NCBI GenBank assembly: GCA_017475235.1
Contig: JAFVGA010000001.1
Location: 69,240 to 133,239, forward strand
DNA length: 64,000 bases
Source: Eubacterium sp.
GTDB lineage: Bacteria; Bacillota; Clostridia; Lachnospirales; Lachnospiraceae
Reading direction: 5' to 3'
Shown: positions 1-64,000 of the stretch, piece by piece
How the letters are laid out: the number at the start of each line of letters is the position of its first letter
How positions within the stretch are numbered: the stretch's first letter is position 1
Position numbers and translations under genes: made by a program
The notes under the pieces: model-generated
The model's input: only the letters and a program-made list of their open reading frames with translations
What the model was told of the DNA's origin: nothing
The model's database searches: none

Positions 1-2
1 CT

Positions 3-3000
3 GACTTGTTTAAGACAGCCTACTCGGACTTAAAGAACTATAAGACTACTTACCAGAGAGTAATGACTCAGTTTAAGAATTCAAAAGTTTTCGTTGCATC
101 TAAACTGGCATTACAATCAGTTAAAGAAGACCTTAAAACTGGTGACTTCTATAACAAAGCAAGACAGGATGCTTTTGCAGCTAAGTACTCTGGCTTAGAT
201 ATATCTGAAGACGACTTTGATATTGCCGACTTCGGATTTGATGAAGATAGTGACTGGGATATTAACGATGGTGATACTCTTGTATCCAAAGTCGTTAGTA
301 AGTCTAATAAGCTTTCTTCTATTCTTATAAGCGATACTATTATAAAGACATCATCTGCACAGATTGATACCCAAAAGGAAATCGCTTCTATGCAGTATGC
401 ACAGAATATAGAACTTACTAAGTCTATCAATAGAAATATTGAAAACCTCGGAATGAATCTGGATAACAGATTCAAAGATTTTGCTACTATGGCAAAGGTT
501 AATTCTGAAAACGCTGTTAAGTTCTATGATGCTGTGGGTAAGTCTCTTAATGATATCGCTACAGATATCAAGTTTCTTGCTGATGTAGAACGTAAGAGAC
601 AGGATCCAAATTTCGGTCAAAAGGAAAAGACCAAGAAGCCTGGACAGAATATTGAAGATATTGCTCCAAGTGGCATAGTAGACCTTAGAGCTTACGGCGG
701 AAAGATTAAATCTAATGCTAAGAATATGCTCAATAAGTATATTCCGGGTATGGATATGCTTTTCGGTGATAATAATATGCTCGCTATGTTAGCGGCAAAC
801 CCTATGCAGTTAGTATCAGAAGCAGCAATAAAGAAGATACTTACTCGGCAGAATGAATTAATGTATAACTTAGACAACTTTAACCAGTCTTTGGAAGGAT
901 TATTCCCTGCAATCATAGGACGTTTTAATACTCTCGCTGATAAAGATGAGTATAGTGGCGGTAAGAAAACATGGCAACTCTTAGGAGAATTATTCGGTAT
1001 CAAGAATAAGTATACTACTAAGATTGACACTAAGCAGTTTAACAGAGGAGCTACATCATGGGATGGTATATCTAAGAAATATCTCGAAGAAGTAATCCCA
1101 TTCTATCTTAGAAAGATGACTGCCGCTCTTACTGGCGAAAGAGAAATGATTTTCGATCCAGAGAATGGTCGTTGGACTACTGTATCTGGTGCGGTTAAAT
1201 CTCATGCTCAACAGCAGTTCCAGAGATCTCAGTCTGCATTCTCAGAATTCAATTCAGAGCTTAATTATTTCTTAAAGGACACAAGATTTAAGAGAGGAGC
1301 AGACAAGAGAAGACTCGAAGAAGAACTTCCTATATTATATAAAGTGCTGTATAATATGGGTGATATAGATTTGAAGGATAAACGTGGAAGTGAATTAGGA
1401 GTTTCTGAGGAAACTCTAAATATTTTCAGAGCAGCCTTCGAAGCTATGCCTAACAATATTCGAATGAGTATTGTTTCTAATATTAATCAGCAGAAGAAAC
1501 AAGCTAGTGATCAGCTTAAGAAATCCGAAGAACTCGGAGATCTTCTTTACAAGTTTGCCGCTGAAGGTATCGATATCAATAAATACGATCATAAAAATCG
1601 TACATATAAGATAAATGGTATCGATAAAGATTATGACCAGTATGGTGACTATAAGATCAAAGACAATAAGTCTCCTATTGCTATGGGTCTTGTAAGAGCT
1701 AAAGATAAGTACGATAAGTCTATCTTTGATTATCTTAAGAGTATTAAAGATGAATTTGAATACCTTAGACAAGAAGGCATGTATGTATATGGCAATATCG
1801 GAAACGGCGGTTCTGGTGGCGGAGGAAACACTCGAAGAAGAGGTGGAGTTGTTGGCGGTAATGGAGGAAGAATATTTACTCATCAACAGGAAGAAGCCAA
1901 TAAGAAACTCAACTTCGATTACACCGGACAAAAAACTTCTGAAGAAATAGCTCGTAATGCTGTTCTTAATAGAGATGAATCATACGAACGTAATGTAGAA
2001 AGTATGATGAATAGGGATGATGCTTGGAAATATCAGTTTGTAGGGGATCTCTCTGAAGACGAAAATGTAATTCACACAAGAAATACAATGTACAATACTG
2101 CTAAGAAGAGAGAAGAGAAACGTAAACAAGATTGGCTTGATGAAAGGACAAAGGATTCTGTATTCAGAGATATCTTTGGTCTTACTCAGGACAGAGTTTA
2201 CAGAAAGAAATTCGATCAGTATAGCGATAAGAAGTTCTCCGAAAAGTTTGAACACGCTGATACTTTCGGCGAGAAGTTCTTCCTCGTAAAAGATGAAGTC
2301 GAATCATGGCTCGATAAACCAAGTGCCGCTCTTAATAGAGCCGTTCTTGCTGCGGATAATCATCTTTATAATATACTCTATAAATCTTCTATGCAGATGG
2401 TTGATGATGAAGGTAAGCCTATCGAAGGTTTCCTTGACTTACTTAAGTTTAAGACAAAGGAAACTTTTGACAAAGCTAAAGACTCTATAACCAGCTGGTT
2501 TGGTGATGCTAGGACTAAATTTCAAGAATCACCATTTGGTCAATGGCTCGAACAATTAAAAGAAAATATTCTCGGTTCTCAGACTGGTGAAGGACATAGG
2601 GACAAATTCTTCCCGGCTCTCATGGATGCACTCAAGAAGAATTCAGAAGATGTATTCAATATGTATAAGGAGGCATTCCGTAAATCAGCTCTTGATTCTG
2701 GTATTATGAATGAAGATGAAGATGGGAATCTTACATTTAAGTCACAAGAACAGACTGATCAAGAAAGATATGATAACTATGAGAGAGAATATAGACGCCA
2801 TGCTGATGCTCAGTCTAAAATCGGCAAATATGATCAAGCTGTCGTAGATAAAATCAGATCTATGGATTCTAGAACTATAGAGTTACATAGTAAGAGAGAT
2901 AAAGAGTTTGCTAAAGCTGTTGAAGATGTAAGAAAAGCTGATGAAGCTGAAGCATTCTTTAAAGAATTCAACGACAGAGTTAATGGGTATACTGGAGATC

Positions 3001-6000
3001 AAAGAACAAAATACGAGGGTCTTCGATCCACAATGAATCAGTATAAACAGGATTTAAATGCTGATATAATGACTGCCGCAACGAATAAGGTTGAAAAACA
3101 GAGAGCCGCAAATAAAGCTTCTCAACGTTACGACTATATTTCAGATGAAGTAAAAAATCTTCGGGAAATAGCTGAAAATAAAGACGGTATCTGGTCAGCT
3201 GATCAAGTTAAACAGGCTAAAAAGGATCTTGAAGATCTTTTAAAAGAGCAAGATACCGCATTAAAAGAAAAAGAAAAAGCTATAGAAGAAGCTAGAGTAT
3301 ATACCGAAATACAACAGAGATTACATGGACCTGAAAGAGAACAATTAGCTGTAGATGCGGCTTGTAGCCATATATCTAATATGAATGATAATATCTTGAT
3401 ATCATCTATGGAAAGACTTAATGGTATATTAACTACAAGCAATCTCACTAAAGAAGATCTCGAACAACAAAAGACACATTTCAAGAATTTAAAGACTTTA
3501 TATGAAAATGAATGTGAAGATTTGTGGGATGCTGTCGATAATGCTAGAGCAAGGCTAAATTCTAGTACTACTGAAGCTGAAGTTGAGATGCTGAATAATG
3601 CCATCGATAATTTAATGAAGCGAATAAATGTGATAACTCACCAAATTATTCCTGCTATTGATGCTAATATCAAGACTTTAACTGAAGGTGGAGATCTCTT
3701 AAAAATAGATGATATTACAACCTTTAGATCTACAGCTACAAATAATCTCGATAATTATACTATCAGAAAAACCGGTAAGTCTGTTGCTGGCATAGAAAAG
3801 CTCTCTGAGAGATCAAAGATGACTTTAGGTCAGTTTGATCCTGAAATTCTTAATGAATTCAAAGAGTATATGGAAAGAGAAGCAATGCAGAAACATATGC
3901 TTCAAGAATTCGGTGATTCTTCCGGTCAAGTTGACGAATCAAAACTTAATAAGAAACAGTTAGATGCTTATCACGGTTATCTTAGTATGAAGAAAAGAGT
4001 AGAGGACTTTAGATCCCAAATAGATACTCTTAACCTTACTCCAGAACAGAAGACTGAAATATTAAGTTTATTGAGTACACCACATAGAACTGATTTTGAA
4101 CAGAAAAAATATGATCAGACTATAGCAAATAAGTTCCAAGAGTTTAAGAATCTTAAAGAAGATGAAACTCCAACAATGGCTCGTGGTGGTATCAATAGAA
4201 CCGGTAGAGCATTTAGATCTATTGTATCTTCTGGTGAATTAATTAATGGTAGAATGGTTCCTCCTGGAGGTCCATATATTACAACAATTCCTAGAAATGG
4301 TGTCGTTATAAATCCTAATTCGGAATCTACTATAAAGCGTCAAGCAAGAGAAGAAAAGGCATTCGCAAGAGGACTTAAACTTAATGCTGAAGCTAATGAT
4401 GGTCTTGAACAGTTAGGCACATTCTCTCCAGTACAAACCGTATTAAAAGAAAACTTTGAAAAGTTATTCCAGAAGCTCGATGTAATAACAGGAGAAAATG
4501 CCGAAGATGATGTAATAGATTCTCGTATATCGGATAAATTCCAGAAATTCATTTCTGATCCTACCAGACTTCAGGATGCTTTTGAAAATCCATTAGCATT
4601 TGCTATGTCCACCATAATTAGCAATGCAGTACCTAAGGTAACAAGAACTATCAATGATAGGATTATTCCTTGGGTAGATGCTAAGTTAAGACGAAATGGT
4701 GGTAATGATGAAGATCTCGCATTTAACGCTGAAGCGAATGATAAACTTACTGACATGGTTCCTCAGGAATTAAAAGATTTTGCTGATGCTATCGGTAAAA
4801 ATGTCGGTATTAATGGCTTAGCAAAGGGTATTCTGGGAATGGGTGCCGGTGGTATTTTAATGGGAATGCCACTTCTCGGTGCTGGTATAGGTGTAGGAAG
4901 TGAAATCGTTAAAAACAATGATTCTCTTAATTCGACATTATTCGGTACAATTCTTGCTAAGGATGAAAATGGAAACGTTGTAAGAAGAGAATACGATGGA
5001 ATTATCTCTGAAGCTTTCCAGAAAGCTTTCCCTGATGCAAAGGCTTATGGTCTTACAGGTTCAATTCTTGGTATGCTTACTCCATTAGGACCATTAGGCG
5101 GTATGCTTGTTGGTGCCGGTTTAGGATTTGCTAAGAATACTGAAGTTGTACAAGAAGGTTTATTCGGCGAAGATAAACTCTTTAGCCCTAAGAATAGAGA
5201 GAAGATGAAGAAGGCTCTTCCTAAGATGGGATTAGGTGCCGCTGTTGGTGCATTAGCATTAGGTGGTCCATTCGGTTTATTAGGAGGAAGCTTACTCGGT
5301 GCAGGAGCTGGTTTAGTTTCTTCTACAGACAAATTCAAGGATATTATGTTTGGTGAAGATGACGGAACTGGTAAACGTGAAGGCGGTATTGTTGGTCAGT
5401 TAAAGGAACAATTCCTTACTCCAATGAAGGACTTTGCTCTTAGTATGGTTGATCAGTTAAAGCATACATTGCTTGATGATTTCTTAAAACCATTAGTTGA
5501 TTTAGTACCTACTATCACAAATGAAATGCATCATTTCTTCTCAGAAACATTAATGAGATTCCCTAACTGGGTTAAAGAGAAGCTCGAAGATGGACTACTT
5601 AATCCTATCGGTAATCTCGTAAGAGATAAAATTATCAATCCAGCTAAAACACTCGTTAGTGGAATATTTAAAGGTATCTTTGGCATAATCAAAGCACCAT
5701 TTAAACTTGTAGGAAAAGCTGCTTCTGGTATTAAGGGTCACTTTGATCGTAAAGCTATCAGAGGCGGTTATTCAAAGATGTCTGCCGCAGAACGAAACGA
5801 CGAAAGAAGAAAGCACTGGGCTTCATTTGGTGTTCGTAAAGGTATTCGTAAAATTTTACCATTCCTTGGTGGTGGAGATAAATATGAAGAATTTGATGAA
5901 GAACTTGAAGGACTCACAAATCGTAGTTCTACGGATCAGTTAGAAGACTTAAGAAATTCTATCTTAGGTAATATAGGAGATTCTAATGCATTTAGGAACG

Positions 6001-9000
6001 CTCTTATGGCTAACCAGAAAAAGACATCTGCTGAGATTTCCGAAAAGTTTAAAACTACATTCTCCAATGGTGTAGCTAATAAGATTGAAAAATATGTCCG
6101 TAAGGGAGATTCTGACAGTCTTGCTAAAGCAGCTAAACTTATAAGAGAAGCTGACACTATAAATGGTGATAGATTATCTAAGGAAGATGCCGACAATCTT
6201 ATTAATAAGATTAAGACAAATCGTGAAGAACGAGATAATATCGAAACAAAGATGCAAGCTTATATGGGAACTTCTGATGAAGACCTTGCTAAACTTGCAG
6301 ACATGATGGGATTTAAAGGCATTAAGAATGGTAAGCTTACCACAAAACAAAAGCAAAAGCTTGCTGAAATGCTTGATGTCGAAATTAATTCTCAGAATAA
6401 AAAGAAGAAGCTTATGGGTGATGAAGCGTATGCTCAATATAAAGACGCTATGCTCAACACCACTCCAGCAAATGAAGCTCTTGATGAATTCACTCAAAAT
6501 ATCGTTAAGACGAATAAGGTATTCCATGATCTTCTTGACTTCGATAATATCGTAGGTGAAAGAAGACAAGAGAAACTTGAGTCTGCTGAAGGATATGATA
6601 ATGCCAGAGAAGAAAAAATAGCTGAATACAATAGAAGAATAGAAGCTAAGTCTTCCGATATAGCTCACGCTAATGAAAGTTTAGCCGATCTTAAAAAGCA
6701 ATTATCCGAAACTACAGATCCTGTAAAACGGGAAGAGTTGGAGAATAAAATCAGACAGACTGAAAATTGGAAAGCTGAAGCTCAAGAAGCTCTCAAAGAA
6801 GCTGAAGAGTCTAAGAAACCATATCTTCAGGCTAGAAGAAAGTCAGAAACTCTCAAGAATTATAACGCTTCTAAGATGCGTAATGCTGAAGCAATGATTC
6901 ATGAAAATGATGCAGACTTCAGAGAAAAACTCCTCGCAAAATATTTCGATCCGATAGCTAAGACTGGATATTACGATCGTGATCAGCTTAATACTCTTGA
7001 AGAGAAATTAACTGATGAATTGTATGATAGTCACGCTCAGGTTCTTCTTAAAATAACCAAGAGACGTCATATAGTAGAAGATCTCGATGAGTTCTTTAAA
7101 GTTACTGACGAAAAATGGTTAAACCGAATTGAAAGACTTGGTGAATATGCTGATATCAATAAGAACGATATCAAGAAACTCCAGACACTTTCTGATAGTG
7201 ATATGAGAAGTCTTGAGGACTATCTTAAGACTGATCCAAATATTATTAGAAGTAACGATGTTCCAAAACTCAGACAGCTTATATCTACTAACAGAAATAG
7301 GTATGAAGATGCTGATATGAAGACCACAGTAAGACATAATACTCATTCAGTTAAGGGAAGAATAAAGAACTTTGTTAACGATGCAGGAAAAGGATTACTT
7401 AGAGGTCTTGGAGTTACTGGTAAATTCTTTTTTGATGCTGAAGCTAAAGATAATGACAAGCGTGATAGACTCATGGCTGACATTAGAAAACTCGGAAGAG
7501 ATTACGAAGATGATCCAAGATTCAGAAATATCATTAAAAAGCCAGAAGTAATGGATGCTATGTCTACAGGAGAACTCGAGGACTACAGGAATCTTCTCAA
7601 GTCGTATATAACAAGAAAGAATCGTAGTACTGAAAGTCCTTCGGATACAGCTCAAACAACTCAAAGCGAACCTATTCCAATGGGTGAACCAATTCCGACG
7701 AATGCATTTGCTGATATGCTTCTTTCTCCACTATTTGCTACAGGTAAAGCTCTTACTGGACTTAGCAATCTTATTGCTAAACGTCAAGCTAAACGTGCAG
7801 CTAAGCGTAGAAAGCTTCAAGCTAAAATAAATCTTGATGCACAGCCAGCTACATTTGCAGAGAAAGCCTTAGAAGTTATTGCTGAAAATACTGGAGCTAC
7901 TGCTGAAGCTGTAGATGATGTAGTACAACAGCAAGAAGAAGCTATGACTCCTCCAGCAAAGGGTTCGAAAGAAGAAGCTGATGCAAAAATGGAAGAAGAA
8001 AAGAAGTACTCATTCTTAGATAGAATGAAAGGTTTCTTCCATAGAGGTGACGATGATGACGACAATGAAAAGAAGCCATCATTATTCTCAAGAATAAAGA
8101 ATGGAATAGCTAAATTCCTTGGAAAAGCATTATTCGGTATAAGCGTATTCGGTGGTATTCCTATCCTTGTAGGCTTTACTAGAAAGTATGTAATTCCGTT
8201 CTTCAAAGAAAAAGTAGGTCCATGGTTAATAGGTACTAAGACTGAAGATGGCACATATGAAGGCGGTGTATTATCACCTTTAGCAAATTCAGTTTCTACT
8301 ATGTGGGGCAACTTTAAAAACTGGGTAGTTGAAACAGGTTGGCCTGCTGTAAAGAACGGCTTACGTGATATCGCTACCGAAGCTGTAACTCTTTGGAAAG
8401 ATGGAATAGAAACTAGTATTGAATTTGCTGTCGGAAAAGTTCTTCCTACAGCTATGGAAATGCTCGCTAGATATTTACCAACTATTATTTGGCATGGTAT
8501 AAAAGGTCTTGGCAGTGCATTAAAAGACTTATTCGGAAAAGATGATATAAGCAGCAATGAAACAAAAATCGATACATCACTTTCCGAAGCATACAATAAT
8601 ACTTATGGTTCAGGAAATACCACATCTAAATCAGATCTCGTAAGAGGTTTGACTGATGCCGCTCATGATAAACAAATGAGTAGAGGTTTAGTAGGACAAA
8701 CTGCCGCTATTACTGCTCAGAATAAGAATTACGAGGCTTATCAAGAAGTCAATAGTAATGAAGAAGAAAAAGCTGCAAGAAGTCAGTTTGCTGCAGAAAA
8801 ATTAGATCTGGAAAACAATGAATCATATCAGTCTATAAAAGATAGTGCTGTAAATGAAGCATATGCTGACAGTCGTTCTGGAATGTCAATGAAAGAACAA
8901 GGTGGCAGAATGCTTGCTAGATCTATCGTTACTGGCGGAAAAGAAGTAGTCTTACTTGGTAAGGGAATAAGCTTAACAGGAAAACTTGCAAGTAAAATTC

Positions 9001-12000
9001 CTTTAGCGGGTAAACTTCTTGGAGGCGGACTTAAAGCCTTAGGCGGTGGAGTACAAGGAATAGGTAAAGTTGGCGGAACAATTAAAGCTCTCGGTAAGGG
9101 AACAGCTACGGTTGAATCTCTTGCTTCGGGAGTTGCAAAGAATCAAGCTAGATCCGCAGCTGCCGCAAGAAAAGCTGCAGCTAAGAGTAATTCAAAACTT
9201 GCTACAAAGATTTGTAATAAGATTAAAGATGCTCTTACTAAATTAATGGGAAATCCTAAAGTTGCGGAAAAGACAACTGAACTTGGAGCTAAATCTTCAG
9301 GAAAGTTAGCAACTCTCATGGGTAAGATTTCTAATAAGCTTGTTCCTATACTCTCTAAATTCCCAGTACAACAGTTAGCTAAGATTTTGGGTAAAATAGC
9401 TGTTGTAGTAATGATTGTAACTCTTGTTGCAGACTTTATATCAGGATGGGATAATGCTGCTACTATACTTGGAATAGTGGGTAAATCTGACGAACTTCTT
9501 GTTATGGAACGACTTCTCGCTGCATTAAGCCAAGTAATCGCTAACCAGCTTTTATTCGGATTTGTACCAGCTAAGACAGTTGCTGACTGGATTTTAGAGA
9601 TGGATGAATTCGTTAAGTTTGGTGGAGAATCTGAACAGGAAATGGTTGATGATATTAAGAAGCGTAGAGATGAAGCTGAAGCTGCTATCGAAGCATATAA
9701 TATCGAAAACGGTACTTCATTCGAAGGCGTCGAAGAAATCAATTTAGCTGTTAATACCACTAAACTTCAGAAAGCTCATAATAAAGTAACAGAAACTGTC
9801 GAAAAGATGGATAAGTCTGCTTTAGGTGGTTATAAGCAGTATGAAGAGTTAAGAAAGAAAGCTGATGCTGGAAGCAAGTGGGCTAAGGTTCAATTAGCTG
9901 TAAATGGCTTTACGTACGGTATTGCTGGTTTACAGTCATTTGGAGCTCTTAATGATTATAAGCGTTACGAAAAAATATACGCTAAAGAACACGCTGATGA
10001 GTTAGCCGGACTTCTGACTGATGAAGAATCAACTCCACCAGAAGAAGTTGCTACTAATGCGGAAGCTAATGACAAACTCAAAGCATTCGGTAAAGGTGCA
10101 AGCAAAGTATTGAAATATGCTACTCCATTTGGCGTTATAGACGACTTAATTGGAGAGGGTAAGAATATAGCAAGCGACCTTAAGAAACTTTCCGCTCGTA
10201 ATAAGTCTATCAGAACAAAGATAGCTCAGGGTAAAATATCTATAGCAAGTAAGGATTACTGGAAGATCGTCTTAGGAAGTGACTCTGATAATTCATATGC
10301 TTCAAGTTTATTCAGACTTTCTGAATATATGGAAAGAGTTATTAAAGCTCCTGTATTAGCTATACAAAATGTAATAGATTCTGTAGTTACTAGTGAAACT
10401 GGAGTTAATTCTGACGGAACAACTGCAAGTACAACTGCGGTTAAATCATCAGATAATATAACTTCTACATCATCATCAAGCACCACAACCAAAACAGCAA
10501 AGAAAACTGGTCTTAAGACTACAGTAGCATTAGGTGCAAGCTTAGTGTCTGGATTAGTCAAAGGCTTATTTGGAAAAGGCGTTAGTGGAACAGGTAAACA
10601 ATACTTCCATGGATTAAAACATAAGTATGCTATACCTCCTACACCATTAACTGATGACGATGCTTCATTTATCAAATCACAATATTCTGGAGGAGGACAT
10701 CTCTATCAAAGAGATTACAACGACAGATTTAATATTGCTGGAGACACTTCAGCACAATCAATAGCTGACTCTGGATGTGGTCCAGTGGTAGCATCAGAAC
10801 TCTTATCTCGTTATGGTAAGAACTATGATGTACATGAAGCCGCAAGAGCAGCATTAAAATATAAAGAGAAAGATGGAGGTACATTCCCAGAATACTTCCA
10901 TGACTATCTCGGAAAGAAAGGTATTAGAACTTCTAATATCAATTCACCATCTGAAGTAAAACGCAGAATTAAGAGTGGTGAAAGTGTAATACTTATGGGT
11001 CAGTCTGGTACAGGTAAGACTCCATTCGGTTTTGCTAACCCACACTATGTACTTGCTACAGGTATGAGCAACGGTAATATTATAATCCAGGATCCAGAAG
11101 ATCCACAGGGTAATGCATTATACAATGCAAATGATACTATCAATGATTCTATCTATGCAATTGGTACATCAGGCATGGGAAGAAGAACTAGATTTGGTGG
11201 TGGCAAGAGACTCTCTGGTAGAGGACCTTCTCTTACTTCTAAACAGATGTCTACACTCTATAGTATTCTTCACGAAATCACATTGAAGCATGAAGGCGGC
11301 GGAGATTATACTGTTGTATGCGGAAACGATAATGGCAGTGTATCATTCGGTTCTATTGGCTTCCATGCTACATTAGCAAAACAAGTACTTCAGCAGATTG
11401 CTCAAAGAGTAACTGATCCTAAGGATAAGGCTACTTTAGAAAGATTTGCAACAAGAAGTGAAACTGAAATATTTAATAACTCGGATTGTGACACTCTTCA
11501 GTCATTGCTTACAAAATACTCTGACATCAGCAAAGATGTACAGGATTCTGTTGCATATGCGTTACTTGAAGAAAACAATATGAGTCATCCATTAAAGATG
11601 TATAAAGCGGGAAGACTTAATAACCCTCTGTCTATGCTTGTTCCTGCTGATATTTATAATACTGGATTCCATAATGGTTGGGCAGAAGATTACGGTTGGA
11701 AATCTACAGCAGACGGTACAGCTGAAATTGATCAAGTTACTAATCAAATGGTTTCTAAATCATGGTGGGCAAACAGTGGTTCACAGTATACTCAGGCATG
11801 GTTAAATCGTATTAGAGATACAGCAGAAATAGTTAAGGGTATCGATCTCGACACATATCAACCTGGTTCTATTGTATCTGGTTATACTGGACTCAATGGT
11901 AGCCCATCAGGTGTATCAGGCAGCACGTCTTCAAGTAGTTCTAAGTCTAGCGGTATACTTGGACTCTTCAAGAATTATGCTATGGCTGCATTCAAAAAGC

Positions 12001-13184
12001 TCTATGGTAGCAAATTAGTTACTATGCTCTTCGGTGATGATAGTGAAGAAGCATCAAGTACTTCTTCAGGCAATGCCGGAGGATATGAAGGAACTGTTAA
12101 TACTAATGGAGCTGATAGTTGGTTCTTAGAAACTCTTGCCGGATCAAGTGTATCTTCAGGATATAGAACTCCGGATAGACCAGACCATGGCGGTATTGAC
12201 TATGCTGCAGCAGAAGGAACACCTATTTACTGCCCTGTAGATGGTGTAGTTTGTTATGCTGAGTGGAATACTGGCGGTTATGGTTACCTTACTATTGTTC
12301 AAGATACTCATGGTTATTATCATATCTTCGGTCACCAGTGTCAACAGCCTCCAGTAAAAAATGGACAGGAAGTAGTACGTGGTGATTTAGTTGGTTATGT
12401 AGGTAATACAGGTGAATCATATGGTGCTCACTTACACTATCAGGTAAATAGACCTTCTGATATGTGGCACGCTGATGTGGATCCTAATAAGTATGACTAC
12501 TCCGACTATATAGAATCTGCAAGATTAAGATCTAATGCAACAAAAGTAGAAGAAGCATATAAGACGTATGGTGACGATTTTGTGGGACCAGTTACCACAG
12601 ATAAGATGCCATCGTCTGGTAAAGGTAAGAAAACTAATACTTTAACTCCTGGTCACGTAACAGTAACTAGAGATCAGCTTAAAGCTATTCAGGAAAAGAC
12701 TCTTACAGAATACGAGAAGAAAAAGAAAAGATCTGGAAAGGGTTCCCCGATTACTCCAGGCAATGCTAACAGTCTATATGATTATCCTACTATGGATTCT
12801 CAGACAGCAGCTAGAGCAAAAATGAACCCAACAGAGGCAAGAAAACATCAGGGTGGTCCATCTACTGTAAGCGAAGAAGCATTAGCTGCAATAGTGAAGC
12901 TTCTTGGTAATATCTCAGTAAATACATACAACCTTAATGAAGTCGTAGCTCTTCTGTCTAAACTTAGTATCAACACTGCTCAGACCGTTAACGGTACGGG
13001 TAAAACCAAATCGGCTAAAGGAACAGAACATGCTGATGATACTCAAGGAATAATAGAAGAGTTAGTTAAGACTCTTGCTAAAACAAATAGCATGAATATG
13101 CACGCTTTCAATTCTTTAAATTCTAAGATTGATGGTAGTAACTCGTCTGCTATGCAAGCAGTATACAGTATTGCCGGTCAATAA
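3..13184 (+). CDS. Giant tape-measure-like tail protein with C39, lysozyme-like and M23 domains (5' partial)
   Basis: The frame is open to the window edge, so the true start lies upstream; about 4,390 codons are present. Residues are counted from the TTG at position 6. A long charged, helical N-terminal half is followed by three Gly-rich hydrophobic blocks (about 1600-1790) and further hydrophobic stretches near 2700 and 3130-3150. Then come a papain-like C39-type domain (SGCGP, Cys3591; HYVLATG, His3680), a lysozyme-like segment beginning KHEGGGDY (Glu3763), and an M23 endopeptidase with complete zinc motifs: HGGID (His4061, Asp4065), HIFGH (His4110) and HLHYQ (His4142, His4144). Family knowledge: phage tape measures set tail length and often carry cell-wall hydrolases used at DNA entry. 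Context (next genes are tail/baseplate) fits. NAEAND occurs three times (residues 1460, 1574, 3351), possibly processing sites. The tape-measure role is inferred; the hydrolase domains are well supported. Confidence 0.85.
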   Translation, partial: DLFKTAYSDLKNYKTTYQRVMTQFKNSKVFVASKLALQSVKEDLKTGDFYNKARQDAFAAKYSGLDISEDDFDIADFGFDEDSDWDINDGDTLVSKVVSKSNKLSSILISDTIIKTSSAQIDTQKEIASMQYAQNIELTKSINRNIENLGMNLDNRFKDFATMAKVNSENAVKFYDAVGKSLNDIATDIKFLADVERKRQDPNFGQKEKTKKPGQNIEDIAPSGIVDLRAYGGKIKSNAKNMLNKYIPGMDMLFGDNNMLAMLAANPMQLVSEAAIKKILTRQNELMYNLDNFNQSLEGLFPAIIGRFNTLADKDEYSGGKKTWQLLGELFGIKNKYTTKIDTKQFNRGATSWDGISKKYLEEVIPFYLRKMTAALTGEREMIFDPENGRWTTVSGAVKSHAQQQFQRSQSAFSEFNSELNYFLKDTRFKRGADKRRLEEELPILYKVLYNMGDIDLKDKRGSELGVSEETLNIFRAAFEAMPNNIRMSIVSNINQQKKQASDQLKKSEELGDLLYKFAAEGIDINKYDHKNRTYKINGIDKDYDQYGDYKIKDNKSPIAMGLVRAKDKYDKSIFDYLKSIKDEFEYLRQEGMYVYGNIGNGGSGGGGNTRRRGGVVGGNGGRIFTHQQEEANKKLNFDYTGQKTSEEIARNAVLNRDESYERNVESMMNRDDAWKYQFVGDLSEDENVIHTRNTMYNTAKKREEKRKQDWLDERTKDSVFRDIFGLTQDRVYRKKFDQYSDKKFSEKFEHADTFGEKFFLVKDEVESWLDKPSAALNRAVLAADNHLYNILYKSSMQMVDDEGKPIEGFLDLLKFKTKETFDKAKDSITSWFGDARTKFQESPFGQWLEQLKENILGSQTGEGHRDKFFPALMDALKKNSEDVFNMYKEAFRKSALDSGIMNEDEDGNLTFKSQEQTDQERYDNYEREYRRHADAQSKIGKYDQAVVDKIRSMDSRTIELHSKRDKEFAKAVEDVRKADEAEAFFKEFNDRVNGYTGDQRTKYEGLRSTMNQYKQDLNADIMTAATNKVEKQRAANKASQRYDYISDEVKNLREIAENKDGIWSADQVKQAKKDLEDLLKEQDTALKEKEKAIEEARVYTEIQQRLHGPEREQLAVDAACSHISNMNDNILISSMERLNGILTTSNLTKEDLEQQKTHFKNLKTLYENECEDLWDAVDNARARLNSSTTEAEVEMLNNAIDNLMKRINVITHQIIPAIDANIKTLTEGGDLLKIDDITTFRSTATNNLDNYTIRKTGKSVAGIEKLSERSKMTLGQFDPEILNEFKEYMEREAMQKHMLQEFGDSSGQVDESKLNKKQLDAYHGYLSMKKRVEDFRSQIDTLNLTPEQKTEILSLLSTPHRTDFEQKKYDQTIANKFQEFKNLKEDETPTMARGGINRTGRAFRSIVSSGELINGRMVPPGGPYITTIPRNGVVINPNSESTIKRQAREEKAFARGLKLNAEANDGLEQLGTFSPVQTVLKENFEKLFQKLDVITGENAEDDVIDSRISDKFQKFISDPTRLQDAFENPLAFAMSTIISNAVPKVTRTINDRIIPWVDAKLRRNGGNDEDLAFNAEANDKLTDMVPQELKDFADAIGKNVGINGLAKGILGMGAGGILMGMPLLGAGIGVGSEIVKNNDSLNSTLFGTILAKDENGNVVRREYDGIISEAFQKAFPDAKAYGLTGSILGMLTPLGPLGGMLVGAGLGFAKNTEVVQEGLFGEDKLFSPKNREKMKKALPKMGLGAAVGALALGGPFGLLGGSLLGAGAGLVSSTDKFKDIMFGEDDGTGKREGGIVGQLKEQFLTPMKDFALSMVDQLKHTLLDDFLKPLVDLVPTITNEMHHFFSETLMRFPNWVKEKLEDGLLNPIGNLVRDKIINPAKTLVSGIFKGIFGIIKAPFKLVGKAASGIKGHFDRKAIRGGYSKMSAAERNDERRKHWASFGVRKGIRKILPFLGGGDKYEEFDEELEGLTNRSSTDQLEDLRNSILGNIGDSNAFRNALMANQKKTSAEISEKFKTTFSNGVANKIEKYVRKGDSDSLAKAAKLIREADTINGDRLSKEDADNLINKIKTNREERDNIETKMQAYMGTSDEDLAKLADMMGFKGIKNGKLTTKQKQKLAEMLDVEINSQNKKKKLMGDEAYAQYKDAMLNTTPANEALDEFTQNIVKTNKVFHDLLDFDNIVGERRQEKLESAEGYDNAREEKIAEYNRRIEAKSSDIAHANESLADLKKQLSETTDPVKREELENKIRQTENWKAEAQEALKEAEESKKPYLQARRKSETLKNYNASKMRNAEAMIHENDADFREKLLAKYFDPIAKTGYYDRDQLNTLEEKLTDELYDSHAQVLLKITKRRHIVEDLDEFFKVTDEKWLNRIERLGEYADINKNDIKKLQTLSDSDMRSLEDYLKTDPNIIRSNDVPKLRQLISTNRNRYEDADMKTTVRHNTHSVKGRIKNFVNDAGKGLLRGLGVTGKFFFDAEAKDNDKRDRLMADIRKLGRDYEDDPRFRNIIKKPEVMDAMSTGELEDYRNLLKSYITRKNRSTESPSDTAQTTQSEPIPMGEPIPTNAFADMLLSPLFATGKALTGLSNLIAKRQAKRAAKRRKLQAKINLDAQPATFAEKALEVIAENTGATAEAVDDVVQQQEEAMTPPAKGSKEEADAKMEEEKKYSFLDRMKGFFHRGDDDDDNEKKPSLFSRIKNGIAKFLGKALFGISVFGGIPILVGFTRKYVIPFFKEKVGPWLIGTKTEDGTYEGGVLSPLANSVSTMWGNFKNWVVETGWPAVKNGLRDIATEAVTLWKDGIETSIEFAVGKVLPTAMEMLARYLPTIIWHGIKGLGSALKDLFGKDDISSNETKIDTSLSEAYNNTYGSGNTTSKSDLVRGLTDAAHDKQMSRGLVGQTAAITAQNKNYEAYQEVNSNEEEKAARSQFAAEKLDLENNESYQSIKDSAVNEAYADSRSGMSMKEQGGRMLARSIVTGGKEVVLLGKGISLTGKLASKIPLAGKLLGGGLKALGGGVQGIGKVGGTIKALGKGTATVESLASGVAKNQARSAAAARKAAAKSNSKLATKICNKIKDALTKLMGNPKVAEKTTELGAKSSGKLATLMGKISNKLVPILSKFPVQQLAKILGKIAVVVMIVTLVADFISGWDNAATILGIVGKSDELLVMERLLAALSQVIANQLLFGFVPAKTVADWILEMDEFVKFGGESEQEMVDDIKKRRDEAEAAIEAYNIENGTSFEGVEEINLAVNTTKLQKAHNKVTETVEKMDKSALGGYKQYEELRKKADAGSKWAKVQLAVNGFTYGIAGLQSFGALNDYKRYEKIYAKEHADELAGLLTDEESTPPEEVATNAEANDKLKAFGKGASKVLKYATPFGVIDDLIGEGKNIASDLKKLSARNKSIRTKIAQGKISIASKDYWKIVLGSDSDNSYASSLFRLSEYMERVIKAPVLAIQNVIDSVVTSETGVNSDGTTASTTAVKSSDNITSTSSSSTTTKTAKKTGLKTTVALGASLVSGLVKGLFGKGVSGTGKQYFHGLKHKYAIPPTPLTDDDASFIKSQYSGGGHLYQRDYNDRFNIAGDTSAQSIADSGCGPVVASELLSRYGKNYDVHEAARAALKYKEKDGGTFPEYFHDYLGKKGIRTSNINSPSEVKRRIKSGESVILMGQSGTGKTPFGFANPHYVLATGMSNGNIIIQDPEDPQGNALYNANDTINDSIYAIGTSGMGRRTRFGGGKRLSGRGPSLTSKQMSTLYSILHEITLKHEGGGDYTVVCGNDNGSVSFGSIGFHATLAKQVLQQIAQRVTDPKDKATLERFATRSETEIFNNSDCDTLQSLLTKYSDISKDVQDSVAYALLEENNMSHPLKMYKAGRLNNPLSMLVPADIYNTGFHNGWAEDYGWKSTADGTAEIDQVTNQMVSKSWWANSGSQYTQAWLNRIRDTAEIVKGIDLDTYQPGSIVSGYTGLNGSPSGVSGSTSSSSSKSSGILGLFKNYAMAAFKKLYGSKLVTMLFGDDSEEASSTSSGNAGGYEGTVNTNGADSWFLETLAGSSVSSGYRTPDRPDHGGIDYAAAEGTPIYCPVDGVVCYAEWNTGGYGYLTIVQDTHGYYHIFGHQCQQPPVKNGQEVVRGDLVGYVGNTGESYGAHLHYQVNRPSDMWHADVDPNKYDYSDYIESARLRSNATKVEEAYKTYGDDFVGPVTTDKMPSSGKGKKTNTLTPGHVTVTRDQLKAIQEKTLTEYEKKKKRSGKGSPITPGNANSLYDYPTMDSQTAARAKMNPTEARKHQGGPSTVSEEALAAIVKLLGNISVNTYNLNEVVALLSKLSINTAQTVNGTGKTKSAKGTEHADDTQGIIEELVKTLAKTNSMNMHAFNSLNSKIDGSNSSAMQAVYSIAGQ

Positions 13185-13191
13185 TAATTTA

Positions 13192-13226
13192 GAGTGGGAG
13201 AGTAATCTCCCACTCATTTTTTATTT
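13192..13226 (+). terminator. Intrinsic terminator after the tape-measure gene
   Basis: GAGTGGGAG (13192-13200) pairs with CTCCCACTC (13207-13215) across a six-base loop and is followed by ATTTTTTATTT. It lies 8 nt past the TAA of the tape-measure gene and before the late-type promoter of the next gene, so transcription appears to be reset here. Confidence 0.85.
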
Positions 13227-13232
13227 AAGCCA

Positions 13233-13244
13233 AACATTTCGATA
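13233..13244 (+). promoter_or_regulatory. Late-type promoter AACA-N6-TA
   Basis: AACA, six bases (TTTCGA), TA, then an AAAGGAGGGG ribosome binding site; the TA is 28 nt before the ATG at 13272. The extended match AAACAT-N4-ATAATA is shared with the sites at 17450, 21572, 22047 and 45313. It resembles the late promoter consensus I recall for phage AR9. Function is inferred. Confidence 0.6.
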
Positions 13245-13271
13245 ATATTAATCTCAAAGGAGGGGTTTATA

Positions 13272-15389
13272 ATGGGTGCCGCTGAATCTGTATTATCGGT
13301 AGCGAACTCTTTTGCTGATGGCTCCAATAGTGGAGGCCAAAAATTCTGGTCTTTTCTTGGGTTTTCATCTAGAATAGAATGGTGTGCGGCTTTCGTATCC
13401 TACTGCGGTATAAATGCGGGAGTTGCTAATTTTCCTAAACTTACACGAGTGACTCTTTTTGTTGAAGCATTTACTGGCAGAAATGAGTACTTTGATAAAT
13501 CTAAAATTGATACAAATCCTCCTGTTGCGGGAAGTTTAATTATATTTGACAATTGTGATCATATAGGATTTGCTGCTTCAGTACGAGGAAAAACCGTAGT
13601 AACTAAAGAAGGAAACTATAGTGATGCAGTAGGTAGCAGAACTATCTCTGATATATCTGCCGCAGGCAATGGTATTCAGGGTTGGATTAATCCAAATTAC
13701 GATGCTCTTGTTGGTGATGGTGTTCTTGTAGATGGAGGAAATGCTGAAGAAGAAAGTACTTCGGTATTTAATGAAGATGAATTAGGATACGTTCCCGATT
13801 TAGATTTATATCTTAGATTAGGATATGGAGGAGAAAGTCTTTCTTCTAATTATCAAGTTACAATTTCAGATAATGATATGGCTCAAATTAAAAAGGTTGG
13901 TAGTTTAAGAGGTATAATGGGTATGCCTCCACAATTCCTGCCTACAACAGATTTGAGAGTTATGTTTGCTGAATCTCCAGATGGTTCGTATAATGTAAAC
14001 GAAGCTTTAACGACTAACTATTTAGGATACGACTTTACAAGTTCTATTATAGGAAAACTTCCTATTGTGTATTTGACTCCATGTGAACCTGTATTCTTAC
14101 CTAATATGGCTTCAAAGAAAGCTATTGATGAAGTGCTGACGGAGACTGTTAGAGCTTTAGCTGGTGCATCCACAGAGATCCTCGGAAATCTATTACAAGA
14201 TTATTCCGGAAAAATCTATTCTACTAAAACAGCCTATCCGGAATACTTTAAGTATGTCAATCCTATGTGCAGAAATATGGCAATGTTTCTTAAGCTTAAT
14301 GGTGAGGATAGCCCATATAAAGATTTAAAGAAGACTATGGATCCATATACTTATAACTGGGGCAGAAACTATGAAGATGCCGATGAGTATGCTAAGATTC
14401 TGGATAATATAGCAGACGCTGAAGAGTCCAATAATAATGAAGGACGACAGAAGTATACTACTCAATCTGATGTAAACTGGTTCCAAAAGTTAGTTCACTA
14501 CAGAGCAGCTATTCCTTTCTATGCTAACTTAGAACCTTCAGTTCAGGAAGAAATGTCTAATGAAACTACACAGTCTACATTATCAAGTAGTATCAATAGT
14601 TTTTCTGATCAAGCAAGAGAATTACAGTATATCTTAGGTTTAACTACATCTCAGGTAGGATTAAACTTCGATAAACTTAAAGATACTCTTGGTGATAGCA
14701 AAGAAGCCTTAGATAATTTCATTAAAGCTCTCCCTATAGGAAAGAACTTATTCTCTACTCTTACGGATAGTTTCAATACGGTTATCTCTGGTGGTAAGAT
14801 TATATTCCCGGAAATATGGTCTGATTCGGACTTCTCTCGTACTTATAATATAACAATGAAGTTCATATCACCATCTCCAGATAACTATTCTATTTGGAAA
14901 TATATTCTGGTTCCATTAGCTCATATCTGGGGATTAGTTTGTCCGAGACAAGCAGACAAGAACGGCTATTCGGCTCCATTCTTAGTTAGAGCTTTCTGTA
15001 AAGGCTTATTCAATATAGACATGGGTATCATCACTTCATGCTCTATTACTAAGGGTAAAGAAAATACATGGAATAAAGATGGTCTTCCAACGGTAGTAGA
15101 AGTATCATTGTCTATTAAAGATCTCTATAAGGTTATGTCTATCACAAGCATGGATAGTATCAAGTTTGATATGATGAATAATATAGCTGAGATGGATTTC
15201 TTAGCTAATGCTTGTGGTATAAACTACAACGTTCCTGATGCTGCAAGATACGCTCAGATGTTTATCGACCTTAGAGTTAGAGATAGAGTTATTGATATTC
15301 CTGCTAATATACTCAATCAGGTTACTAATAAAGTAACTAACTCATTTGAAGCGATTCGTAGTGGTTTAAAGAATATTCGTGGTATATAA
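13272..15389 (+). CDS. CHAP-domain tail/baseplate protein
   Basis: 705 residues. The N-terminal 130 or so form a CHAP amidase/endopeptidase domain with catalytic Cys38 (EWCAAF), His97 (CDHIGF) and a following EGNYSD block. The rest is an all-virion-type domain: the segment from about residue 510 to 630 (GGKIIFPEIW, FISPSPDNYSIWKY, SPFLVR-like SAPFLVRAF, NKDGLP) resembles a tail/baseplate protein family I know from large Bacillus and Listeria myophages. The likely role is a cell-wall-cutting component of the baseplate or tail tip, cooperating with the hydrolases of the preceding gene. The start follows an AAAGGAGGGG site. It has its own late-type promoter and a strong terminator, so it is probably monocistronic. 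CHAP call strong; exact baseplate position unknown. Confidence 0.75.
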   Translation: MGAAESVLSVANSFADGSNSGGQKFWSFLGFSSRIEWCAAFVSYCGINAGVANFPKLTRVTLFVEAFTGRNEYFDKSKIDTNPPVAGSLIIFDNCDHIGFAASVRGKTVVTKEGNYSDAVGSRTISDISAAGNGIQGWINPNYDALVGDGVLVDGGNAEEESTSVFNEDELGYVPDLDLYLRLGYGGESLSSNYQVTISDNDMAQIKKVGSLRGIMGMPPQFLPTTDLRVMFAESPDGSYNVNEALTTNYLGYDFTSSIIGKLPIVYLTPCEPVFLPNMASKKAIDEVLTETVRALAGASTEILGNLLQDYSGKIYSTKTAYPEYFKYVNPMCRNMAMFLKLNGEDSPYKDLKKTMDPYTYNWGRNYEDADEYAKILDNIADAEESNNNEGRQKYTTQSDVNWFQKLVHYRAAIPFYANLEPSVQEEMSNETTQSTLSSSINSFSDQARELQYILGLTTSQVGLNFDKLKDTLGDSKEALDNFIKALPIGKNLFSTLTDSFNTVISGGKIIFPEIWSDSDFSRTYNITMKFISPSPDNYSIWKYILVPLAHIWGLVCPRQADKNGYSAPFLVRAFCKGLFNIDMGIITSCSITKGKENTWNKDGLPTVVEVSLSIKDLYKVMSITSMDSIKFDMMNNIAEMDFLANACGINYNVPDAARYAQMFIDLRVRDRVIDIPANILNQVTNKVTNSFEAIRSGLKNIRGI

Positions 15390-15404
15390 TACAAACATAA
15401 AAAC

Positions 15405-15440
15405 ATCAAGTAAGGGACTATCCCTTACTTGATATTTTTT
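15405..15440 (+). terminator. Strong intrinsic terminator
   Basis: A 13-bp perfect stem (15405-15417 with 15421-15433) with a 3-nt loop is followed by ATTTTTT. It ends the CHAP/tail gene; the RusA gene begins only 16 nt further on, so that gene may depend on read-through. Confidence 0.9.
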
Positions 15441-15455
15441 CTAGGAGGTAATATA

Positions 15456-16163
15456 ATGAACAAGTATAAGAAAAAGCAAATTGAGTATATGAACTCGTTT
15501 GGGGATATTCCCATAAACTACAATGATAGATTACTTTGGATGATCGATAAGTATAAAATCAACCAAGCAACAGCTGATCAAATTATAGCTCAGAGAGATG
15601 ACATGCTTAAAACTTTATCTTACAATTTTTATAAAGTTGTTCTTTATGAAAGACCAGAAGGAGCAAAGCGTCCAAGATTTAGATTTTGTAAGGCTAATGT
15701 AGCTAAAGGAGCTGCTAATGGTTTTATCCATGTATACTCTCCTGATGCCGCCGCAGGATTTAAACAGATGAGGCAGTTGGTTACTTCTAATGAAATATAT
15801 TATATAGACCAATTAATCCATACTCCATGTATAGTTACGTTCAATGCCTACTTTAAGACTCCATCTTATTTCAATAAGAAAGAAGTATTCTTAGCGGAGA
15901 TAGGAATTGAGAATCCTTGGACTAAACCTGACTTTGATAATATAGCTAAGAAGTATTCTGATATGTATAACTCTAATGTATGGATAGATGATGCTCTTAC
16001 TATATCCGGAACAGTAAATAAATTCTATTCTATTTTACCAAGAGTAGAAATAGACTTGAGATTCCTTAATATGCTCCAGAATAAGCATCAGTATGATAGT
16101 ATAGTAAGTAGAGTTGAAAATCCTGATTCTGTAAAATATTACACATTCAATGGAGACATATAA
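15456..16163 (+). CDS. RusA-family Holliday junction resolvase
   Basis: 235 residues from the ATG at 15456, chosen because AGGAGGT sits 7 nt upstream; a longer in-frame start lies inside the preceding terminator. The RusA core is clear: KPDFDNIAKKYSDM (Asp159, Asp161) followed by VWIDDAL (Asp178, Asp179), the acidic residues that bind metal in this family of dimeric junction-cutting nucleases. The N-terminal 60 residues and a C-terminal extension of about 45 residues make it longer than E. coli RusA (120 aa). In phages these enzymes resolve branched DNA before packaging or during recombination. No clear promoter motif is seen between the upstream terminator and this gene. It is an isolated DNA-metabolism gene among tail genes. 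Confidence 0.88.
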   Translation: MNKYKKKQIEYMNSFGDIPINYNDRLLWMIDKYKINQATADQIIAQRDDMLKTLSYNFYKVVLYERPEGAKRPRFRFCKANVAKGAANGFIHVYSPDAAAGFKQMRQLVTSNEIYYIDQLIHTPCIVTFNAYFKTPSYFNKKEVFLAEIGIENPWTKPDFDNIAKKYSDMYNSNVWIDDALTISGTVNKFYSILPRVEIDLRFLNMLQNKHQYDSIVSRVENPDSVKYYTFNGDI

Positions 16164-16449
16164 CTTTTAAGTAATGCATAGTTTCTTCCCTATAATACTA
16201 TGCATTTAATCATTCTCTCAATCCTTTTGTTTTCATATTTTGAAAGTGCTGACAAAACTTGTTCCTGCGGTGGGGTAACCGCAGGAACTCCTCTCTGCTA
16301 AAATGATATAACTATATAAGTAAAGGCACGAACAGCAGTTAATATTTTAAAGGATAATGTGCCTTGTTCCTCACTTGCCTGAATCAATAAAGTTCATAAC
16401 ATTATTTAACAACAAAGATCCCCGTAGCGTAATGCTACGGGGAATCTTT
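16164..16449. other. Intergenic region between convergent genes with several hairpins
   Basis: No gene is seen here. It holds AATGCATAGT/ACTATGCATT (16173-16206), a perfect 10-bp hairpin GTTCCTGCGG/CCGCAGGAAC (16261-16288) and a long-range AAGGCAC/GTGCCTT pair (16323-16365), then the bidirectional terminator at 16414. The middle hairpins lack adjacent T-tracts, so they may belong to an untranslated RNA; no promoter motif of either phage class is convincing. Confidence 0.5.
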
Positions 16450-16452
16450 TTA
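16414..16452. terminator. Bidirectional terminator between convergent genes
   Basis: GATCCCCGTAGC pairs with GCTACGGGGAATC around a GTAAT loop. TTTTTATT follows on the plus strand and TTTGTTGTT on the minus strand. It serves the minus-strand gene ending at 16450 and would block plus-strand read-through from RusA. Confidence 0.85.
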
Positions 16453-17424
16453 TTCGATATTAGCGATGTCAAACATCTGCTTAGCAAGGAATTCTTCCGG
16501 ATTGGTTTCGATCTTAGTAGTATTAAGCATTTCGAGGAATGAATACATAACCTCACAATGCTCTCTGATACTATCTGTATCGAGTTCTGTTTCGCTTACC
16601 ATGAATGATTCACTGAGAGCCTTATTCTTATATACACTCTTAGAGAATCCTAAAACCATAGCTTCGAATACAGGGGTATATGTTTTATTAGTAATAACCT
16701 TAGACTTCATAACAGCCTTCTTCTCATAGTAATCTACGAGATTTGAACCTTCCTTGAGGAACTTAACTGTATCACTTGTGTCCTTAAGAATGCTCTTAAG
16801 CTCAGTCTTATCACGATTATAAGAATCGATGAAGTTCTGAGCAGCATCCATTACACGGTTACGAATAGTGAATGTGAGTTCATCGGCATTTACAGCATCG
16901 ATATCATCATAGAAAGCCTTCTTGTCTGGAGCTTCGATCTTGAATACATCATCAGAATCGATCTTGTCCTTGTCACACTGTTCACACTTTTCTTTAGCTT
17001 TTTCCATAACGATATCAGCATACTTATCACAAACGAGATTAACTTCTGCAAGGAACTGTGAAGTTGCAGCAAATGTTCTTCTCATTTCCTTTGCATCTCT
17101 CTGATCAAAATAAGCCTTAGTAAGAGATTCTACGACAGCTCTCTTAGTCTTTCTATCCTTTTCGTTGATGAAATTAAGAGTGTTCATTGTAAGCTGTGTA
17201 AAGTATTCTGTAAGGAAAGTTCTGTAAGCTGTATCTCCAAGCTTAGCAAGTTTTTCATTTCTTACTCCGAGCTTATTTCTTGCATCAGCCAGTCTTACTA
17301 CTTCTCTACGCTTTTCAGCTTCTTGTATTTCACGCTCTTGGGCTTCTTTGGCTTCATTGAATGCTTGTCTACGCTTCTTATATTCTTCATATGAGAGCGC
17401 AGCATTTAAATCATTAATAGTCAT
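16450..17424 (-). CDS. Unknown helical protein, likely virion-associated
   Basis: 324 residues, not recognised. Residues 10-60 are a highly charged coiled-coil-like stretch (EYKKRRQAFNEAKEAQ and following, rich in E/K/R); the remainder is predicted mostly helical by eye, with one CEQCDK pair of cysteines near residue 150. The ATG follows AAAGGAGG. A late-type AACA-N6-TA motif lies 26 nt upstream of the start, the same spacing as before tail and head genes, so late expression is likely. It follows the baseplate-wedge-like gene on the same strand with a 45-nt gap. A chaperone, scaffold or minor structural role would fit, but nothing in the sequence decides. Confidence 0.7.
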   Translation of the reverse strand: MTINDLNAALSYEEYKKRRQAFNEAKEAQEREIQEAEKRREVVRLADARNKLGVRNEKLAKLGDTAYRTFLTEYFTQLTMNTLNFINEKDRKTKRAVVESLTKAYFDQRDAKEMRRTFAATSQFLAEVNLVCDKYADIVMEKAKEKCEQCDKDKIDSDDVFKIEAPDKKAFYDDIDAVNADELTFTIRNRVMDAAQNFIDSYNRDKTELKSILKDTSDTVKFLKEGSNLVDYYEKKAVMKSKVITNKTYTPVFEAMVLGFSKSVYKNKALSESFMVSETELDTDSIREHCEVMYSFLEMLNTTKIETNPEEFLAKQMFDIANIE

Positions 17425-17449
17425 ATACTACTAACCTCCTTTATTATTT

Positions 17450-17461
17450 TATACAAATGTT
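17450..17461 (-). promoter_or_regulatory. Late-type promoter AACA-N6-TA
   Basis: On the minus strand the sequence reads GAAACATTTGTATAAAA; AACA-TTTGTA-TA ends 26 nt before the ATG at 17424. Same extended motif and spacing as the site before 22084. Inferred function. Confidence 0.6.
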
Positions 17462-17469
17462 TCGGTATA

Positions 17470-20400
17470 TCATGTCACAACGTCTATATTGACGTCTGGT
17501 TTACCAGAGATATCATTGAAGTTTACATTTAAGAATTCAGGAACCATAGAAAGCATATCCATAGATTCATCGGTTATGATATGCTGGTATCTTGCATCCC
17601 AATGTACGTATCCATTATCGAATCCCAAGAATTCAAAGTACACAAGATTATCTCTATACTTTTGAGTAATTTCTGATATAAGATTTGGCATATGGAGATC
17701 TTCAAGTTTATCTATATCTTCGATATAAGTCTTGATATAGTTTGTGATCTGATCAACTATAGATCTATCGGTATTAGAGAATAACTGAGTTCTGAAATTG
17801 AGAGTGAGATTTACTCTATCGATCAACGAAGCAGTTCTACCATTCTCGGTTACTCGATACATCTTAGATGGACCACAAGTATTAAAGAGCTTCATGTCTA
17901 TTCCAAATGCGGTTTCAAGTGGATCGATGGCCATTTCTATATACGACATCATCCTTTTAATATCATATATGAATGAATCTACTCTTTCTTGTTTTGAGAA
18001 ATAGAATAACCTTACTACTGGAACTCTATTGATTATATACTTGATAGAATTATCGAGATGCGACTGTACAATAGATACATAAGAAGTGAGTTTTTCTGAA
18101 TAGTTATAGAATAGATGAACAGGATTGAGCGTCTCATATACATTGGTGACGTTCATATCCTCTACTCTATAATACATCATTTCTTCAGTTTTTGGATCCT
18201 GATAACTGAACTGGAACTGTGGAGTAACAGTAGCAGTTAATTCTGATTTCTTCATATCCGGAACTGGCTCATCATATTTATATAGAGTATAGATCTTAAC
18301 CTTAACAGTTTCAGTTAACCACTTATCCTCTTTATGAGGTTGATTATTCTCATCAACACCTGGAGCATATAAACCATCGATATAAATTTTATTGTTTTCA
18401 TTCATACCGTTTTCATTAAGAGGTCTGGTATTAAGTTCAAATGTATATCTTACAACTGTAGATACTACATTTGTATCAAGGACAGACTCATTGATTTGTC
18501 CAACGGAGTAACCCTGAATAGATCCATCATCGTTATAGAATATAGCAAAGCACTGCATCTTATATGGATCGAGTATAGATGTATCACCAGTATTAGGAGT
18601 AATATCCAGAGTAAATGTGTACTTATATCTATCAGCAGATAAGAATGAGTCTCTATTTACTCTCATATTAGAAGCGATAAACTGAATATCTGAACGATCG
18701 TTTACGTAATCGAATCCAAGATAATGATTATCTTTGATTGTGTCAACGTAATATGAGCATATCGGTCTGCCATCTCCAGCTAAATCTGAATCATATACTG
18801 AGATAGAATATGGAATTGTATACATGAATCCATCTAAGAGTTCATAGTGTACAATACCAGTATTATCAGCTATATTAGTATCAAAAGCTAATTCCTCAGG
18901 AAACTTTTTAATGTCGGTCGAATTAATCCATTGCTGGAATCTATAGTCTTCGAATGGAACAACTTTCATTGCTTTAGCACTTGATGAACCTTTTTGAGTA
19001 ACCATATAAGTGAATGATAACTGTCCTTGATTATCACCGCCTTTTGTAATATCCGCAGAACAGTCTACTATAGTTCCAACGCTAGGAACTTCAATAGGAT
19101 CTCCTGAAATAGTACTCCAGTTCTGGTTTGTATATACATGCCCCATATAGTTTTCACTACCATCAGTTTTCTTATACTGAATCTGAGTTCCAGACTCAAT
19201 AAAGATTCTGTTATGTAATGGAGTGGTGGAAGGTTTATCAATTTCGATAGGAATACTATTAGTAGGAATTATATTTCCTATTTCATCTTTCATTAGAGCA
19301 TATGCATAATAAACTCTGGTAAGAAGATTATCTTCTTTTCTGAATACATGAAGAATAGCATTATCCACATTGAAAGAATTGAAGTAATTCTTTAAGTCTG
19401 TGAGTGTAGAAACGTTTCCTCTGGATAATCTTTCCTTAGGAATAATTCTCTGAAGCTCTTCCACAGTCGCCCTGTTGATACCGTTTACGGAACCCTCATC
19501 TTGCTGTTTTATCGTTATCGTCATATTCGAGTATGATACTACATTGGATGACGTAAACATGCAAGTTACATCGTCACTGTACTTAAAGTTAGCATCAGCA
19601 CCATTAGTTGTCCAAGTCTTAATGATGACCTTAGAGTTTATTCTTGGTCTGTAAGAAGCCTCGTCAAATCTGATTCTTATACTATTACTATTTATATAAG
19701 AATAGTAGCAGTATTTAGAGATATCATTATAGAGTCCTTCATATACAGGAGTAAGAATTACAGGGTTACTAGCATTATTACCTTCCTGAACCTCCACTTC
19801 AAACTTAACTAATTGATTGTCAAATTTGAAATTGAGTGTTTTATTGGTGATAGAGTTATCAGAAACAATATTCTCTACTATTTCATTGTAGATAACCTGT
19901 TCGAGAGTACAGGATACAATAAGAATATTGTCGTTATTTATAGCTTTGATTACACCAACAGTAGGAAGATACTCTGTAGCCCAATTATTTGGATCATTGG
20001 AAGTCTTATATTGAGCACAGTATGTAACCTTTCTTTCAGAACCAAGATTAGGAGTTTCTATTCTACTGATTATAATATCATGAATAATATGGAATTCAAA
20101 TCCTTCTATCATTATAGGATATCTTGAATCTACAACGAAATCATTAGTATTTTCTGTACCAAGATAATTGGCGTTACACATATTATTCAAAACTGCACTT
20201 TCCGGAATACATAGAACTACTTTCATTGTAGCCGGAACAGCTTCCACTTTTCCTATACCAAGAGACTTAGCATGGATAAGAACGTTTCTATCGAACTTAG
20301 CTCTTGTAGGAATTATTTCATTAGAGTATTCAGAAGTCATGATGACAGAGTTCTGTAATATAGAAGCAAACACTTCTCCCATATAACCAAACGTGCTGGC

Positions 20401-20496
20401 ATATAGAGCATCAGTGTCTTCAGCATCAATATGCTTAGCTTTCATATCATCGACAAATTTGGTTAAGTCATAAATATCGGATGTTATTTTGGCCAT
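17470..20496 (-). CDS. Baseplate wedge protein (gp6/J-like)
   Basis: 1,008 residues. The N-terminal region contains LIHAKSLGIGKVEAVPAT (about residues 72-90), which matches the characteristic 'A..LG......A.A' signature of baseplate J/gp6-type wedge proteins. Near residues 345-375, PKERLSRGNVSTLTDLKNYF resembles their conserved 'R.r..VtT..Dy..yl' region, and YRPRINSKVIIKTWTTNG resembles their shared beta region. The C-terminus is helical. Gp6/J-type subunits form the ring that links wedges and initiates sheath contraction in myoviruses. TGA is the stop codon. It lies 4 nt downstream of the next minus-strand gene, so the two are co-transcribed from the late-type site at 21572. The family call is moderate; no catalytic features are expected. 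Confidence 0.65.
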   Translation of the reverse strand: MAKITSDIYDLTKFVDDMKAKHIDAEDTDALYASTFGYMGEVFASILQNSVIMTSEYSNEIIPTRAKFDRNVLIHAKSLGIGKVEAVPATMKVVLCIPESAVLNNMCNANYLGTENTNDFVVDSRYPIMIEGFEFHIIHDIIISRIETPNLGSERKVTYCAQYKTSNDPNNWATEYLPTVGVIKAINNDNILIVSCTLEQVIYNEIVENIVSDNSITNKTLNFKFDNQLVKFEVEVQEGNNASNPVILTPVYEGLYNDISKYCYYSYINSNSIRIRFDEASYRPRINSKVIIKTWTTNGADANFKYSDDVTCMFTSSNVVSYSNMTITIKQQDEGSVNGINRATVEELQRIIPKERLSRGNVSTLTDLKNYFNSFNVDNAILHVFRKEDNLLTRVYYAYALMKDEIGNIIPTNSIPIEIDKPSTTPLHNRIFIESGTQIQYKKTDGSENYMGHVYTNQNWSTISGDPIEVPSVGTIVDCSADITKGGDNQGQLSFTYMVTQKGSSSAKAMKVVPFEDYRFQQWINSTDIKKFPEELAFDTNIADNTGIVHYELLDGFMYTIPYSISVYDSDLAGDGRPICSYYVDTIKDNHYLGFDYVNDRSDIQFIASNMRVNRDSFLSADRYKYTFTLDITPNTGDTSILDPYKMQCFAIFYNDDGSIQGYSVGQINESVLDTNVVSTVVRYTFELNTRPLNENGMNENNKIYIDGLYAPGVDENNQPHKEDKWLTETVKVKIYTLYKYDEPVPDMKKSELTATVTPQFQFSYQDPKTEEMMYYRVEDMNVTNVYETLNPVHLFYNYSEKLTSYVSIVQSHLDNSIKYIINRVPVVRLFYFSKQERVDSFIYDIKRMMSYIEMAIDPLETAFGIDMKLFNTCGPSKMYRVTENGRTASLIDRVNLTLNFRTQLFSNTDRSIVDQITNYIKTYIEDIDKLEDLHMPNLISEITQKYRDNLVYFEFLGFDNGYVHWDARYQHIITDESMDMLSMVPEFLNVNFNDISGKPDVNIDVVT

Positions 20497-20500
20497 TAGA

Positions 20501-21547
20501 TTATCGCCTCCATTGTAAATAGAAATGATACTCCGGATAATAAGAACTATTGTTTACTTTTTCCGAAGTAATAAATGGGGCTGTACCCCATTCAGTATTA
20601 GCCATATTGGTTTCTGAATCGTATAGAGGAAGAATATTGGATTTGCTGATACTTGATCCGCATTGTTTTATAGTAAGCATATTAATCTCATTCAGGATAT
20701 AAGGTTTAAGCTCTACTACATGGAATGTATGCATTGGGATACTGAATGTTTCTACTCCGTCTACATCAGTCATTGCGTCCATAGGTAAACCCTTGATAGT
20801 AACTCCTATGTGTTTAGCGTAGTATACTATTCTATTGACATCGTTTACTACTATTTTATATATAGAGAATTCTTTGTACCTTATATTATTGAGGATATGC
20901 TTATCAAACGGCGGAATATCAGCTTCATATTCAAAATTACAATACTCATTGTAAGCTTTAAAGAAATGGTAAACATCTAAGTTTACCGTGTCTTTGAATT
21001 CAAGGTTAAAATCAAATCCATATTCCTGAGCTCTTGAACTATCTCTGAAGTATTGTCTGATTCCGTATAAGTTCATATTATGCTCAGTCATATCTGCTGC
21101 TATATTTGGTAAGTCGAGTTTAGATGAAACCTGATTAGATAACAGAGTATTCCATATAGGTCTTGCATCGATACCTCCCTGGAAATAAGTCTGCTGAAGT
21201 AATTCGAGGGATCTTCTATTAGTAAGAACTGCTCCGGCAAAGTAATCATTCTGTGCTACTTTTTTATTAAGCTCAAGCATCTTTCCATTTTCTTCATAAC
21301 GTTCGAATACATGGAGATCTGGCTTTGTGAAGAACAGATACTCTTTTGTATACATATGAGAATTGTATGGATCAATCAATCCATACCTACAGAATTTTTC
21401 AAATCTGTTTGCATCGATTTGTTTACGAGTAAACAGATTATATGAGTTCATCGCCTTTTGCTCAAATGAGCCATCAGCTATGTCTTTATCAAACCCAGTT
21501 GAGAAGTCATTCATCTTGTTTACATCGAGTCTGATATCATCTGCCAT
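20501..21547 (-). CDS. Probable virion structural protein (baseplate operon)
   Basis: 348 residues from the ATG at 21547, chosen because GAAAGGAGGG lies 9 nt upstream; the open frame extends about 34 codons further but without a binding site. I do not recognise the fold. It is soluble-looking, rich in Tyr/Asn/Asp with repeated YF/FY aromatic pairs, and ends in YHFYLQWRR. It is the first gene of a late-type operon and is followed after 4 nt by the baseplate-wedge-like gene, so a baseplate or tail-terminator role is plausible. Some phages place gp53- or gp8-like wedge parts here; I cannot confirm either. Confidence 0.6.
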   Translation of the reverse strand: MADDIRLDVNKMNDFSTGFDKDIADGSFEQKAMNSYNLFTRKQIDANRFEKFCRYGLIDPYNSHMYTKEYLFFTKPDLHVFERYEENGKMLELNKKVAQNDYFAGAVLTNRRSLELLQQTYFQGGIDARPIWNTLLSNQVSSKLDLPNIAADMTEHNMNLYGIRQYFRDSSRAQEYGFDFNLEFKDTVNLDVYHFFKAYNEYCNFEYEADIPPFDKHILNNIRYKEFSIYKIVVNDVNRIVYYAKHIGVTIKGLPMDAMTDVDGVETFSIPMHTFHVVELKPYILNEINMLTIKQCGSSISKSNILPLYDSETNMANTEWGTAPFITSEKVNNSSYYPEYHFYLQWRR

Positions 21548-21571
21548 ATAAATTCGCCCTCCTTTCTGGAT

Positions 21572-21583
21572 TATAAAAATGTT
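21572..21583 (-). promoter_or_regulatory. Late-type promoter AACA-N6-TA
   Basis: The minus strand reads GCGAAACATTTTTATAATC; AACA-TTTTTA-TA ends 25 nt before the ATG at 21547, with GAAAGGAGGG between. It would drive the two-gene baseplate operon 21547-17470. Confidence 0.6.
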
Positions 21584-21726
21584 TCGCCTTAGGCAATACC
21601 TATTATAATTGTATACTATATAGATGTAAGAAGCCTCAGATCGAAACAAATCTCCTTGATCGCACTTATACGTTGCACTATTTGTTGCTTACTGAAATTT
21701 AATAAATCTAAAGGAGAGTGTTCGAT

Positions 21727-22005
21727 ATGTGGACTATGGGTGATGTATTGTTAAGTATGTATGAAGAGTTAGATGCTTGCGGACTAGATAAATACGGCAG
21801 ACCAAAAAATCCAGTTCCAACGGTTCCAACAAGAGAGACTGAAAACGTCGATCCTGTCGTTGTGGAGAATAAGCCTGTTTTTCCGTTTATAACTGTTAGC
21901 AAGCATAGCGACATCGACATAAAATGCAAAGTTAATTATAATGTCACTTTAACCGATGCACAGTTTGAAAAATTCTTAGAAGTCATCAAGAATCTTAAAC
22001 GTTAA
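21727..22005 (+). CDS. Small hypothetical protein
   Basis: 92 residues from the ATG at 21727, which lies about 9 nt after AAAGGAGA; a GTG three codons upstream would overlap that site and is rejected. Acidic/proline-rich middle (PKNPVPTVPT, VVVENKPVFPF) and a short basic C-terminus. No family recognised. It stands alone between divergent late-type units: its 5' region (21617) holds TATACTAT, one mismatch from the TATATTAT motif, so early expression is possible but weakly supported. Its stop codon sits inside the following terminator stem. Confidence 0.6.
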   Translation: MWTMGDVLLSMYEELDACGLDKYGRPKNPVPTVPTRETENVDPVVVENKPVFPFITVSKHSDIDIKCKVNYNVTLTDAQFEKFLEVIKNLKR

Positions 22006-22039
22006 GTTTTCAGCGGTTTAAGGCTTCTTATTTTTTTTT
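21988..22039 (+). terminator. Terminator overlapping the gene end
   Basis: AAGAATCTTAAACG (from 21988, inside the coding end of the small protein) pairs imperfectly with CGGTTTAAGGCTTCTT and is followed by nine T residues. The last codons of the gene form the 5' arm of the stem. Confidence 0.7.
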
Positions 22040-22046
22040 ATCTCGA

Positions 22047-22058
22047 AACATAAAGATA
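22047..22058 (+). promoter_or_regulatory. Late-type promoter AACA-N6-TA
   Basis: CGAAACATAAAGATAATA: AACA-TAAAGA-TA ends 26 nt before the ATG at 22084 with AAAGGAGG between. It probably drives 22084-24952. Confidence 0.6.
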
Positions 22059-22083
22059 ATATTTATACAAAGGAGGTAATCTA

Positions 22084-23433
22084 ATGAGCGTAAATAATCC
22101 TAACACTACGATTCATGAATCCGTTGTAAAAGACGTTGTGGATCTTGTAACGAGTGTAAAAGATTTTGACGAAGTACAGTTTTTAAGGAATATAGAAACT
22201 GGTCGTTCTTTTAAGTCTATTTCTAGTGCGACTAAAGATATGATTCTGACATTTCCTGTTCTTTGTTGCTCTGATATTTCTATAGAAGCAGCTTCTATGA
22301 TATCTAAAGCTCTCGAAAGAAAGTATGCTGCTATGCTTCAGATGCTCTTCTCAGCTATTGATATCAGAAGTAATGAAAACGTTATACAATATCTTCAGAG
22401 GTTTCATGCTAATCTTGGACCATTGGATGGCTATCTCGATCAATATATCGCTAGTGTAGATAAACTCATTACTACATACGATGAAAATTGGGAAGAAACT
22501 GAAATTCCGAGAGAAGTGCAAAATGAAGTTCTTGAATACATGAAACAAAACTGCAGTTATACTCTTCCGGATTCTATCAACGAAAATAGTCTCGCGGATT
22601 ATAAAGTTGAAAAGAAGTCTAACGGTAAGTTTGATGTATTCCTTGTTCAAGAAGGCGGCGGTAATTTAAGCAACTTCTTAAATATAACCGGAACTGCTGC
22701 AAAGGCATATGCTGACTATAATAAAGGTATTGAAGCTGAAGTAGGAGTTCACCAGAAGACTCTGCTTCCAAATGATGTAAAGAAAGCAAATGAACTTATG
22801 CCTACTCTTATGGTAGTGCGCTTTAATCAGTATCAAGATACCGATGGCACATGTAAAGTTCTTGCTTCTAAAACTTGTGTTATTGGTGTAAAATGCAAAC
22901 TTTACCCAATTGAATTCACTGATATCGCATACAGAATTTCTAACAAGACAAAGGAAAAGAATTTCTTAAATAATCTTATAAGAGCGACAACGAATGAGAT
23001 TTCATTCGTTAGAGATTTTATGTTTGCTGTGGACAAAGCTAAGATGGATGCTAAGTCGTATGGAATGAAGGGCTCGTCAAACAAGATGTGGAAAGTTCTC
23101 GAAAGACGCTCTATCAAATCTAAAATTCGCAGATCTATGAAAATGGATAATGATGCCACGGCTATTTCTACATTAGTTCTTTCTCAGAATCTTGTAGATT
23201 ATCTTAAGAAGACAGAAAACTTGAGTCTCGAAAAGACTAATACTTGTAGACTTCTTATGGAGTCATACAATCTTATGAGTATCGTAATAGTAGACGAGAC
23301 TATGGAAGTAGCTAAGTTCCTGTTCGATACTGGAGAAGATGACTTTGAAGTTATCTCATTCAATAATCTCGAAAGAGAATCTTCAGATGGTTCATACCGT
23401 AAGGTAGTAAACCTTCTTAGTAAAAAGATGTAA
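22084..23433 (+). CDS. Probable head-interior or virion protein
   Basis: 449 residues, no family named. The N-terminal half is helical; the central part has a GGG hinge (near residue 196) and a beta-rich segment (LMPTLMVVRFNQY, CVIGVKCKLYPIEFTDIAYRI), and the C-terminal quarter carries a basic patch (RRSIKSKIRRSMK, about residues 340-352). It opens a probable operon from a late-type promoter, 16 nt before the gene for a membrane-anchored protein and upstream of four related inner-head-like proteins. A role inside the capsid or in DNA ejection is inferred from position only. The start follows AAAGGAGG with normal spacing. Confidence 0.65.
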   Translation: MSVNNPNTTIHESVVKDVVDLVTSVKDFDEVQFLRNIETGRSFKSISSATKDMILTFPVLCCSDISIEAASMISKALERKYAAMLQMLFSAIDIRSNENVIQYLQRFHANLGPLDGYLDQYIASVDKLITTYDENWEETEIPREVQNEVLEYMKQNCSYTLPDSINENSLADYKVEKKSNGKFDVFLVQEGGGNLSNFLNITGTAAKAYADYNKGIEAEVGVHQKTLLPNDVKKANELMPTLMVVRFNQYQDTDGTCKVLASKTCVIGVKCKLYPIEFTDIAYRISNKTKEKNFLNNLIRATTNEISFVRDFMFAVDKAKMDAKSYGMKGSSNKMWKVLERRSIKSKIRRSMKMDNDATAISTLVLSQNLVDYLKKTENLSLEKTNTCRLLMESYNLMSIVIVDETMEVAKFLFDTGEDDFEVISFNNLERESSDGSYRKVVNLLSKKM

Positions 23434-23449
23434 AGGAGGGAAATGAATT

Positions 23450-24952
23450 ATGGTATATTCTGTAACTGAAGGTGAAGATAGCAAGAAGAATGTAGTAAGC
23501 GTTGCTAAGAAGAATCTCGAAGACAATACTAATACACTTAAGGCTAATGCTAAGTCGCTTAATTTTTCTGCAGGCAATCTTAAGGCTAGATCAGCTAAAG
23601 CTGTTATCATTGGACAGAGTGCTAAAGCTAAAGAAGACGGCAAAAGTGCTGAAGCTACTCAGGCAGTTATAGCGGCAAAACAGAGAGATCTCAGTTCTAA
23701 GAGAGCTCAGGCTTCTAAGCAGAGAATTGCTGCTAATGTACAGCAGATTCTCAATGATAACGAAAAGAAGAAAGCTACTATGACTGATGTCGATGCTAAG
23801 ACTTCTTCTATCAAGACAAATGCTTTCTCCGTAAACAAGGCTAGAGTATCTGCTACAGTAACAAGTTCTACTAAGTCTGGTGCTAAGTCAAAGGTAAGAG
23901 AAGATATTGATATGCAGGCTATTATGCGTAACTACAGAAGTCCTGAATATAATAAGATAGTGGGAGAATTCTTTGATCTTTCAGATAGAGATACAAGACT
24001 TATTCTTACTGCTGTCGATGAAGATGATCAGGACAAGGTTATTATGTCACTTACAGGAAAGATCTATAATAATATGATCGATCGTGTGGATGATATTGAC
24101 TTCGGCGACATTCCTGCTACAAAGGGTGATATCACTCAGCTTCCTAATTATAAGAAGCTTGTAGAATCACTTAGCCTTATGTCTGAACTTATGGACAGAT
24201 TTAAGGAATCTAAGGATACTATAGATGTAGTAAAGGAAGCTCTTGCTAATGTAGAACGCAGAACTGCTACATGGAAGAAAGGCTTCTCTCTTAATCTTGA
24301 ACTTCCTATGGTGACGTATGATACAATTACTCTTGCTATTATTGAATCCACCGGATATCTTATCTCTATGTGTGTGGAGTTTATTAAGAGTCCATCTCAG
24401 GATTCATTTAGTATTATCGTAGACAAGTCTAAGGCTAATAAGTCTAAGGAACATCTTCTCTTTGATAATCTCAAGAAGTTCAATGATGCTTGTAGAAATG
24501 GCACTGTAGATAATACTATGGACTATATCATCAAGTCTAACACAAAGAACTTCGTTGGATTTGCTACTGGTACAACAGCAATCTATGGAGTAGTAGGAAT
24601 TGCAGGTCTTCTTCTCGTAATCATTCCGATTATAAGAGAACTCATATTCTTATTCTACTATCAGAGAGTTCGTATGTCTGATTATTTTGAAATGCAGGCT
24701 GACCTCTTAGAGATCAATGCTTACAATATTCAGAATAACAACTCTAACTTCTCAAGAGAAGAGAAGAAGTCTATTGCTAATAAGCAGATGGCTATTGCTA
24801 CAAGATTTAGAAAGATCAGTGATTCTCTCGCTGTGGATGCTAAATCTGCTGAAGTAAAAGCTACTAAAGAAATCTCTTCTTCAAACAAAAAGTTTAAAGC
24901 TGATGAAGTAATGGATGAAGTTCCTGATTCTGCGGCTGCGGCTTTATTCTAA
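23450..24952 (+). CDS. Putative virion protein with C-terminal membrane hairpin
   Basis: 500 residues. The first 150 residues are Ala/Lys/Ser-rich, repetitive and probably a long coiled coil (many AK, SAKA and KAR-type repeats). A strongly hydrophobic stretch at about residues 368-404 (VVGIAGLLLVIIPIIREL and LIFLFYY) looks like one or two membrane segments, followed by a soluble tail ending in DSAAAALF. Such a layout is common among phage proteins that are injected and form a channel in the cell envelope, so an ejection role is my inference. It is co-transcribed with the 449-aa gene 16 nt upstream; AAAGGAGGG precedes the ATG. Confidence 0.65.
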   Translation: MVYSVTEGEDSKKNVVSVAKKNLEDNTNTLKANAKSLNFSAGNLKARSAKAVIIGQSAKAKEDGKSAEATQAVIAAKQRDLSSKRAQASKQRIAANVQQILNDNEKKKATMTDVDAKTSSIKTNAFSVNKARVSATVTSSTKSGAKSKVREDIDMQAIMRNYRSPEYNKIVGEFFDLSDRDTRLILTAVDEDDQDKVIMSLTGKIYNNMIDRVDDIDFGDIPATKGDITQLPNYKKLVESLSLMSELMDRFKESKDTIDVVKEALANVERRTATWKKGFSLNLELPMVTYDTITLAIIESTGYLISMCVEFIKSPSQDSFSIIVDKSKANKSKEHLLFDNLKKFNDACRNGTVDNTMDYIIKSNTKNFVGFATGTTAIYGVVGIAGLLLVIIPIIRELIFLFYYQRVRMSDYFEMQADLLEINAYNIQNNNSNFSREEKKSIANKQMAIATRFRKISDSLAVDAKSAEVKATKEISSSNKKFKADEVMDEVPDSAAAALF

Positions 24953-24977
24953 TAGTCTATTTGGGCTATATATAAAT

Positions 24978-24989
24978 AACATAATTATA
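24978..24989 (+). promoter_or_regulatory. Late-type promoter AACA-N6-TA with long leader
   Basis: AACA-TAATTA-TA, then an unusually long leader of about 115 nt before the ATG at 25109. The leader carries a hairpin with a GTAA loop (CTCTTAGG/CCTGAGAG) and the palindrome at 25039. Confidence 0.5.
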
Positions 24990-25038
24990 AATCTTGGGTT
25001 ATTGACCTCTTAGGGTAACCTGAGAGATATGGCTCAAG

Positions 25039-25062
25039 AAAATACATTTCGAAATGTATTTT
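25039..25062 (+). repeat. Perfect 24-bp palindrome in the leader of the inner-head-like operon
   Basis: A perfect inverted repeat centred between 25050 and 25051 (arms AAAATACATTTC / GAAATGTATTTT). As RNA it folds into a hairpin with a tight UCGA loop. Only ATTATAG follows, so it is a poor terminator. It may stabilise the message or bind a dimeric protein. Confidence 0.7.
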
Positions 25063-25108
25063 ATTATAGTCTCTAATAATAAAATAAACTTAAAGGAGGA
25101 AATAAATT

Positions 25109-26296
25109 ATGGGAGTATTTTCCGTAAATGAAAACCATTTCGGCCTCGGTTCACTTCCAGAGGTAGAAATGAACGAAGCATATACTACAGGTGTAGATAT
25201 GGCCATTGCCCTTGTAGAATGCAAGCAGAACGAATTTGCTGTTCTCCAGGCAGGCATTAAGCAGGATATGATCGCTGCAGTCACAGAAGACCTCGAAGAA
25301 AGAGAAGCTATCAACGAAGCTACAGCTTCTGATGTAGTTAATAAGGTTAAGGAAATCCTCAAGAAGCTTCTTGAAAAGATTAAGAGCATCTTCCATGCTT
25401 TCATGGCTAAGGTTAACTCATTCTTTGTCGATGGCGAAAAGATGTTCAAGAAGTACAGCGGAGAAATAGCCAAGAAGAATTTTGCAGATTTTAAGCTTAA
25501 GGTAAGAGAATTCAAAAGAGATAAGTTTAACAATCTCGTAAAAAGTTCGACAGCAGGTAACAGCTATAAATTCGTTTTCCCTGATTTATCAGGCTACACT
25601 GATGATCAGATTAACGATGCTATGGAATCTGATAAGCTCACAGAATCAGGCTTAAAAATGACATTTACAGATGATGCAAACAAAGCAATGTCTATCGATG
25701 ACGACCTTGGCAATCTCGATAAAGAAGTAGAAGACTACTGCTTTGACGACGCAGAAACAAAGGATGATTGGTCATCTACTACTATCATTTCTTCTAATTG
25801 GATCGGCGGCCTTCTCAACACAAAGAAGTTTATCGAGGATATCGAAAAGAATAACAAATCTGTAGAAAATTTATTACAGAAACTTCTTAATGATATCGAC
25901 AAAGAAATCAAGAAGGTTTCAGGAACAGTTGGTAAAGCCGGAACAACTCATACTGTAACCCAAAAGCAGATAACTTTCGGCGGCGATGGCGCAAAATCTA
26001 AGTATGATAACAATATAGGAAATGACGCTAACGCTTCTGTTGGTGGTGGCGATAATGATGAAGTAAAGACAACCAAGCTTAAGAGCTTAGTTTATGTACA
26101 GTCTTATGTATCAAGATACCAGACTATTCAGATCAAGGCTCAGAATGCTCGTCTTTCATGCGCTAAGAAGGCTATGGCTCAGGCTAAGAAGATCTTCGCT
26201 GCAGCTGTTGCTTACAATCCTAAAAAGGAAAACTATGACTTCTACACAGCTGTTGCTGAATCTGAAGAATTCGATGCAGCAATGGCTCTCGAATAA
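25109..26296 (+). CDS. Inner-head-like protein, paralogue 1
   Basis: 395 residues beginning MGVFSVNEN. First of four adjacent related genes with the same architecture: an acidic N-terminal region of about 70 residues, the motif AINEA (Glu70-Ala71), a basic amphipathic helix (KVKEILKKLLEKIKSIFHAF), a variable middle and a helical C-terminus ending EFDAAMALE. The [IV]-x-E-A site matches T4-type prohead-protease cleavage sites, and the spacing is nearly identical in three of the four, which suggests a removable propeptide. In phiKZ-like phages paralogous, protease-trimmed proteins form the inner body; equivalence here is inference. Codon use is biased toward C-ending codons, as in highly expressed genes. 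A strong AAAGGAGG precedes the start. Confidence 0.7.
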   Translation: MGVFSVNENHFGLGSLPEVEMNEAYTTGVDMAIALVECKQNEFAVLQAGIKQDMIAAVTEDLEEREAINEATASDVVNKVKEILKKLLEKIKSIFHAFMAKVNSFFVDGEKMFKKYSGEIAKKNFADFKLKVREFKRDKFNNLVKSSTAGNSYKFVFPDLSGYTDDQINDAMESDKLTESGLKMTFTDDANKAMSIDDDLGNLDKEVEDYCFDDAETKDDWSSTTIISSNWIGGLLNTKKFIEDIEKNNKSVENLLQKLLNDIDKEIKKVSGTVGKAGTTHTVTQKQITFGGDGAKSKYDNNIGNDANASVGGGDNDEVKTTKLKSLVYVQSYVSRYQTIQIKAQNARLSCAKKAMAQAKKIFAAAVAYNPKKENYDFYTAVAESEEFDAAMALE

Positions 26297-26317
26297 TATA
26301 AAAGGAGGTATAATACA

Positions 26318-27496
26318 ATGGGCGTATTTAACGTTTCTAGTGTAAACGAAGGATTCGATTTCACACCTTCAGAACTTGATACTGTTAATGCAGACAATAT
26401 CATGATGGCAGAAAACTTCGCTGAAAAGGCCATCATGGATTCTGCAGACTACATTCAGGAACATTCAGATCTTGTAAGGCTCATGGCCGGCCAGGAAATT
26501 TCAATTACCGAAAGCGGTCAGGAAGTCGTTTATGAGGCTGCTACTCTTGAAGGTCTTGGAGAAAAATTCAAGGCTCTCATCAAGAAAGCTATCGAAAAAA
26601 TCAAGAGTCTTATTTCAAAGGTTGTCGCTGTGTTTACTAGCTGGATCAATAGCGATAAGGACTTTATTAATAAGTATTCTAAGACTTTTACTACAAACTG
26701 GGTGAAGCTTAAGAAGCTTAAGATTAAGGCTTATAAATATCATGCTGATATAAAGGCGGGTAAGCTTAGTGTTGTTTATCCGGATGATTGTCATAAGACT
26801 ATTACTCAGGCTGTATACGCAAGGTACTCTCTTCCTTCAATTACTACAAGCTCTTCAGCAGCTGAAGCAAAGGCTTTTGTTGAAGCCGTTAACAAGATAG
26901 ATACTGAGCAGAAAAACGACTATATCAGAGGTTTAGTGCTCCAAGCTATAGACGGTAAGCTTCCAGCTGACGCTTCTTCAAAAGAGCTTTCAGACGAACT
27001 TTATGAATACTGGAGAACAGGTGATTCTGCTAAAGATACAATGGATAAGAGCGATCTTGAAGCAAACGGCTATTCAGCTGCCAATATTATTTCTACTCTC
27101 CAGAACAATGAGAAGATCGTTAACGAAACCAAAAAGGGCTTTCTTAAACTAGAAAAGGCTTTAAGAAAGTGGGAAAAGGAGAATGTGGACAAGCCTCTCA
27201 AGCAAGTAACTAAATTCGAATCTGGTGCATCTCAGGAAGAAAATGAAGTAAGAACTGGTTTAGCCGCATTCTTTACTTTAGCTAGCGCAAACTGTTCTAC
27301 AGCAACAGAAGCTATTCATTCGGCTACAGGCATCTTCTTACAGCTCTGTAAGGAATATTCAAGAACATGTAAGTCAATCGCAACTAAGGTTGTAGCTATG
27401 GGTGAGAAGAGACTTGCTCAGGAAGAATCATATGACTTCGGTAACGATGATGATGGTTACAACACAAGTTATATGAACGCTGTAGTTATCAAGTAA
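26318..27496 (+). CDS. Inner-head-like protein, paralogue 2
   Basis: 392 residues beginning MGVFNVSS, 21 nt after paralogue 1 and in the same operon. The acidic N-terminal part ends at VVYEA (Glu73-Ala74), followed by a basic amphipathic helix (KFKALIKKAIEKIKSLISKV). The middle region is diverged and the C-terminus is helical, ending in an acidic/aromatic tail. The same putative propeptide length as paralogues 1 and 3 is the strongest sign that the N-terminus is cut off during head maturation. AAAGGAGG lies before the ATG. The operon appears to end at the terminator at 27520. Confidence 0.7.
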   Translation: MGVFNVSSVNEGFDFTPSELDTVNADNIMMAENFAEKAIMDSADYIQEHSDLVRLMAGQEISITESGQEVVYEAATLEGLGEKFKALIKKAIEKIKSLISKVVAVFTSWINSDKDFINKYSKTFTTNWVKLKKLKIKAYKYHADIKAGKLSVVYPDDCHKTITQAVYARYSLPSITTSSSAAEAKAFVEAVNKIDTEQKNDYIRGLVLQAIDGKLPADASSKELSDELYEYWRTGDSAKDTMDKSDLEANGYSAANIISTLQNNEKIVNETKKGFLKLEKALRKWEKENVDKPLKQVTKFESGASQEENEVRTGLAAFFTLASANCSTATEAIHSATGIFLQLCKEYSRTCKSIATKVVAMGEKRLAQEESYDFGNDDDGYNTSYMNAVVIK

Positions 27497-27519
27497 TCTA
27501 ATCAGTCATATATAAAACT

Positions 27520-27555
27520 TATCAGGATTAGGGAAACCTAATCCTGATACTTTTA
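27520..27555 (+). terminator. Intrinsic terminator between paralogues 2 and 3
   Basis: TATCAGGATTAGG and CCTAATCCTGATA form a perfect 13-bp stem with a GAAA tetraloop (27520-27549), followed by CTTTTATAAA. The short T-tract suggests partial read-through that would tune the level of paralogues 3 and 4. Confidence 0.8.
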
Positions 27556-27579
27556 TAAACGATAAGGAGGAATATGACA

Positions 27580-28749
27580 ATGGGAAGTTTATTTAATATA
27601 AACAATGTACTTGTTACTGAATCATCCTTATATGCTAATACAGCTTTAGAAGAACTTACAGAGTGTCATTACAAGAAGTCGTTTATGTCTATGGCATATG
27701 ATTATATTGCAGAGAGTACTACATTCTACTATGAACTTAACAAGAATTTTTATAAAACTGTATTAGAATCCTATGGGGATTTCTATGTTATTAACGAAGC
27801 ATTTGAAGGCTTCATCGATAAAGTAAAAGAAATCATCAAGAAGTTTCTTGAATTTATCAAGCGAGTATTCAATGAATTTATCGCTAGACTGAACGGTATG
27901 TTTAGAAGTGAAAAGTATCTCAAGAAACATCTTAAAGATCTCAATAAGTTTAATTCAGATCATGAATTCGAATATTCTGGATACGAATTTACACACATCA
28001 GAGATAGCAAACCGGATGTACTAGTATACGATCTCGTAATGGGATCGGCAGTTCCGATTGCGTCTGGCACGGTTTCACAAAGTGCTAATGGTGGCGATCT
28101 TGGTAAAAATATAAAAGATGCATATGATAAATTTAAAGATGAACTGAATGAAGATTACTACGATAAAGTTCGAGGTCATCTTATAGATGCTAATGGTGGT
28201 GTTACAGCATCGGATTTTCCTGATGAACTTTTTGCTTATTTCAGAGATGATTCTTCTGACAGAACAGAATTTACTGTAGATTCTTCTAGAGTTATCAAAG
28301 CTAAAACCGAATTCGAAAATTATCAGGATCTTAGAAAAGGCATCGAAAGAAGCAAGAAAGATATCGAACGAGAATACGAAGATACTAGAAAAGCTCTTGA
28401 AAAAGTTATCCATGTATCTGGTAAGCAAGTTGATTTATCAACAAGCAATCGTATGGCTGCTATGGCTCTGGGAATAGATGGTGCTGAAGCAGGCGAAAAG
28501 ACCAGAGACTTGGATAATGAAGTTAGCGTTAAAAATATTCAAATTTCTGGAAAGACTTCTGCCGCTGAAATAAGATCCACAATCGACTTATTTGTTAAGG
28601 CTAAAGTTTCTCAGGTTCAAATGCTTTCTAATATTCACTCACAAGTTTTCTCTGCTAAGCTCGAAGCCGCTAAAGATGAATTTATACAGAACAAGACAAT
28701 TCTGTATAGAGCTCTTTACAAAGTTCTCGGCAAACAGCAGAAGCTTTAA
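27580..28749 (+). CDS. Inner-head-like protein, paralogue 3
   Basis: 389 residues from the second ATG (27580), preferred because AAGGAGG is 9 nt upstream, whereas the first ATG at 27574 is only 3 nt from it; MGSLFNIN then aligns with MGVFSVNE and MGVFNVSS. The acidic N-terminal part ends at VINEA (Glu73-Ala74), followed by the basic amphipathic helix (KVKEIIKKFLEFIKRVFNEF). The C-terminal half is a long charged helix (around YEDTRKALEK). It has no promoter motif of its own, so it probably depends on read-through of the terminator upstream. Function as an inner-head or ejection protein is inferred from the paralogues. Confidence 0.68.
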   Translation: MGSLFNINNVLVTESSLYANTALEELTECHYKKSFMSMAYDYIAESTTFYYELNKNFYKTVLESYGDFYVINEAFEGFIDKVKEIIKKFLEFIKRVFNEFIARLNGMFRSEKYLKKHLKDLNKFNSDHEFEYSGYEFTHIRDSKPDVLVYDLVMGSAVPIASGTVSQSANGGDLGKNIKDAYDKFKDELNEDYYDKVRGHLIDANGGVTASDFPDELFAYFRDDSSDRTEFTVDSSRVIKAKTEFENYQDLRKGIERSKKDIEREYEDTRKALEKVIHVSGKQVDLSTSNRMAAMALGIDGAEAGEKTRDLDNEVSVKNIQISGKTSAAEIRSTIDLFVKAKVSQVQMLSNIHSQVFSAKLEAAKDEFIQNKTILYRALYKVLGKQQKL

Positions 28750-28767
28750 GAAAGGAGGATATAATAT

Positions 28768-30306
28768 ATGGATTATGTATCAATGGTTGAAAACGAAGTT
28801 TTCTTTCTTGAACAAGCTCAGAGACAGGAAGCAATGAAGCGATACATTAAAGAGTGTCAGATTCTTGCTACTGGTAAGAATATTCCTTATAAACTTAATG
28901 CTCTCAATGAAGATCTTAAGGAATCTATGACTGGGTTATGGCAGAAGATTAAGACTATCTTCACTAGAATCTGGCTTAAGTTCTTAGAGAATCTCGATAG
29001 ATTCGTTAAGTCTGATGCTGATTATCTTAAATCATACCAGAATATTATCCTCAATAAGAAAGCACCAGATGTAAACTGGACTATGCCTGATTACGATACT
29101 CTCAGAAAAAGATGCTATGCTGGTACTCCAGACTTCAATCAGTATATAGATCCAGCATTCATAAAGGATATGGCTGATGGAGCTATCAAAGCGACAAACA
29201 ATGAAAACGCTGATGAATTAAAAGACGGATGGAAATTCGCAATTCATGCTAGATTCTGTAAAGTAGACGGTATTAAGGAAAACCTTTCAAAAGACGATGA
29301 TTTTAACGCTATCGTAAAAGAGTATTTTTCTGGCGGAGAAGATCAGGATTTTGCAGCCGATTCACTCAATATGACTGATCTATACAACACCTGTTATTCT
29401 TCAGAAACAATTATTTCCGAACTCAAGAAGACACAGGTAAAGTATAATAAGTGGATTGAAGACGTAGAGCGTACATTTAATGCTAAATATAAAGAAATGA
29501 ATGCGCTTGTTGAAAAAGAAAAGGCTGCAAATGCATCTGCAGAGGCATCAAGCGAAAAAGCTGGAGAAGCTATGGCGAATGGCGATACTGAAGCGGCAAA
29601 ACAACACCTTCAGGACACTACTGCTGCTAACGATGCAGCTAAAGCATCTCGGGAAGAGATAAACAAGACTTTAGCGAATGATAAAACTTTAGCTGACGAG
29701 ACTAAGCAAAAACAAGCCGAAAGACAAGTACAGAATCATTCATACAATTTATATTCAGCTGTTTATAATACCGTATTATCCGAAGCTAAGGTGTCTTCTA
29801 ACGGCTCTTCAGACTCGTCTTCTTCGGGTGGAGGTCCAGTAAAAGGCAATTCTTCTAATGATACAGCAAATAAGGGTGTATCAACAGCACCTGTAAATTC
29901 ACAAGCCAAAAGTGCGGCCGAAGCATCTAGAAAAGTTCAGGCTGCTAAAGCTGCTGATACCGCTACCGGAGCTGGTATTGCTGCGCATAACAAAGCTGTA
30001 GAAAATGGTGGATTAGATGAATCTAAACTCCAAGAATTCTCTACTAATGTAACTACATACTCCACTATAGCCACAGAGACTATCACTACTATATTTGGAG
30101 CTAAGTGTAATGGTATCACTAAGATGCGTAATGATTATATGCAGATTATTAGATATCACGTTAAGTATTGGCTCGGTAAACCGGATGATTCTGATGATAA
30201 CGTTAAAACTCAGACCGCCACACCTAGCCCTAACATCAAGCAGGCTGCTTCGATTAATACAAATAATAACACCAAAACACCTGGAATCAATGAGAATCCT
30301 GCATAA
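28768..30306 (+). CDS. Inner-head-like protein, paralogue 4 (diverged)
   Basis: 512 residues, 18 nt after paralogue 3 with AAAGGAGG. It keeps the layout of a short acidic N-terminus, then an amphipathic aromatic-rich helix (GLWQKIKTIFTRIWLKFLEN, about residues 56-75), but lacks the I-N-E-A site; the nearest equivalent is LNED near residue 48. An Ala/Lys/Glu-rich coiled coil spans about residues 235-320, a Gly/Ser-rich linker follows, and the tail is disordered and Thr/Asn-rich. It is the largest and least conserved member of the set. The gene ends just before the bidirectional palindromic terminator at 30311. Confidence 0.62.
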   Translation: MDYVSMVENEVFFLEQAQRQEAMKRYIKECQILATGKNIPYKLNALNEDLKESMTGLWQKIKTIFTRIWLKFLENLDRFVKSDADYLKSYQNIILNKKAPDVNWTMPDYDTLRKRCYAGTPDFNQYIDPAFIKDMADGAIKATNNENADELKDGWKFAIHARFCKVDGIKENLSKDDDFNAIVKEYFSGGEDQDFAADSLNMTDLYNTCYSSETIISELKKTQVKYNKWIEDVERTFNAKYKEMNALVEKEKAANASAEASSEKAGEAMANGDTEAAKQHLQDTTAANDAAKASREEINKTLANDKTLADETKQKQAERQVQNHSYNLYSAVYNTVLSEAKVSSNGSSDSSSSGGGPVKGNSSNDTANKGVSTAPVNSQAKSAAEASRKVQAAKAADTATGAGIAAHNKAVENGGLDESKLQEFSTNVTTYSTIATETITTIFGAKCNGITKMRNDYMQIIRYHVKYWLGKPDDSDDNVKTQTATPSPNIKQAASINTNNNTKTPGINENPA

Positions 30307-30310
30307 AATT

Positions 30311-30336
30311 ATCCCGCTAGGATATCCTAGCGGGAT
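30311..30336. terminator. Palindromic bidirectional terminator between convergent genes
   Basis: A 26-bp perfect palindrome (arms ATCCCGCTAGGAT / ATCCTAGCGGGAT) lies between the plus-strand paralogue array and the minus-strand hub-like gene. The TAG stop of the minus-strand gene (30327-30329) lies inside it. Confidence 0.75.
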
Positions 30337-31580
30337 TCGATTTTTGCAAATCTGATTAAAGTACTCATCTTAAATTTGTTGTCTTGTTTTAAGAAAACTT
30401 GTTTTACATTCTGAATCAAATACTTTCCGTCGTATTCTGGATGCACTTGATTTCTTATAATATATTCTTTGTTTACCGTAAATAAACTAGCATCTAAGTC
30501 CGGCTTGTTTATATCCAAAGTAATATTTCTATTCTGTAATCCGCTTTCGATATTACTTGCTATATTAGGATTACTTGACTTGGTTATAAACAATTTAGTC
30601 TTAGCAGTATTATTCTTTGTTATATTTTCGAGTATATTCTTTGAACTTACATCTCCTGAACTGGTCAAACTGGTCACGTTGGTAACCAGTCTTTTCGTGA
30701 ATGGGTTTTTCGTGAATTTTGTGTATGTTACTGGCAAGAATATACGATAACACGAATTATCATCATCTACTATTAAACCTTGTCTTCCATGATCGAGAGA
30801 TAATAATTCGCCGATTTCGATTATCACTGTAGAGTAATCTTCGTTTTTATGCTCTACTTTATTTCCTGATTCGGAAACTATATAAGCTGAATCGTAATCC
30901 ACAAAGAATCTATAACCTGAATCATAGAATGTATAGAGATTATCATTCAAGTACTCTATATAATCAGAAACTTTAGTGACTGGAGGTATAACAACTTGAT
31001 CGAAGTTTGGATTATGCTGTAATGGTTCTATCAATAAAGGCCAGAAGTAGTCTGCTACTCGCATAAGTAAGTCGACCATAGTAATAGGTTCTATAAACAC
31101 TTTATCACCAACTATACTTCTATTGCCCCTGTTACAAGTATTGATTACCTGATTCATATTATTTACGGTATCTCTCTTTAATAGATAGAATGTGATATTT
31201 CTAAACAAGTCATTCCTATCATGTTCATCATTGTTATAATCCAATTCATTAGTATACGAGATATCTTCATCAGTCATATATATGAATAAGTCTTCTAAAA
31301 CTTTATCTCCTATATAGTCAGGATTGTTTTCATTTACTTTATACAAAGTAAGAGCCATCAGAGAGTCTTCCTGAGTTTCTATAATTCGATTGAGAATCTT
31401 TTTATCTACAGAAACAGAAAGCATTAATACTGGTTGATTCAAATCTTCAAAATTCTTATCTATAAGAATAGATCTTATATTATCCTGAGCTATCTCAGTG
31501 GTAGAATTATCTTCTGAGTCTACAAAAAATAATGTGACTCTATATGAATAATAGTCTGAAATATTGGTTACTTGAGCCAT
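30327..31580 (-). CDS. Baseplate hub-like / late control D-like protein
   Basis: 417 residues. The C-terminal segment NKEYIIRNQVHPEYDGKY with following LIQNVKQVF and STLIRFAKI matches the closing beta-domain pattern of phage hub proteins (gpD/gp27-like), in which a 'G.Y.I..V.H.f' strand pair precedes the final strand. The N-terminus is a beta-rich domain (YYSYRVTLFFVD) and the middle has an aromatic helix (MRVADYFWPLLIEPLQ). Hub proteins form the centre of the baseplate and connect tube to spike. The transcript appears to start at the AACA-N6-TA site at 31714 and to pass a terminator-like hairpin, so expression may be attenuated. No lysozyme domain is fused. The call is moderate. Confidence 0.5.
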   Translation of the reverse strand: MAQVTNISDYYSYRVTLFFVDSEDNSTTEIAQDNIRSILIDKNFEDLNQPVLMLSVSVDKKILNRIIETQEDSLMALTLYKVNENNPDYIGDKVLEDLFIYMTDEDISYTNELDYNNDEHDRNDLFRNITFYLLKRDTVNNMNQVINTCNRGNRSIVGDKVFIEPITMVDLLMRVADYFWPLLIEPLQHNPNFDQVVIPPVTKVSDYIEYLNDNLYTFYDSGYRFFVDYDSAYIVSESGNKVEHKNEDYSTVIIEIGELLSLDHGRQGLIVDDDNSCYRIFLPVTYTKFTKNPFTKRLVTNVTSLTSSGDVSSKNILENITKNNTAKTKLFITKSSNPNIASNIESGLQNRNITLDINKPDLDASLFTVNKEYIIRNQVHPEYDGKYLIQNVKQVFLKQDNKFKMSTLIRFAKIESR

Positions 31581-31603
31581 TGGATCACCGCCTTTATTTA
31601 TTC

Positions 31604-31640
31604 GTTAAAACAATATCCGTAGCCGAAACAGCTACGGATA
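31604..31640 (-). terminator. Terminator-like hairpin (possible attenuator) before the hub-like gene
   Basis: TATCCGTAGC pairs with GCTACGGATA (31614-31640). On the minus strand it is followed by TTGTTTTAACG, a moderate T-tract, only 24 nt before the ATG at 31580. It may end a short RNA from 31714 or attenuate the hub-like gene. Confidence 0.55.
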
Positions 31641-31713
31641 CTGAGTTGGATAAACGCCCTTATATTAACCAGAAAGGAGATCTAATAAGTAGCTATGGAA
31701 CCACTCATTAAAT

Positions 31714-31725
31714 TATCTCTATGTT
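31714..31725 (-). promoter_or_regulatory. Late-type promoter AACA-N6-TA
   Basis: The minus strand reads GAACATAGAGATAATT (AACA-TAGAGA-TA). No coding gene follows directly: about 70 nt of non-coding sequence leads to the hairpin at 31604-31640 and then the hub-like gene. Confidence 0.5.
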
Positions 31726-31752
31726 CTAAAAATAAACAAATGCACAAAAAAT

Positions 31753-31782
31753 ACAGGAGGAGCATAACGCTCCCCCATTTTT
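31753..31782 (-). terminator. Terminator of the 372-aa gene
   Basis: On the minus strand GGGGGAGC, loop GTTAT, GCTCCTCC is followed by TGTATTTTTTG. It lies directly after the stop codon at 31781. Confidence 0.8.
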
Positions 31783-32899
31783 ATTTGAGAAGTGTCATGA
31801 GGTCTATAAACAGACCTTTGCTGTTAAAGTACTGATCATTCAGTTGCTTCAAACCATTGTTGTCGAACAGCGTAGGCGGCAAAGCCAACTGAGATTCTGG
31901 AATCTGCATATAAACTTTATGCTTGTATGGTAAGTCAATAGAGTAGTAATTATTCAGAATGTATCTTTGTTTATACTGATACTCTGGATCATTCTCTGGT
32001 ATAACTGATTCTATATTAACTATCGGTTCAGGGTGTTCCTGAGTAATAGCTATAGCTCGTCTGAGATCGTATAAGTTTACTATACCTCTTGACTTGATTC
32101 CATATAATGAGAAGAATAAGCTCCACTGGGTTGGTAATAAAGCTTCAAGTTTACATAATGTAGTTGTAGCAATCTGAGAATTCTGAAGAGTATTCTCTAT
32201 TGCAGTTTTACCATTGATTACATATGAAGTGTCTGTTACCATTTCACCCTGAGCTTTAGGCATTGATTTTTTTGGTCTAAAGATGACTGTGTTAGTTATA
32301 AGACATAACTGATTACAGATAGGATCTTTAGTAATCACTATATTAGGAACCGGATTAGTCGGGACAAGTGTTCTGAGTATCTGGTTGTATATAGTCAATG
32401 CTGAATCTTCTGAACTCTGAATGAAGTGACAATGAGGGATGTACTGAAGAATAACCGAAGCTAACAAGAAATTAGACTTCATCCAGTTGTACTTTCCTTG
32501 CTGATTCGGATCAAACAAAGAAATCCTTAGATCATTACAATATTCTGGATAACGGTTTCTTGCAATGATGCCGCCATATTCATCTCCCGAATATACAAGA
32601 TAGAATTCTACATCTACCTTATATGATGCAATAAAAGACTTATAGTGAGCGATCATATTTATGACAGCACAGGTTATCCCGTAGTTTGGATCTATACCGG
32701 CATTAGCTTTCATCACTGATACTGCTATGTCATTCAAATCTATAAAAACGTTAATTTGTGATGATGACGCATTAGTAGTACCGAGGAATGCCGTTTTCAT
32801 CATTTTAGATAATATAGGCTTCCTAATGTAATAGCCGTACAGTACATTAGAAGCTTCACTTTTAGTAGCGAAGTCAGATGACTGTCTGTAGTTTGCCAT
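31781..32899 (-). CDS. Possible degenerate FEN/PIN-fold protein
   Basis: 372 residues. The layout recalls the 5'-3' exonuclease (FEN) fold: an N-terminal strand with acidic residues (INVFIDLNDIA, residues 49-59), a helical EDS segment (SSEDSALTIYNQIL) where FEN enzymes have their EADD cluster, and NIVITKDPICNQLCLITN, which resembles the 'i.T.D.D..QL' strand. Several of the usual metal-binding aspartates are missing, so it may be inactive or only structurally related. It is the last gene of a minus-strand group (404-aa gene, PC4-like gene, this gene), which suggests a DNA-related role, but a virion role cannot be excluded. It abuts the PC4-like gene with no gap. Confidence 0.35.
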   Translation of the reverse strand: MANYRQSSDFATKSEASNVLYGYYIRKPILSKMMKTAFLGTTNASSSQINVFIDLNDIAVSVMKANAGIDPNYGITCAVINMIAHYKSFIASYKVDVEFYLVYSGDEYGGIIARNRYPEYCNDLRISLFDPNQQGKYNWMKSNFLLASVILQYIPHCHFIQSSEDSALTIYNQILRTLVPTNPVPNIVITKDPICNQLCLITNTVIFRPKKSMPKAQGEMVTDTSYVINGKTAIENTLQNSQIATTTLCKLEALLPTQWSLFFSLYGIKSRGIVNLYDLRRAIAITQEHPEPIVNIESVIPENDPEYQYKQRYILNNYYSIDLPYKHKVYMQIPESQLALPPTLFDNNGLKQLNDQYFNSKGLFIDLMTLLK

Positions 32900-33265
32900 T
32901 TAAATCACCTCTTTAGGTCTAAACATATCTTCCATCTGAAGTGTGTGGTCGTAATGATTTGACTCTGGACCTACCACTTTATTGAGTGATATGCTGAAGT
33001 CTTCTCTCTGATGGAGAATATCCAAAAGGTCTTCTGTATCTCCAAAACCATTCTTTATGATAGCTTTAGCTAATTCTCCAGGACCTTCTGGAGTTAAGAA
33101 AGTCATCCCCTTTAACGGTACTTCTTCATTAGATTCATCCATAGTATATCTACGAACGTCTAAGCATTCTTTACCGTCTTCGGACCATTTAATTTTTTCG
33201 AATCTTGAAAACTGATTTCCTCTTTCTTCAAAGATTTCATCTATACCAAGCATTATAGGTTTCAT
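32900..33265 (-). CDS. PC4-like ssDNA-binding/coactivator-type protein
   Basis: 121 residues. The core CLDVRRYTMDES followed by VPLKGMTFLTPEGPGELA resembles the PC4/YdbC-type fold signature, in which an 'iR.w' strand leads through a turn to 'KGi.lt.e...L'. These small proteins bind single-stranded DNA and can modulate transcription. The C-terminal part (GFGDTEDLLDILHQREDF) is an extra conserved-looking helix pair. The start is at AAGGAGGT. It lies between the strong terminator of the 404-aa gene and the FEN-like gene, which begins at once after its stop. The fold assignment is by pattern memory only. Confidence 0.4.
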   Translation of the reverse strand: MKPIMLGIDEIFEERGNQFSRFEKIKWSEDGKECLDVRRYTMDESNEEVPLKGMTFLTPEGPGELAKAIIKNGFGDTEDLLDILHQREDFSISLNKVVGPESNHYDHTLQMEDMFRPKEVI

Positions 33266-33281
33266 GGCGTACCTCCTTATT

Positions 33282-33313
33282 AAAAAAAGGGGCGCCCGAG
33301 AAAAGCGCCCCTT
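33282..33313 (-). terminator. Strong terminator after the 404-aa gene
   Basis: On the minus strand AAGGGGCGC pairs with GCGCCCCTT (33287-33313) and is followed by seven T residues. A GC-rich stem with a perfect T-tract is typical behind very highly expressed genes. Confidence 0.9.
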
Positions 33314-33367
33314 AATTTTTGATGATGTTGTTTATTTATGAGTATGAAATTTCGGCCGATACAGGTA

Positions 33368-34582
33368 TTAGTATGGGTATCCTCTGTATGCAGGATTGTT
33401 AAGAACTACACGACCTGTATTTGTCTTCATGAATTTGTAGCGTTCGATTTCCATCGAAGTTGCTTCGATCTCCTTGCGATCGATTTCTTCGAGGATTATC
33501 GTAAAGCTGTTTGGATCTGTTGTTGTTGATCCGTCCGGTGCAGGAGGAGTTGTGAAGTAGTTACCGATATTTATTGAGATCTTGTTGTTTCTGATTCGTG
33601 CCAGGAACTTCTTTGAATTCTCAGTATATATCTTTTCTTTCTCCTTATCCGTTGCTCCTGCAGGGATATTTTCGAATGAGTACTCTTCTTTCTCATTGAG
33701 TGAGATGAGAGCATTTATCACCTTAGAAAGTGATACCTTTACGGTGTACTGGATTGTAACGTTTCTCATTTCTCCGTTGTTCGGGTTGACTACTCCGAGC
33801 GGATTGTTGCGCTGACCGATTACACCGTTGTTAGGATTAGCTTCAAGCTTCTCCCAACCTATTTTTCCGTTGTTTTCTCTGAAGATATCAGATACGAACG
33901 GATCAAGAACTACCTTGGTCGCCTGGTTAATCTTGAGTATATTTCCAGAAGCCATGATAGCGTTAATACCTGCAACCTGCTTTGCAAGCGGTGACGTGAT
34001 CTTAGTTGCCGCACCGTCGTCGCTTGTTACTTCGATGAGGTTGTGGAACTTGCCTTCTTCCGCTGTTTTGAGGTTTGGACTAAAAACGAGCCTACAGTCG
34101 AACAGTCCATCTTTGAAGAGATCTTTTTCTATTTCAGATCTCATGGCACGGAGACTGCTGAATGACTCTGTTGGATTGCCGAGAAATCTAACTTCGCAAT
34201 CAATATAATCTGAGAAGATTCCACTGAATGCAGAGTTGATAATTTCTCTCATCTTATCTGCTGTAATAGTTGCAGTTCTTCTTGACGGAACTACGTATGA
34301 TGGTTCGAAAACCGTCATATTCTTACCCGCTTCAAATCCCTTAACTATTCCTGATACGAGCTTTTCTTCTTCTTCGGTAACTGCCTGCTGAAGATCGATC
34401 GGCTCAGGTTCCTTAACTTCCGGCTGAACCAAATTAGACATCATTGAGAATGATGATTCTGGAGCCGGAGCAGTTGCTGTGTTTTCTGAAGCGCCATAAA
34501 CTGACACGCCTCTTCCGTTTGCTGATGATGCACCATTAATGATAGCGGACGCATCATAGGTTCTTGGATTTTCCTTTTCCAT
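33368..34582 (-). CDS. Abundant-looking protein of unknown function
   Basis: 404 residues, not recognised. The first 60 residues are Ala/Ser/Asn/Pro-rich and probably disordered; the rest is a mixed alpha/beta body (YVVPSRRTATITADKM, FKDGLFDCRLVFSPN, GNILKINQATKVVLDP) ending NNPAYRGYPY. Signs of high expression are a near-consensus AAAGGAGG, C/G-ending codons and a strong own terminator. Its upstream region (34661) carries the early-type TATATTAT motif rather than the late AACA-N6-TA motif, so it may be an abundant early protein instead of a capsid subunit. Neighbours are a PC4-like and a FEN-like gene. Capsid, decoration and ssDNA-binding roles remain open. Confidence 0.6.
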   Translation of the reverse strand: MEKENPRTYDASAIINGASSANGRGVSVYGASENTATAPAPESSFSMMSNLVQPEVKEPEPIDLQQAVTEEEEKLVSGIVKGFEAGKNMTVFEPSYVVPSRRTATITADKMREIINSAFSGIFSDYIDCEVRFLGNPTESFSSLRAMRSEIEKDLFKDGLFDCRLVFSPNLKTAEEGKFHNLIEVTSDDGAATKITSPLAKQVAGINAIMASGNILKINQATKVVLDPFVSDIFRENNGKIGWEKLEANPNNGVIGQRNNPLGVVNPNNGEMRNVTIQYTVKVSLSKVINALISLNEKEEYSFENIPAGATDKEKEKIYTENSKKFLARIRNNKISINIGNYFTTPPAPDGSTTTDPNSFTIILEEIDRKEIEATSMEIERYKFMKTNTGRVVLNNPAYRGYPY

Positions 34583-34660
34583 TTGAAAATTTCCTCCTTT
34601 AGTTAATAAGGTTATATAAAGACTTTCCGGAGAATACTTTTATATCCTCCATACTTGTCT

Positions 34661-34668
34661 ATAATATA
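34661..34668 (-). promoter_or_regulatory. Early-type promoter TATATTAT
   Basis: The minus strand reads CTGTATATTATAGACAAG, 79 nt before the ATG at 34582. Same core as the sites at 35595, 37628, 52066, 53966, 59190 and 60642. Inferred. Confidence 0.5.
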
Positions 34669-34701
34669 CAGTTATTTAAGTGTTTAGCCCTGTGTGTTTC
34701 C

Positions 34702-35562
34702 TTACATATTCTTTGCAAGGAAATCACATATCTCCTGAGTCTCTGGGTCTTCTCGTAATCCTCTATCAAGATAACTCTCTATAGGAGCGTAGAATACAAT
34801 ATATAACTTCTTATCAGGAGAAGCTATTAATACATGAGGTTTGGTTATCTCATCTAAATCAAATGCCGGTGTATAAGGGACACATATATAGTCTTCTTTC
34901 ATATATATCCTTACGGCATCTTCAATCTCGTGCATATGAGTGTTATACATTGTGTAGTCTGGAACCCTAGCTTTAAGTATACAGTCCTTTACTACATCAG
35001 TCTTAAACAACTCTTTAGCATTAAGCATTGTGACATTCATATCAAACACTAAAGTTGCTATGAAGTCATTAATCTTATTCTCATTACCAAGTGGCCAAAC
35101 TGAAGTAAGCGGCATACATTTAGTAAGCACTTCTTTAATCTGGTCGAATGATAAAAAGTCGTACATATATACGTTGTCAGTTTCATTAATGTGCATTGGA
35201 ATATGTACATTATGAAGGAACGTCTGTTTAATGTTGATCTGTTTATTATCCGGAATCGTCCTAATAATACAATTCATCTTTTCTTCGGAACCAGAATCTG
35301 TCGCTTTTGACAATATCGAAGCTACTGATTCGCTGAATTCTAAATGATAGTGTGGCTCTAACAAGACTAAATCTGTACCCAACAGATCGTGGTTTGCTAT
35401 CTCCCACATATCCTCATAATCTTCTAAGTTCATTAACAATACTGTAGCGTCTTTTGCTTTAGTATTATTCAAAGCAGCATAGAGTTCTACCTTTTGGATA
35501 TCGCTATCCTCGTCGTTGTCATCTGCATATCTGTAGAAGACATATCCTTTATTGATTTCCAT
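34702..35562 (-). CDS. Hypothetical protein
   Basis: 286 residues, no family recognised. Acidic soluble protein with an N-terminal beta-type region (KGYVFYRYADDNDED, VELYAALNNTKAKDATVLLMN), a central helix-rich part and a C-terminal strand pair (PHVLIASPDKKLYIVFYAP). No cysteine cluster, signal peptide or membrane segment. The ATG follows GAAAGGATT, a weaker binding site. An early-type TATATTAT motif lies 33 nt upstream, so it is probably an early gene with its own promoter and not part of the virion set. Confidence 0.6.
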   Translation of the reverse strand: MEINKGYVFYRYADDNDEDSDIQKVELYAALNNTKAKDATVLLMNLEDYEDMWEIANHDLLGTDLVLLEPHYHLEFSESVASILSKATDSGSEEKMNCIIRTIPDNKQINIKQTFLHNVHIPMHINETDNVYMYDFLSFDQIKEVLTKCMPLTSVWPLGNENKINDFIATLVFDMNVTMLNAKELFKTDVVKDCILKARVPDYTMYNTHMHEIEDAVRIYMKEDYICVPYTPAFDLDEITKPHVLIASPDKKLYIVFYAPIESYLDRGLREDPETQEICDFLAKNM

Positions 35563-35594
35563 AGAATCAATCCTTTCTGGTTAAAGTCGTTTAG

Positions 35595-35602
35595 ATAATA
35601 TA
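35595..35602 (-). promoter_or_regulatory. Early-type promoter TATATTAT
   Basis: The minus strand reads TTTATATATTATCTAAACG, ending 33 nt before the ATG at 35562. It lies directly after the T-tract of the hairpin at 35610-35646. Confidence 0.5.
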
Positions 35603-35603
35603 T

Positions 35604-35646
35604 AAATAAAAAAGAATTAGTAGTGCTACAATAGCACTACTAATTC
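35604..35646 (-). terminator. Strong intrinsic terminator
   Basis: On the minus strand GAATTAGTAGTGCTA, short loop, TAGCACTACTAATTC is followed by TTTTTTATTT. No coding gene lies directly upstream of it on this strand, because the ABC gene has its own terminator at 35768, so it probably ends a short RNA. Confidence 0.8.
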
Positions 35647-35748
35647 TCAGAGGTCATAAAAATGTCAACAATTATTTCAGCCAATTAATGGAGGTTATGT
35701 CTGAAAAGTAACATGATAAACGAAGGAATCATCCATAACTATGGATTT

Positions 35749-35760
35749 ACAATGATGTTA
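35749..35760 (-). promoter_or_regulatory. Possible late-type promoter of a short RNA
   Basis: The minus strand reads ATAACATCATTGTAAATCC (AACA-TCATTG-TA) and is followed at once by the hairpin ATCCATA/TATGGAT and, 110 nt on, by the strong terminator at 35604-35646. The flanking bases do not match the extended motif, so this is weak. Confidence 0.3.
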
Positions 35761-35767
35761 TTAAAAT

Positions 35768-35813
35768 TATGAAAAAATAAAGCCGACCCCCGTTTCCGGT
35801 AGAGGTCGGCTTT
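35768..35813 (-). terminator. Terminator of the ABC transporter gene
   Basis: On the minus strand AAAGCCGACC, a 14-nt loop and GGTCGGCTTT are followed by ATTTTTTC. GC-rich and about 60 nt past the stop codon of the ABC gene. Confidence 0.85.
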
Positions 35814-35876
35814 AGTAACACACAAGGTCGCCGGAAACTGCCGCTTACACCTCATGCATTAATACTAAGTTATTTA

Positions 35877-37550
35877 TTATGAAATCTGTGAGAAGTTATG
35901 TTCCTTCACAACTATTTCGTGATGGCAGATACTCTTAATGGCTTCTCTATGAGTTATAACCACAAGAGTCGTCTTACATACTCGATCAATGAGACCACAT
36001 ACTAATTTCTCGGTATCATTGTCGAGATTAGAGGTTGGCTCGTCGAGAATCATGAGGCAATCATCATCCTCTTCGATCATTTTAAAAACTGATCTCAGAA
36101 TATTCAGACGCTGTTTCTGACCTGACGAAGCTTTTGTTCCTCTTTCACCAAGAGCTGTATCCAGACCTTCCGGTAATCCTCGGACCCAATCTCCAAGATT
36201 TACCATGTCGAGATATTTGAAGAGCTCTTCATCCGTGATATTATCCCCAAAACAGAGATTATCACGGATACTTGAGTCCAGACATTCCGAATCCTGGTGG
36301 ATATAGAATGTGTGTACTCGTTTTATTTTTCCGCTTACCGGCTTAAGTACTCCGACAAGCAGATTCGCCAAAGTAGATTTACCCTGACCTGATTCGCCAG
36401 TGATTACATAACGTTCTCCGGCTTTTATCTGGAATCCAGAATTAGTCATTATTATATCTGACTCTGGATATCCAAAAGTCATACTCTTGTCAAAGGTTAT
36501 ACCCTCCTCAAGAGCATCATAGACTTCTTCAACCTCATCACAGAGCCCGTCTATAGTTGCTCTGTAATCATTTCTCATTCCGAGAGTATCCACTAAATCG
36601 ATTATTATATCGATTGCGCTCATGAATACAAAACCTGATGACATGAGAATATAGGTGATTCCATCGACATCCATGTTTCCTTTCGATATAAGCACGGTTA
36701 TTAATGGAATTGAAGCACCTATGGTCTGGATAGTGCCGAATACTGTCTGCCTTAACAATTGTAGAGCATAAATAGCGGCACCATCCTGTGCTTCCTTTAA
36801 GCGCTTCATGGCGAAGTTTTTCTTGTCAAGATAACGTAAAGTACGAATACTCTGCATGTTATCCTGCGCTATCCAGCGAACTTTGCTGTTAGCATTAATG
36901 CGATCTTTAAGGTCACATATAGCTGTTCCTATATAACCGAATACTCCAAGGAACAACATTATCGCTATATCGATTAACAATGCTCGGAAGCCGCATACCT
37001 CGGTGATTTTGATTGAAAGAATTATAATCTGAGGTATAAAGAATATAATTCTTTTCGCATACATGATCAGGTTTGCGGTATTCTCACAATATCCGTTTAT
37101 ATCCGCTGTCATTTTACCCGTATGGGTATTTATGATATAATGGATATCGGAAGAAAACTGCTTGCCTATATACTTATTCTGAAGCTTGGCGTACATCCTC
37201 AGATAAGCTAACTTCATAGTGCCTCTGCTGAGGATACCATCAAAGTTATTCACCGCATTATAGATTATCATACAGATAATCGGAGCGGCAATAGCAGTAC
37301 CCTCAATCACCAGCCTTGGCAGCTCCGCCATACGGAGAGTCACATACGAATCGATGAGGCCTCCAATGATACCAAGTACCGCCGAAATTATACAAATAAC
37401 AACAATATTGGTGTCCTTCTGAAATGAATCATAAGCTGGCTTGATTCTGTTCCAGATTCGGTTTTTATTGATCGCCTGCTGGATGCTTTCAGCAAGGCGT
37501 TCTTTCTTGAATCTGCTATTCTTAGCAGTTTCATCTTTAGTATTGTCCAT
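35877..37550 (-). CDS. ABC exporter with fused membrane and ATPase domains
   Basis: 557 residues from the ATG at 37550, preferred because AGGGAG lies just upstream; the open frame extends 12 codons further. The N-terminal half is a six-helix exporter-type membrane domain (for example IVVICIISAVLGIIGGLIDS and LIDIAIMLFLGVFGYIGTAI). The ATPase half has Walker A GESGQGKST (about 384-392), a signature variant SSGQKQR (about 473), Walker B CLMILDEPTSNLD (about 495-507) and an H-loop VITHRE, so it should hydrolyse ATP. Exporters of this kind work as dimers moving lipids, peptides or drugs; the substrate is unknown. It is flanked by an early-type promoter and its own terminator, and its codons look richer in G/C than the neighbours, so it looks like a cargo gene acquired from a bacterium. 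Confidence 0.88.
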   Translation of the reverse strand: MDNTKDETAKNSRFKKERLAESIQQAINKNRIWNRIKPAYDSFQKDTNIVVICIISAVLGIIGGLIDSYVTLRMAELPRLVIEGTAIAAPIICMIIYNAVNNFDGILSRGTMKLAYLRMYAKLQNKYIGKQFSSDIHYIINTHTGKMTADINGYCENTANLIMYAKRIIFFIPQIIILSIKITEVCGFRALLIDIAIMLFLGVFGYIGTAICDLKDRINANSKVRWIAQDNMQSIRTLRYLDKKNFAMKRLKEAQDGAAIYALQLLRQTVFGTIQTIGASIPLITVLISKGNMDVDGITYILMSSGFVFMSAIDIIIDLVDTLGMRNDYRATIDGLCDEVEEVYDALEEGITFDKSMTFGYPESDIIMTNSGFQIKAGERYVITGESGQGKSTLANLLVGVLKPVSGKIKRVHTFYIHQDSECLDSSIRDNLCFGDNITDEELFKYLDMVNLGDWVRGLPEGLDTALGERGTKASSGQKQRLNILRSVFKMIEEDDDCLMILDEPTSNLDNDTEKLVCGLIDRVCKTTLVVITHREAIKSICHHEIVVKEHNFSQIS

Positions 37551-37627
37551 AGCAATACTCCCTTCTCCCTCTCTTGGAGGGCACAAAATTTACACATAAG
37601 AAGCTTTTCTTCATAGTGTATACTTTA

Positions 37628-37635
37628 ATAATATA
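37628..37635 (-). promoter_or_regulatory. Early-type promoter TATATTAT
   Basis: The minus strand reads CTTATATATTATTAAAGTA, almost identical to the site at 60642 (CTTATATATTATTAATGTA). It lies 78 nt before the ABC transporter start. Confidence 0.55.
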
Positions 37636-37703
37636 TAAGTTATCTCCCTTACTCAGATACCTTGAAGCGTTTTAACATATATAGTAAATCAAAATGTTGT
37701 TTA

Positions 37704-37715
37704 AACATTTAATGA
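37704..37715 (+). promoter_or_regulatory. Imperfect late-type promoter
   Basis: TAAACATTTAATGATATAA: AACA-N6 is followed by GA instead of TA, but the distance to the ATG at 37744 (28 nt) and the AAACATTT core match the late-type sites. It would drive the fibre gene set. Confidence 0.35.
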
Positions 37716-37743
37716 TATAAATTCTTAAAGGAGGAAATAATTT

Positions 37744-38502
37744 ATGGCAGTTGCTCTTTTTGGACGTGCTAACGTTAACTCAGTAAAGCAGCAGCAGTAC
37801 GTTGTAGATGCAGTAGCAGATATTGACTTACTTCCTACAACTACTCGTGGTGCTATTAACCCATACGATGTACAGTGGCCAAAGCCAGTACCAATGGGTT
37901 CTACAGCTTATGTAATCAAGACAGGTGAAACATACATCCTTTCAAGTGATCCAGAAGTAAACTGGACAAAGATGAAGGGATCAACACCATCTCCAACTCC
38001 TGATCCTGATCCTGATCCTGATCCGCAGCCTACAGATAAGAAGTATGTATACTTCGGTGTTGATGGTGTTATGGAAGCTGACTGGAAGACAGAATGGGAT
38101 GAACTCGACGATCCTGCTTCAGGCTTCATCACAGAAAGAGGTCCTATCGGAACTTACTTCACAAAGGATGTACTCGAGAACTCACTCAAGTCACTCACTA
38201 AGGAAGAAGTTACAGACGGTTATAGCCTTAATAACAAGACATTCACTATCGCTGATGCTGCTCCGGCAGGAACAACAGATGACGTAGATCACCCTGTATA
38301 CAACTTCATGTGCGCTCGTATTACAATCGCATATCCGAAGTCACTCGGTACACTCTCTAAGTTCGAATTCAATTCATTCCAGTATGATGATCTCGTAAGA
38401 GCAGACATCACAATCGATGGTGAAGCTTATGAAGTAGTAAACATCGCTGGTGCTAACTACTACAACGACTACCTCGGCGATTTCAAGATTCTTATGGCTT
38501 AA
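37744..38502 (+). CDS. Fibre/adhesin protein with Pro-Asp linker
   Basis: 252 residues. N-terminal attachment-like module (MAVALFGRANVN to about residue 78, with INPYDVQWPKPVPMGSTAYV), a short (PD)n linker around residues 85-96, and a C-terminal domain starting VYFGVDGVM. The same GVDGVM domain ends the next gene (AIFCGVDGVM), with shared YATYYTEE/ GTYFTKD, IAYPKSLG / VAFPKAFG and F.YDD segments. These domains are typical of head or tail fibres that bind the cell surface. Codons are strongly biased to C-ending forms and AAAGGAGG precedes the ATG, so it is probably abundant. First of seven modular genes reading the same way. Confidence 0.7.
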   Translation: MAVALFGRANVNSVKQQQYVVDAVADIDLLPTTTRGAINPYDVQWPKPVPMGSTAYVIKTGETYILSSDPEVNWTKMKGSTPSPTPDPDPDPDPQPTDKKYVYFGVDGVMEADWKTEWDELDDPASGFITERGPIGTYFTKDVLENSLKSLTKEEVTDGYSLNNKTFTIADAAPAGTTDDVDHPVYNFMCARITIAYPKSLGTLSKFEFNSFQYDDLVRADITIDGEAYEVVNIAGANYYNDYLGDFKILMA

Positions 38503-38520
38503 TAGATTGGAGGGATAACT

Positions 38521-39723
38521 ATGCCTAATAACACTCCAGTTTGGCCTGATGGTTCTGGTGGTACAGTCAATGTACTCCAAAGCTTAAATTACGGTGGTAC
38601 TCAGCCTGATGTCACAAACAGAGTTGTAGCTACAAAAGCTGAACTCCTTGCTATGACTAAACAGCACCTTATGGATAACTATCCTGGTGTTTATGAAGTT
38701 CTTTGTAATGAAGACGGTAAGGCTTACAGAGTAAACCAGTATGATAGTTCTATTCAACCGAACGATCAGACAGGCTATTGGAACGAATGCGATCCTAATG
38801 ACGTATACTCAAAGATCGCAACAGAAGGAGTTATGGGCGAAGTTGTTACCGCTACATCCGAGCTAGGTTATATATCCGTCGGCGATCAAGTGCCGGCGGA
38901 TTATACTTGGCAAGATGTAATTAAGATGATTACAACTCCGTATACTCCACCTTCAATTGAATTTTCCTCAAGCACAAGTGGTGTTATAACAGAACCAGAT
39001 GGAAACCTCTGGGCTCCTGCTAATATCGATACTTCTGCAACAGGAAATATCACTGTTAATACAGCTATTACTAAGGGTTCTAATGACGTACAGAGTCTTA
39101 GACTTACTCTTGGTGATGGTATTGTCCCTGTTTCAGGAGCTACATTCCCTGCATCTACAGATGTAACTGGAACTTCTACTATTGATCTTTCACAGATTTC
39201 TGGTAGTGAAGACCTTATTGCTACTGTAAATGACGGAAGAAGAACTGTTACAGAAACAGTTTCTATCGATAAGACTGGTGCCGCAATCTTCTGTGGTGTT
39301 GATGGTGTAATGCAGAATGAATTTGAATCAGATCCGCAGTGGGAAGTTGACCCAGATGCTATGTTTGAACAAGTTCACCCGTATGCTACATACTATACAG
39401 AAGAACACCTTAATGGCTTACAACAGCTCACAAAGAACACTACAGCTACTAAGGACAATCTTGGAAGCGTTTCATTTGAAATTCCTCAGAATAGTCCTGA
39501 TAGTTCAATAGATCCTGGTCCAGCAACAAACTACTTTGTTGGTTCTATCGTTGTAGCATTTCCTAAGGCATTTGGACAAATATCAGCTGTTACATTCGGT
39601 CCATTTGATTATGATGATGTATCAATCGCTTCAACAACAGTAAGAGGACTTGACTACTGGGCAGTAAGAGTCAACGGTGTTGTTTCTGACTACGCCGGAA
39701 CAGTTAAGATTAAACTCAAGTAA
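38521..39723 (+). CDS. Fibre/adhesin protein with type I anchor, Ig-like middle and GVDGVM tip
   Basis: 400 residues, 18 nt after the previous fibre gene. N-terminal type I module (LQSLNYGGTQPDVTNRVV, then YPGVYEVLCNEDGKAYRVNQY), a hinge with YTWQDVIKMITTPYTPPSIEF that leads into an Ig-like beta domain, and a C-terminal GVDGVM domain shared with the preceding gene. The anchor module recurs in the genes at 39746, 40199 and 45350, so these proteins probably attach to the same virion site. Probable surface-binding fibre; ligand unknown. Confidence 0.68.
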   Translation: MPNNTPVWPDGSGGTVNVLQSLNYGGTQPDVTNRVVATKAELLAMTKQHLMDNYPGVYEVLCNEDGKAYRVNQYDSSIQPNDQTGYWNECDPNDVYSKIATEGVMGEVVTATSELGYISVGDQVPADYTWQDVIKMITTPYTPPSIEFSSSTSGVITEPDGNLWAPANIDTSATGNITVNTAITKGSNDVQSLRLTLGDGIVPVSGATFPASTDVTGTSTIDLSQISGSEDLIATVNDGRRTVTETVSIDKTGAAIFCGVDGVMQNEFESDPQWEVDPDAMFEQVHPYATYYTEEHLNGLQQLTKNTTATKDNLGSVSFEIPQNSPDSSIDPGPATNYFVGSIVVAFPKAFGQISAVTFGPFDYDDVSIASTTVRGLDYWAVRVNGVVSDYAGTVKIKLK

Positions 39724-39745
39724 TTCATAAAGGAGGTAAACTTAT

Positions 39746-40114
39746 ATGGCTATTAACATTCTTCAACCGATTCAGTTTAACGTAGCTAACGCAGATTTCG
39801 TAAGAAGTTTCGTAGAAAACGTTTCTGAACTTAAGGATCTTCCTCTTCGTAAGTATCCTCAGATTTACGAAGTTCTCGTAAAAGAAGATGGATGTAAGTA
39901 CCGCCTTAACAAGGCTAACGATGACGATCCTACTCTCGGTAAGTGGAGAAAAGTAGATCTCGATCCAGATCATCTCCCTCCAGGAGGTTCTACTACTCTC
40001 GGTGAAAATATTACTATTAATAAAGCAATCGGAGCTCTCCCTTCAGGCTCAACTATCCCTTCAGCATCAACATGGCAGGATGCTATAAAGCTTCTGCTCA
40101 AAGGAACTGTATAA
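39746..40114 (+). CDS. Short fibre protein consisting of the type I anchor module only
   Basis: 122 residues: the full type I module (MAINILQPIQFNVANADFVR, then YPQIYEVLVKEDGCKYRLNKA and GKWRKVD) followed by a short linker and STWQDAIKLLLKGTV, where it stops before any tip domain. It has a perfect AAAGGAGG and its own stop and terminator, so it does not look like decay from a simple frameshift. It could cap anchor sites, act as a chaperone or be a recombination remnant. The hinge matches that of the preceding fibre (YTWQDVIKMIT). Confidence 0.68.
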   Translation: MAINILQPIQFNVANADFVRSFVENVSELKDLPLRKYPQIYEVLVKEDGCKYRLNKANDDDPTLGKWRKVDLDPDHLPPGGSTTLGENITINKAIGALPSGSTIPSASTWQDAIKLLLKGTV

Positions 40115-40141
40115 TAAAAATCGTACTATTTTCCAAAACAT

Positions 40142-40182
40142 AAGCCTGATAGCAAATCTATGCTATCAGGCTCTATTTTAAA
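40142..40182 (+). terminator. Terminator after the short fibre gene
   Basis: AGCCTGATAGCA and TGCTATCAGGCT form a 12-bp stem with a 6-nt loop, followed by CTATTTTAAAAA. The next fibre gene starts 17 nt later without a clear promoter, so partial read-through is likely. Confidence 0.75.
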
Positions 40183-40198
40183 AAGGAGGTAAACTTAT

Positions 40199-43100
40199 AT
40201 GGCTATTAATATCTTACAAGAGCTTAATCTTGGAGCTGCTAAAGCTAGCTTTTCAAGAGATGAAGTTGAAACTTTAGCTGACATTAAGAAATTAGATGTA
40301 GCTCAGAAGTATCCTAATAACTATGATATCTTCTGTAAAGAAGATGGTTGTAAATACCGTCTTAATAAGACATCTCATAGCACTATGCAAGACAATCTCC
40401 CTCATCCTACTGGAAAGTGGAGAAGAGTTGATAGTGTTATTTCTTCTAATATGCCTGCTCCGATTACTGTTGGGGATGTGGTTCTTTATCTCGGACCAAC
40501 AGTTTTGGATCATTCTAAAGTAAAATTCCAGACAGGAAAATACTATAGAACAGAGTATACTAAAGTAAACAAGCAGATGTATGCTTTTGTGCAGAATACA
40601 GCTCCTGATGTTCCGGATACATCTCCTAATCCGGCAGTTATATGGTTCTCTGAAACTTCATCTCTCTCAGAGGGTTCAGTTTTATTCACACCAGTAAATG
40701 GTTCTATATTCGATAACAAAGAACATGGAATCATAATGACATCTGATTGGGATGGACAGTCTGCTATCAGCGGTTCATCTTATGAATATCTCGATAATAG
40801 CAATAATGTTAAGCTTGGAATGGTAAGAAACAGCAATTTCGATATCACATTCGATTCTTTCCCAGAGCTTACATGGAATATGTTTGATACTGAAGCTGAG
40901 CTTGAAAACATCAAACAGAACGTTATACCTGAAGCTATTTCTTCTGCTACTGAAGATATCAAAACCGAAGTAAAGGAAGATGTTAATGCTAACTTAGGAC
41001 AGGCTAAGAAGCTTAACGATATCCTTACAGATGGAGATATTAGACTTCTTAAACAGGGTGGTACCGAAAAGTTAGTTTCTAGTAAGCCAGACGCTACTGT
41101 TTCTGACTCAACTATCGGATTTGTTCAGTGTGATTGCAATCGCAATGAAGAAACTGGTGAAGTTACTTTAAATATTACTAATGTAAAGTACGGCCCGTTT
41201 ACTTCAGAAGAAATAGCAGAAAATGCATTCGTGGATGAAAGCGAAGTAATAGTTCCAAGTGGAGGGCAGTTTACTATATATGCTATAACATGTAGCGTTA
41301 CAAATAAAGTAAAGGACGCTATTTTCCATCCATTAAAGGATTCGAACCTTTATCAAGGAACAATCAGTTTCGACGTAATGAGCTTTGTATCACGACTACA
41401 ACAAGGACTTCCGCTTGTAGTAGGATTTGCTGCGGCTGCTCCATATAAAGACGGAGAACATTCTGGATCCGTTGATTCTAATACGTATGTGTCCATGTAT
41501 AATTTGCTTGAGTATTTAGAAAGCAGTCCGCCAACTTTTTCTAATGTCCCTGTTAGCGAGATTCCTGATATCAAGAACAGAGCCGTAGAACTTCTTGAAA
41601 ACGAAACTACTCTTGATTTAATTCTTTTTGTAATGGGTGGAGGAGACGCTGATGCCCAACTCGCTTCGTCTAATGTATTAGAATTATTAAATGAGCAATT
41701 CGTTATTGGCACTGAAGCTTCAGGTATTCTTAACGAATTCCCTACTATGAGGAATGAAATAGAGGATAGCATTACTGAAGAATTTAGTAATGTTAAGAAA
41801 CTTAATGATTCTTTAAATGAAGAAGATGTAGACGCCATTGTTTCTCGTCCAAGAGAATTAATATTCGACGTAAAAAGTCCTTATATTACATATGGGAATA
41901 AACTTCTTACAGAATGCACTTTCGTAAAACTCGAATTCGATAATGGTAAAGCGACCATTACAGATTCGGCTACCGTATCGGATGTTATGGCGGATTTACC
42001 GGGCGGTATTCAGGAATGGCTTCACGATGGGTGTCCTGCTATATTATTCGGAATTAAGCAAAACAACAATTATATCGGTTATCGATATAGTGATACTTAT
42101 ACCGTGAACAATTGTAGTTTTAAAGTAGATCACAACGGCCCATTTATAGATATAGATCGAAAACCAGAAAATATGTTTGGAATCAGCGAGGTTTATTTTG
42201 CTATCGGAAACAATGAGAACGAGCAACGAAATATTATTGCTGATTTCACGGCTTGTAAATTTACAAATATAAGCATTTATGCTCCGGGAACAGAAGATGT
42301 TGATGGTAGACACCTTTTTGGTGATCTTATCGGTGATTACGAAGAAGATGGGGATCCTATTACTTTAAGATATTATAATAAATCGAACTATACTGTATTA
42401 TATGGTATAGCATTACTAACTGCTTCTCCTAATATAGTATCCGTAACCGATTTTACGGCAAAAAATGTAATAGCATCAATAAATAAAAGAGCGATTCCTA
42501 TGTATCAGGAATCAGGTTTATTGATTGACTTCCCAAAGATGGAAGAAGAAGTTGTGTCTGTTAAACAGACTGCCAATAAAGCTGTGGAATTAGCTCTTCC
42601 TGCGGAGACTAAGGAATATATTAATAAGAATATAGTAGATTATAAGAATTTGACCTTATCTGGGGTTCAAAATTACAATAATAATAATTTCACACATTTC
42701 GTATCTTTAGGTGTAGAAACATATGATCACAGCGATGCAAATAGAACTATCACTCCTGTATTCATCAATTATTTTGATGATACAAAAGAAGACTATGCTA
42801 CTTCAAGCACAGTTCCCGTTTTCCATCCAAATAAAACTCGTGATACATATGTAGGAATCTTTGGATATCTGGATTTCGCACAGACTAAGCAGGAATTAGT
42901 TGATAAACTGCGGGGCATTGTAGTAAAATACGACAGAGATGCTTCTTACTATGATAATATCAATAAATATTTCTTCATTAAAGATGTATATGTAAAAATT
43001 TACGGTGCAGAAATAGCCGATTTTATTAATTCTACCGGTTGGGTAAGAGTTGATCCTGGTTCTGATTTAGGAGAAGTATTCGAAAATATTTCGGACACCC

Positions 43101-45202
43101 TGTACGCGTATAGAAGATACGCTCAAGTTATTATTATTACCGATGGCTATTATGGCGATTCTTCATTCCAAGATATTGAAAATTTCGAAACGAATTTCAA
43201 CAATATCATGCAATTGATATGTTTTGAAAATAATATTCTTGGTTCTAAATTATCTAAATTAGATATATCAGCTCTTGAAGAACGCACAGCAGCTATTGAA
43301 ACAAAGCTCGAACCTTTAACCGATGATGTATCAGTTCTTTCAGACGCCACAAAGTCTATCATTCAGAAGTATCCTATTAAATTAGCTACTTCTTCTGATA
43401 GCGGATTTAATGGAGCTCTAAAAATAAATGCTGATACATATGATCCAGAAACAACAACGTCGGTTTCTTTAACTTACTACAATTATTACGACTCATCTAA
43501 ATCTAATTATCGTAATCCAGCTAATCCTGAGACTCCAATGTTAGTTGAAGATAAATTTGTTGCTGTTCCGGCGTTTATTGATATTCCAGAAGTATTAGGT
43601 ATTCCGTCATTCTCATCTGCGTCACAATTAAAAGAATACTGCAAGAATATTTCTGTTCGGTTCAATAGAAACCAGAGTATTAAGGTTGATTTGGCTAATA
43701 ATAACACAAATGTTTATTCTGGAGCTAATGTATTTATCAGGGATATTTACTTTAGAACATACTCTACAGCTCAGGCTCCTGCACAAGCTGCTACATACAA
43801 CACCAAGATTACTAATTCTAATCCTATCGCTGATTTAATTGATACATCAAGCTCCATAGGATTTATTCCGATCTTCGTATTTATCCTTGAGGTAATTCCG
43901 GATCCTAATTATACTGTTCCACTAAAGAACGTTCTTGCACAACAGAATTTTGGAAAGTTTATTAATTCGCTTTGTGAGATCTCATTCAATAAAGTTCGAG
44001 ATGCAGAAGATAAAGCACAAGAAGCTGTCGAAAATATGTCTTCAGTTGCGGGCTCAGTAGACAATATCTCTGAAAGTATGTCGGATTATATGAGCACAAA
44101 GTGGTTACCTACTCCAATAGCATTCCCTGATGAAGCACTCGAAAATGAGTCAGAACCTAGTGGAAATAGCAAGAACTATGACTTCCTATTATATCCTACA
44201 TTCGTGGATGTACCACATTCAACTGGTTCTTCTGTAGAGGGTAAAAAGAGCCGTTATTCGGTTAAACCTATTCCGGAATCTGGTGAGAATACTACAGTAA
44301 AAGCACTCTATGAAAGCGAAGACTCGATGTATCTGTTATTTGGATTCTTCGGTGAAAAACTGTTACCAGAATCCTTAGGAGGAGACTATACAATTCCTGA
44401 AACATATAACGAAAATACAATCGAAAGCTTTAATAGAACAAGTAAGACATTATGGTATTCAGACATATATTTGAATATGCAGAATACATTTAGTTACTCG
44501 ATGATTAAGGGTATTAGAGACTCTTTAGTTGAAATTGATGTATCTAATATATTCCTTAATTTCAACCCACGAGTTATTAAATCTCTGTATGCTAAGGTGA
44601 CTGCTGATCCTGGAAATGAGTTGACTCATTCTTCATTTACAGACCGTGGATTAAACAATATGGAAGATTTCGTTAAAATTCCATATGCTAATATTCAGGA
44701 CATCAATACTATTTCTATGGAAGACATAGTTAATATGTGTGGTAGACCGGATAAGACTAAATCTTCAGGAAACAGCAAAGCTGTAATTCTGTTTATTGCC
44801 GAAATCGACAAGAGCAGTTTCCCTGGTTTAGCATCATTGTCAACACCAGCTTATGGTGTATCGAATACAACATCAGATATTTTAGCTATCTATCAGGCAA
44901 TGTTTGCTAATAATAGTGAATCATCGCCTATATATATGGCTAGATCTATTGATGATTCTCTTAAGAAAACTAAAGAAGTTGCTGTAGAAGCCGCTCGCTA
45001 TGCCGCAGCAACATTAACTGCCGCTAAACATTATGACACATTAAGTGATTTAAAGCGGATAATTAGCGAAGGTGAATCTGGTTACATCGTTAGAAACGGT
45101 GAAACAGAAGGAACATCTGTTGCTGATGTGTATATTAAGACAACAGAAGGAGCTCTTATCAAAATTGCTTCAGGAGTGGAATACGAAGCTCCTATATCTT
45201 GA
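40199..45202 (+). CDS. Very long fibre protein with repeated domains
   Basis: 1,667 residues. Type I anchor at the N-terminus (MAINILQELNLGAAKASFSR, YPNNYDIFCKEDGCKYRLNK, GKWRRVD). The body holds about four or five diverged beta-rich repeats of roughly 250-330 residues, each with a segment like FFIKDVYVKIYG, VFIRDIYFRTYS or LWYSDIYLNMQN and separated by helical stretches (AKKLNDILTDGD, VKKLNDSLNEED, TNKAVELALPAE). A helical region (EVAVEAARYAAATLTAAKHY) and a short beta tail close the protein. Length and repeat plan suggest a long trimeric fibre. The start follows AAAGGAGG. No enzymatic motif was seen. Confidence 0.7.
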   Translation: MAINILQELNLGAAKASFSRDEVETLADIKKLDVAQKYPNNYDIFCKEDGCKYRLNKTSHSTMQDNLPHPTGKWRRVDSVISSNMPAPITVGDVVLYLGPTVLDHSKVKFQTGKYYRTEYTKVNKQMYAFVQNTAPDVPDTSPNPAVIWFSETSSLSEGSVLFTPVNGSIFDNKEHGIIMTSDWDGQSAISGSSYEYLDNSNNVKLGMVRNSNFDITFDSFPELTWNMFDTEAELENIKQNVIPEAISSATEDIKTEVKEDVNANLGQAKKLNDILTDGDIRLLKQGGTEKLVSSKPDATVSDSTIGFVQCDCNRNEETGEVTLNITNVKYGPFTSEEIAENAFVDESEVIVPSGGQFTIYAITCSVTNKVKDAIFHPLKDSNLYQGTISFDVMSFVSRLQQGLPLVVGFAAAAPYKDGEHSGSVDSNTYVSMYNLLEYLESSPPTFSNVPVSEIPDIKNRAVELLENETTLDLILFVMGGGDADAQLASSNVLELLNEQFVIGTEASGILNEFPTMRNEIEDSITEEFSNVKKLNDSLNEEDVDAIVSRPRELIFDVKSPYITYGNKLLTECTFVKLEFDNGKATITDSATVSDVMADLPGGIQEWLHDGCPAILFGIKQNNNYIGYRYSDTYTVNNCSFKVDHNGPFIDIDRKPENMFGISEVYFAIGNNENEQRNIIADFTACKFTNISIYAPGTEDVDGRHLFGDLIGDYEEDGDPITLRYYNKSNYTVLYGIALLTASPNIVSVTDFTAKNVIASINKRAIPMYQESGLLIDFPKMEEEVVSVKQTANKAVELALPAETKEYINKNIVDYKNLTLSGVQNYNNNNFTHFVSLGVETYDHSDANRTITPVFINYFDDTKEDYATSSTVPVFHPNKTRDTYVGIFGYLDFAQTKQELVDKLRGIVVKYDRDASYYDNINKYFFIKDVYVKIYGAEIADFINSTGWVRVDPGSDLGEVFENISDTLYAYRRYAQVIIITDGYYGDSSFQDIENFETNFNNIMQLICFENNILGSKLSKLDISALEERTAAIETKLEPLTDDVSVLSDATKSIIQKYPIKLATSSDSGFNGALKINADTYDPETTTSVSLTYYNYYDSSKSNYRNPANPETPMLVEDKFVAVPAFIDIPEVLGIPSFSSASQLKEYCKNISVRFNRNQSIKVDLANNNTNVYSGANVFIRDIYFRTYSTAQAPAQAATYNTKITNSNPIADLIDTSSSIGFIPIFVFILEVIPDPNYTVPLKNVLAQQNFGKFINSLCEISFNKVRDAEDKAQEAVENMSSVAGSVDNISESMSDYMSTKWLPTPIAFPDEALENESEPSGNSKNYDFLLYPTFVDVPHSTGSSVEGKKSRYSVKPIPESGENTTVKALYESEDSMYLLFGFFGEKLLPESLGGDYTIPETYNENTIESFNRTSKTLWYSDIYLNMQNTFSYSMIKGIRDSLVEIDVSNIFLNFNPRVIKSLYAKVTADPGNELTHSSFTDRGLNNMEDFVKIPYANIQDINTISMEDIVNMCGRPDKTKSSGNSKAVILFIAEIDKSSFPGLASLSTPAYGVSNTTSDILAIYQAMFANNSESSPIYMARSIDDSLKKTKEVAVEAARYAAATLTAAKHYDTLSDLKRIISEGESGYIVRNGETEGTSVADVYIKTTEGALIKIASGVEYEAPIS

Positions 45203-45277
45203 TATGAAGAGCCTTCTTATAATGACGGCAATTAATACATCAATAGCATATTAAATTGTAACCAAACTAAAAGAAAG

Positions 45278-45306
45278 CGGGGAGTCTTCGGACTCCCCGT
45301 TTTATT
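45278..45306 (+). terminator. Terminator after the long fibre gene
   Basis: CGGGGAGTC and GGACTCCCCG form a stem with a small TTC loop, followed by TTTTATT. Confidence 0.85.
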
Positions 45307-45312
45307 AGTTTG

Positions 45313-45324
45313 AACATTTTAATA
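45313..45324 (+). promoter_or_regulatory. Late-type promoter AACA-N6-TA
   Basis: TTGAACATTTTAATAAAA: AACA-TTTTAA-TA ends 26 nt before the ATG at 45350, right behind the terminator of the long fibre gene. Confidence 0.6.
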
Positions 45325-45349
45325 AAATAATTATAAAGGAGGTAAACCT

Positions 45350-46411
45350 ATGGCTATTAAGCTTCTTCAAGGTATAGATTATAAGGGTACTCAGCCTAAC
45401 TTTACTAGAGACTTTGTAAATACTAAAGCAGAGTTAGCGTCTAATAGTATTCTTAAAAACTATCCTAATATTTATGAAATATTCTGTCTCGAAGATGGTT
45501 GTAAATACCGTCTCGATAAGTCAAGACACGAAATAGATCCTGTATTAGGTAAATGGCGTAAAGTAGCTGATGTATGGACTCCAGGTGGAGATACTCCTTC
45601 TGGCGGCGGTACTGCTATTTGGTATGGTACATCAGAAGAACTTACTCCGGAAGAAGAAGCGGAAATTGGGGCTGACACCCTCATGTTCGTTAATAACGAT
45701 TCTGCTGGAGTTACTACTGTATATTATAAGAAATCGGATGGAAAAGATCTTATCACGGAATTATATACTAAATCCAAGATAGATACTATGTTTTCTGATA
45801 TAATCGAAAGTTTACCATATACAGCTCCTACTGTTTCGCTTTCTACTTCTAAGACAACAGAAATTCATGGTAATACTCTTGAAAATGTAACACTCAATAT
45901 CAGAATCTCTTCTTCTCAGAAGTATATAACTATCAAGAAGATTGAACTTTTTGTTGGGGATACACTTCTTGCTGATGATTTCGATGTTACTGTAGAATCA
46001 ACTTCATATACATATAATGTGCCAGTAACAGATGATACTACATTCAAACTCAAAGTTACTGACTCATATAATAAGGTAACTGAAAAGTCAGTTAAGATCG
46101 ACTTTGTATGGCCTACATATACTGGTATTCTTGCTGAATTCAACCCAGAAAATATCGATTTAAGCCAACTTACTCAGAAGATCCAGACTTCAAAAGGATT
46201 CACATGGACAGGAATTACTTGTACTAATAAGCTCCTTATCTATATGTATCCGGCAGAGTACGGTGCTCTTAACAACATCGTAGACGAAAATAACTTCAGT
46301 ATCAAAGATAGCTTTATTAAGGTTAATAAGACTATTGATGGTGCAGAGTTTATTTTATATTATTCCGAAGAGTCTTGTACTCTTAGTAACGGAAAAATAG
46401 TATTCTCGTAA
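45350..46411 (+). CDS. Fibre/adhesin protein with type I anchor and Ig-like plus tip domain
   Basis: 353 residues: type I anchor (MAIKLLQGIDYKGTQPNFTR, YPNIYEIFCLEDGCKYRLDK, GKWRKVADVW), a Gly/Ser hinge, an Ig-like domain beginning PYTAPTVSLSTSKTT, and a C-terminal domain (YTGILAEFNPENIDL, YMYPAEYGALNNIVDENNF, LSNGKIVFS) shared with the end of the next gene. Its own late-type promoter follows a terminator, so it starts a new transcription unit. Probable receptor-binding fibre or decoration. Confidence 0.7.
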   Translation: MAIKLLQGIDYKGTQPNFTRDFVNTKAELASNSILKNYPNIYEIFCLEDGCKYRLDKSRHEIDPVLGKWRKVADVWTPGGDTPSGGGTAIWYGTSEELTPEEEAEIGADTLMFVNNDSAGVTTVYYKKSDGKDLITELYTKSKIDTMFSDIIESLPYTAPTVSLSTSKTTEIHGNTLENVTLNIRISSSQKYITIKKIELFVGDTLLADDFDVTVESTSYTYNVPVTDDTTFKLKVTDSYNKVTEKSVKIDFVWPTYTGILAEFNPENIDLSQLTQKIQTSKGFTWTGITCTNKLLIYMYPAEYGALNNIVDENNFSIKDSFIKVNKTIDGAEFILYYSEESCTLSNGKIVFS

Positions 46412-46449
46412 TACTACTGATATATTGATTATAAAGGAGGAATATTTTT

Positions 46450-48057
46450 ATGCAAATTATTACTAATTTTACTTCATCGATGACTAAGTTCCTTGATGAC
46501 AGACAGAAGTGGGCTTCACTTGCAGCTCTTCAGGCTAACGACTCTGTTTATATGCCTGATGGTTTCCAAGTATACTGCGCTAATGAACAGGCTTGGTATC
46601 AGCTTTCTACAACTGATGAAAAGGACTTCTCTAAGTACACATGGTCACCAATCGGTGCTGACGCTGGCAATATCTCTTATGATAATACAGATTCAGGACT
46701 CGAAGCTACAGATATGCAGGATGCTGTAGACGAACTTGCTGGTATTTCATATACAGTAGTTAAGTTTACAGGTCAGGATGCAGGTGACTATGCAGCTGTT
46801 TACAAGCTCCAGAAGCTTAACGCCCTCGAAGATCCGGACGATCCAGGATATACTCCAACATATGTTGGTGAAGCTATCAATATCCCTAAGGATATGGTAG
46901 TATCTGCTGGTGAAGTTAAGACTCTCACAGATCAGGATACTCCAATTCCAGGTATTGCAATTGGCGAAAAGTATATCGATCTTACTCTTGCAAATTCAAA
47001 CAACTCACATGTATACATCAGAGTTGCTGACCTTGTAGATGATCAGGCTACAGCTATTAACTATAGCATCGATGCTTCTACAACAACAACAGTTGCTGCA
47101 GTTCTCGATGATCTTAGAGCTAAGTGTGCAAACCTTGATTCAGAAGGTGACATTACAGCAGCTCATGTAGTAGTAGGAACACATACAGAAGAAGAAGGCG
47201 GCGAACAAGTAACAGTCAAGGATACTCTTGCTGCTCTTATCACTGCTCTTAATGGTAAGACTGTTAATCTCGATGCAAACGGCAAGCTTGCTGCAGCTAA
47301 TGTTACTTATTCTAACACAGATGCTCCAGCTGCTGTAGAAGATGCAGATGCCGCACTTGATGATCTCTACACAAGAACAATTGCTACAGAAGCTAACATC
47401 AGAAAGATCGCTGCAGGTGAAGCTCTCAAGCCAGAATTCACTTTTGCTTCTTCACAGACATCTTACCTTAACGCAGTAGGAACAACTGTAACAGCTCCTG
47501 TATTCACAATCACAAATACAGAAGTTGGTATCGCTACAGCTTCTACATTCAGTGTATCAGCCACATTCACAACCGGCGGCTCATCAACAGAAGTTGGTCC
47601 GGCTACATTCACAAACAATGTCGCTACAATTACTGCACCTGCTAATATCACAGCAGATACAACAGTAACAATTGTTGTTTCATACAAGTTCCCTGGCGAT
47701 ACATCATTCAGAACAATCACAAAGACATTCAGCTACACATTCGTATCACCATCTTATGTTGGTACAGTAGCAGAGTCTGCTGATCTTACTGATGATACAG
47801 TAATCACAGCTCTTACATCAGTTGTAAAGAGCTCTAAGGCTTACTCATACACAAGCATCACAGGAACAAACAAGAAGGTTGTATATGCATATCCTAAGTC
47901 ATTCGGTGCTATCTCTAGCATTAAGGATGAAAATAACTTCTCAGTTACAGATGCATTCAATCTCGCAACAGAACTTACAATTGACGGCGTAGCTTACTAC
48001 ATCGTAAACTCAAAGGCTACAATGACACTCAGCGGTGGTTCACTCATCTTCAGCTAA
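46450..48057 (+). CDS. Fibre/adhesin protein with type II anchor, Ig-like and tip domain
   Basis: 535 residues. A different N-terminal module (MQIITNFTSSMTKFLDDRQK, MPDGFQVYCANEQAWYQL), a long Ala/Thr/Asp-rich middle with helical registers (DMQDAVDELAG, DALDDLYTR-type), an Ig-like domain (VTAPVFTITNTEVG), and a C-terminal domain (SYVGTVAESADL, YAYPKSFGAISSIKDENNF, LSGGSLIFS) clearly homologous to the end of the preceding gene. Codon use is the most C-biased in the region, which fits very high expression. It shares the tip but not the anchor with its neighbour, a sign of domain shuffling. Confidence 0.7.
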   Translation: MQIITNFTSSMTKFLDDRQKWASLAALQANDSVYMPDGFQVYCANEQAWYQLSTTDEKDFSKYTWSPIGADAGNISYDNTDSGLEATDMQDAVDELAGISYTVVKFTGQDAGDYAAVYKLQKLNALEDPDDPGYTPTYVGEAINIPKDMVVSAGEVKTLTDQDTPIPGIAIGEKYIDLTLANSNNSHVYIRVADLVDDQATAINYSIDASTTTTVAAVLDDLRAKCANLDSEGDITAAHVVVGTHTEEEGGEQVTVKDTLAALITALNGKTVNLDANGKLAAANVTYSNTDAPAAVEDADAALDDLYTRTIATEANIRKIAAGEALKPEFTFASSQTSYLNAVGTTVTAPVFTITNTEVGIATASTFSVSATFTTGGSSTEVGPATFTNNVATITAPANITADTTVTIVVSYKFPGDTSFRTITKTFSYTFVSPSYVGTVAESADLTDDTVITALTSVVKSSKAYSYTSITGTNKKVVYAYPKSFGAISSIKDENNFSVTDAFNLATELTIDGVAYYIVNSKATMTLSGGSLIFS

Positions 48058-48154
48058 TAAGACAACTTATTAACTATAGAAAAAATTATGAGGGAGTAGT
48101 CTATGGCTACTCCTTCATCTTTAAATATTTATATCAAAAGGAGGGAATTAGTAT

Positions 48155-48445
48155 ATGCAGATAATCTCTAACTTTACATCATCTCAGGATAACTTCCTTG
48201 ATGGTAGACAGAGATGGGCTTCTAAGTCTGCTCTTGAGGCAAATAATTCTGTAATTATGCCTAATGGTTTCCGGGCTTTTTGTGTATCAGAAGGAAAGTG
48301 GTATAAGCTTTCTACATCAAACCCAAAGAACTTCGCTACATATACATGGACTGAAGATATATCTGCTGTAGATGCGGAACTTCAGAGTATCACACAACAA
48401 GATATGGATGCTTTGTTCGAAGATGAAGAGGAACAGAATCCTTAA
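48155..48445 (+). CDS. Short fibre protein consisting of the type II anchor module only
   Basis: 96 residues: the type II module (MQIISNFTSSQDNFLDGRQR, MPNGFRAFCVSEGKWYKL) followed by about 20 acidic residues. It parallels the lone type I module at 39746. An AAAGGAGGG site precedes the ATG, so it is probably translated. Either a capping protein for unoccupied anchor sites or a leftover from loss of the tip domain; intact frame and binding site favour a function. Confidence 0.65.
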   Translation: MQIISNFTSSQDNFLDGRQRWASKSALEANNSVIMPNGFRAFCVSEGKWYKLSTSNPKNFATYTWTEDISAVDAELQSITQQDMDALFEDEEEQNP

Positions 48446-48501
48446 TAAAATATTACAAACCATATAACTGTATAGTAATCCGATTGGGTTACTATACTTA
48501 C

Positions 48502-48575
48502 TAGGGCATAGCCAAGCGGTAAGGCAACGGACTTTGACTCCGTTATCCTGGGTTCAAATCCCAGTGCTCTAACCA
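48502..48575 (+). tRNA. tRNA-Gln (anticodon TTG)
   Basis: Full cloverleaf: acceptor TAGGGCA/TGCTCTA (one G-T pair), D-stem GCC/GGC, anticodon stem ACGGA/TCCGT with loop CTTTGAC, T-stem CTGGG/CCCAG with loop TTCAAAT, discriminator A and encoded CCA. The U1-A72 pair is typical of glutamine tRNAs. It should read CAA codons. It lies after the fibre cluster with no other tRNA nearby. Confidence 0.95.
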
Positions 48576-48649
48576 ACATCTTCTAATATCAAGCATAAAA
48601 ACGTATTGGTTTTATTATTTGCCGAAACATAATGAAACCGAAAGGAGCG

Positions 48650-48680
48650 AGAGTGCGTAAAGCACTCTCACTTCTTTTTA
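48650..48680. terminator. Terminator next to the ferritin-like gene
   Basis: GAGAGTGC, loop GTAAA, GCACTCTC, then ACTTCTTTTTATTT on the plus strand. It overlaps the end of the minus-strand ferritin-like gene and could terminate the tRNA transcript as well. Confidence 0.75.
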
Positions 48681-49130
48681 TTTCATTCTTCTCTTGTTCA
48701 GATAGTTAGCCTGTTTATCATACTTATCGTATAATCCTTCTAAGTATGATCTGATACCAACCATATCTCCATCTTCTTGATATTCTTTCTGCATAAGCAC
48801 TTCGCCAATACCTCTAAGTAAGTTTTCGAGAATACTGTCTGTATGCTTTATGACATCTTCAAGTTCATAGTCTTCATCCGGATCAGCTTCAAACATATCT
48901 AACTCGATATCTTTCTTAGCTTCATAACATTCCGGAGTAGATAATGGTTTGATATCAACTCGCATCATTACTTCTACTATGTCATCAATATCATCACCGA
49001 GCATTTCATAATAATCTCCAGCTAAAGCATGAGCTCTATCAAAATCTTTACCACAAGCTTTCCAATGGAGCATTCTGAAATTGTCAGCGTGTATTGTAAA
49101 TAGCGCCTGAAGAAACTGGAAGTTCTTCAT
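48678..49130 (-). CDS. Ferritin-like Dps-type protein
   Basis: 150 residues. The N-terminal helix ALFTIHADNFRMLHWKAC, then DFDRAHALAGDYYEMLGDDIDD, matches the ferroxidase helices of the Dps/ferritin-like superfamily (His-x-x-x-x-x-x-His-Trp, then Asp/Glu on the next helix). Phage members of this group are known but their job is unclear; DNA protection or iron handling in the cell or virion is possible. It is expressed from a late-type promoter divergent from the holin-candidate gene, which favours a role late in infection or in the particle. Confidence 0.75.
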   Translation of the reverse strand: MKNFQFLQALFTIHADNFRMLHWKACGKDFDRAHALAGDYYEMLGDDIDDIVEVMMRVDIKPLSTPECYEAKKDIELDMFEADPDEDYELEDVIKHTDSILENLLRGIGEVLMQKEYQEDGDMVGIRSYLEGLYDKYDKQANYLNKRRMK

Positions 49131-49159
49131 ATTAACTCCTCCTTTATATAGGTTTAAAT

Positions 49160-49171
49160 TACTAGAATGTT
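49160..49171 (-). promoter_or_regulatory. Late-type promoter AACA-N6-TA (divergent pair, minus)
   Basis: The minus strand reads CTCAACATTCTAGTAATT; AACA-TTCTAG-TA ends 30 nt before the Dps-type ATG at 49130. It forms a near-palindrome with the plus-strand site at 49178. Confidence 0.6.
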
Positions 49172-49177
49172 GAGTTC

Positions 49178-49189
49178 AACATCTATGTA
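49178..49189 (+). promoter_or_regulatory. Late-type promoter AACA-N6-TA (divergent pair, plus)
   Basis: TTCAACATCTATGTAAAG: AACA-TCTATG-TA, only 15 nt before the ATG at 49204. The AACA boxes of the two promoters are six bases apart, so two polymerases would compete for the site. Confidence 0.5.
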
Positions 49190-49203
49190 AAGGGGATGAT
49201 AAT

Positions 49204-49449
49204 ATGAAATCTTTAGGTAATAAACTTGTTGCTTTACTTGATGTAAAGAGTATCGTCACTATCATTCTTACCGTAATCTTTGGATATCTGTCATACCAAG
49301 ATAAGATATCTTCGGATCAATTCCTCATGGTATTTACTATGGTGATATCATTTTATTTCGGGGTACAAACAGAAAAGAAGACCAGCAGTAGGACTACTAG
49401 TGATGCTGTATCTAGTGAACCAGCTGTAAAAACAACTAAGACCAAATAA
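49204..49449 (+). CDS. Small two-helix membrane protein, holin candidate
   Basis: 81 residues. Two hydrophobic segments, VKSIVTIILTVIFGYLSY (about 14-31) and FLMVFTMVISFYFGV (about 40-54), separated by a short polar turn, then a charged Lys/Thr/Ser tail. Size and topology match the small membrane proteins often found near phage lysins in Firmicutes prophages. A holin makes the membrane lesion that lets endolysin reach the wall; the endolysin gene at 59615 is not adjacent but also has a late-type promoter. Two-helix membrane topology is clear, the holin role is inferred. Confidence 0.5.
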   Translation: MKSLGNKLVALLDVKSIVTIILTVIFGYLSYQDKISSDQFLMVFTMVISFYFGVQTEKKTSSRTTSDAVSSEPAVKTTKTK

Positions 49450-49453
49450 AAAA

Positions 49454-49482
49454 TATGGGGAGGCATCCGTGCCTCCCTATAG
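49454..49482. terminator. Bidirectional terminator between convergent genes
   Basis: GGGAGGCA, loop TCCG, TGCCTCCC between the holin-candidate stop and the minus-strand HTH gene, with A/T runs on both sides. Confidence 0.75.
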
Positions 49483-49501
49483 TTATTTTGTCACTATTAT
49501 A

Positions 49502-49900
49502 TTATTTATTGTTTATGAAATCTGAAGGACTCAGATCTAATATATAAACCATGATGTCGTTTCTTGCTTCAATACCCAATAAAATAGTATCCATTGGAAT
49601 TAAGAAGTATCCATCGATTGGGGTTCCATCTTTAAAACAAAACTCTTTTTTCACAGATGTAATAGCATAACCAAACATTTCCGAGAAAAGTTTGTATGTT
49701 TTTGGTTCTTCTGCATATTTTTGACGTTCGGTTTCTATACTATTATTGATCTTTTGTTGATTTATGACACGGGAAACCCAAGGTTGGCTTCTACCTAAAG
49801 CTTTAGCTATATCTACCTGTGAACATCCTTCTTCTTTAAGGGCTATAGCTTTTTTAATTAACTCTTCTTGTTCTTCTTTATCTAAACCACTATCTAGCAT
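49502..49900 (-). CDS. Helix-turn-helix DNA-binding protein
   Basis: 132 residues from the ATG at 49900, chosen because GGGAGG is 8 nt upstream; another ATG at 49906 sits only 2 nt from it. Residues about 14-48 hold a clear HTH: ALKEEGCSQVDIAKALGRSQ followed by PWVSRVINQ, the pattern of ParB/KorB- or sigma-type recognition helices. The C-terminal 80 residues are unrecognised. Likely a transcription regulator or partition-type DNA binder. Last gene of a minus-strand group starting near 51.6 kb. Confidence 0.7.
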   Translation of the reverse strand: MLDSGLDKEEQEELIKKAIALKEEGCSQVDIAKALGRSQPWVSRVINQQKINNSIETERQKYAEEPKTYKLFSEMFGYAITSVKKEFCFKDGTPIDGYFLIPMDTILLGIEARNDIMVYILDLSPSDFINNK

Positions 49901-49927
49901 TATCATGCCTCCCTATTAGATTTGCAT

Positions 49928-50125
49928 TTAGTAAATTCTATTTCTACATTCTGTGCCACAACACGGACACTTACAACGGTATTCGTTGTGGTCAGGGCCC
50001 CATGAAACTTCTTCGCTATATTCGACTTCCCTGCGTTCTGCGATGAATTCGCATCCGCAATTATCGCATTCGAACTCTAAATTAGGGTCAGGAGCTTTAA
50101 TATACCCTTGCCTTAAAATGGTCAT
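49928..50125 (-). CDS. Small zinc-ribbon protein
   Basis: 65 residues with CDNCGC (Cys residues about 20-25) and CKCPCCGTEC (about 50-59), giving two CxxC-type knuckles that should bind one zinc ion. The spacing between knuckles is about 25 residues. Such mini-proteins often bind nucleic acid or act as adaptors. Start supported by GAAAGGTG. Located between the HTH gene and an unknown gene on the same strand. Confidence 0.65.
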   Translation of the reverse strand: MTILRQGYIKAPDPNLEFECDNCGCEFIAERREVEYSEEVSWGPDHNEYRCKCPCCGTECRNRIY

Positions 50126-50146
50126 AATATCACCTTTCTATCACAT

Positions 50147-50383
50147 TTAGTTCGGTTTATTTTCTGGCATTTTGTCTTTGTCACATAGAAATCTATTCTT
50201 AGACTTTCTGCCAGTTGCTTCTGCTGTCTTATCTATAAACGGAGATGCGTAAAACCTATTAGTTTTTACGGTTGGTGTGAATGACTTTACCGTGAAAAGA
50301 TTTATTCCGGTCTCCGTTGCTTCTTCGTTCAGCGACTTTTCATAAAGTTCTGATTCTTCATCGGTCAAACAACGCATATCCAT
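50147..50383 (-). CDS. Small hypothetical protein
   Basis: 78 residues from the ATG at 50383, which has GAGGTG upstream; the frame extends six codons further. Begins MDMRCLTDEESELYEKSL and ends in a Lys/Asn/Pro-rich tail. No family recognised, no membrane segment. In the minus-strand group with the paralogous pair upstream. Confidence 0.5.
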   Translation of the reverse strand: MDMRCLTDEESELYEKSLNEEATETGINLFTVKSFTPTVKTNRFYASPFIDKTAEATGRKSKNRFLCDKDKMPENKPN

Positions 50384-50413
50384 GCTCTTCACCTCAATCA
50401 AATTAAAAATTAC

Positions 50414-50989
50414 TTAAATACGAAATGCATCCGTAGAAAGTACATCGTTTACGGCATTGTATAAAGCATTAGAACCGAAATATATTGTGTGACCTATTTT
50501 TTCGATACCATTAAGATCTATAATTCGGCCATTATAATTTTTATAATAACCGAGATGGTCATCTGAAAAAGCCATATTCCAATCTAGCATACGATCCTGC
50601 ATTTTCTCCATTGCAATTTTAGCACATTTATATGCTACATCAAGTTTTGGCATAATGCCTACTTCATTATTATACCTGATTTCGCTGTATAAACACTCAT
50701 TGTATTTCTGAATCCTAGGTATAATTCTTGGATCAAACTCACGCTCAAATCCGACTTCCGACAATTCATACTTGTCAAATATACCGTACGGATCTTCTTC
50801 ATAATTATTCATGATCCGTATAGCTGTTTCTTCAGGATAATATGAGCAAAGAATATGCTGTAGCTCATCATAATCCGTATAGAACTGGCCGCCAATGTAT
50901 GTGGTTTCCTCTTTAAGATGTTCCTCAAACTCTTTACGAGCCACTTGGTATTCTCTGCTCTGGAAACACTCTTTGAAATTTAACTCCAT
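50414..50989 (-). CDS. Unknown protein, tandem paralogue B
   Basis: 191 residues. Its first 65 residues (NFKECFQSREYQVARKEFEE, then YYPEETAIRIMNNYE) align with those of the gene immediately upstream (NIKACLKSPNYVKTRREFVK, then NYPEEVSISIMESYM), so the two arose by duplication; the C-terminal parts differ. Soluble and rich in Tyr/Asn/Asp. The ATG overlaps the TAA of the upstream copy by one base, so translation is probably coupled. Function unknown. Confidence 0.6.
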   Translation of the reverse strand: MELNFKECFQSREYQVARKEFEEHLKEETTYIGGQFYTDYDELQHILCSYYPEETAIRIMNNYEEDPYGIFDKYELSEVGFEREFDPRIIPRIQKYNECLYSEIRYNNEVGIMPKLDVAYKCAKIAMEKMQDRMLDWNMAFSDDHLGYYKNYNGRIIDLNGIEKIGHTIYFGSNALYNAVNDVLSTDAFRI

Positions 50990-51579
50990 TATTCTTCACC
51001 TCTTTCACCATCGTCATTGTAGTACCAATCATCACGAATCTTCCATAATGGATAGTTATCATGTATCGAACATAATTTATCATCAAGAACATTAAGATGC
51101 TCCTTGGTAACTAAGTACTTATCATAGAGAACCACATTCGCATGTAATTCGTCCCCAAATACGGGATCGTTCCAACCTGCTTCAGTATGAGGAGACCACT
51201 CCTGTATAATCTCATGCAGAGTCTGAACTCGTTCTTCTACATCCTCTAGTGCCCCTTTAATACAAATAGTATTCATTGTCGTGATTAAAGTTTTGAGCTG
51301 GTCACATTCTTCAGAATCACCCATATCACGCTTCATAGCTTCATCTAAAGTATAACATCTATACATATATGATTCCATAATACTAATCGAAACTTCTTCC
51401 GGATAATTCGAATCGAGAATGTTTAAAGTCTCTTCTTTATCTGGATACTGATCCAGACCTTTTGCTGTGGCTTCTTCGTCTACGAATTTAACAAACTCTC
51501 TACGAGTTTTTACATAATTTGGCGATTTAAGACACGCCTTAATATTGATTTCTTTTTGCTTGCTCATGTGTCGTTCCAT
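50989..51579 (-). CDS. Unknown protein, tandem paralogue A
   Basis: 196 residues from the ATG at 51579, which lies 8 nt after GAGGAG; a start six codons upstream lacks a binding site. N-terminal 65 residues are shared with the following gene. The rest is acidic and helical, ending DDGERGEE. No known domain. First gene of the 51.6-49.5 kb group; no TATATTAT or AACA-N6-TA motif is evident directly upstream. Confidence 0.6.
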   Translation of the reverse strand: MERHMSKQKEINIKACLKSPNYVKTRREFVKFVDEEATAKGLDQYPDKEETLNILDSNYPEEVSISIMESYMYRCYTLDEAMKRDMGDSEECDQLKTLITTMNTICIKGALEDVEERVQTLHEIIQEWSPHTEAGWNDPVFGDELHANVVLYDKYLVTKEHLNVLDDKLCSIHDNYPLWKIRDDWYYNDDGERGEE

Positions 51580-51601
51580 AAAAACTACTCCTCTCAACTA
51601 G

Positions 51602-51628
51602 CCTAATAAGGGATCGTTGAACGACCCC
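51602..51628 (-). terminator. Possible terminator after the 120-aa gene
   Basis: On the minus strand GGGGTCGTTCAACGATCCC forms a stem with one bulge, followed by TTATTAGG. The T-tract is poor, so termination may be partial and the paralogue pair could be transcribed by read-through. Confidence 0.45.
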
Positions 51629-51647
51629 TCTTTCGGCATTTGCATTA

Positions 51648-52010
51648 TTAGCTCTTTTCTGTGTAACTAATCATCTTGTAAAAACTTTCTTCCTGAGCAT
51701 CAGAATCAAATACAACTTTGAATCCGAGCTCCTCCCAAATATTAAACCCTAAATCTAAAATCGAAACAATTGCGGTCTTGGCAGAAATAGACTTCTTTAC
51801 ATCTGAGTAGATAGTCTCATTGAACTGCCTTAAGGTATCCTCGAAAAGCTTAGCGTTTTCGCAAGTTACCTCAATAATGTGAATGTACACTACATTATAG
51901 ATATCAGTGTAGTGTAAGTATGATATTGATGGAGTTCCGGCTTCAGTTCCAGAATTAACGGTACAATGTAAAACCTTTCCTCCGCTTAAAAAGTTTTTAA
52001 CGTCTCCCAT
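51648..52010 (-). CDS. Hypothetical protein
   Basis: 120 residues, unrecognised. Mixed alpha/beta look (VLHCTVNSGTEAG, YNVVYIHIIEVT, IWEELGFKVVF), no metal cluster or membrane segment. AGGAGG lies 7 nt before the ATG. The early-type motif at 52066 is 56 nt upstream and the Tad1-like gene upstream has its own terminator, so it is probably an independent early gene. Confidence 0.55.
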   Translation of the reverse strand: MGDVKNFLSGGKVLHCTVNSGTEAGTPSISYLHYTDIYNVVYIHIIEVTCENAKLFEDTLRQFNETIYSDVKKSISAKTAIVSILDLGFNIWEELGFKVVFDSDAQEESFYKMISYTEKS

Positions 52011-52065
52011 TTGAAGACCTCCTGAAAATAATATTATTGCTTACGTATGTATGCAACACATATCG

Positions 52066-52073
52066 ATAATATA
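52066..52073 (-). promoter_or_regulatory. Early-type promoter TATATTAT
   Basis: The minus strand reads TTGTATATTATCGATATG, 56 nt before the ATG at 52010. Confidence 0.5.
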
Positions 52074-52086
52074 CAATTAACACAAA

Positions 52087-52123
52087 TAATACACTGTGCC
52101 TTCCAGCACAGTGTATTTTATGA
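52087..52123 (-). terminator. Terminator of the Tad1-like gene
   Basis: AATACACTGTGC and GCACAGTGTATT form a 12-bp stem with a 6-nt loop; the minus strand continues ATTTGTG and the plus strand TTATG. Confidence 0.75.
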
Positions 52124-52147
52124 TTTACATATCTCCTATATCCCTGA

Positions 52148-52507
52148 TTACTTTTCGTTCTTACCGAGAACGTCTCTTTCGATTCTGTCAAGTACTCTCT
52201 GATTAAGAGCCTGTAAAGCAGCTTCTACATGAGTAAGAGCTTCTTCATTGTACTTACTTGCAAATGGACCAGCCTGGAAAGACTTGAGTCTGTCTCTTGC
52301 GATTTCAAGAAGGTCTACATCAAGTACACCAGGAATAGAACCTTCTTCTTTTCTTGGACCATTCTGATGCTGAACTGTAAGAAGAACTTCATCTGTATCT
52401 GCTCTTACAATTTCGTATTTGTGGTTTGCGTTGCCAGGACCGATTTCATCTACGGCTCTAACGTAGTTAAGGTTTTCTTTTGTCTGAATTGTTTCAAGTT
52501 TGCGCAT
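52148..52507 (-). CDS. Tad1-like cyclic-nucleotide sponge candidate (anti-Thoeris/anti-CBASS)
   Basis: 119 residues from the ATG at 52507 (GAAAGGAAG 8 nt upstream). The pattern matches what I recall of the Tad1 family and the Acb2/Tad1 hairpin domain: a beta part with GPGNANHKYEIV (23-34) and VQHQNGPRKEEG (45-56), PGVLDVDLLEIARDRLKSFQ (59-78), then the helical hairpin AGPFASKYNEEAL, VEAALQALNQR and a closing R-D-V-L-G. Tad1 proteins bind and sequester cyclic signalling nucleotides made by Thoeris, and relatives also take CBASS nucleotides. The usual Cys of 'FAC.ENA' is replaced (FASKYNEEA). Accessory location beside a DHH phosphoesterase fits an early counter-defence role. Assignment by pattern only. 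Confidence 0.6.
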   Translation of the reverse strand: MRKLETIQTKENLNYVRAVDEIGPGNANHKYEIVRADTDEVLLTVQHQNGPRKEEGSIPGVLDVDLLEIARDRLKSFQAGPFASKYNEEALTHVEAALQALNQRVLDRIERDVLGKNEK

Positions 52508-52561
52508 AATTGTACTTCCTTTCAAATTATATATTTTATAAAAAAGTTAGACTTGATGTAA

Positions 52562-52603
52562 AAAAAAATATGGGAGCCTTGGGGGAGGCTCGCCATATTT
52601 TTC
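52562..52603. terminator. Bidirectional terminator between the DHH and Tad1-like genes
   Basis: AAATATGGGAGCC and GGCTCGCCATATTT pair around TTGGGGGA, with A- and T-runs on both sides. It separates the DHH gene from the Tad1-like gene downstream. Confidence 0.75.
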
Positions 52604-52638
52604 GGAATATATTTTTGGGGGTTTAGATAATGTCTTGC

Positions 52639-53691
52639 TTAAATGTCATCCATGCCAGGAGCATCTACGCAGAATGCTGGTTCCTTCGAAGTGAACCCTG
52701 CTGCTCCAGGATGACCACCGCCTCCGAACTTCTTACAGATTAATCCGCAATGAAGTTCTTTAGCTCTTTCAGATTTACCTTGATAAAGGGTATAGTGTCT
52801 AATACCATCATCGTCGATGAAGGCTTTTACAAATATATCCGCTTTAGAAACAATACCTGACTTGCAGAAGTCGAACATCTGGCTGTTAAAGGTCTTCGCT
52901 TCATCTGAGCAGATAATTAAGCACTTATATGCTTCGCCTGTAGCGTCGTCATCATGAGGAACTAATAAAGTCGCAGGAACAGCTTCCTCTGCTAACTTTT
53001 GCATTTTCTTTACTTCAAATCTATAGATTTCTTCAGCCTTAGCAAGTTCCCAGTCGATTACTCCGTCATCAAAGAAGTCGTCAAAGAAGTACTTGTTGAG
53101 ATATGGGCGGCCTTTGGTGATTCTCCTCATCAGAGCAGCATAGATTTTGGATTCTGAATACTGATGTGTCCATGTGTCATTATCTGACACCAACAATGTT
53201 CCTTTCGGAATCCACTTATCTTGTATTGGAATACAGATATGACCCGATTTACAATCGGAACTAGATATTATATCCGGAGTAGTAAGGCCAGAGTAGTAGG
53301 CCCAAGCTAATTCAGATGCCGCAATTCCATCAATGCGGATACCCGGTATCGCAAATGCGATTTCAGAATTGTAGTCATGCATCTTGGCAATCGATGTGCC
53401 ATGATGATCTATCCAAATTAGTTTTCCTGATATCTCGAAAAACTTAACCATTAATGCTTCCGGAAGCATAATGTCTACCACAAATACTGCAGTTTCTTCA
53501 TCTACCGTATCGAAAATTTTAAAGTTTCCTGGCTTACGGTCATATTCGTCGTAGTTATATGACACACATGTAATAGCCTCTTCTGGAATTCCCATATTTA
53601 ATGCGGTTCTAACTGCCCAGTATCCTGCGCAGTAGCCATCGGCATCAATATGGTGAACAACGATGGCTTTAGTTATATTAATTCTTTCCAT
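52639..53691 (-). CDS. DHH/DHHA1-family phosphoesterase
   Basis: 350 residues. Motif I VVHHIDADGYCAG (residues 11-23), an aspartate motif VFVVDIMLPE (69-78), the eponymous IDHHGTS (94-100), a fourth motif LVSDNDTW, and a C-terminal DHHA1 glycine loop FGGGGHPGAAGF (322-333). All metal-binding motifs are present, so it should be an active Mn-dependent phosphodiesterase of the RecJ/NrnA group, acting on short oligonucleotides, pAp or cyclic-dinucleotide products. Translation is coupled to the small membrane protein upstream (14-nt overlap). Early-type promoter at 53966. With the Tad1-like gene next door, cleavage of signalling nucleotides is an attractive but unproven idea; nucleotide salvage is the simpler one. 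Confidence 0.85.
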   Translation of the reverse strand: MERINITKAIVVHHIDADGYCAGYWAVRTALNMGIPEEAITCVSYNYDEYDRKPGNFKIFDTVDEETAVFVVDIMLPEALMVKFFEISGKLIWIDHHGTSIAKMHDYNSEIAFAIPGIRIDGIAASELAWAYYSGLTTPDIISSSDCKSGHICIPIQDKWIPKGTLLVSDNDTWTHQYSESKIYAALMRRITKGRPYLNKYFFDDFFDDGVIDWELAKAEEIYRFEVKKMQKLAEEAVPATLLVPHDDDATGEAYKCLIICSDEAKTFNSQMFDFCKSGIVSKADIFVKAFIDDDGIRHYTLYQGKSERAKELHCGLICKKFGGGGHPGAAGFTSKEPAFCVDAPGMDDI

Positions 53692-53902
53692 TGAAGTTAA
53701 TCCTCCTTTTTCTTAATGCTGAGCGAAGCTTATCGTCAAGCATCATAGATATTCTCTTACTTGTCTTTTCTACTGCAGCGCCTAAGAGAAGAGCTGCTGA
53801 GCAGATAAATACAGTTTTAAAATCTCCTGTTTTTGCAATATATACGATTATTGCAGTTAAGAGTCCGGCGATTAATACCGCCTTAAAATTAATGTCCTTC
53901 AT
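53678..53902 (-). CDS. Small two-helix membrane protein
   Basis: 74 residues: two hydrophobic segments (AVLIAGLLTAIIVYIA, about 8-23, and TVFICSAALLLGAAV, about 30-44) and a basic C-terminal tail (LRSALRKRRINF). AGGAGG precedes the ATG. Its end overlaps the DHH gene start by 14 nt, so the two are co-expressed from the early-type site at 53966. It could anchor the phosphoesterase or be an unrelated membrane factor; no known family recognised. Confidence 0.6.
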   Translation of the reverse strand: MKDINFKAVLIAGLLTAIIVYIAKTGDFKTVFICSAALLLGAAVEKTSKRISMMLDDKLRSALRKRRINFNGKN

Positions 53903-53965
53903 TGTTTAATTCCTCCTAGAATAAGAACAAAAATATTGTAGGTCTTTTGACCTCCGTACATAGTA

Positions 53966-53973
53966 ATAATATA
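53966..53973 (-). promoter_or_regulatory. Early-type promoter TATATTAT
   Basis: The minus strand reads GTTTATATTATTACTATG, 64 nt before the ATG at 53902. A small AGGTC-TTTT-GACCT hairpin lies in the leader. Confidence 0.5.
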
Positions 53974-54048
53974 AACCCAAGTATTAGTTTACTCATTAAT
54001 AAAATTTTACATGGGTCAACTTTTATATAATCGAAGGAGGGAACCCAA

Positions 54049-54843
54049 ATGAGAAACCCAGATCTAATAAGTAATGCTTCGGCAAACCAAAACACCCTTA
54101 TAGATATTCCTGAAGATATAGAACCATTCTATCCTCAGGAATATGATCCGTTTGATGAAAAGTCTATGAAGAAATATTTTGTAGAACTAAAAAAGATGGT
54201 TCGAGGTTCTATAGAATACCAATCACTCATCGAATTCTTAAAGCTCATGGGATTAGACCATTGTTCTATTATGCCTAACTTGACCAACCAAGGTAAGTCT
54301 AAAGTGAAGATAGAAATACATCATCATCCTATGGACTTAGAAACTATATGCAGAGTCATATATAAGAAGCGCTTACAATGCGGAGAACCAACAGATACAA
54401 GGTCTACCGCATATGAAGTTATGTGGAATCATTATTCTTTATTAGTAGGATTGATTCCATTGTGTGAAACAGTGCACGAATTAGTACACTCTGGTGTACT
54501 ATTCATTAACGCTAACAAAGTCTATGGATTCTATAAGCATTTTATAGAGAGATACTATAATTTCTTCGATCCGGAAGACTTAGAAACTCTTGAAAAGATA
54601 GCTACAGAGTCAGCAAAAGCCATAGAAGATTATGGCACATTGCTTGCTCAAAACTATATAAATGTAGATATGCATACACCTAATATTCATGGCATCATTA
54701 AAGATACTGGTGAATTGGCTCATGAAATTCTTATATCCGCTAAGACTGCGGATCAGCAGTTATTGCAGGATAATGTATTGAATGAGTTTAAACAACCAAA
54801 GGTTATACAGTTCTACGACATGTTTAGAAGAAAGGAGAATTAA
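54049..54843 (+). CDS. Conserved phage protein with HNH-like histidine motif
   Basis: 264 residues. The central part KVKIEIHHHPMDLETICRVI and, 60 residues later, LIPLCETVHELVHSGVLFI recall HNH-type nucleases and a protein I have seen near structural genes in other giant phages; no zinc-binding Cys pairs accompany the motif. It lies 3 nt before the 1,181-aa multidomain gene. The upstream AACT-N6-TA (near 54020) is one base from the late motif. The function could be endonuclease or head assembly; I cannot decide. GAAGGAGGG precedes the ATG. Confidence 0.5.
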   Translation: MRNPDLISNASANQNTLIDIPEDIEPFYPQEYDPFDEKSMKKYFVELKKMVRGSIEYQSLIEFLKLMGLDHCSIMPNLTNQGKSKVKIEIHHHPMDLETICRVIYKKRLQCGEPTDTRSTAYEVMWNHYSLLVGLIPLCETVHELVHSGVLFINANKVYGFYKHFIERYYNFFDPEDLETLEKIATESAKAIEDYGTLLAQNYINVDMHTPNIHGIIKDTGELAHEILISAKTADQQLLQDNVLNEFKQPKVIQFYDMFRRKEN

Positions 54844-54846
54844 GAT

Positions 54847-57800
54847 ATGATTGAATTTGAAGATGATATATCCTTAGATTCACCATCTATAGAAATGGTT
54901 GATTATAAGACTGTGCAGGCGAGAAAATTCTCAAAAGACACACATCTTATGATTATCACTAAGAGGCAGACTAAGGAAGAATTAGATGCAGATTACGCTC
55001 AGTATCTTAGACTTACGATCAAGCAAAAGCTTAAGGCTAATGATATGGCGAGTAAGCTGTTTGGTATGACTAATGACCAGTTGTATAATCAATACAAGAA
55101 AGTATTTGAATTCGGTAAAGAAGATACTCCTGGTTATGTGGATACAACATCAGATATTAATACTGGTTTAGACCACGATTATATCAATAATGACGAAGAA
55201 GATATCCCTATGGACATCATTACAAGAGATGTAAATAGAGATACATTTGTAGGACAATTGCAGGAGTCTATGGATTTAGAAAACATCGAAGAAACTAACT
55301 GCGGTGTAGATAATCCAGCATTCTTCACTCCATATGAAATTCTTACATATGAGGGATTATATTCAGATACGCCTGACATAGATTCTCTTAATGAAGATAT
55401 ATCAGTTCTGGATTGGTATAATAACTACACAAGAAGCTTTAACGGTTTAATCACTGAAAATTATTATCCGGTGTGGTTAGAAAAGATGAGGTCTCTATAT
55501 TCTGATTATGATAGACTTGAGGGTCAGGCTTTACTTGATAGACAGCAGTCTATTGTAAATTTAGGATGGAATCCTGAAATACCATTCAATGAGCATAATA
55601 TCGAAGTAGGAAAGAAAAGACTCGAAAGAGAATGTAAATATGCCCAAGATATATACGAAGATTATTCTCGAGTAGGAGAATTATCAGATAAAGCAACGGC
55701 TATTAACGAGTCTATAGATACTACAAAGGATCTTCCTGTATATGTAGTACTCACTAAAGGAAATATTCCATTCTTATCAGACGCAATAAGAGCATTTACC
55801 GATTCAGAATACTCTCATGCTGGTATAGCATTTGATCCGAAATTAGATAAGATTCACTCATTTGCTATTGCTGGTTCAAGTGGATATCAGGTAGAAAATA
55901 TCAGGAGCCGTACATCTGTAGAATCAGTATTCTTATTCTTCTTAAAGAAAGAAAAAGTTCTGGCGATGCAGAAAGAAATCGGTAACTTTGCAATGAATGT
56001 CAATAAGACTACGTACTCTATGGGTGGTCTTATTGGTAAAGCTGTTAATGTAAAATACAGCAATGGAAATAAGTACAATCAGGTATGTAGTAGTTTCGTA
56101 AATTACGTTCTTCAGATTGGTGGAATTGATTTCGTTAAGACCAAGAATGATAGTTTAGCTTCTCCTGCGGATATATACAATGCTCTTATGACTAGACCTA
56201 AGAACGTATACAAAGTATATGAGGGTGAAGGTGATAAGTACGATGCTAATAAGACTAGCAAAATAGTTAAAGCTATCATCAAAGCTAAAGAATCAAGAGC
56301 ATTACATCCTATAAGAACTATCAAAGACAGAATAACTGCTAATGAAGACTATATCGAAGAAAAAGCTAAGCCTAATGTATGCTATAGAGTTGTATATGAC
56401 GGTGCTGATATATATCAGAGTATCAAGATGGGTATGTTTAATGATACCAGAGGTATGAAAGAATGGGAGAACTTTACTGCTTCTAAGAAGTACACTTGGG
56501 ATCAAATACCGAGTGATAAGAAACCGAGTGGAGGTAAAGTGTACTATACCGAAAAGGGCTTAAAGGCTTTCAATTCTAAAGTACTTCCTACAGCAAAGCT
56601 TTATCTTGATAAGTCTAAAATCAAAACTCAGGTATTCATGATAGATCCTGAAAAGATTTCTTATAAGGATGAATACCATATAGTAGCATCTAAGGCTTTA
56701 TCTAAAGTCCATGAATCAGTAGAACTTCCTGATATATACGAGAATATTCCTTACGGATATTTCGGAATGTTTCTTGAAGAAGCTGTTGATATTACCAATA
56801 GTATGGAACTTCCTGATTCGATCGAAGTAAGCAAAGTGATAAAATCAGTTCCAAAGGATGAACCCGAATTTGTTACAGAAGCATTAAATCTTCCACCAGG
56901 ATACTCTCTTAGACCTGCTAAAGCTTCTGATATGGATTATATGTACGAATGCGAGATGGCTAGTATAGAACCTAGACTTGCTCGTCAGAAAAAAGTACAA
57001 GACTATATCAAACAGGATGTAAAGGATGCTGTAAAAGATACAAAGATTATCATGTATAAAAAAGATGTAGTCGGCGTATTCACTTGCTGTTATATTGATG
57101 GTGGCGAACGTTGGTATATTGCTGAGATCTTTGTAGATAAAGCTCATAGAGGAAATGGTATCGCTACAGCTCTCATCAAGAATGAATTAAGCAAGCATCC
57201 TAAAGTAAGACTTCAGGTTGCACTTTCTAATGGAAAGGCTAAGAGACTATATGAACGTCTTGGCTTTGAAGTCACCAAGAAGGATGAAAAGAATGGTATG
57301 TATATAATGGACTGGGAGAAAGGAAAATCTGTAGAAGAGTTCCCGGATAAAAATACTCCAGTTATTCAGGAAGCAAGGAATTCTTATAACTGCATTTCAT
57401 ATGCTATGGGAATGGACAATTCTATCAATAGTCTTAAGTCTAAAGGATTTAAGATTACTCCCGATGATGGTGACTATAAAGTAGAATTTGATTCTTCTAA
57501 TAGCAAGATATGGGAAACCTATGTGGAAGACCATATTGAAGACACATATTTGAATGAGTATATCAATCTAGATTCTAAAGAAATCACATTCTTATTTAAA
57601 GAGAATGGAAAGATCACCAAGATGAAGAATCGAAACCTTAAAGACGATCCTAAACTTTTGAATACTTGTAACAGGCTTGGGGGTTTTGATTTTAAAACAA
57701 CTGAAGAGTTGATATATTCGAATGATTGGTATAAATCAAAACTCAAATCTATCGAAGAAGCGTGTAAAGATGTAAATGCAGCAAGACAGTTTGTTTCAGA

Positions 57801-58392
57801 TGTAAAAGATTTAGCTAAGAAATATGACGCTAATTTCTTTTTAGTAACAGATGGAGCATCTGGCACTCATAATGATGGGACTAATGCGGCCGTTAAACAT
57901 GCAAGAGATACCCATAGAGAATGGGAATTAAAACATGGATTTGATCCAGAAGAAGACTGGGGGAAAAATAAGAAGAAGTCTATCGGAGAAGCAGTTTCTA
58001 TGGATGATGAAGGAAATATGATTATCTATAGAGCAACTCTTAACACTCTTGACTATGGTGATGCTATCAATAAATCTTCTGAGTTATGCAAGCTTTATAA
58101 ACAGTCTTCTAATATAGAAGGAATCAAGTATGAGCTTTGTAAACTCTGGTATATTAATTGTATGCTCGAAAAGAAGATTAAACGAAATGACAAGAATAAA
58201 GAAAAGTATGTCAATGATAGACGTATTTGTATGAATGTCTTTAAGACATATATGAAGCACGTTAATACTGTAGACGATGACTTTAATTTTGTTGAATACT
58301 ATAATGCTACACCTTATGGCGGAGCAATCCGTATAGACAAGAATACATTAAAGTATTCTATTAAAGCATTAAAAGAATTAATGAGGGGGTGA
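54847..58392 (+). CDS. Multidomain polyprotein: papain-like (YiiX/NlpC-type) domain, GNAT acetyltransferase, unknown domains
   Basis: 1,181 residues. Order: helical N-terminal 285 residues; a papain-like domain (about 290-480) with YSHAGIAF (His324) and VCSSFVNYVL (Cys414), in the His-before-Cys order of permuted NlpC/P60 enzymes; an unrecognised domain (500-640); a GNAT acetyltransferase (684-835) with RGNGIATALI (768-777) and KRLYERLGF; an unrecognised domain (843-1045); and a helical C-terminal domain (1049-1181). At each border sits [ILV]-x-E-[AS]: INES (Glu288), LEEA (645), VTEA (678), IQEA (842), IGEA (1048). These match T4-like prohead-protease sites, so I infer a polyprotein cut in the head, its enzymes packaged. 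Alternatively one large multifunctional virion protein. Domain calls are good; processing is inference. Confidence 0.75.
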   Translation: MIEFEDDISLDSPSIEMVDYKTVQARKFSKDTHLMIITKRQTKEELDADYAQYLRLTIKQKLKANDMASKLFGMTNDQLYNQYKKVFEFGKEDTPGYVDTTSDINTGLDHDYINNDEEDIPMDIITRDVNRDTFVGQLQESMDLENIEETNCGVDNPAFFTPYEILTYEGLYSDTPDIDSLNEDISVLDWYNNYTRSFNGLITENYYPVWLEKMRSLYSDYDRLEGQALLDRQQSIVNLGWNPEIPFNEHNIEVGKKRLERECKYAQDIYEDYSRVGELSDKATAINESIDTTKDLPVYVVLTKGNIPFLSDAIRAFTDSEYSHAGIAFDPKLDKIHSFAIAGSSGYQVENIRSRTSVESVFLFFLKKEKVLAMQKEIGNFAMNVNKTTYSMGGLIGKAVNVKYSNGNKYNQVCSSFVNYVLQIGGIDFVKTKNDSLASPADIYNALMTRPKNVYKVYEGEGDKYDANKTSKIVKAIIKAKESRALHPIRTIKDRITANEDYIEEKAKPNVCYRVVYDGADIYQSIKMGMFNDTRGMKEWENFTASKKYTWDQIPSDKKPSGGKVYYTEKGLKAFNSKVLPTAKLYLDKSKIKTQVFMIDPEKISYKDEYHIVASKALSKVHESVELPDIYENIPYGYFGMFLEEAVDITNSMELPDSIEVSKVIKSVPKDEPEFVTEALNLPPGYSLRPAKASDMDYMYECEMASIEPRLARQKKVQDYIKQDVKDAVKDTKIIMYKKDVVGVFTCCYIDGGERWYIAEIFVDKAHRGNGIATALIKNELSKHPKVRLQVALSNGKAKRLYERLGFEVTKKDEKNGMYIMDWEKGKSVEEFPDKNTPVIQEARNSYNCISYAMGMDNSINSLKSKGFKITPDDGDYKVEFDSSNSKIWETYVEDHIEDTYLNEYINLDSKEITFLFKENGKITKMKNRNLKDDPKLLNTCNRLGGFDFKTTEELIYSNDWYKSKLKSIEEACKDVNAARQFVSDVKDLAKKYDANFFLVTDGASGTHNDGTNAAVKHARDTHREWELKHGFDPEEDWGKNKKKSIGEAVSMDDEGNMIIYRATLNTLDYGDAINKSSELCKLYKQSSNIEGIKYELCKLWYINCMLEKKIKRNDKNKEKYVNDRRICMNVFKTYMKHVNTVDDDFNFVEYYNATPYGGAIRIDKNTLKYSIKALKELMRG

Positions 58393-58397
58393 TAAGA

Positions 58398-59119
58398 ATG
58401 CCTAGACCAAAAACCGAATTATTCCTTCTCATGTCTGTAGACGGAAAGATATCCACTGGCGATACAGATGATTTTGATGTAGATAAAGATATTCCTAGAA
58501 TCCCAGGAGATCCATCAGCAGGATTACATCAGTATTATGAGGAAGAACTTGAAACTTCATTGTGGCCTATAAACTCCGGAAGAGTTCTTGCTAAAGTAGG
58601 AGTGAACGAGAAACCTATACCAAAAGATCAGGAGAAGAATGTAAACTTTGTCATATTAGACAATAATCATTTAAATTCCCATGGTGTGGAAGTTATGTAT
58701 AAGCGTTCTAAGATGCTTGTTATAGTCACATCCAATAAGAGTCATCCTGCATATAAGCTTAAGAGTAATCTCAAGAATATCACTATTATAGAATATAAAG
58801 GAGAAATGAATCCTGTTGAGATTCTTAATAAAATAAACTTGGAGAGTTGGGCTGTAAAGAAGCTACGATACAGACTGGTGGAACTCTTAATAATATGTGG
58901 CTTAGATCTAGTTGTATAGACCTTTTGAATATTGTGGTTACTCCTATATTAGTAGGAGGAAAAACCGTATCCACTTTAATAGATGGTCCTGCAGCTAAGA
59001 GTTTAAGTGACTTACGAGGATTAGAACTAATAAGTGTTAAGAAAATGAAGAATTCATATCTTCAGTTACGCTATAAAGTAAATAATCCTAAACAAGGAAA
59101 AGCTGTTATTATAAAGTAA
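58398..59119 (+). pseudogene. RibD C-terminal-type reductase gene split by a -1 frameshift
   Basis: From the ATG at 58398 (AGGGGGTG upstream) the first frame gives PKTELFLLMSVDGKISTGD and LWPINSGRVLAKVGVN, typical of the RibD C-terminal/DHFR-like NADPH reductases. At about 58838 homology moves to the -1 frame, which continues GELGCKEATIQTGGTLNN, then IVVTPILVGGKT, the family's glycine and C-terminal motifs, to 59119; the first frame runs on to a TAG at 58919. The site AATAAAC is not a clean slippery heptamer. So this is a broken gene, a sequencing error, or a programmed frameshift. If functional it would be an NADPH-dependent reductase of the riboflavin or folate type. It directly follows the polyprotein gene. 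Confidence 0.7.
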
Positions 59120-59123
59120 AACT

Positions 59124-59155
59124 TTCCCGTGGGTGTAGCACCCACGGGAATATTT
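59124..59155 (+). terminator. Terminator after the reductase gene
   Basis: TCCCGTGGGTG and CACCCACGGGA form a perfect stem with a TAG loop, followed by ATATTTCT. Confidence 0.8.
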
Positions 59156-59189
59156 CTATGATGCTGTGAAACTTATATTGTTTGAATGT

Positions 59190-59197
59190 TATATTAT
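59190..59197 (+). promoter_or_regulatory. Early-type promoter TATATTAT
   Basis: GTTATATTATTAATGTAGA, ending 25 nt before the ATG at 59223. The 17 bases TATATTATTAATGTAGA recur exactly at 60642-60658. Confidence 0.55.
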
Positions 59198-59222
59198 TAA
59201 TGTAGAAAGGAGGGTGTTAATT

Positions 59223-59537
59223 ATGTTTAAATTCAAAACACCTTTTAATTTTAAGGAGTTATTTGCACCTAAAAACCCAGGCGTAAAGTCATGGGATCTT
59301 TTAGGTTCCACTCCTGCTATCGTCATCAAAAATGATGATGCAGGATTTAGCATTGTAGTAGATGCCCTTGGGGGTTTAAGGATGAACCTTGAAACAGATC
59401 GCGATTTCAAGGATTCAATGAAGAACTATGATGCATTTGGCGATTGTGTTTATTATGACGGGAACCTCGAAGGCGCTTTCAAGTACTTAGCGCCGTATTA
59501 TCCAGATAAGATTAAACTTAATTCTAATGTATACTGA
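59223..59537 (+). CDS. Hypothetical protein
   Basis: 104 residues from the ATG at 59223 (GAAAGGAGGG upstream); the longer frame starting at 59166 runs through the promoter and is rejected. Begins MFKFKTPFNFKELFAP; central beta segment AIVIKNDDAGFSIVVDALGG. Not recognised. A single-gene unit with an early-type promoter and a strong terminator. Confidence 0.6.
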   Translation: MFKFKTPFNFKELFAPKNPGVKSWDLLGSTPAIVIKNDDAGFSIVVDALGGLRMNLETDRDFKDSMKNYDAFGDCVYYDGNLEGAFKYLAPYYPDKIKLNSNVY

Positions 59538-59559
59538 TTTTAATCTAGAGGGGAAAACA

Positions 59560-59598
59560 ATACAGAGTGCTTTTAAAAGCACTCTGTATTTTTTGTCA
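59560..59598. terminator. Perfect palindromic terminator
   Basis: A 32-bp perfect palindrome (16-bp arms, AATACAGAGTGCTTTT / AAAAGCACTCTGTATT) followed by TTTTG. It ends the plus-strand gene and lies just beyond the end of the minus-strand endolysin gene. Confidence 0.85.
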
Positions 59599-59614
59599 AA
59601 GGAGTTATTATTTT

Positions 59615-60322
59615 TTATTCCGCTTCAATAAGAGCTTTCCATGTCTTTGCTCCAACAACACCATCAACAGTGAGTTTGGATACATCCTGGAACTTCTTAA
59701 CCGCTGCTTCTGTTTCAGTCCAGAAGTTTCCATCTACATCTATATCGTAGCCAAGGTCTACAAGAAGGTTCTGGAGCGTTTCAACAGAAGGAGATTCACA
59801 ACCCTTAGAAAGAACTTCGAGTTCTACTGTACAGTACTTGATAGCCTTCTTGTCTGTTACTGTAGATTCAATCGGCTTTTCAGGAGTCTTAACGTCATCT
59901 CCAACATATCTCATCCAGTAAGAAATAGTAGAGTTATTGATGTTGATAGTCTGTCTTGTTACATAATATGATGAACTACCGTTACCATTAATATATGTAA
60001 TAGTGCCAGTGCTAGCATCGAACTTTTCAACTACACCTACATGGTCGAGAGGGCGTTCTTCTATAATATGATCCCAGTCGAAGAATAGTATATCACCCGG
60101 TTTAGGATTATCTTCTGGCTCACTCCACTTTGGTGATTTAGCCATCTTAGCCTGCATTGATGTGCAAGATAAATCATACAAATCGTCTATGCCGATATAT
60201 CTGAGCACATTGCTCACAAAATGGGCGCACCACGCATGGGCTCCTGCACAACCAACTTGATTTCTTGATTGGCCCACTAAAGCTTTTGCTCTAGCAACTA
60301 TACTTTCTGCTGTTTTTGCCAT
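59615..60322 (-). CDS. Endolysin: CHAP domain plus peptidoglycan-binding domain
   Basis: 235 residues. CHAP amidase/endopeptidase domain with Cys32 (AWCAHFVSNVL) and His94 (LDHVGVVE), the expected KPGDILFFD before it and YINGNG after it. A short linker (TPEKPIEST) joins a C-terminal PG_binding_1 domain (about 160-235; VETLQNLLVDLGYDIDVDGN, VDGVVGAKTWKAL). The architecture is that of a secreted-by-holin phage lysin cutting peptidoglycan at the end of infection. AGGAGG precedes the ATG. A late-type promoter lies 44 nt upstream. Confidence 0.92.
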   Translation of the reverse strand: MAKTAESIVARAKALVGQSRNQVGCAGAHAWCAHFVSNVLRYIGIDDLYDLSCTSMQAKMAKSPKWSEPEDNPKPGDILFFDWDHIIEERPLDHVGVVEKFDASTGTITYINGNGSSSYYVTRQTININNSTISYWMRYVGDDVKTPEKPIESTVTDKKAIKYCTVELEVLSKGCESPSVETLQNLLVDLGYDIDVDGNFWTETEAAVKKFQDVSKLTVDGVVGAKTWKALIEAE

Positions 60323-60365
60323 ATAAATTACCTCCTTTTATTTTTGCTATTTTATACATAGCATT

Positions 60366-60377
60366 TAACATTATGTT
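60366..60377 (-). promoter_or_regulatory. Late-type promoter AACA-N6-TA of the endolysin gene
   Basis: The minus strand reads AGAACATAATGTTAAATG (AACA-TAATGT-TA), 44 nt before the ATG at 60322. Itself a short palindrome (AACATAATGTT). Confidence 0.55.
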
Positions 60378-60415
60378 CTGGATATCAAAGGTGTCCACGA
60401 GGAATTATATAGCAT

Positions 60416-60567
60416 CTAAAAATAGTGAGGAGTCCAAATGGACTCCTCATTTTCTCGTATGAATACGTAGTCTGTGCTCTCCTTTTATTCGGTGAGAGTC
60501 AACCGCTTTTTGGCTTGGTAGTTATCCTACGCTAGTTTTTCCAAGGCTCCTGACAACTCATACGAAT
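60416..60567 (-). ncRNA. Candidate structured small RNA with own terminator
   Basis: Read on the minus strand, about 150 nt contain no ORF but four paired elements: a 9-bp closing stem TTCGTATGA/TCATACGAG (60558-60566 with 60454-60462), an internal hairpin CTTGG/CCAAG (60541-60545 with 60514-60518), another CTCTC/GAGAG (60494-60498 with 60477-60481), and a terminator GAGGAGTCC/GGACTCCTC (60427-60448) followed by ACTATTTTTAG. Together the first three make a three-way junction. An AACA-N6-TA motif lies directly upstream. No known RNA family is recognised. Function unknown; it could also be part of a long endolysin leader, but the terminator argues for a separate transcript. Confidence 0.5.
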
Positions 60568-60579
60568 TATTTCAATGTT
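60568..60579 (-). promoter_or_regulatory. Late-type promoter of the candidate RNA
   Basis: The minus strand reads CCAACATTGAAATAATTCG (AACA-TTGAAA-TA, with the extended ATAATT), immediately before the 5' arm of the closing stem. Confidence 0.5.
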
Positions 60580-60641
60580 GGATCGGCTCCTGGATATTTT
60601 TTTTGTTTTACTATAGTTTTAACTAAACTATGGAACGCTTA

Positions 60642-60649
60642 TATATTAT
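60642..60649 (+). promoter_or_regulatory. Early-type promoter TATATTAT
   Basis: CTTATATATTATTAATGTAG, 55 nt before the ATG at 60705. Nearly identical to the sites at 59190 and 37628. Confidence 0.55.
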
Positions 60650-60704
60650 TAATGTAGATGGACAAATAATTGTTCATACTGTATCTTAAAAAGGAGGTCA
60701 TAAT

Positions 60705-61031
60705 ATGACTAGTGAATTTAAGAATCTTGAAAAGATTCTAGACGATTGGAATCCAGAAGTGAAAGAAGTCACAGATGAAAACGCTGACGATTTTTATCCA
60801 TACAGTATTTATGCTGTTGGAGCTACGGAAGAAGTTTCTGAAAAAATAGACAAAGCATTTATCGAATGCAAATTTGTTTCGGGAAATGGAATTCCGAATT
60901 TTAAAAATATAAAAGAGTTTTCCGAATCCACAAAATATACGGTAAAGAAAGGTGACGCTGATAGCTTCGGCTGGCTCACCGTTTGTATCGTACGAAAATC
61001 AGACTTTTGTCTGATGTACGTATTTGGGTAA
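60705..61031 (+). CDS. Hypothetical protein
   Basis: 108 residues, no family recognised. Acidic, with a compact alpha/beta look (FYPYSIYAVGATEEVSEKID, DADSFGWLTVCIVRKS). AAAAAGGAGG precedes the ATG. First of four plus-strand genes (60705-63208) that read on from an early-type promoter. Confidence 0.55.
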   Translation: MTSEFKNLEKILDDWNPEVKEVTDENADDFYPYSIYAVGATEEVSEKIDKAFIECKFVSGNGIPNFKNIKEFSESTKYTVKKGDADSFGWLTVCIVRKSDFCLMYVFG

Positions 61032-61044
61032 AGGAGGAAGAAGA

Positions 61045-62073
61045 ATGATATCGTTTTTCAATGGTACAAAAGAGGGGTACGAGGAATATAAATATGTTCC
61101 TTGCACCTCATATGGAAATTTCGCGTTTTTAACAACAAACACTATAGCCTCAGGTTACCCTAAACCGAAAGAAGTCATATATCTCAACAACGATCAGGTG
61201 TATGATCTTTTTAATATCATTCCATCATTCAATAAAAAGAATGTGGAAAACGCAAGAAAAAATAAAGACAATTTAAAGGGAGAACAAATTTCTACAGATA
61301 TAATTCTCGCTGGTACACTCCCATCAAAAGACATCCAGATCTGTTTTTCTGAATCTGAAAATGAAATGTACAGAGGACAGATAATGGTAATGGAACCCGA
61401 GGAGATAATAAATGCGATAAAAGTGTATAGAAAAGAAGACCCAGATAAAGCCATAACCATAGGAGCGATTAAGATCGAATGTGAGTTCGATGCTAATACG
61501 AAATCACCATTATTTTATACATTTCAGTGTCCATTAAGGATATCTTCGGACATTATGCATATAGATTGGTTTCCGATGTTAAGTTGTAAAAAATCAACTT
61601 ATGATCTTATAACGTCGAAAATCAAATCAGATAAAATTTTCGTAGAAACTTTTATTGATATAGTAATCCATATGAGGGATGTAGTATTGTGTTCTTGGAT
61701 TGCAATTCAGATGGCTTTATTAAATCCTGTTATCAAAGAGCGATTTACAAAAGAAACAATTCCGGCTCCAGAAGATAACAAAAAGAACGACACCAAAACA
61801 ACAAAAACGAAAAAATCTCCGAAAAGATATATCAAAAGAATCACAATGGGTGATATCTCCGATATAAAAATAGGAGAAAAAGAAAAAGGGCATCATCAGA
61901 TGTCTGAATCCTTCTGGTGGGTTTCAGGACACATCAGAAATCAGAAAACAAAGGATGGACATAAGCTAATTTTCATTCAGGGCTATTGGAAGGGTCCTCT
62001 CAGAGAAACAGCTGAGAAACTCTACGATACTCCGAGGGAGAGGGAGCTTATACTAGAAGATGGAGGAAAGTAA
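61045..62073 (+). CDS. Phage protein of unknown function with SGHIR/KG motif
   Basis: 342 residues from the ATG at 61045 (AAAGGAGG upstream), 13 nt after the previous gene. The C-terminal block SESFWWVSGHIRNQKTKDGH, then FIQGYWKGPL, matches a motif I recall from various phage and plasmid proteins ('w.VrGH.R....G...i.py.KG') of unknown function. A Lys/Thr-rich linker (around residues 252-268) separates it from the N-terminal domain. No enzyme signature. Middle of an early-type operon. Confidence 0.55.
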   Translation: MISFFNGTKEGYEEYKYVPCTSYGNFAFLTTNTIASGYPKPKEVIYLNNDQVYDLFNIIPSFNKKNVENARKNKDNLKGEQISTDIILAGTLPSKDIQICFSESENEMYRGQIMVMEPEEIINAIKVYRKEDPDKAITIGAIKIECEFDANTKSPLFYTFQCPLRISSDIMHIDWFPMLSCKKSTYDLITSKIKSDKIFVETFIDIVIHMRDVVLCSWIAIQMALLNPVIKERFTKETIPAPEDNKKNDTKTTKTKKSPKRYIKRITMGDISDIKIGEKEKGHHQMSESFWWVSGHIRNQKTKDGHKLIFIQGYWKGPLRETAEKLYDTPRERELILEDGGK

Positions 62074-62074
62074 A

Positions 62075-62956
62075 ATGACAGAAAACGACTTTTTAAACCC
62101 GACCTATGCTCCGAGCTATGCTTTTTCGATCTATCAGATATTAGATCCGAAGAAACGAGTAACTGTACTAGCGGAACCAAAAATAGAAAATATAGTGCAG
62201 TCGGATTATTCCTTTGTGTATGCATCAAATGATCATAGAATAAAATTTCTTGATCTCGAACATGATATCACAGGAAGAAATTATCCGGTATACAATTTCT
62301 TAAATGGCGTATTTAGACGTTGTAATCTAGGAGATATATCCAGATATTTTCCGTCTTTAAGTGTCGGTGATGTTATAGTATTGAATCATGCAGGGAAGTT
62401 CTATGCTTTCTTAGTTCAAAACATTGGATTCGAATTCATCCCTTCATGGAAATACGACTTAGAACCGAAAATATCTAATCCGGATATAATTCAAAAGATA
62501 TTAAGTGATCAATCAAGAGTCGCTAATGCGGCAAAATTGATTAGATACGGCGGAGCACCAGTACCTAGCGGATTGGATATTCGTGTCAAATATCCGTACT
62601 TTATAATAGCCGAATTATCACCTACTACAGAATTTAGAGTAGCGTCTTTAGCGAACAATTTAACTACTTTTGATATTCGTATACAGTCTATTCAAAATGA
62701 ATTCTGGCTGTATATTGAAGGAATAACAGGAGACGAGTATGGCATAAGATTAAAAATAAAAATTTCTGAAGACGACCAGATTTTTGATTATTCTACTTTA
62801 GATATAGTATACTACTATAAAAATGATACTAAAGTAGAGGATAATTATCATGATACTAAATTCGAAAACCTGATACACGAGTTCATATATGATCTTGCGG
62901 GTGATGTTCTTTTAAAAATACGCCCACTTGAAATCGGGGCTAAGAATGGTTTTTAG
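62075..62956 (+). CDS. Protein with YodL-like domain
   Basis: 293 residues from the ATG at 62075, which follows the previous TAA by one base and uses GGAGG inside the upstream gene. Residues about 75-130 (VYNFLNGVFRRCNLGD, SLSVGDVIVLNHAG, FYAFLVQNIGFEFI) resemble the YodL domain pattern 'SlSv.Dvi.l..G...yyv...GF', common in Firmicutes mobile elements and of unknown role. The remainder is beta-rich and unrecognised. Translation is probably coupled to the preceding gene. Confidence 0.5.
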   Translation: MTENDFLNPTYAPSYAFSIYQILDPKKRVTVLAEPKIENIVQSDYSFVYASNDHRIKFLDLEHDITGRNYPVYNFLNGVFRRCNLGDISRYFPSLSVGDVIVLNHAGKFYAFLVQNIGFEFIPSWKYDLEPKISNPDIIQKILSDQSRVANAAKLIRYGGAPVPSGLDIRVKYPYFIIAELSPTTEFRVASLANNLTTFDIRIQSIQNEFWLYIEGITGDEYGIRLKIKISEDDQIFDYSTLDIVYYYKNDTKVEDNYHDTKFENLIHEFIYDLAGDVLLKIRPLEIGAKNGF

Positions 62957-62974
62957 TGGAGAAAGGGATTGATA

Positions 62975-63208
62975 ATGCAGACGGTGATAATTGAAATCTT
63001 CGACCAAGATCACCCAGACCCAGACAGCTTGCCTGTTATAGATCCACAGGGTCTGGCTGAAAATTTGGCCGAAGAATTTAACGAACAAGTTCATATCCGG
63101 GTGGAAGTTCAGGAGACAGGTGCATCGTATGACTTCTATCCGGATTTTGAAACGTATAGATTTTTAGAAGAAAAATACGATCCTAGTAAGCGAAAAAATA
63201 ATAACTAA
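62975..63208 (+). CDS. Small acidic hypothetical protein
   Basis: 77 residues from the ATG at 62975 (GAGAAAGGGA upstream). Strongly acidic, with a beta-alpha-beta look (TVIIEIFDQDHPDPDSLPVI, VHIRVEVQETG). No family known. Last gene of the operon; a strong terminator follows at 63246. Confidence 0.55.
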   Translation: MQTVIIEIFDQDHPDPDSLPVIDPQGLAENLAEEFNEQVHIRVEVQETGASYDFYPDFETYRFLEEKYDPSKRKNNN

Positions 63209-63245
63209 TCTATTATCTGAAAAAGTCAGTTAAAAGCAAACCTTA

Positions 63246-63281
63246 TCCGGTGGTATATTACCACCGGATATTTTTTTATTT
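63246..63281. terminator. Strong bidirectional terminator
   Basis: ATCCGGTGGTA and TACCACCGGAT form a perfect 11-bp stem with a TAT loop, followed by ATTTTTTTATTT. It lies between convergent genes and overlaps the end of the minus-strand gene at 63276. Confidence 0.9.
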
Positions 63282-63734
63282 CGAAATAGGATCTTCATGT
63301 ATATTCATAATTGGATTGCACGTTTCTGTGATGTAATAATACATATATTCATAAAGAAAACCGGTTATGGCTTTAAAATCGTATAGAGTATGATACTTCG
63401 ATGAAATATAAGTCCCACATACTTCAATAACTTTTTTAACACAGGAAGCATTTAATTCAGACCAGCCATAGAATATAGCAATGCTATTGGTTACTTGGAA
63501 TTTTTCTAGCGCCTCTTTAAGATGATTAAAATCCATCATCTGCGAGCAAGACATGATTTTATCTTTTTCTATAGGTGGAATAAGTACTTTATGAAAATAG
63601 TACTTGAATGGTGTATCCAAATTTTTTATATCCATGGAATGATTGATAGTAACTAATCTTGCGCTACCATAAAAATTCCATACTTCTTTAGTTTCTTCAA
63701 TTTGTTTCGGTACTTTCTTTACTTTCACTTTCAT
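63276..63734 (-). CDS. Hypothetical protein
   Basis: 152 residues from the ATG at 63734 (AGGTG upstream; a GTG three codons earlier is possible). Lys-rich N-terminus (MKVKVKKVPKQIEETKE), three scattered Cys residues, aromatic C-terminal helix (GFLYEYMYYYITE). Not recognised. It overlaps the end of the upstream gene by about 38 nt in another frame, so translation is coupled. Confidence 0.5.
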   Translation of the reverse strand: MKVKVKKVPKQIEETKEVWNFYGSARLVTINHSMDIKNLDTPFKYYFHKVLIPPIEKDKIMSCSQMMDFNHLKEALEKFQVTNSIAIFYGWSELNASCVKKVIEVCGTYISSKYHTLYDFKAITGFLYEYMYYYITETCNPIMNIHEDPISK

Positions 63735-64000
63735 TATTATCACCTACGTGTTTAAAATAGAAGTCATAGATGTCATCAGCAGGTGCAAATCTATTATAGA
63801 CGATATCCTGTTGACCTTCAAACCAGTCTGTTTCCCAACAGAGATGATCATCATAATCGAATTCACACAGTTCATGAAAGACTTCGTACTTGCTATCCCC
63901 TCTATATCTAGCGAATATTTCAAATACATAGTCTACGTGCTTACAACTATTTTTCTTTTCATATTCTTTAAGCATTTCAATTGCTTTATCAGAATAATGA
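63697..64000 (-). CDS. Hypothetical protein (possibly 5' partial)
   Basis: At least 92 residues from the ATG at 63975; the frame stays open to the window edge (preceding residues HYSDKAIE), so the true start may lie outside. Acidic and aromatic (ELCEFDYDDHLCWETDWFEG), ending in a Glu/Ser/Thr tail. No family recognised. Confidence 0.45.
   Translation of the reverse strand, partial: HYSDKAIEMLKEYEKKNSCKHVDYVFEIFARYRGDSKYEVFHELCEFDYDDHLCWETDWFEGQQDIVYNRFAPADDIYDFYFKHVGDNNESESKESTETN

What the first reader, a model, noticed from the sequence alone, without database searches (positions are those of the whole stretch)
54847..58392. Packaged-enzyme polyprotein: protease-type sites at every domain border
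Five [ILV]-x-E-[AS] tetrapeptides (Glu288, 645, 678, 842, 1048) separate the N-terminal region, papain-like domain, unknown domain, GNAT acetyltransferase and C-terminal domains. T4-type prohead proteases cut after (I/L)-x-E. If cut, a papain-like hydrolase and an acetyltransferase would travel in the capsid and be injected into the host, a possible way to modify host proteins at once.
Basis: partly seen in the sequence, partly recalled or inferred. Interest (0 to 1): 0.85.

Follow-up and report, generated by a model that had tools for sequence, protein, structure and literature searches.

The report
Phage cargo polyprotein with protease-site borders
A giant phage carries one long protein made of several enzyme-like modules, and in its relatives the modules are swapped around while short protease-type sites tend to stay at their borders, which suggests that the phage's own head-building protease cuts it into separate enzymes that travel inside the virus particle.

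Summary
The 1,181-aa protein at 54847-58392 lies on a 245-kb jumbo-phage contig. No such site lies between the papain-like domain and the next one.

Relatives carry the case. Twelve other distinct proteins from virus contigs share the papain-like and C-terminal domains, and many carry different inserts (acetyltransferase, P-loop kinase, transglutaminase-like). The motif stands upstream of 18 of 29 domain starts (random 4.4; 0 of 5000 sets); motifs with other P3 or P1 residues are at chance. A held-out set is weaker (5 of 13 against 2.0). Four modules also occur as solo phage genes behind short leaders ending in the same motif, as in T4 packaged proteins.

Best reading: a modular cargo polyprotein, packaged in the prohead and cut by the phage protease. 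Cleavage, packaging and injection are inferred; none was shown here.

The parts
54847..58392 (+). g113, 1181-aa multidomain protein (proposed cargo polyprotein)
   Evidence: only match to itself in its own genome
54916..55113 (+). N-terminal helical repeat, residues 24-89 (two copies in L084/s036; pairs picked by eye in L085 and L087)
   Evidence: AF2 pLDDT 67-82 per block
55258..55269 (+). site LQE140|S, before the FTP-type domain
   Evidence: counterparts VNE|A in L084, INE|S in L083
55312..55701 (+). FTPxE...LGWNPEI domain, residues about 156-285 (profile match 154-260)
   Evidence: scored in 10 of 12 relatives
55702..55713 (+). site INE288|S, 9 residues before the papain-like domain
55735..56241 (+). 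papain-like domain, residues 297-465, His324 and Cys414; C92/YiiX-like (weak, no Pfam match of its own)
   Evidence: AF2 about 293-480 mostly over 70
56353..56706 (+). unknown domain, residues 503-620; solo 126-aa homologue L010
56707..56718 (+). site VHE623|S
56773..56784 (+). site LEE645|A
56872..56883 (+). site VTE678|A, 8 residues before GNAT; its Glu is invariant in four GNAT contexts
56902..57327 (+). GNAT acetyltransferase, residues 686-827
   Evidence: Pfam PF00583 E 1.6e-11; most structural matches span about 683/685-828
57364..57375 (+). site IQE842|A, after GNAT
   Evidence: LEE|A in L084 and VQE|G in t121 after GNAT
57373..57726 (+). unknown segment, residues 843-960; a P-loop kinase stands in this place in L084
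57751..57762 (+). site IEE971|A, before the VTDGAS core; the least secure site (in a predicted helix, alignment ambiguous)
57766..57966 (+). VTDGAS domain, residues 974-1040; solo in Fusobacterium phages and u042
57982..57993 (+). site IGE1048|A, before the C-terminal domain; Glu in this column in 12 of 13 rows, strict motif in 5 of 13
58006..58389 (+). conserved helical C-terminal domain, residues 1054-1181
   Evidence: AF2 pLDDT 77.7
25109..26296 (+). g083, predicted inner-head protein, site INE|A kept in r044 (INE|A) and s048 (VNE|N)
   Evidence: related to g085
26318..27496 (+). g084, predicted inner-head protein (weak PHROG, E 0.0023), site VYE|A, LYE|S in s047
27574..28749 (+). g085, predicted inner-head protein (weak PHROG, E 0.0013), site INE|A, INE|S in s046

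Best explanation
g113 is a modular cargo polyprotein of a jumbo phage. A recurring backbone (N-terminal repeat, FTP domain, papain-like domain, C-terminal domain) carries exchangeable modules, here an unknown domain, a GNAT acetyltransferase, a second unknown segment and a VTDGAS domain. It is built into the prohead as one chain, and the phage's S80/gp21-type prohead protease then cuts it after Glu in [ILV]-x-E|[A/S, and perhaps G/N/V] linkers. That would yield roughly 1-140, 141-288, 289-623, two short spacers, 679-842 (GNAT), 843-971, 972-1048 and 1049-1181. The freed enzymes would leave with the DNA and act in the host. Shown here: the sites, the module swapping, the association of sites with borders, the protease gene, and solo versions with T4-like leaders. 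Inferred: cleavage, packaging, ejection, and any enzymatic role.
For: (1) Eight [ILV]xE[AS] against a shuffled mean of 2.0, none inside a domain as drawn from homologues. (2) A prohead protease is encoded at C26:67335-68258(-): Peptidase_S80 over cut-off, phrog_207 E 2.7e-24, 30% identity over 90% to a Bacillus phage Goe21 protein and matches to gp21 proteins. (3) In five aligned proteases, [ILV]xE sites stand near the N-terminus in 5 of 5 and after the catalytic domain in 4 of 5; in three predicted inner-head families the site before the presumed mature region is in 7 of 7 sequences. (4) The motif is 2.0 times expected in 10 predicted head proteins against 1.14 times in 179 others (own phage), and 2.5 against 1.02 in the relative (set chosen after I had seen the sequences). 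(5) Relatives carry different inserts and keep motifs at borders: 18 of 29 against 4.4 random and 2.5 window-shuffled, 0 of 5000 each; [SAG]xE and motifs with other P3 or P1 residues are at chance; density 10.3 per 1000 aa outside domains against 3.2 inside. (6) Glu of the pre-GNAT site invariant in 4 of 4; Glu before the C-terminal domain in 12 of 13. (7) Solo modules with leaders ending in the motif: GNAT r125 INE|A at residue 14, or 12 from its first ATG, transglutaminase-like r122 ILE9|A, papain-like JDFnp1_82 IAE9|S, VTDGAS JDFnp1_25 IAE11|S; background 33 of 754 proteins. r122-r125 are adjacent, and r123 and r124 have leaders like those of other predicted inner-head-type proteins there.
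Against: No proteomics. 11 of 29 anchors lack the strict motif, and the held-out set is weaker: 5 of 13, P=0.037 against random windows and 0.005 against shuffles; there the N-terminal GNAT of L098 has no site before it. [ILV]xE followed by other residues was also raised at borders, 13 against 7.7 random (P=0.02), though not against shuffles. Before the C-terminal domain the column match is ambiguous: g113's IGE1048|A pairs with IGE|S of L084 in one alignment and with its ILNE|V in another, and only 5 of 13 rows fit the strict motif there. Likewise IEE971 pairs with the Fusobacterium leader site but not. g113 has no short N-terminal leader. Its gene is not beside the predicted head genes. A control motif, [ILV]x[KR][ASG], was at least as well kept in head orthologues (23 of 44 against 18 of 42), and several controls are raised in one phage or both. 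The motif also occurs inside domains: VYE459|G in g113, 18 in 13 proteins. One VTDGAS homologue, L048, has no site. An internal start at Met1052 has a Shine-Dalgarno-like sequence.
Confidence: 0.62

Rival explanations
1. An ordinary polyvalent protein: packaged and injected as one uncut chain, its linker motifs not used or used only at one or two places.
For: Polyvalent proteins with GNAT and peptidase domains are described, and some (N4 vRNAP, ArdC, TraC1) travel uncut (PMC5512222 section 8). 11 of 29 borders lack the strict motif.
Against: The motif at borders is specific in P3 and P1 and recurs while modules change; solo modules have leaders ending in it.
Confidence: 0.22
2. The papain-like domain itself is the processing protease, as in RNA-virus polyproteins.
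For: It aligns in g113 and all 12 relatives found; the Cys context is in 13 of 13 and the His context in 12 of 13 by pattern, L086 having SSHS there. Embedded peptidases were proposed to release domains of polyvalent proteins.
Against: The relative G098 shows the same motif in its head proteins, its protease and its solo GNAT, but no papain-like or backbone protein was found there by g113 or by family profiles (the record may be a fragment). The motif sits in the S80 protease itself. t121 has the sites without this domain by pairwise score.
Confidence: 0.06
3. Not packaged: a multidomain enzyme made in the infected cell, with motif matches that reflect linker composition or helix caps.
For: The count in g113 alone is not significant after correction for 154 proteins. 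The gene lies away from the predicted head genes. The held-out test is weak.
Against: Window-shuffle and alternative-motif controls, the site Glu before GNAT and before the C-terminal domain, and solo modules beside genes with inner-head-type leaders.
Confidence: 0.1

Closest known systems
T4 internal proteins and their capsid targeting sequence, cut by gp21 after L/I-X-E (PMC9026906, passages)
   Same: Same cleavage pattern; solo modules in relatives have leaders of about 9-14 residues ending in it; homologous protease.
   Different: In T4 each cargo protein has its own leader; here several modules are in one chain, and g113 itself has no short leader.
SPN3US head maturation by gp245, and phiKZ gp175 (PMC10052503, passages; PMC9026906, passages)
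   Same: S80-type protease; many head proteins cut after a Glu; several motifs in one propeptide; protease with a C-terminal propeptide.
   Different: SPN3US motif is A-x-E (S/A/G-x-E for phiKZ is recalled); here P3 is I/L/V. 13 of the 14 SPN3US sites remove N-terminal propeptides and one a C-terminal propeptide.
Polyvalent proteins of phages and plasmids (PMC5512222, passages and section 8)
   Same: Many enzyme domains in one chain, GNAT and peptidase domains, proposed injection; likened there to polyproteins.
   Different: Release was there ascribed to embedded peptidases, including assemblin-like ones; here cuts by a separate head protease at module borders are proposed. No hallmark domain was seen in g113.
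P1 DarA (PMC12810830, passages)
   Same: Internal antirestriction protein trimmed by the prohead protease.
   Different: One N-terminal trim, not a multi-enzyme chain.

Membership tests
Polyvalent proteins | Two or more different catalytic or conflict domains in one polypeptide of a mobile element | tested here: met
   papain-like, GNAT and further modules in one frame on a phage contig
Polyvalent proteins | One of the hallmark domains (MPTase, ArdC-N, DdrB-ParB and others) | tested here: inconclusive
   none among the Pfam hits of g113 at E<=1; the published profiles were not available
Polyvalent proteins | Packaged and injected with DNA | not testable with these tools
   needs virion proteomics
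T4-type capsid-targeted cargo | N-terminal leader of about 10 residues ending in [IL]xE | tested here: not met
   first site of g113 is at 140; met by solo relatives r125, r122, JDFnp1_82, JDFnp1_25
T4-type capsid-targeted cargo | Genome encodes a gp21/S80 prohead protease | tested here: met
Prohead-protease substrate | Sites at borders beyond linker composition | tested here: met
   (18 of 29), weaker in the held-out set (5 of 13)
Prohead-protease substrate | Demonstrated cleavage | not testable with these tools
   no experiment
Viral polyprotein | One ORF giving several mature proteins by proteolysis | not testable with these tools
   architecture fits; cleavage unproven
Peptidase C92 (YiiX/YaeF) | Profile match over cut-off | tested here: inconclusive
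   sub-threshold in L086, L088 and L003; none for g113's own domain; His and Cys kept

The most novel reading that the evidence does not exclude
Tailed phages of this clade use true polyproteins: one gene encodes several unrelated effector enzymes that share one packaging event and are separated inside the prohead by the capsid protease, with protease linkers acting as recombination points through which cargo modules are gained, lost and swapped.
Probability: 0.52. Interest if true: 0.9.

Novelty: new variant of a known kind. Interest (0 to 1): 0.78.

Why it matters
If right, a polyprotein strategy best known from RNA and retroviruses (recalled) also operates in tailed DNA phages, coupled to capsid maturation. 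It would explain how giant phages could load many enzymes with few packaging signals. Leaders and linkers ending in [ILV]xE|[AS] would become a computable signature for finding injected cargo in the large unannotated part of jumbo-phage genomes. The isolated Fusobacterium phages make part of it testable now.

Tried and rejected
Whole-length single-sequence search of viral contigs found no relative; domain-wise profiles did. The unknown-domain profile A4 found none. Genome-contig scans with the MCP and the C-terminal domain found none. The SPN3US/phiKZ-type motif [SAG]xE was tested as the operative site and rejected: 6 of 29 borders against 6.9 by chance. Papain-like domain as the processing enzyme: judged unlikely (see rivals). 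PADLOC: no hit for g113 at E<=0.01. phmmer of the papain-like domain against PDB sequences: no hit at E<=1. Orthologue conservation of motifs gave a mixed result, one control being as good. VIA-align listed only GNAT folds, with many rows tied, so no substrate is claimed and the other domains of that model are untested by fold. The C-terminal domain model matched, in BFVD at E<=0.001, only two proteins: an 821-aa 'cysteine peptidase' of Myoviridae sp. ctwwN25 and a 965-aa protein of Myoviridae sp. ctYA416; their lengths and one name fit the same family, but I did not read them. Foldseek 'pdb' was busy. Paper searches for the idea listed no phage polyprotein cut by a prohead protease; I saw the rows listed and the cited passages only, one search returned nothing, and subscription journals and preprints are not held.
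Full report
What was checked. The finding concerns one ORF, here g113 (54847-58392, 1181 aa). The window is part of a 245,370-base contig (C26) of an otherwise bacterial assembly. The contig encodes a multisubunit-type RNA polymerase beta subunit, a major head protein, head-and-packaging structural proteins and a head maturation protease, so it is read as a jumbo phage. No terminal repeat was found, so completeness is unknown.

The sites. Shuffles of the protein give 2.03 on average and reach 8 in 0.12% of 5000. Looser patterns ([IL]xE, [ILV]xE, xE[AS]) are not significantly enriched. Among 154 contig proteins of at least 150 aa g113 ranks second; this would not survive correction on its own, so the case had to come from elsewhere.

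The protease. Peptidase_S80 is over its cut-off at C26:67665-68054(-) when the two pieces in the frame are summed (26 against 23.4 bits). The gene product (307 aa) matches phrog_207 (E 2.7e-24) and phrog_3014. It aligns over 90% of its length with a protein of Bacillus phage Goe21 (Takahashivirus), and 1566 phage records match, including gp21 annotations. T4 gp21 cuts after L/I-X-E (PMC9026906, passages); SPN3US gp245 cuts after A-X-E with Ser preferred at P1' (PMC10052503, passages).

Which motif does this phage use? In predicted head proteins [ILV]xE[ASG] occurs 27 times against 13.6 expected (10 proteins), and 185 against 161.8 in the 179 other proteins of at least 100 aa. In the relative G098 it is 29 against 11.7 (8 proteins) and 127 against 124.9 (136 others). 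[SAG]xE is at 1.10 and 0.99 in the two head sets. The head set was fixed after I had seen the sequences; g083 and g086 are in it by position, without a head PHROG hit. Proteins first noticed through the motif (g113, g052, g077, g212; r017, r050, r112) were left out of both sets. Controls raised in a head set (own, relative): [ILV]xQ[ASG] 1.74, 0.35; [ILV]xxE[ASG] 1.62, 1.80; [SAG]xE[AS] 1.60, 1.04; [ILV]xD[ASG] 1.37, 0.97; [ILV]xK[ASG] 0.99, 1.55; [FYWM]xE[ASG] 0.87, 1.85; reversed motif 0.51, 1.28. Alignments show the motif near the protease's N-terminus in 5 of 5 sequences (Asn after the Glu in one) and after its catalytic domain in 4 of 5, comparable to where SPN3US gp245 loses its C-terminal propeptide. 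In the families of g083, g084 and g085 it lies just before the presumed mature region in 7 of 7 sequences, one with Asn after the Glu. Over all orthologues the motif is kept at 18 of 42 head positions, 12 of 37 in the four left-out proteins and 30 of 159 elsewhere, but one control motif did as well in head proteins (23 of 44), so that test is mixed.

The family. Profiles of single domains found relatives that the whole sequence had not. The C-terminal domain finds 15 virus loci (8 of them already). They give 12 distinct proteins beside g113 (8, and 4 among the 7 added). The papain-like domain aligns in 12 of 12 and the FTP domain scored in 10 of 12. The rest varies: no further module recognised in L089 (501 aa); a P-loop kinase in L082, L083 (two), L084, L088 and L098; GNAT in L084 and, by pairwise score only, at the N-terminus of L098; a transglutaminase-like module in L085 and L086. 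In t121 (L051), which lacks this backbone by pairwise score, GNAT sits with a glutamine-deamidase domain (PF15644, 30.2 bits against a cut-off of 24.1) and a transglutaminase-like module. L084 aligns with g113 end to end except that a kinase stands in place of 843-1048 and 503-620 is missing; around GNAT and before the C-terminal domain it has IDE|A, LEE|A and IGE|S. S80 matches were found in 8 of 11 relatives' contigs searched (3 of 4, 5 of 7), over cut-off in 5; the three without one are records of 56-93 kb. The contigs of L095-L101 were not searched for it.

Statistics. For 29 domain starts (FTP, papain-like, GNAT, C-terminal) in 11 proteins, the 25 residues upstream hold [ILV]xE[ASG] in 18. 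Random windows of the same proteins give 4.4, and shuffling each window gives 2.5; 0 of 5000 trials reach 18 in either. At chance are [SAG]xE 6, [ILV]x[DNQKR][ASG] 6 and [^ILV]xE[ASG] 7. [ILV]xE followed by other residues is 13 against 7.7 (P=0.02), not enriched against window shuffles (11.6). Dropping L082 (76% identical to L084), or L082 and L083, leaves 17 of 26 and 16 of 23. Four further distinct proteins fetched later served as a held-out set: 5 of 13 against 2.0 random (P=0.037) and 1.3 shuffled (P=0.005), the same direction but weaker; some anchors there look poorly placed. Over 13 proteins, [ILV]xE[ASG] density is 10.3 per 1000 aa outside known domains (46 in 4472) and 3.2 inside (18 in 5581), Fisher P=1.2e-5, not corrected for relatedness; in g113 one such match, VYE459|G, is inside. 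The Glu before GNAT is invariant in four contexts. The Glu before the C-terminal domain is in 12 of 13 rows, but the strict motif in only 5 of 13, others having V after or Y, F, M before; and g113's IGE pairs there with ILNE|V of L082 and L084, whose own IGE|S lies upstream. In that looser sense the cleavage pattern may be hydrophobic-x-E.

Solo modules. In G098 the GNAT is a gene of its own, 43% identical, with MSMDFNMSVFSINE|AAMTYTLRRA from a TTG or two residues fewer from the next ATG. Beside it lie r122, a transglutaminase-like protein (DUF553 E 0.0014, just below cut-off) beginning MSDVSFILE|A, and r123 and r124, whose leaders (MDIALESFSYDVIDE|G, MDIALESFNYDVVNE|V) resemble those of r041, r095, r098 and r099 there. 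In isolated Fusobacterium phage JD-Fnp1 the papain-like module is a solo 'cysteine peptidase' beginning MSILKEIAE|S and the VTDGAS module is solo with MNTSLIRKIAE|S. Over five phages 33 of 754 proteins have [ILV]xE[AS] with Glu at 8-16. Counter-cases: solo VTDGAS u042 has its site at 29, and L048 has none. Papain-like homologues in bacterial assemblies (L002, L003, L005) have no strict motif before the domain, as expected if they are not packaged. T4's IPIII needs only its first 10 residues for packaging (PMC9026906, passages).

Structure. AlphaFold on g113 with 11 other rows has mean pLDDT 56.5. Confident islands are about 20-90, 293-480, 686-830 and 1070-1160. All eight sites lie in segments under 50, but so do 562 of 1181 residues, including the 503-620 domain, which lacked alignment depth; 971 lies in a predicted helix. 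GNAT structures mostly align to 683/685-828, so 678 and 842 flank the fold. Top rows include RimI and Naa50-type protein N-acetyltransferases, tied with others; no substrate is inferred. The C-terminal domain alone is a confident helical domain (pLDDT 77.7) whose first residues, around the 1048 site, are under 50; its only strong BFVD matches are two longer Myoviridae proteins.

Conclusion. The best-supported mechanism is a packaged, prohead-protease-cut cargo polyprotein (0.62). What is shown is a set of exchangeable modules whose borders carry a Glu-type motif shared with predicted head proteins and with solo cargo-like genes. What is not shown is any cut, any packaging or any injection. The closest described concept is the polyvalent protein, whose authors drew the analogy with polyproteins and proposed embedded peptidases (PMC5512222). 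A chain cut by the separate head protease at module borders did not appear in the searches I ran.

Noticed in passing
window 58389-58919 and 58847-59119 (+): RibD_C-like reductase (weak, E 0.074) appears split between two overlapping frames directly after g113.
   Followed up: no
C26:60859-64282 (left of the window): A DNA-polymerase-like gene that is one piece in G098 (r084) is in two pieces here with a 270-aa ORF between; g198/g199 and g046/g048 likewise match one gene each in the relative.
   Followed up: no
C26:236899-237444 (-), g212: 181-aa protein with five [ILV]xE[AS] motifs, the lowest Poisson P on the contig; possible scaffold or inner-head peptide, orthologue r112.
   Followed up: partly
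C26:44765-47779 (+), g052, near the major head protein: 1004-aa protein with [ILV]xE[ASG] sites crowded in its first 320 residues and others in r017; looks like a many-cut propeptide as described for SPN3US gp53.
   Followed up: partly
L042 and L044 (relative G098): r095, r096, r098, r123, r124: Five proteins share a C-terminal tag E-S-[YF]-[DN]-F-C-x-[IV]-R; r123 has VTE|S just before it.
   Followed up: no
L051:2366-5581: Multidomain phage protein with a papain-fold glutamine-deamidase domain (PF15644 over cut-off) and a GNAT.
   Followed up: partly
window 62060-62956 (+), g120: Weak YodL match (PF14191, below cut-off), a domain that I recall being linked to polyvalent proteins.
   Followed up: no
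window 37744-48445: Family of related neighbouring proteins g093-g099 (up to 1667 aa), unknown function.
   Followed up: no
L098:2791-6405, residues about 169-213: P-loop kinase module gives a weak PADLOC VakA hit (E 6e-5).
   Followed up: no
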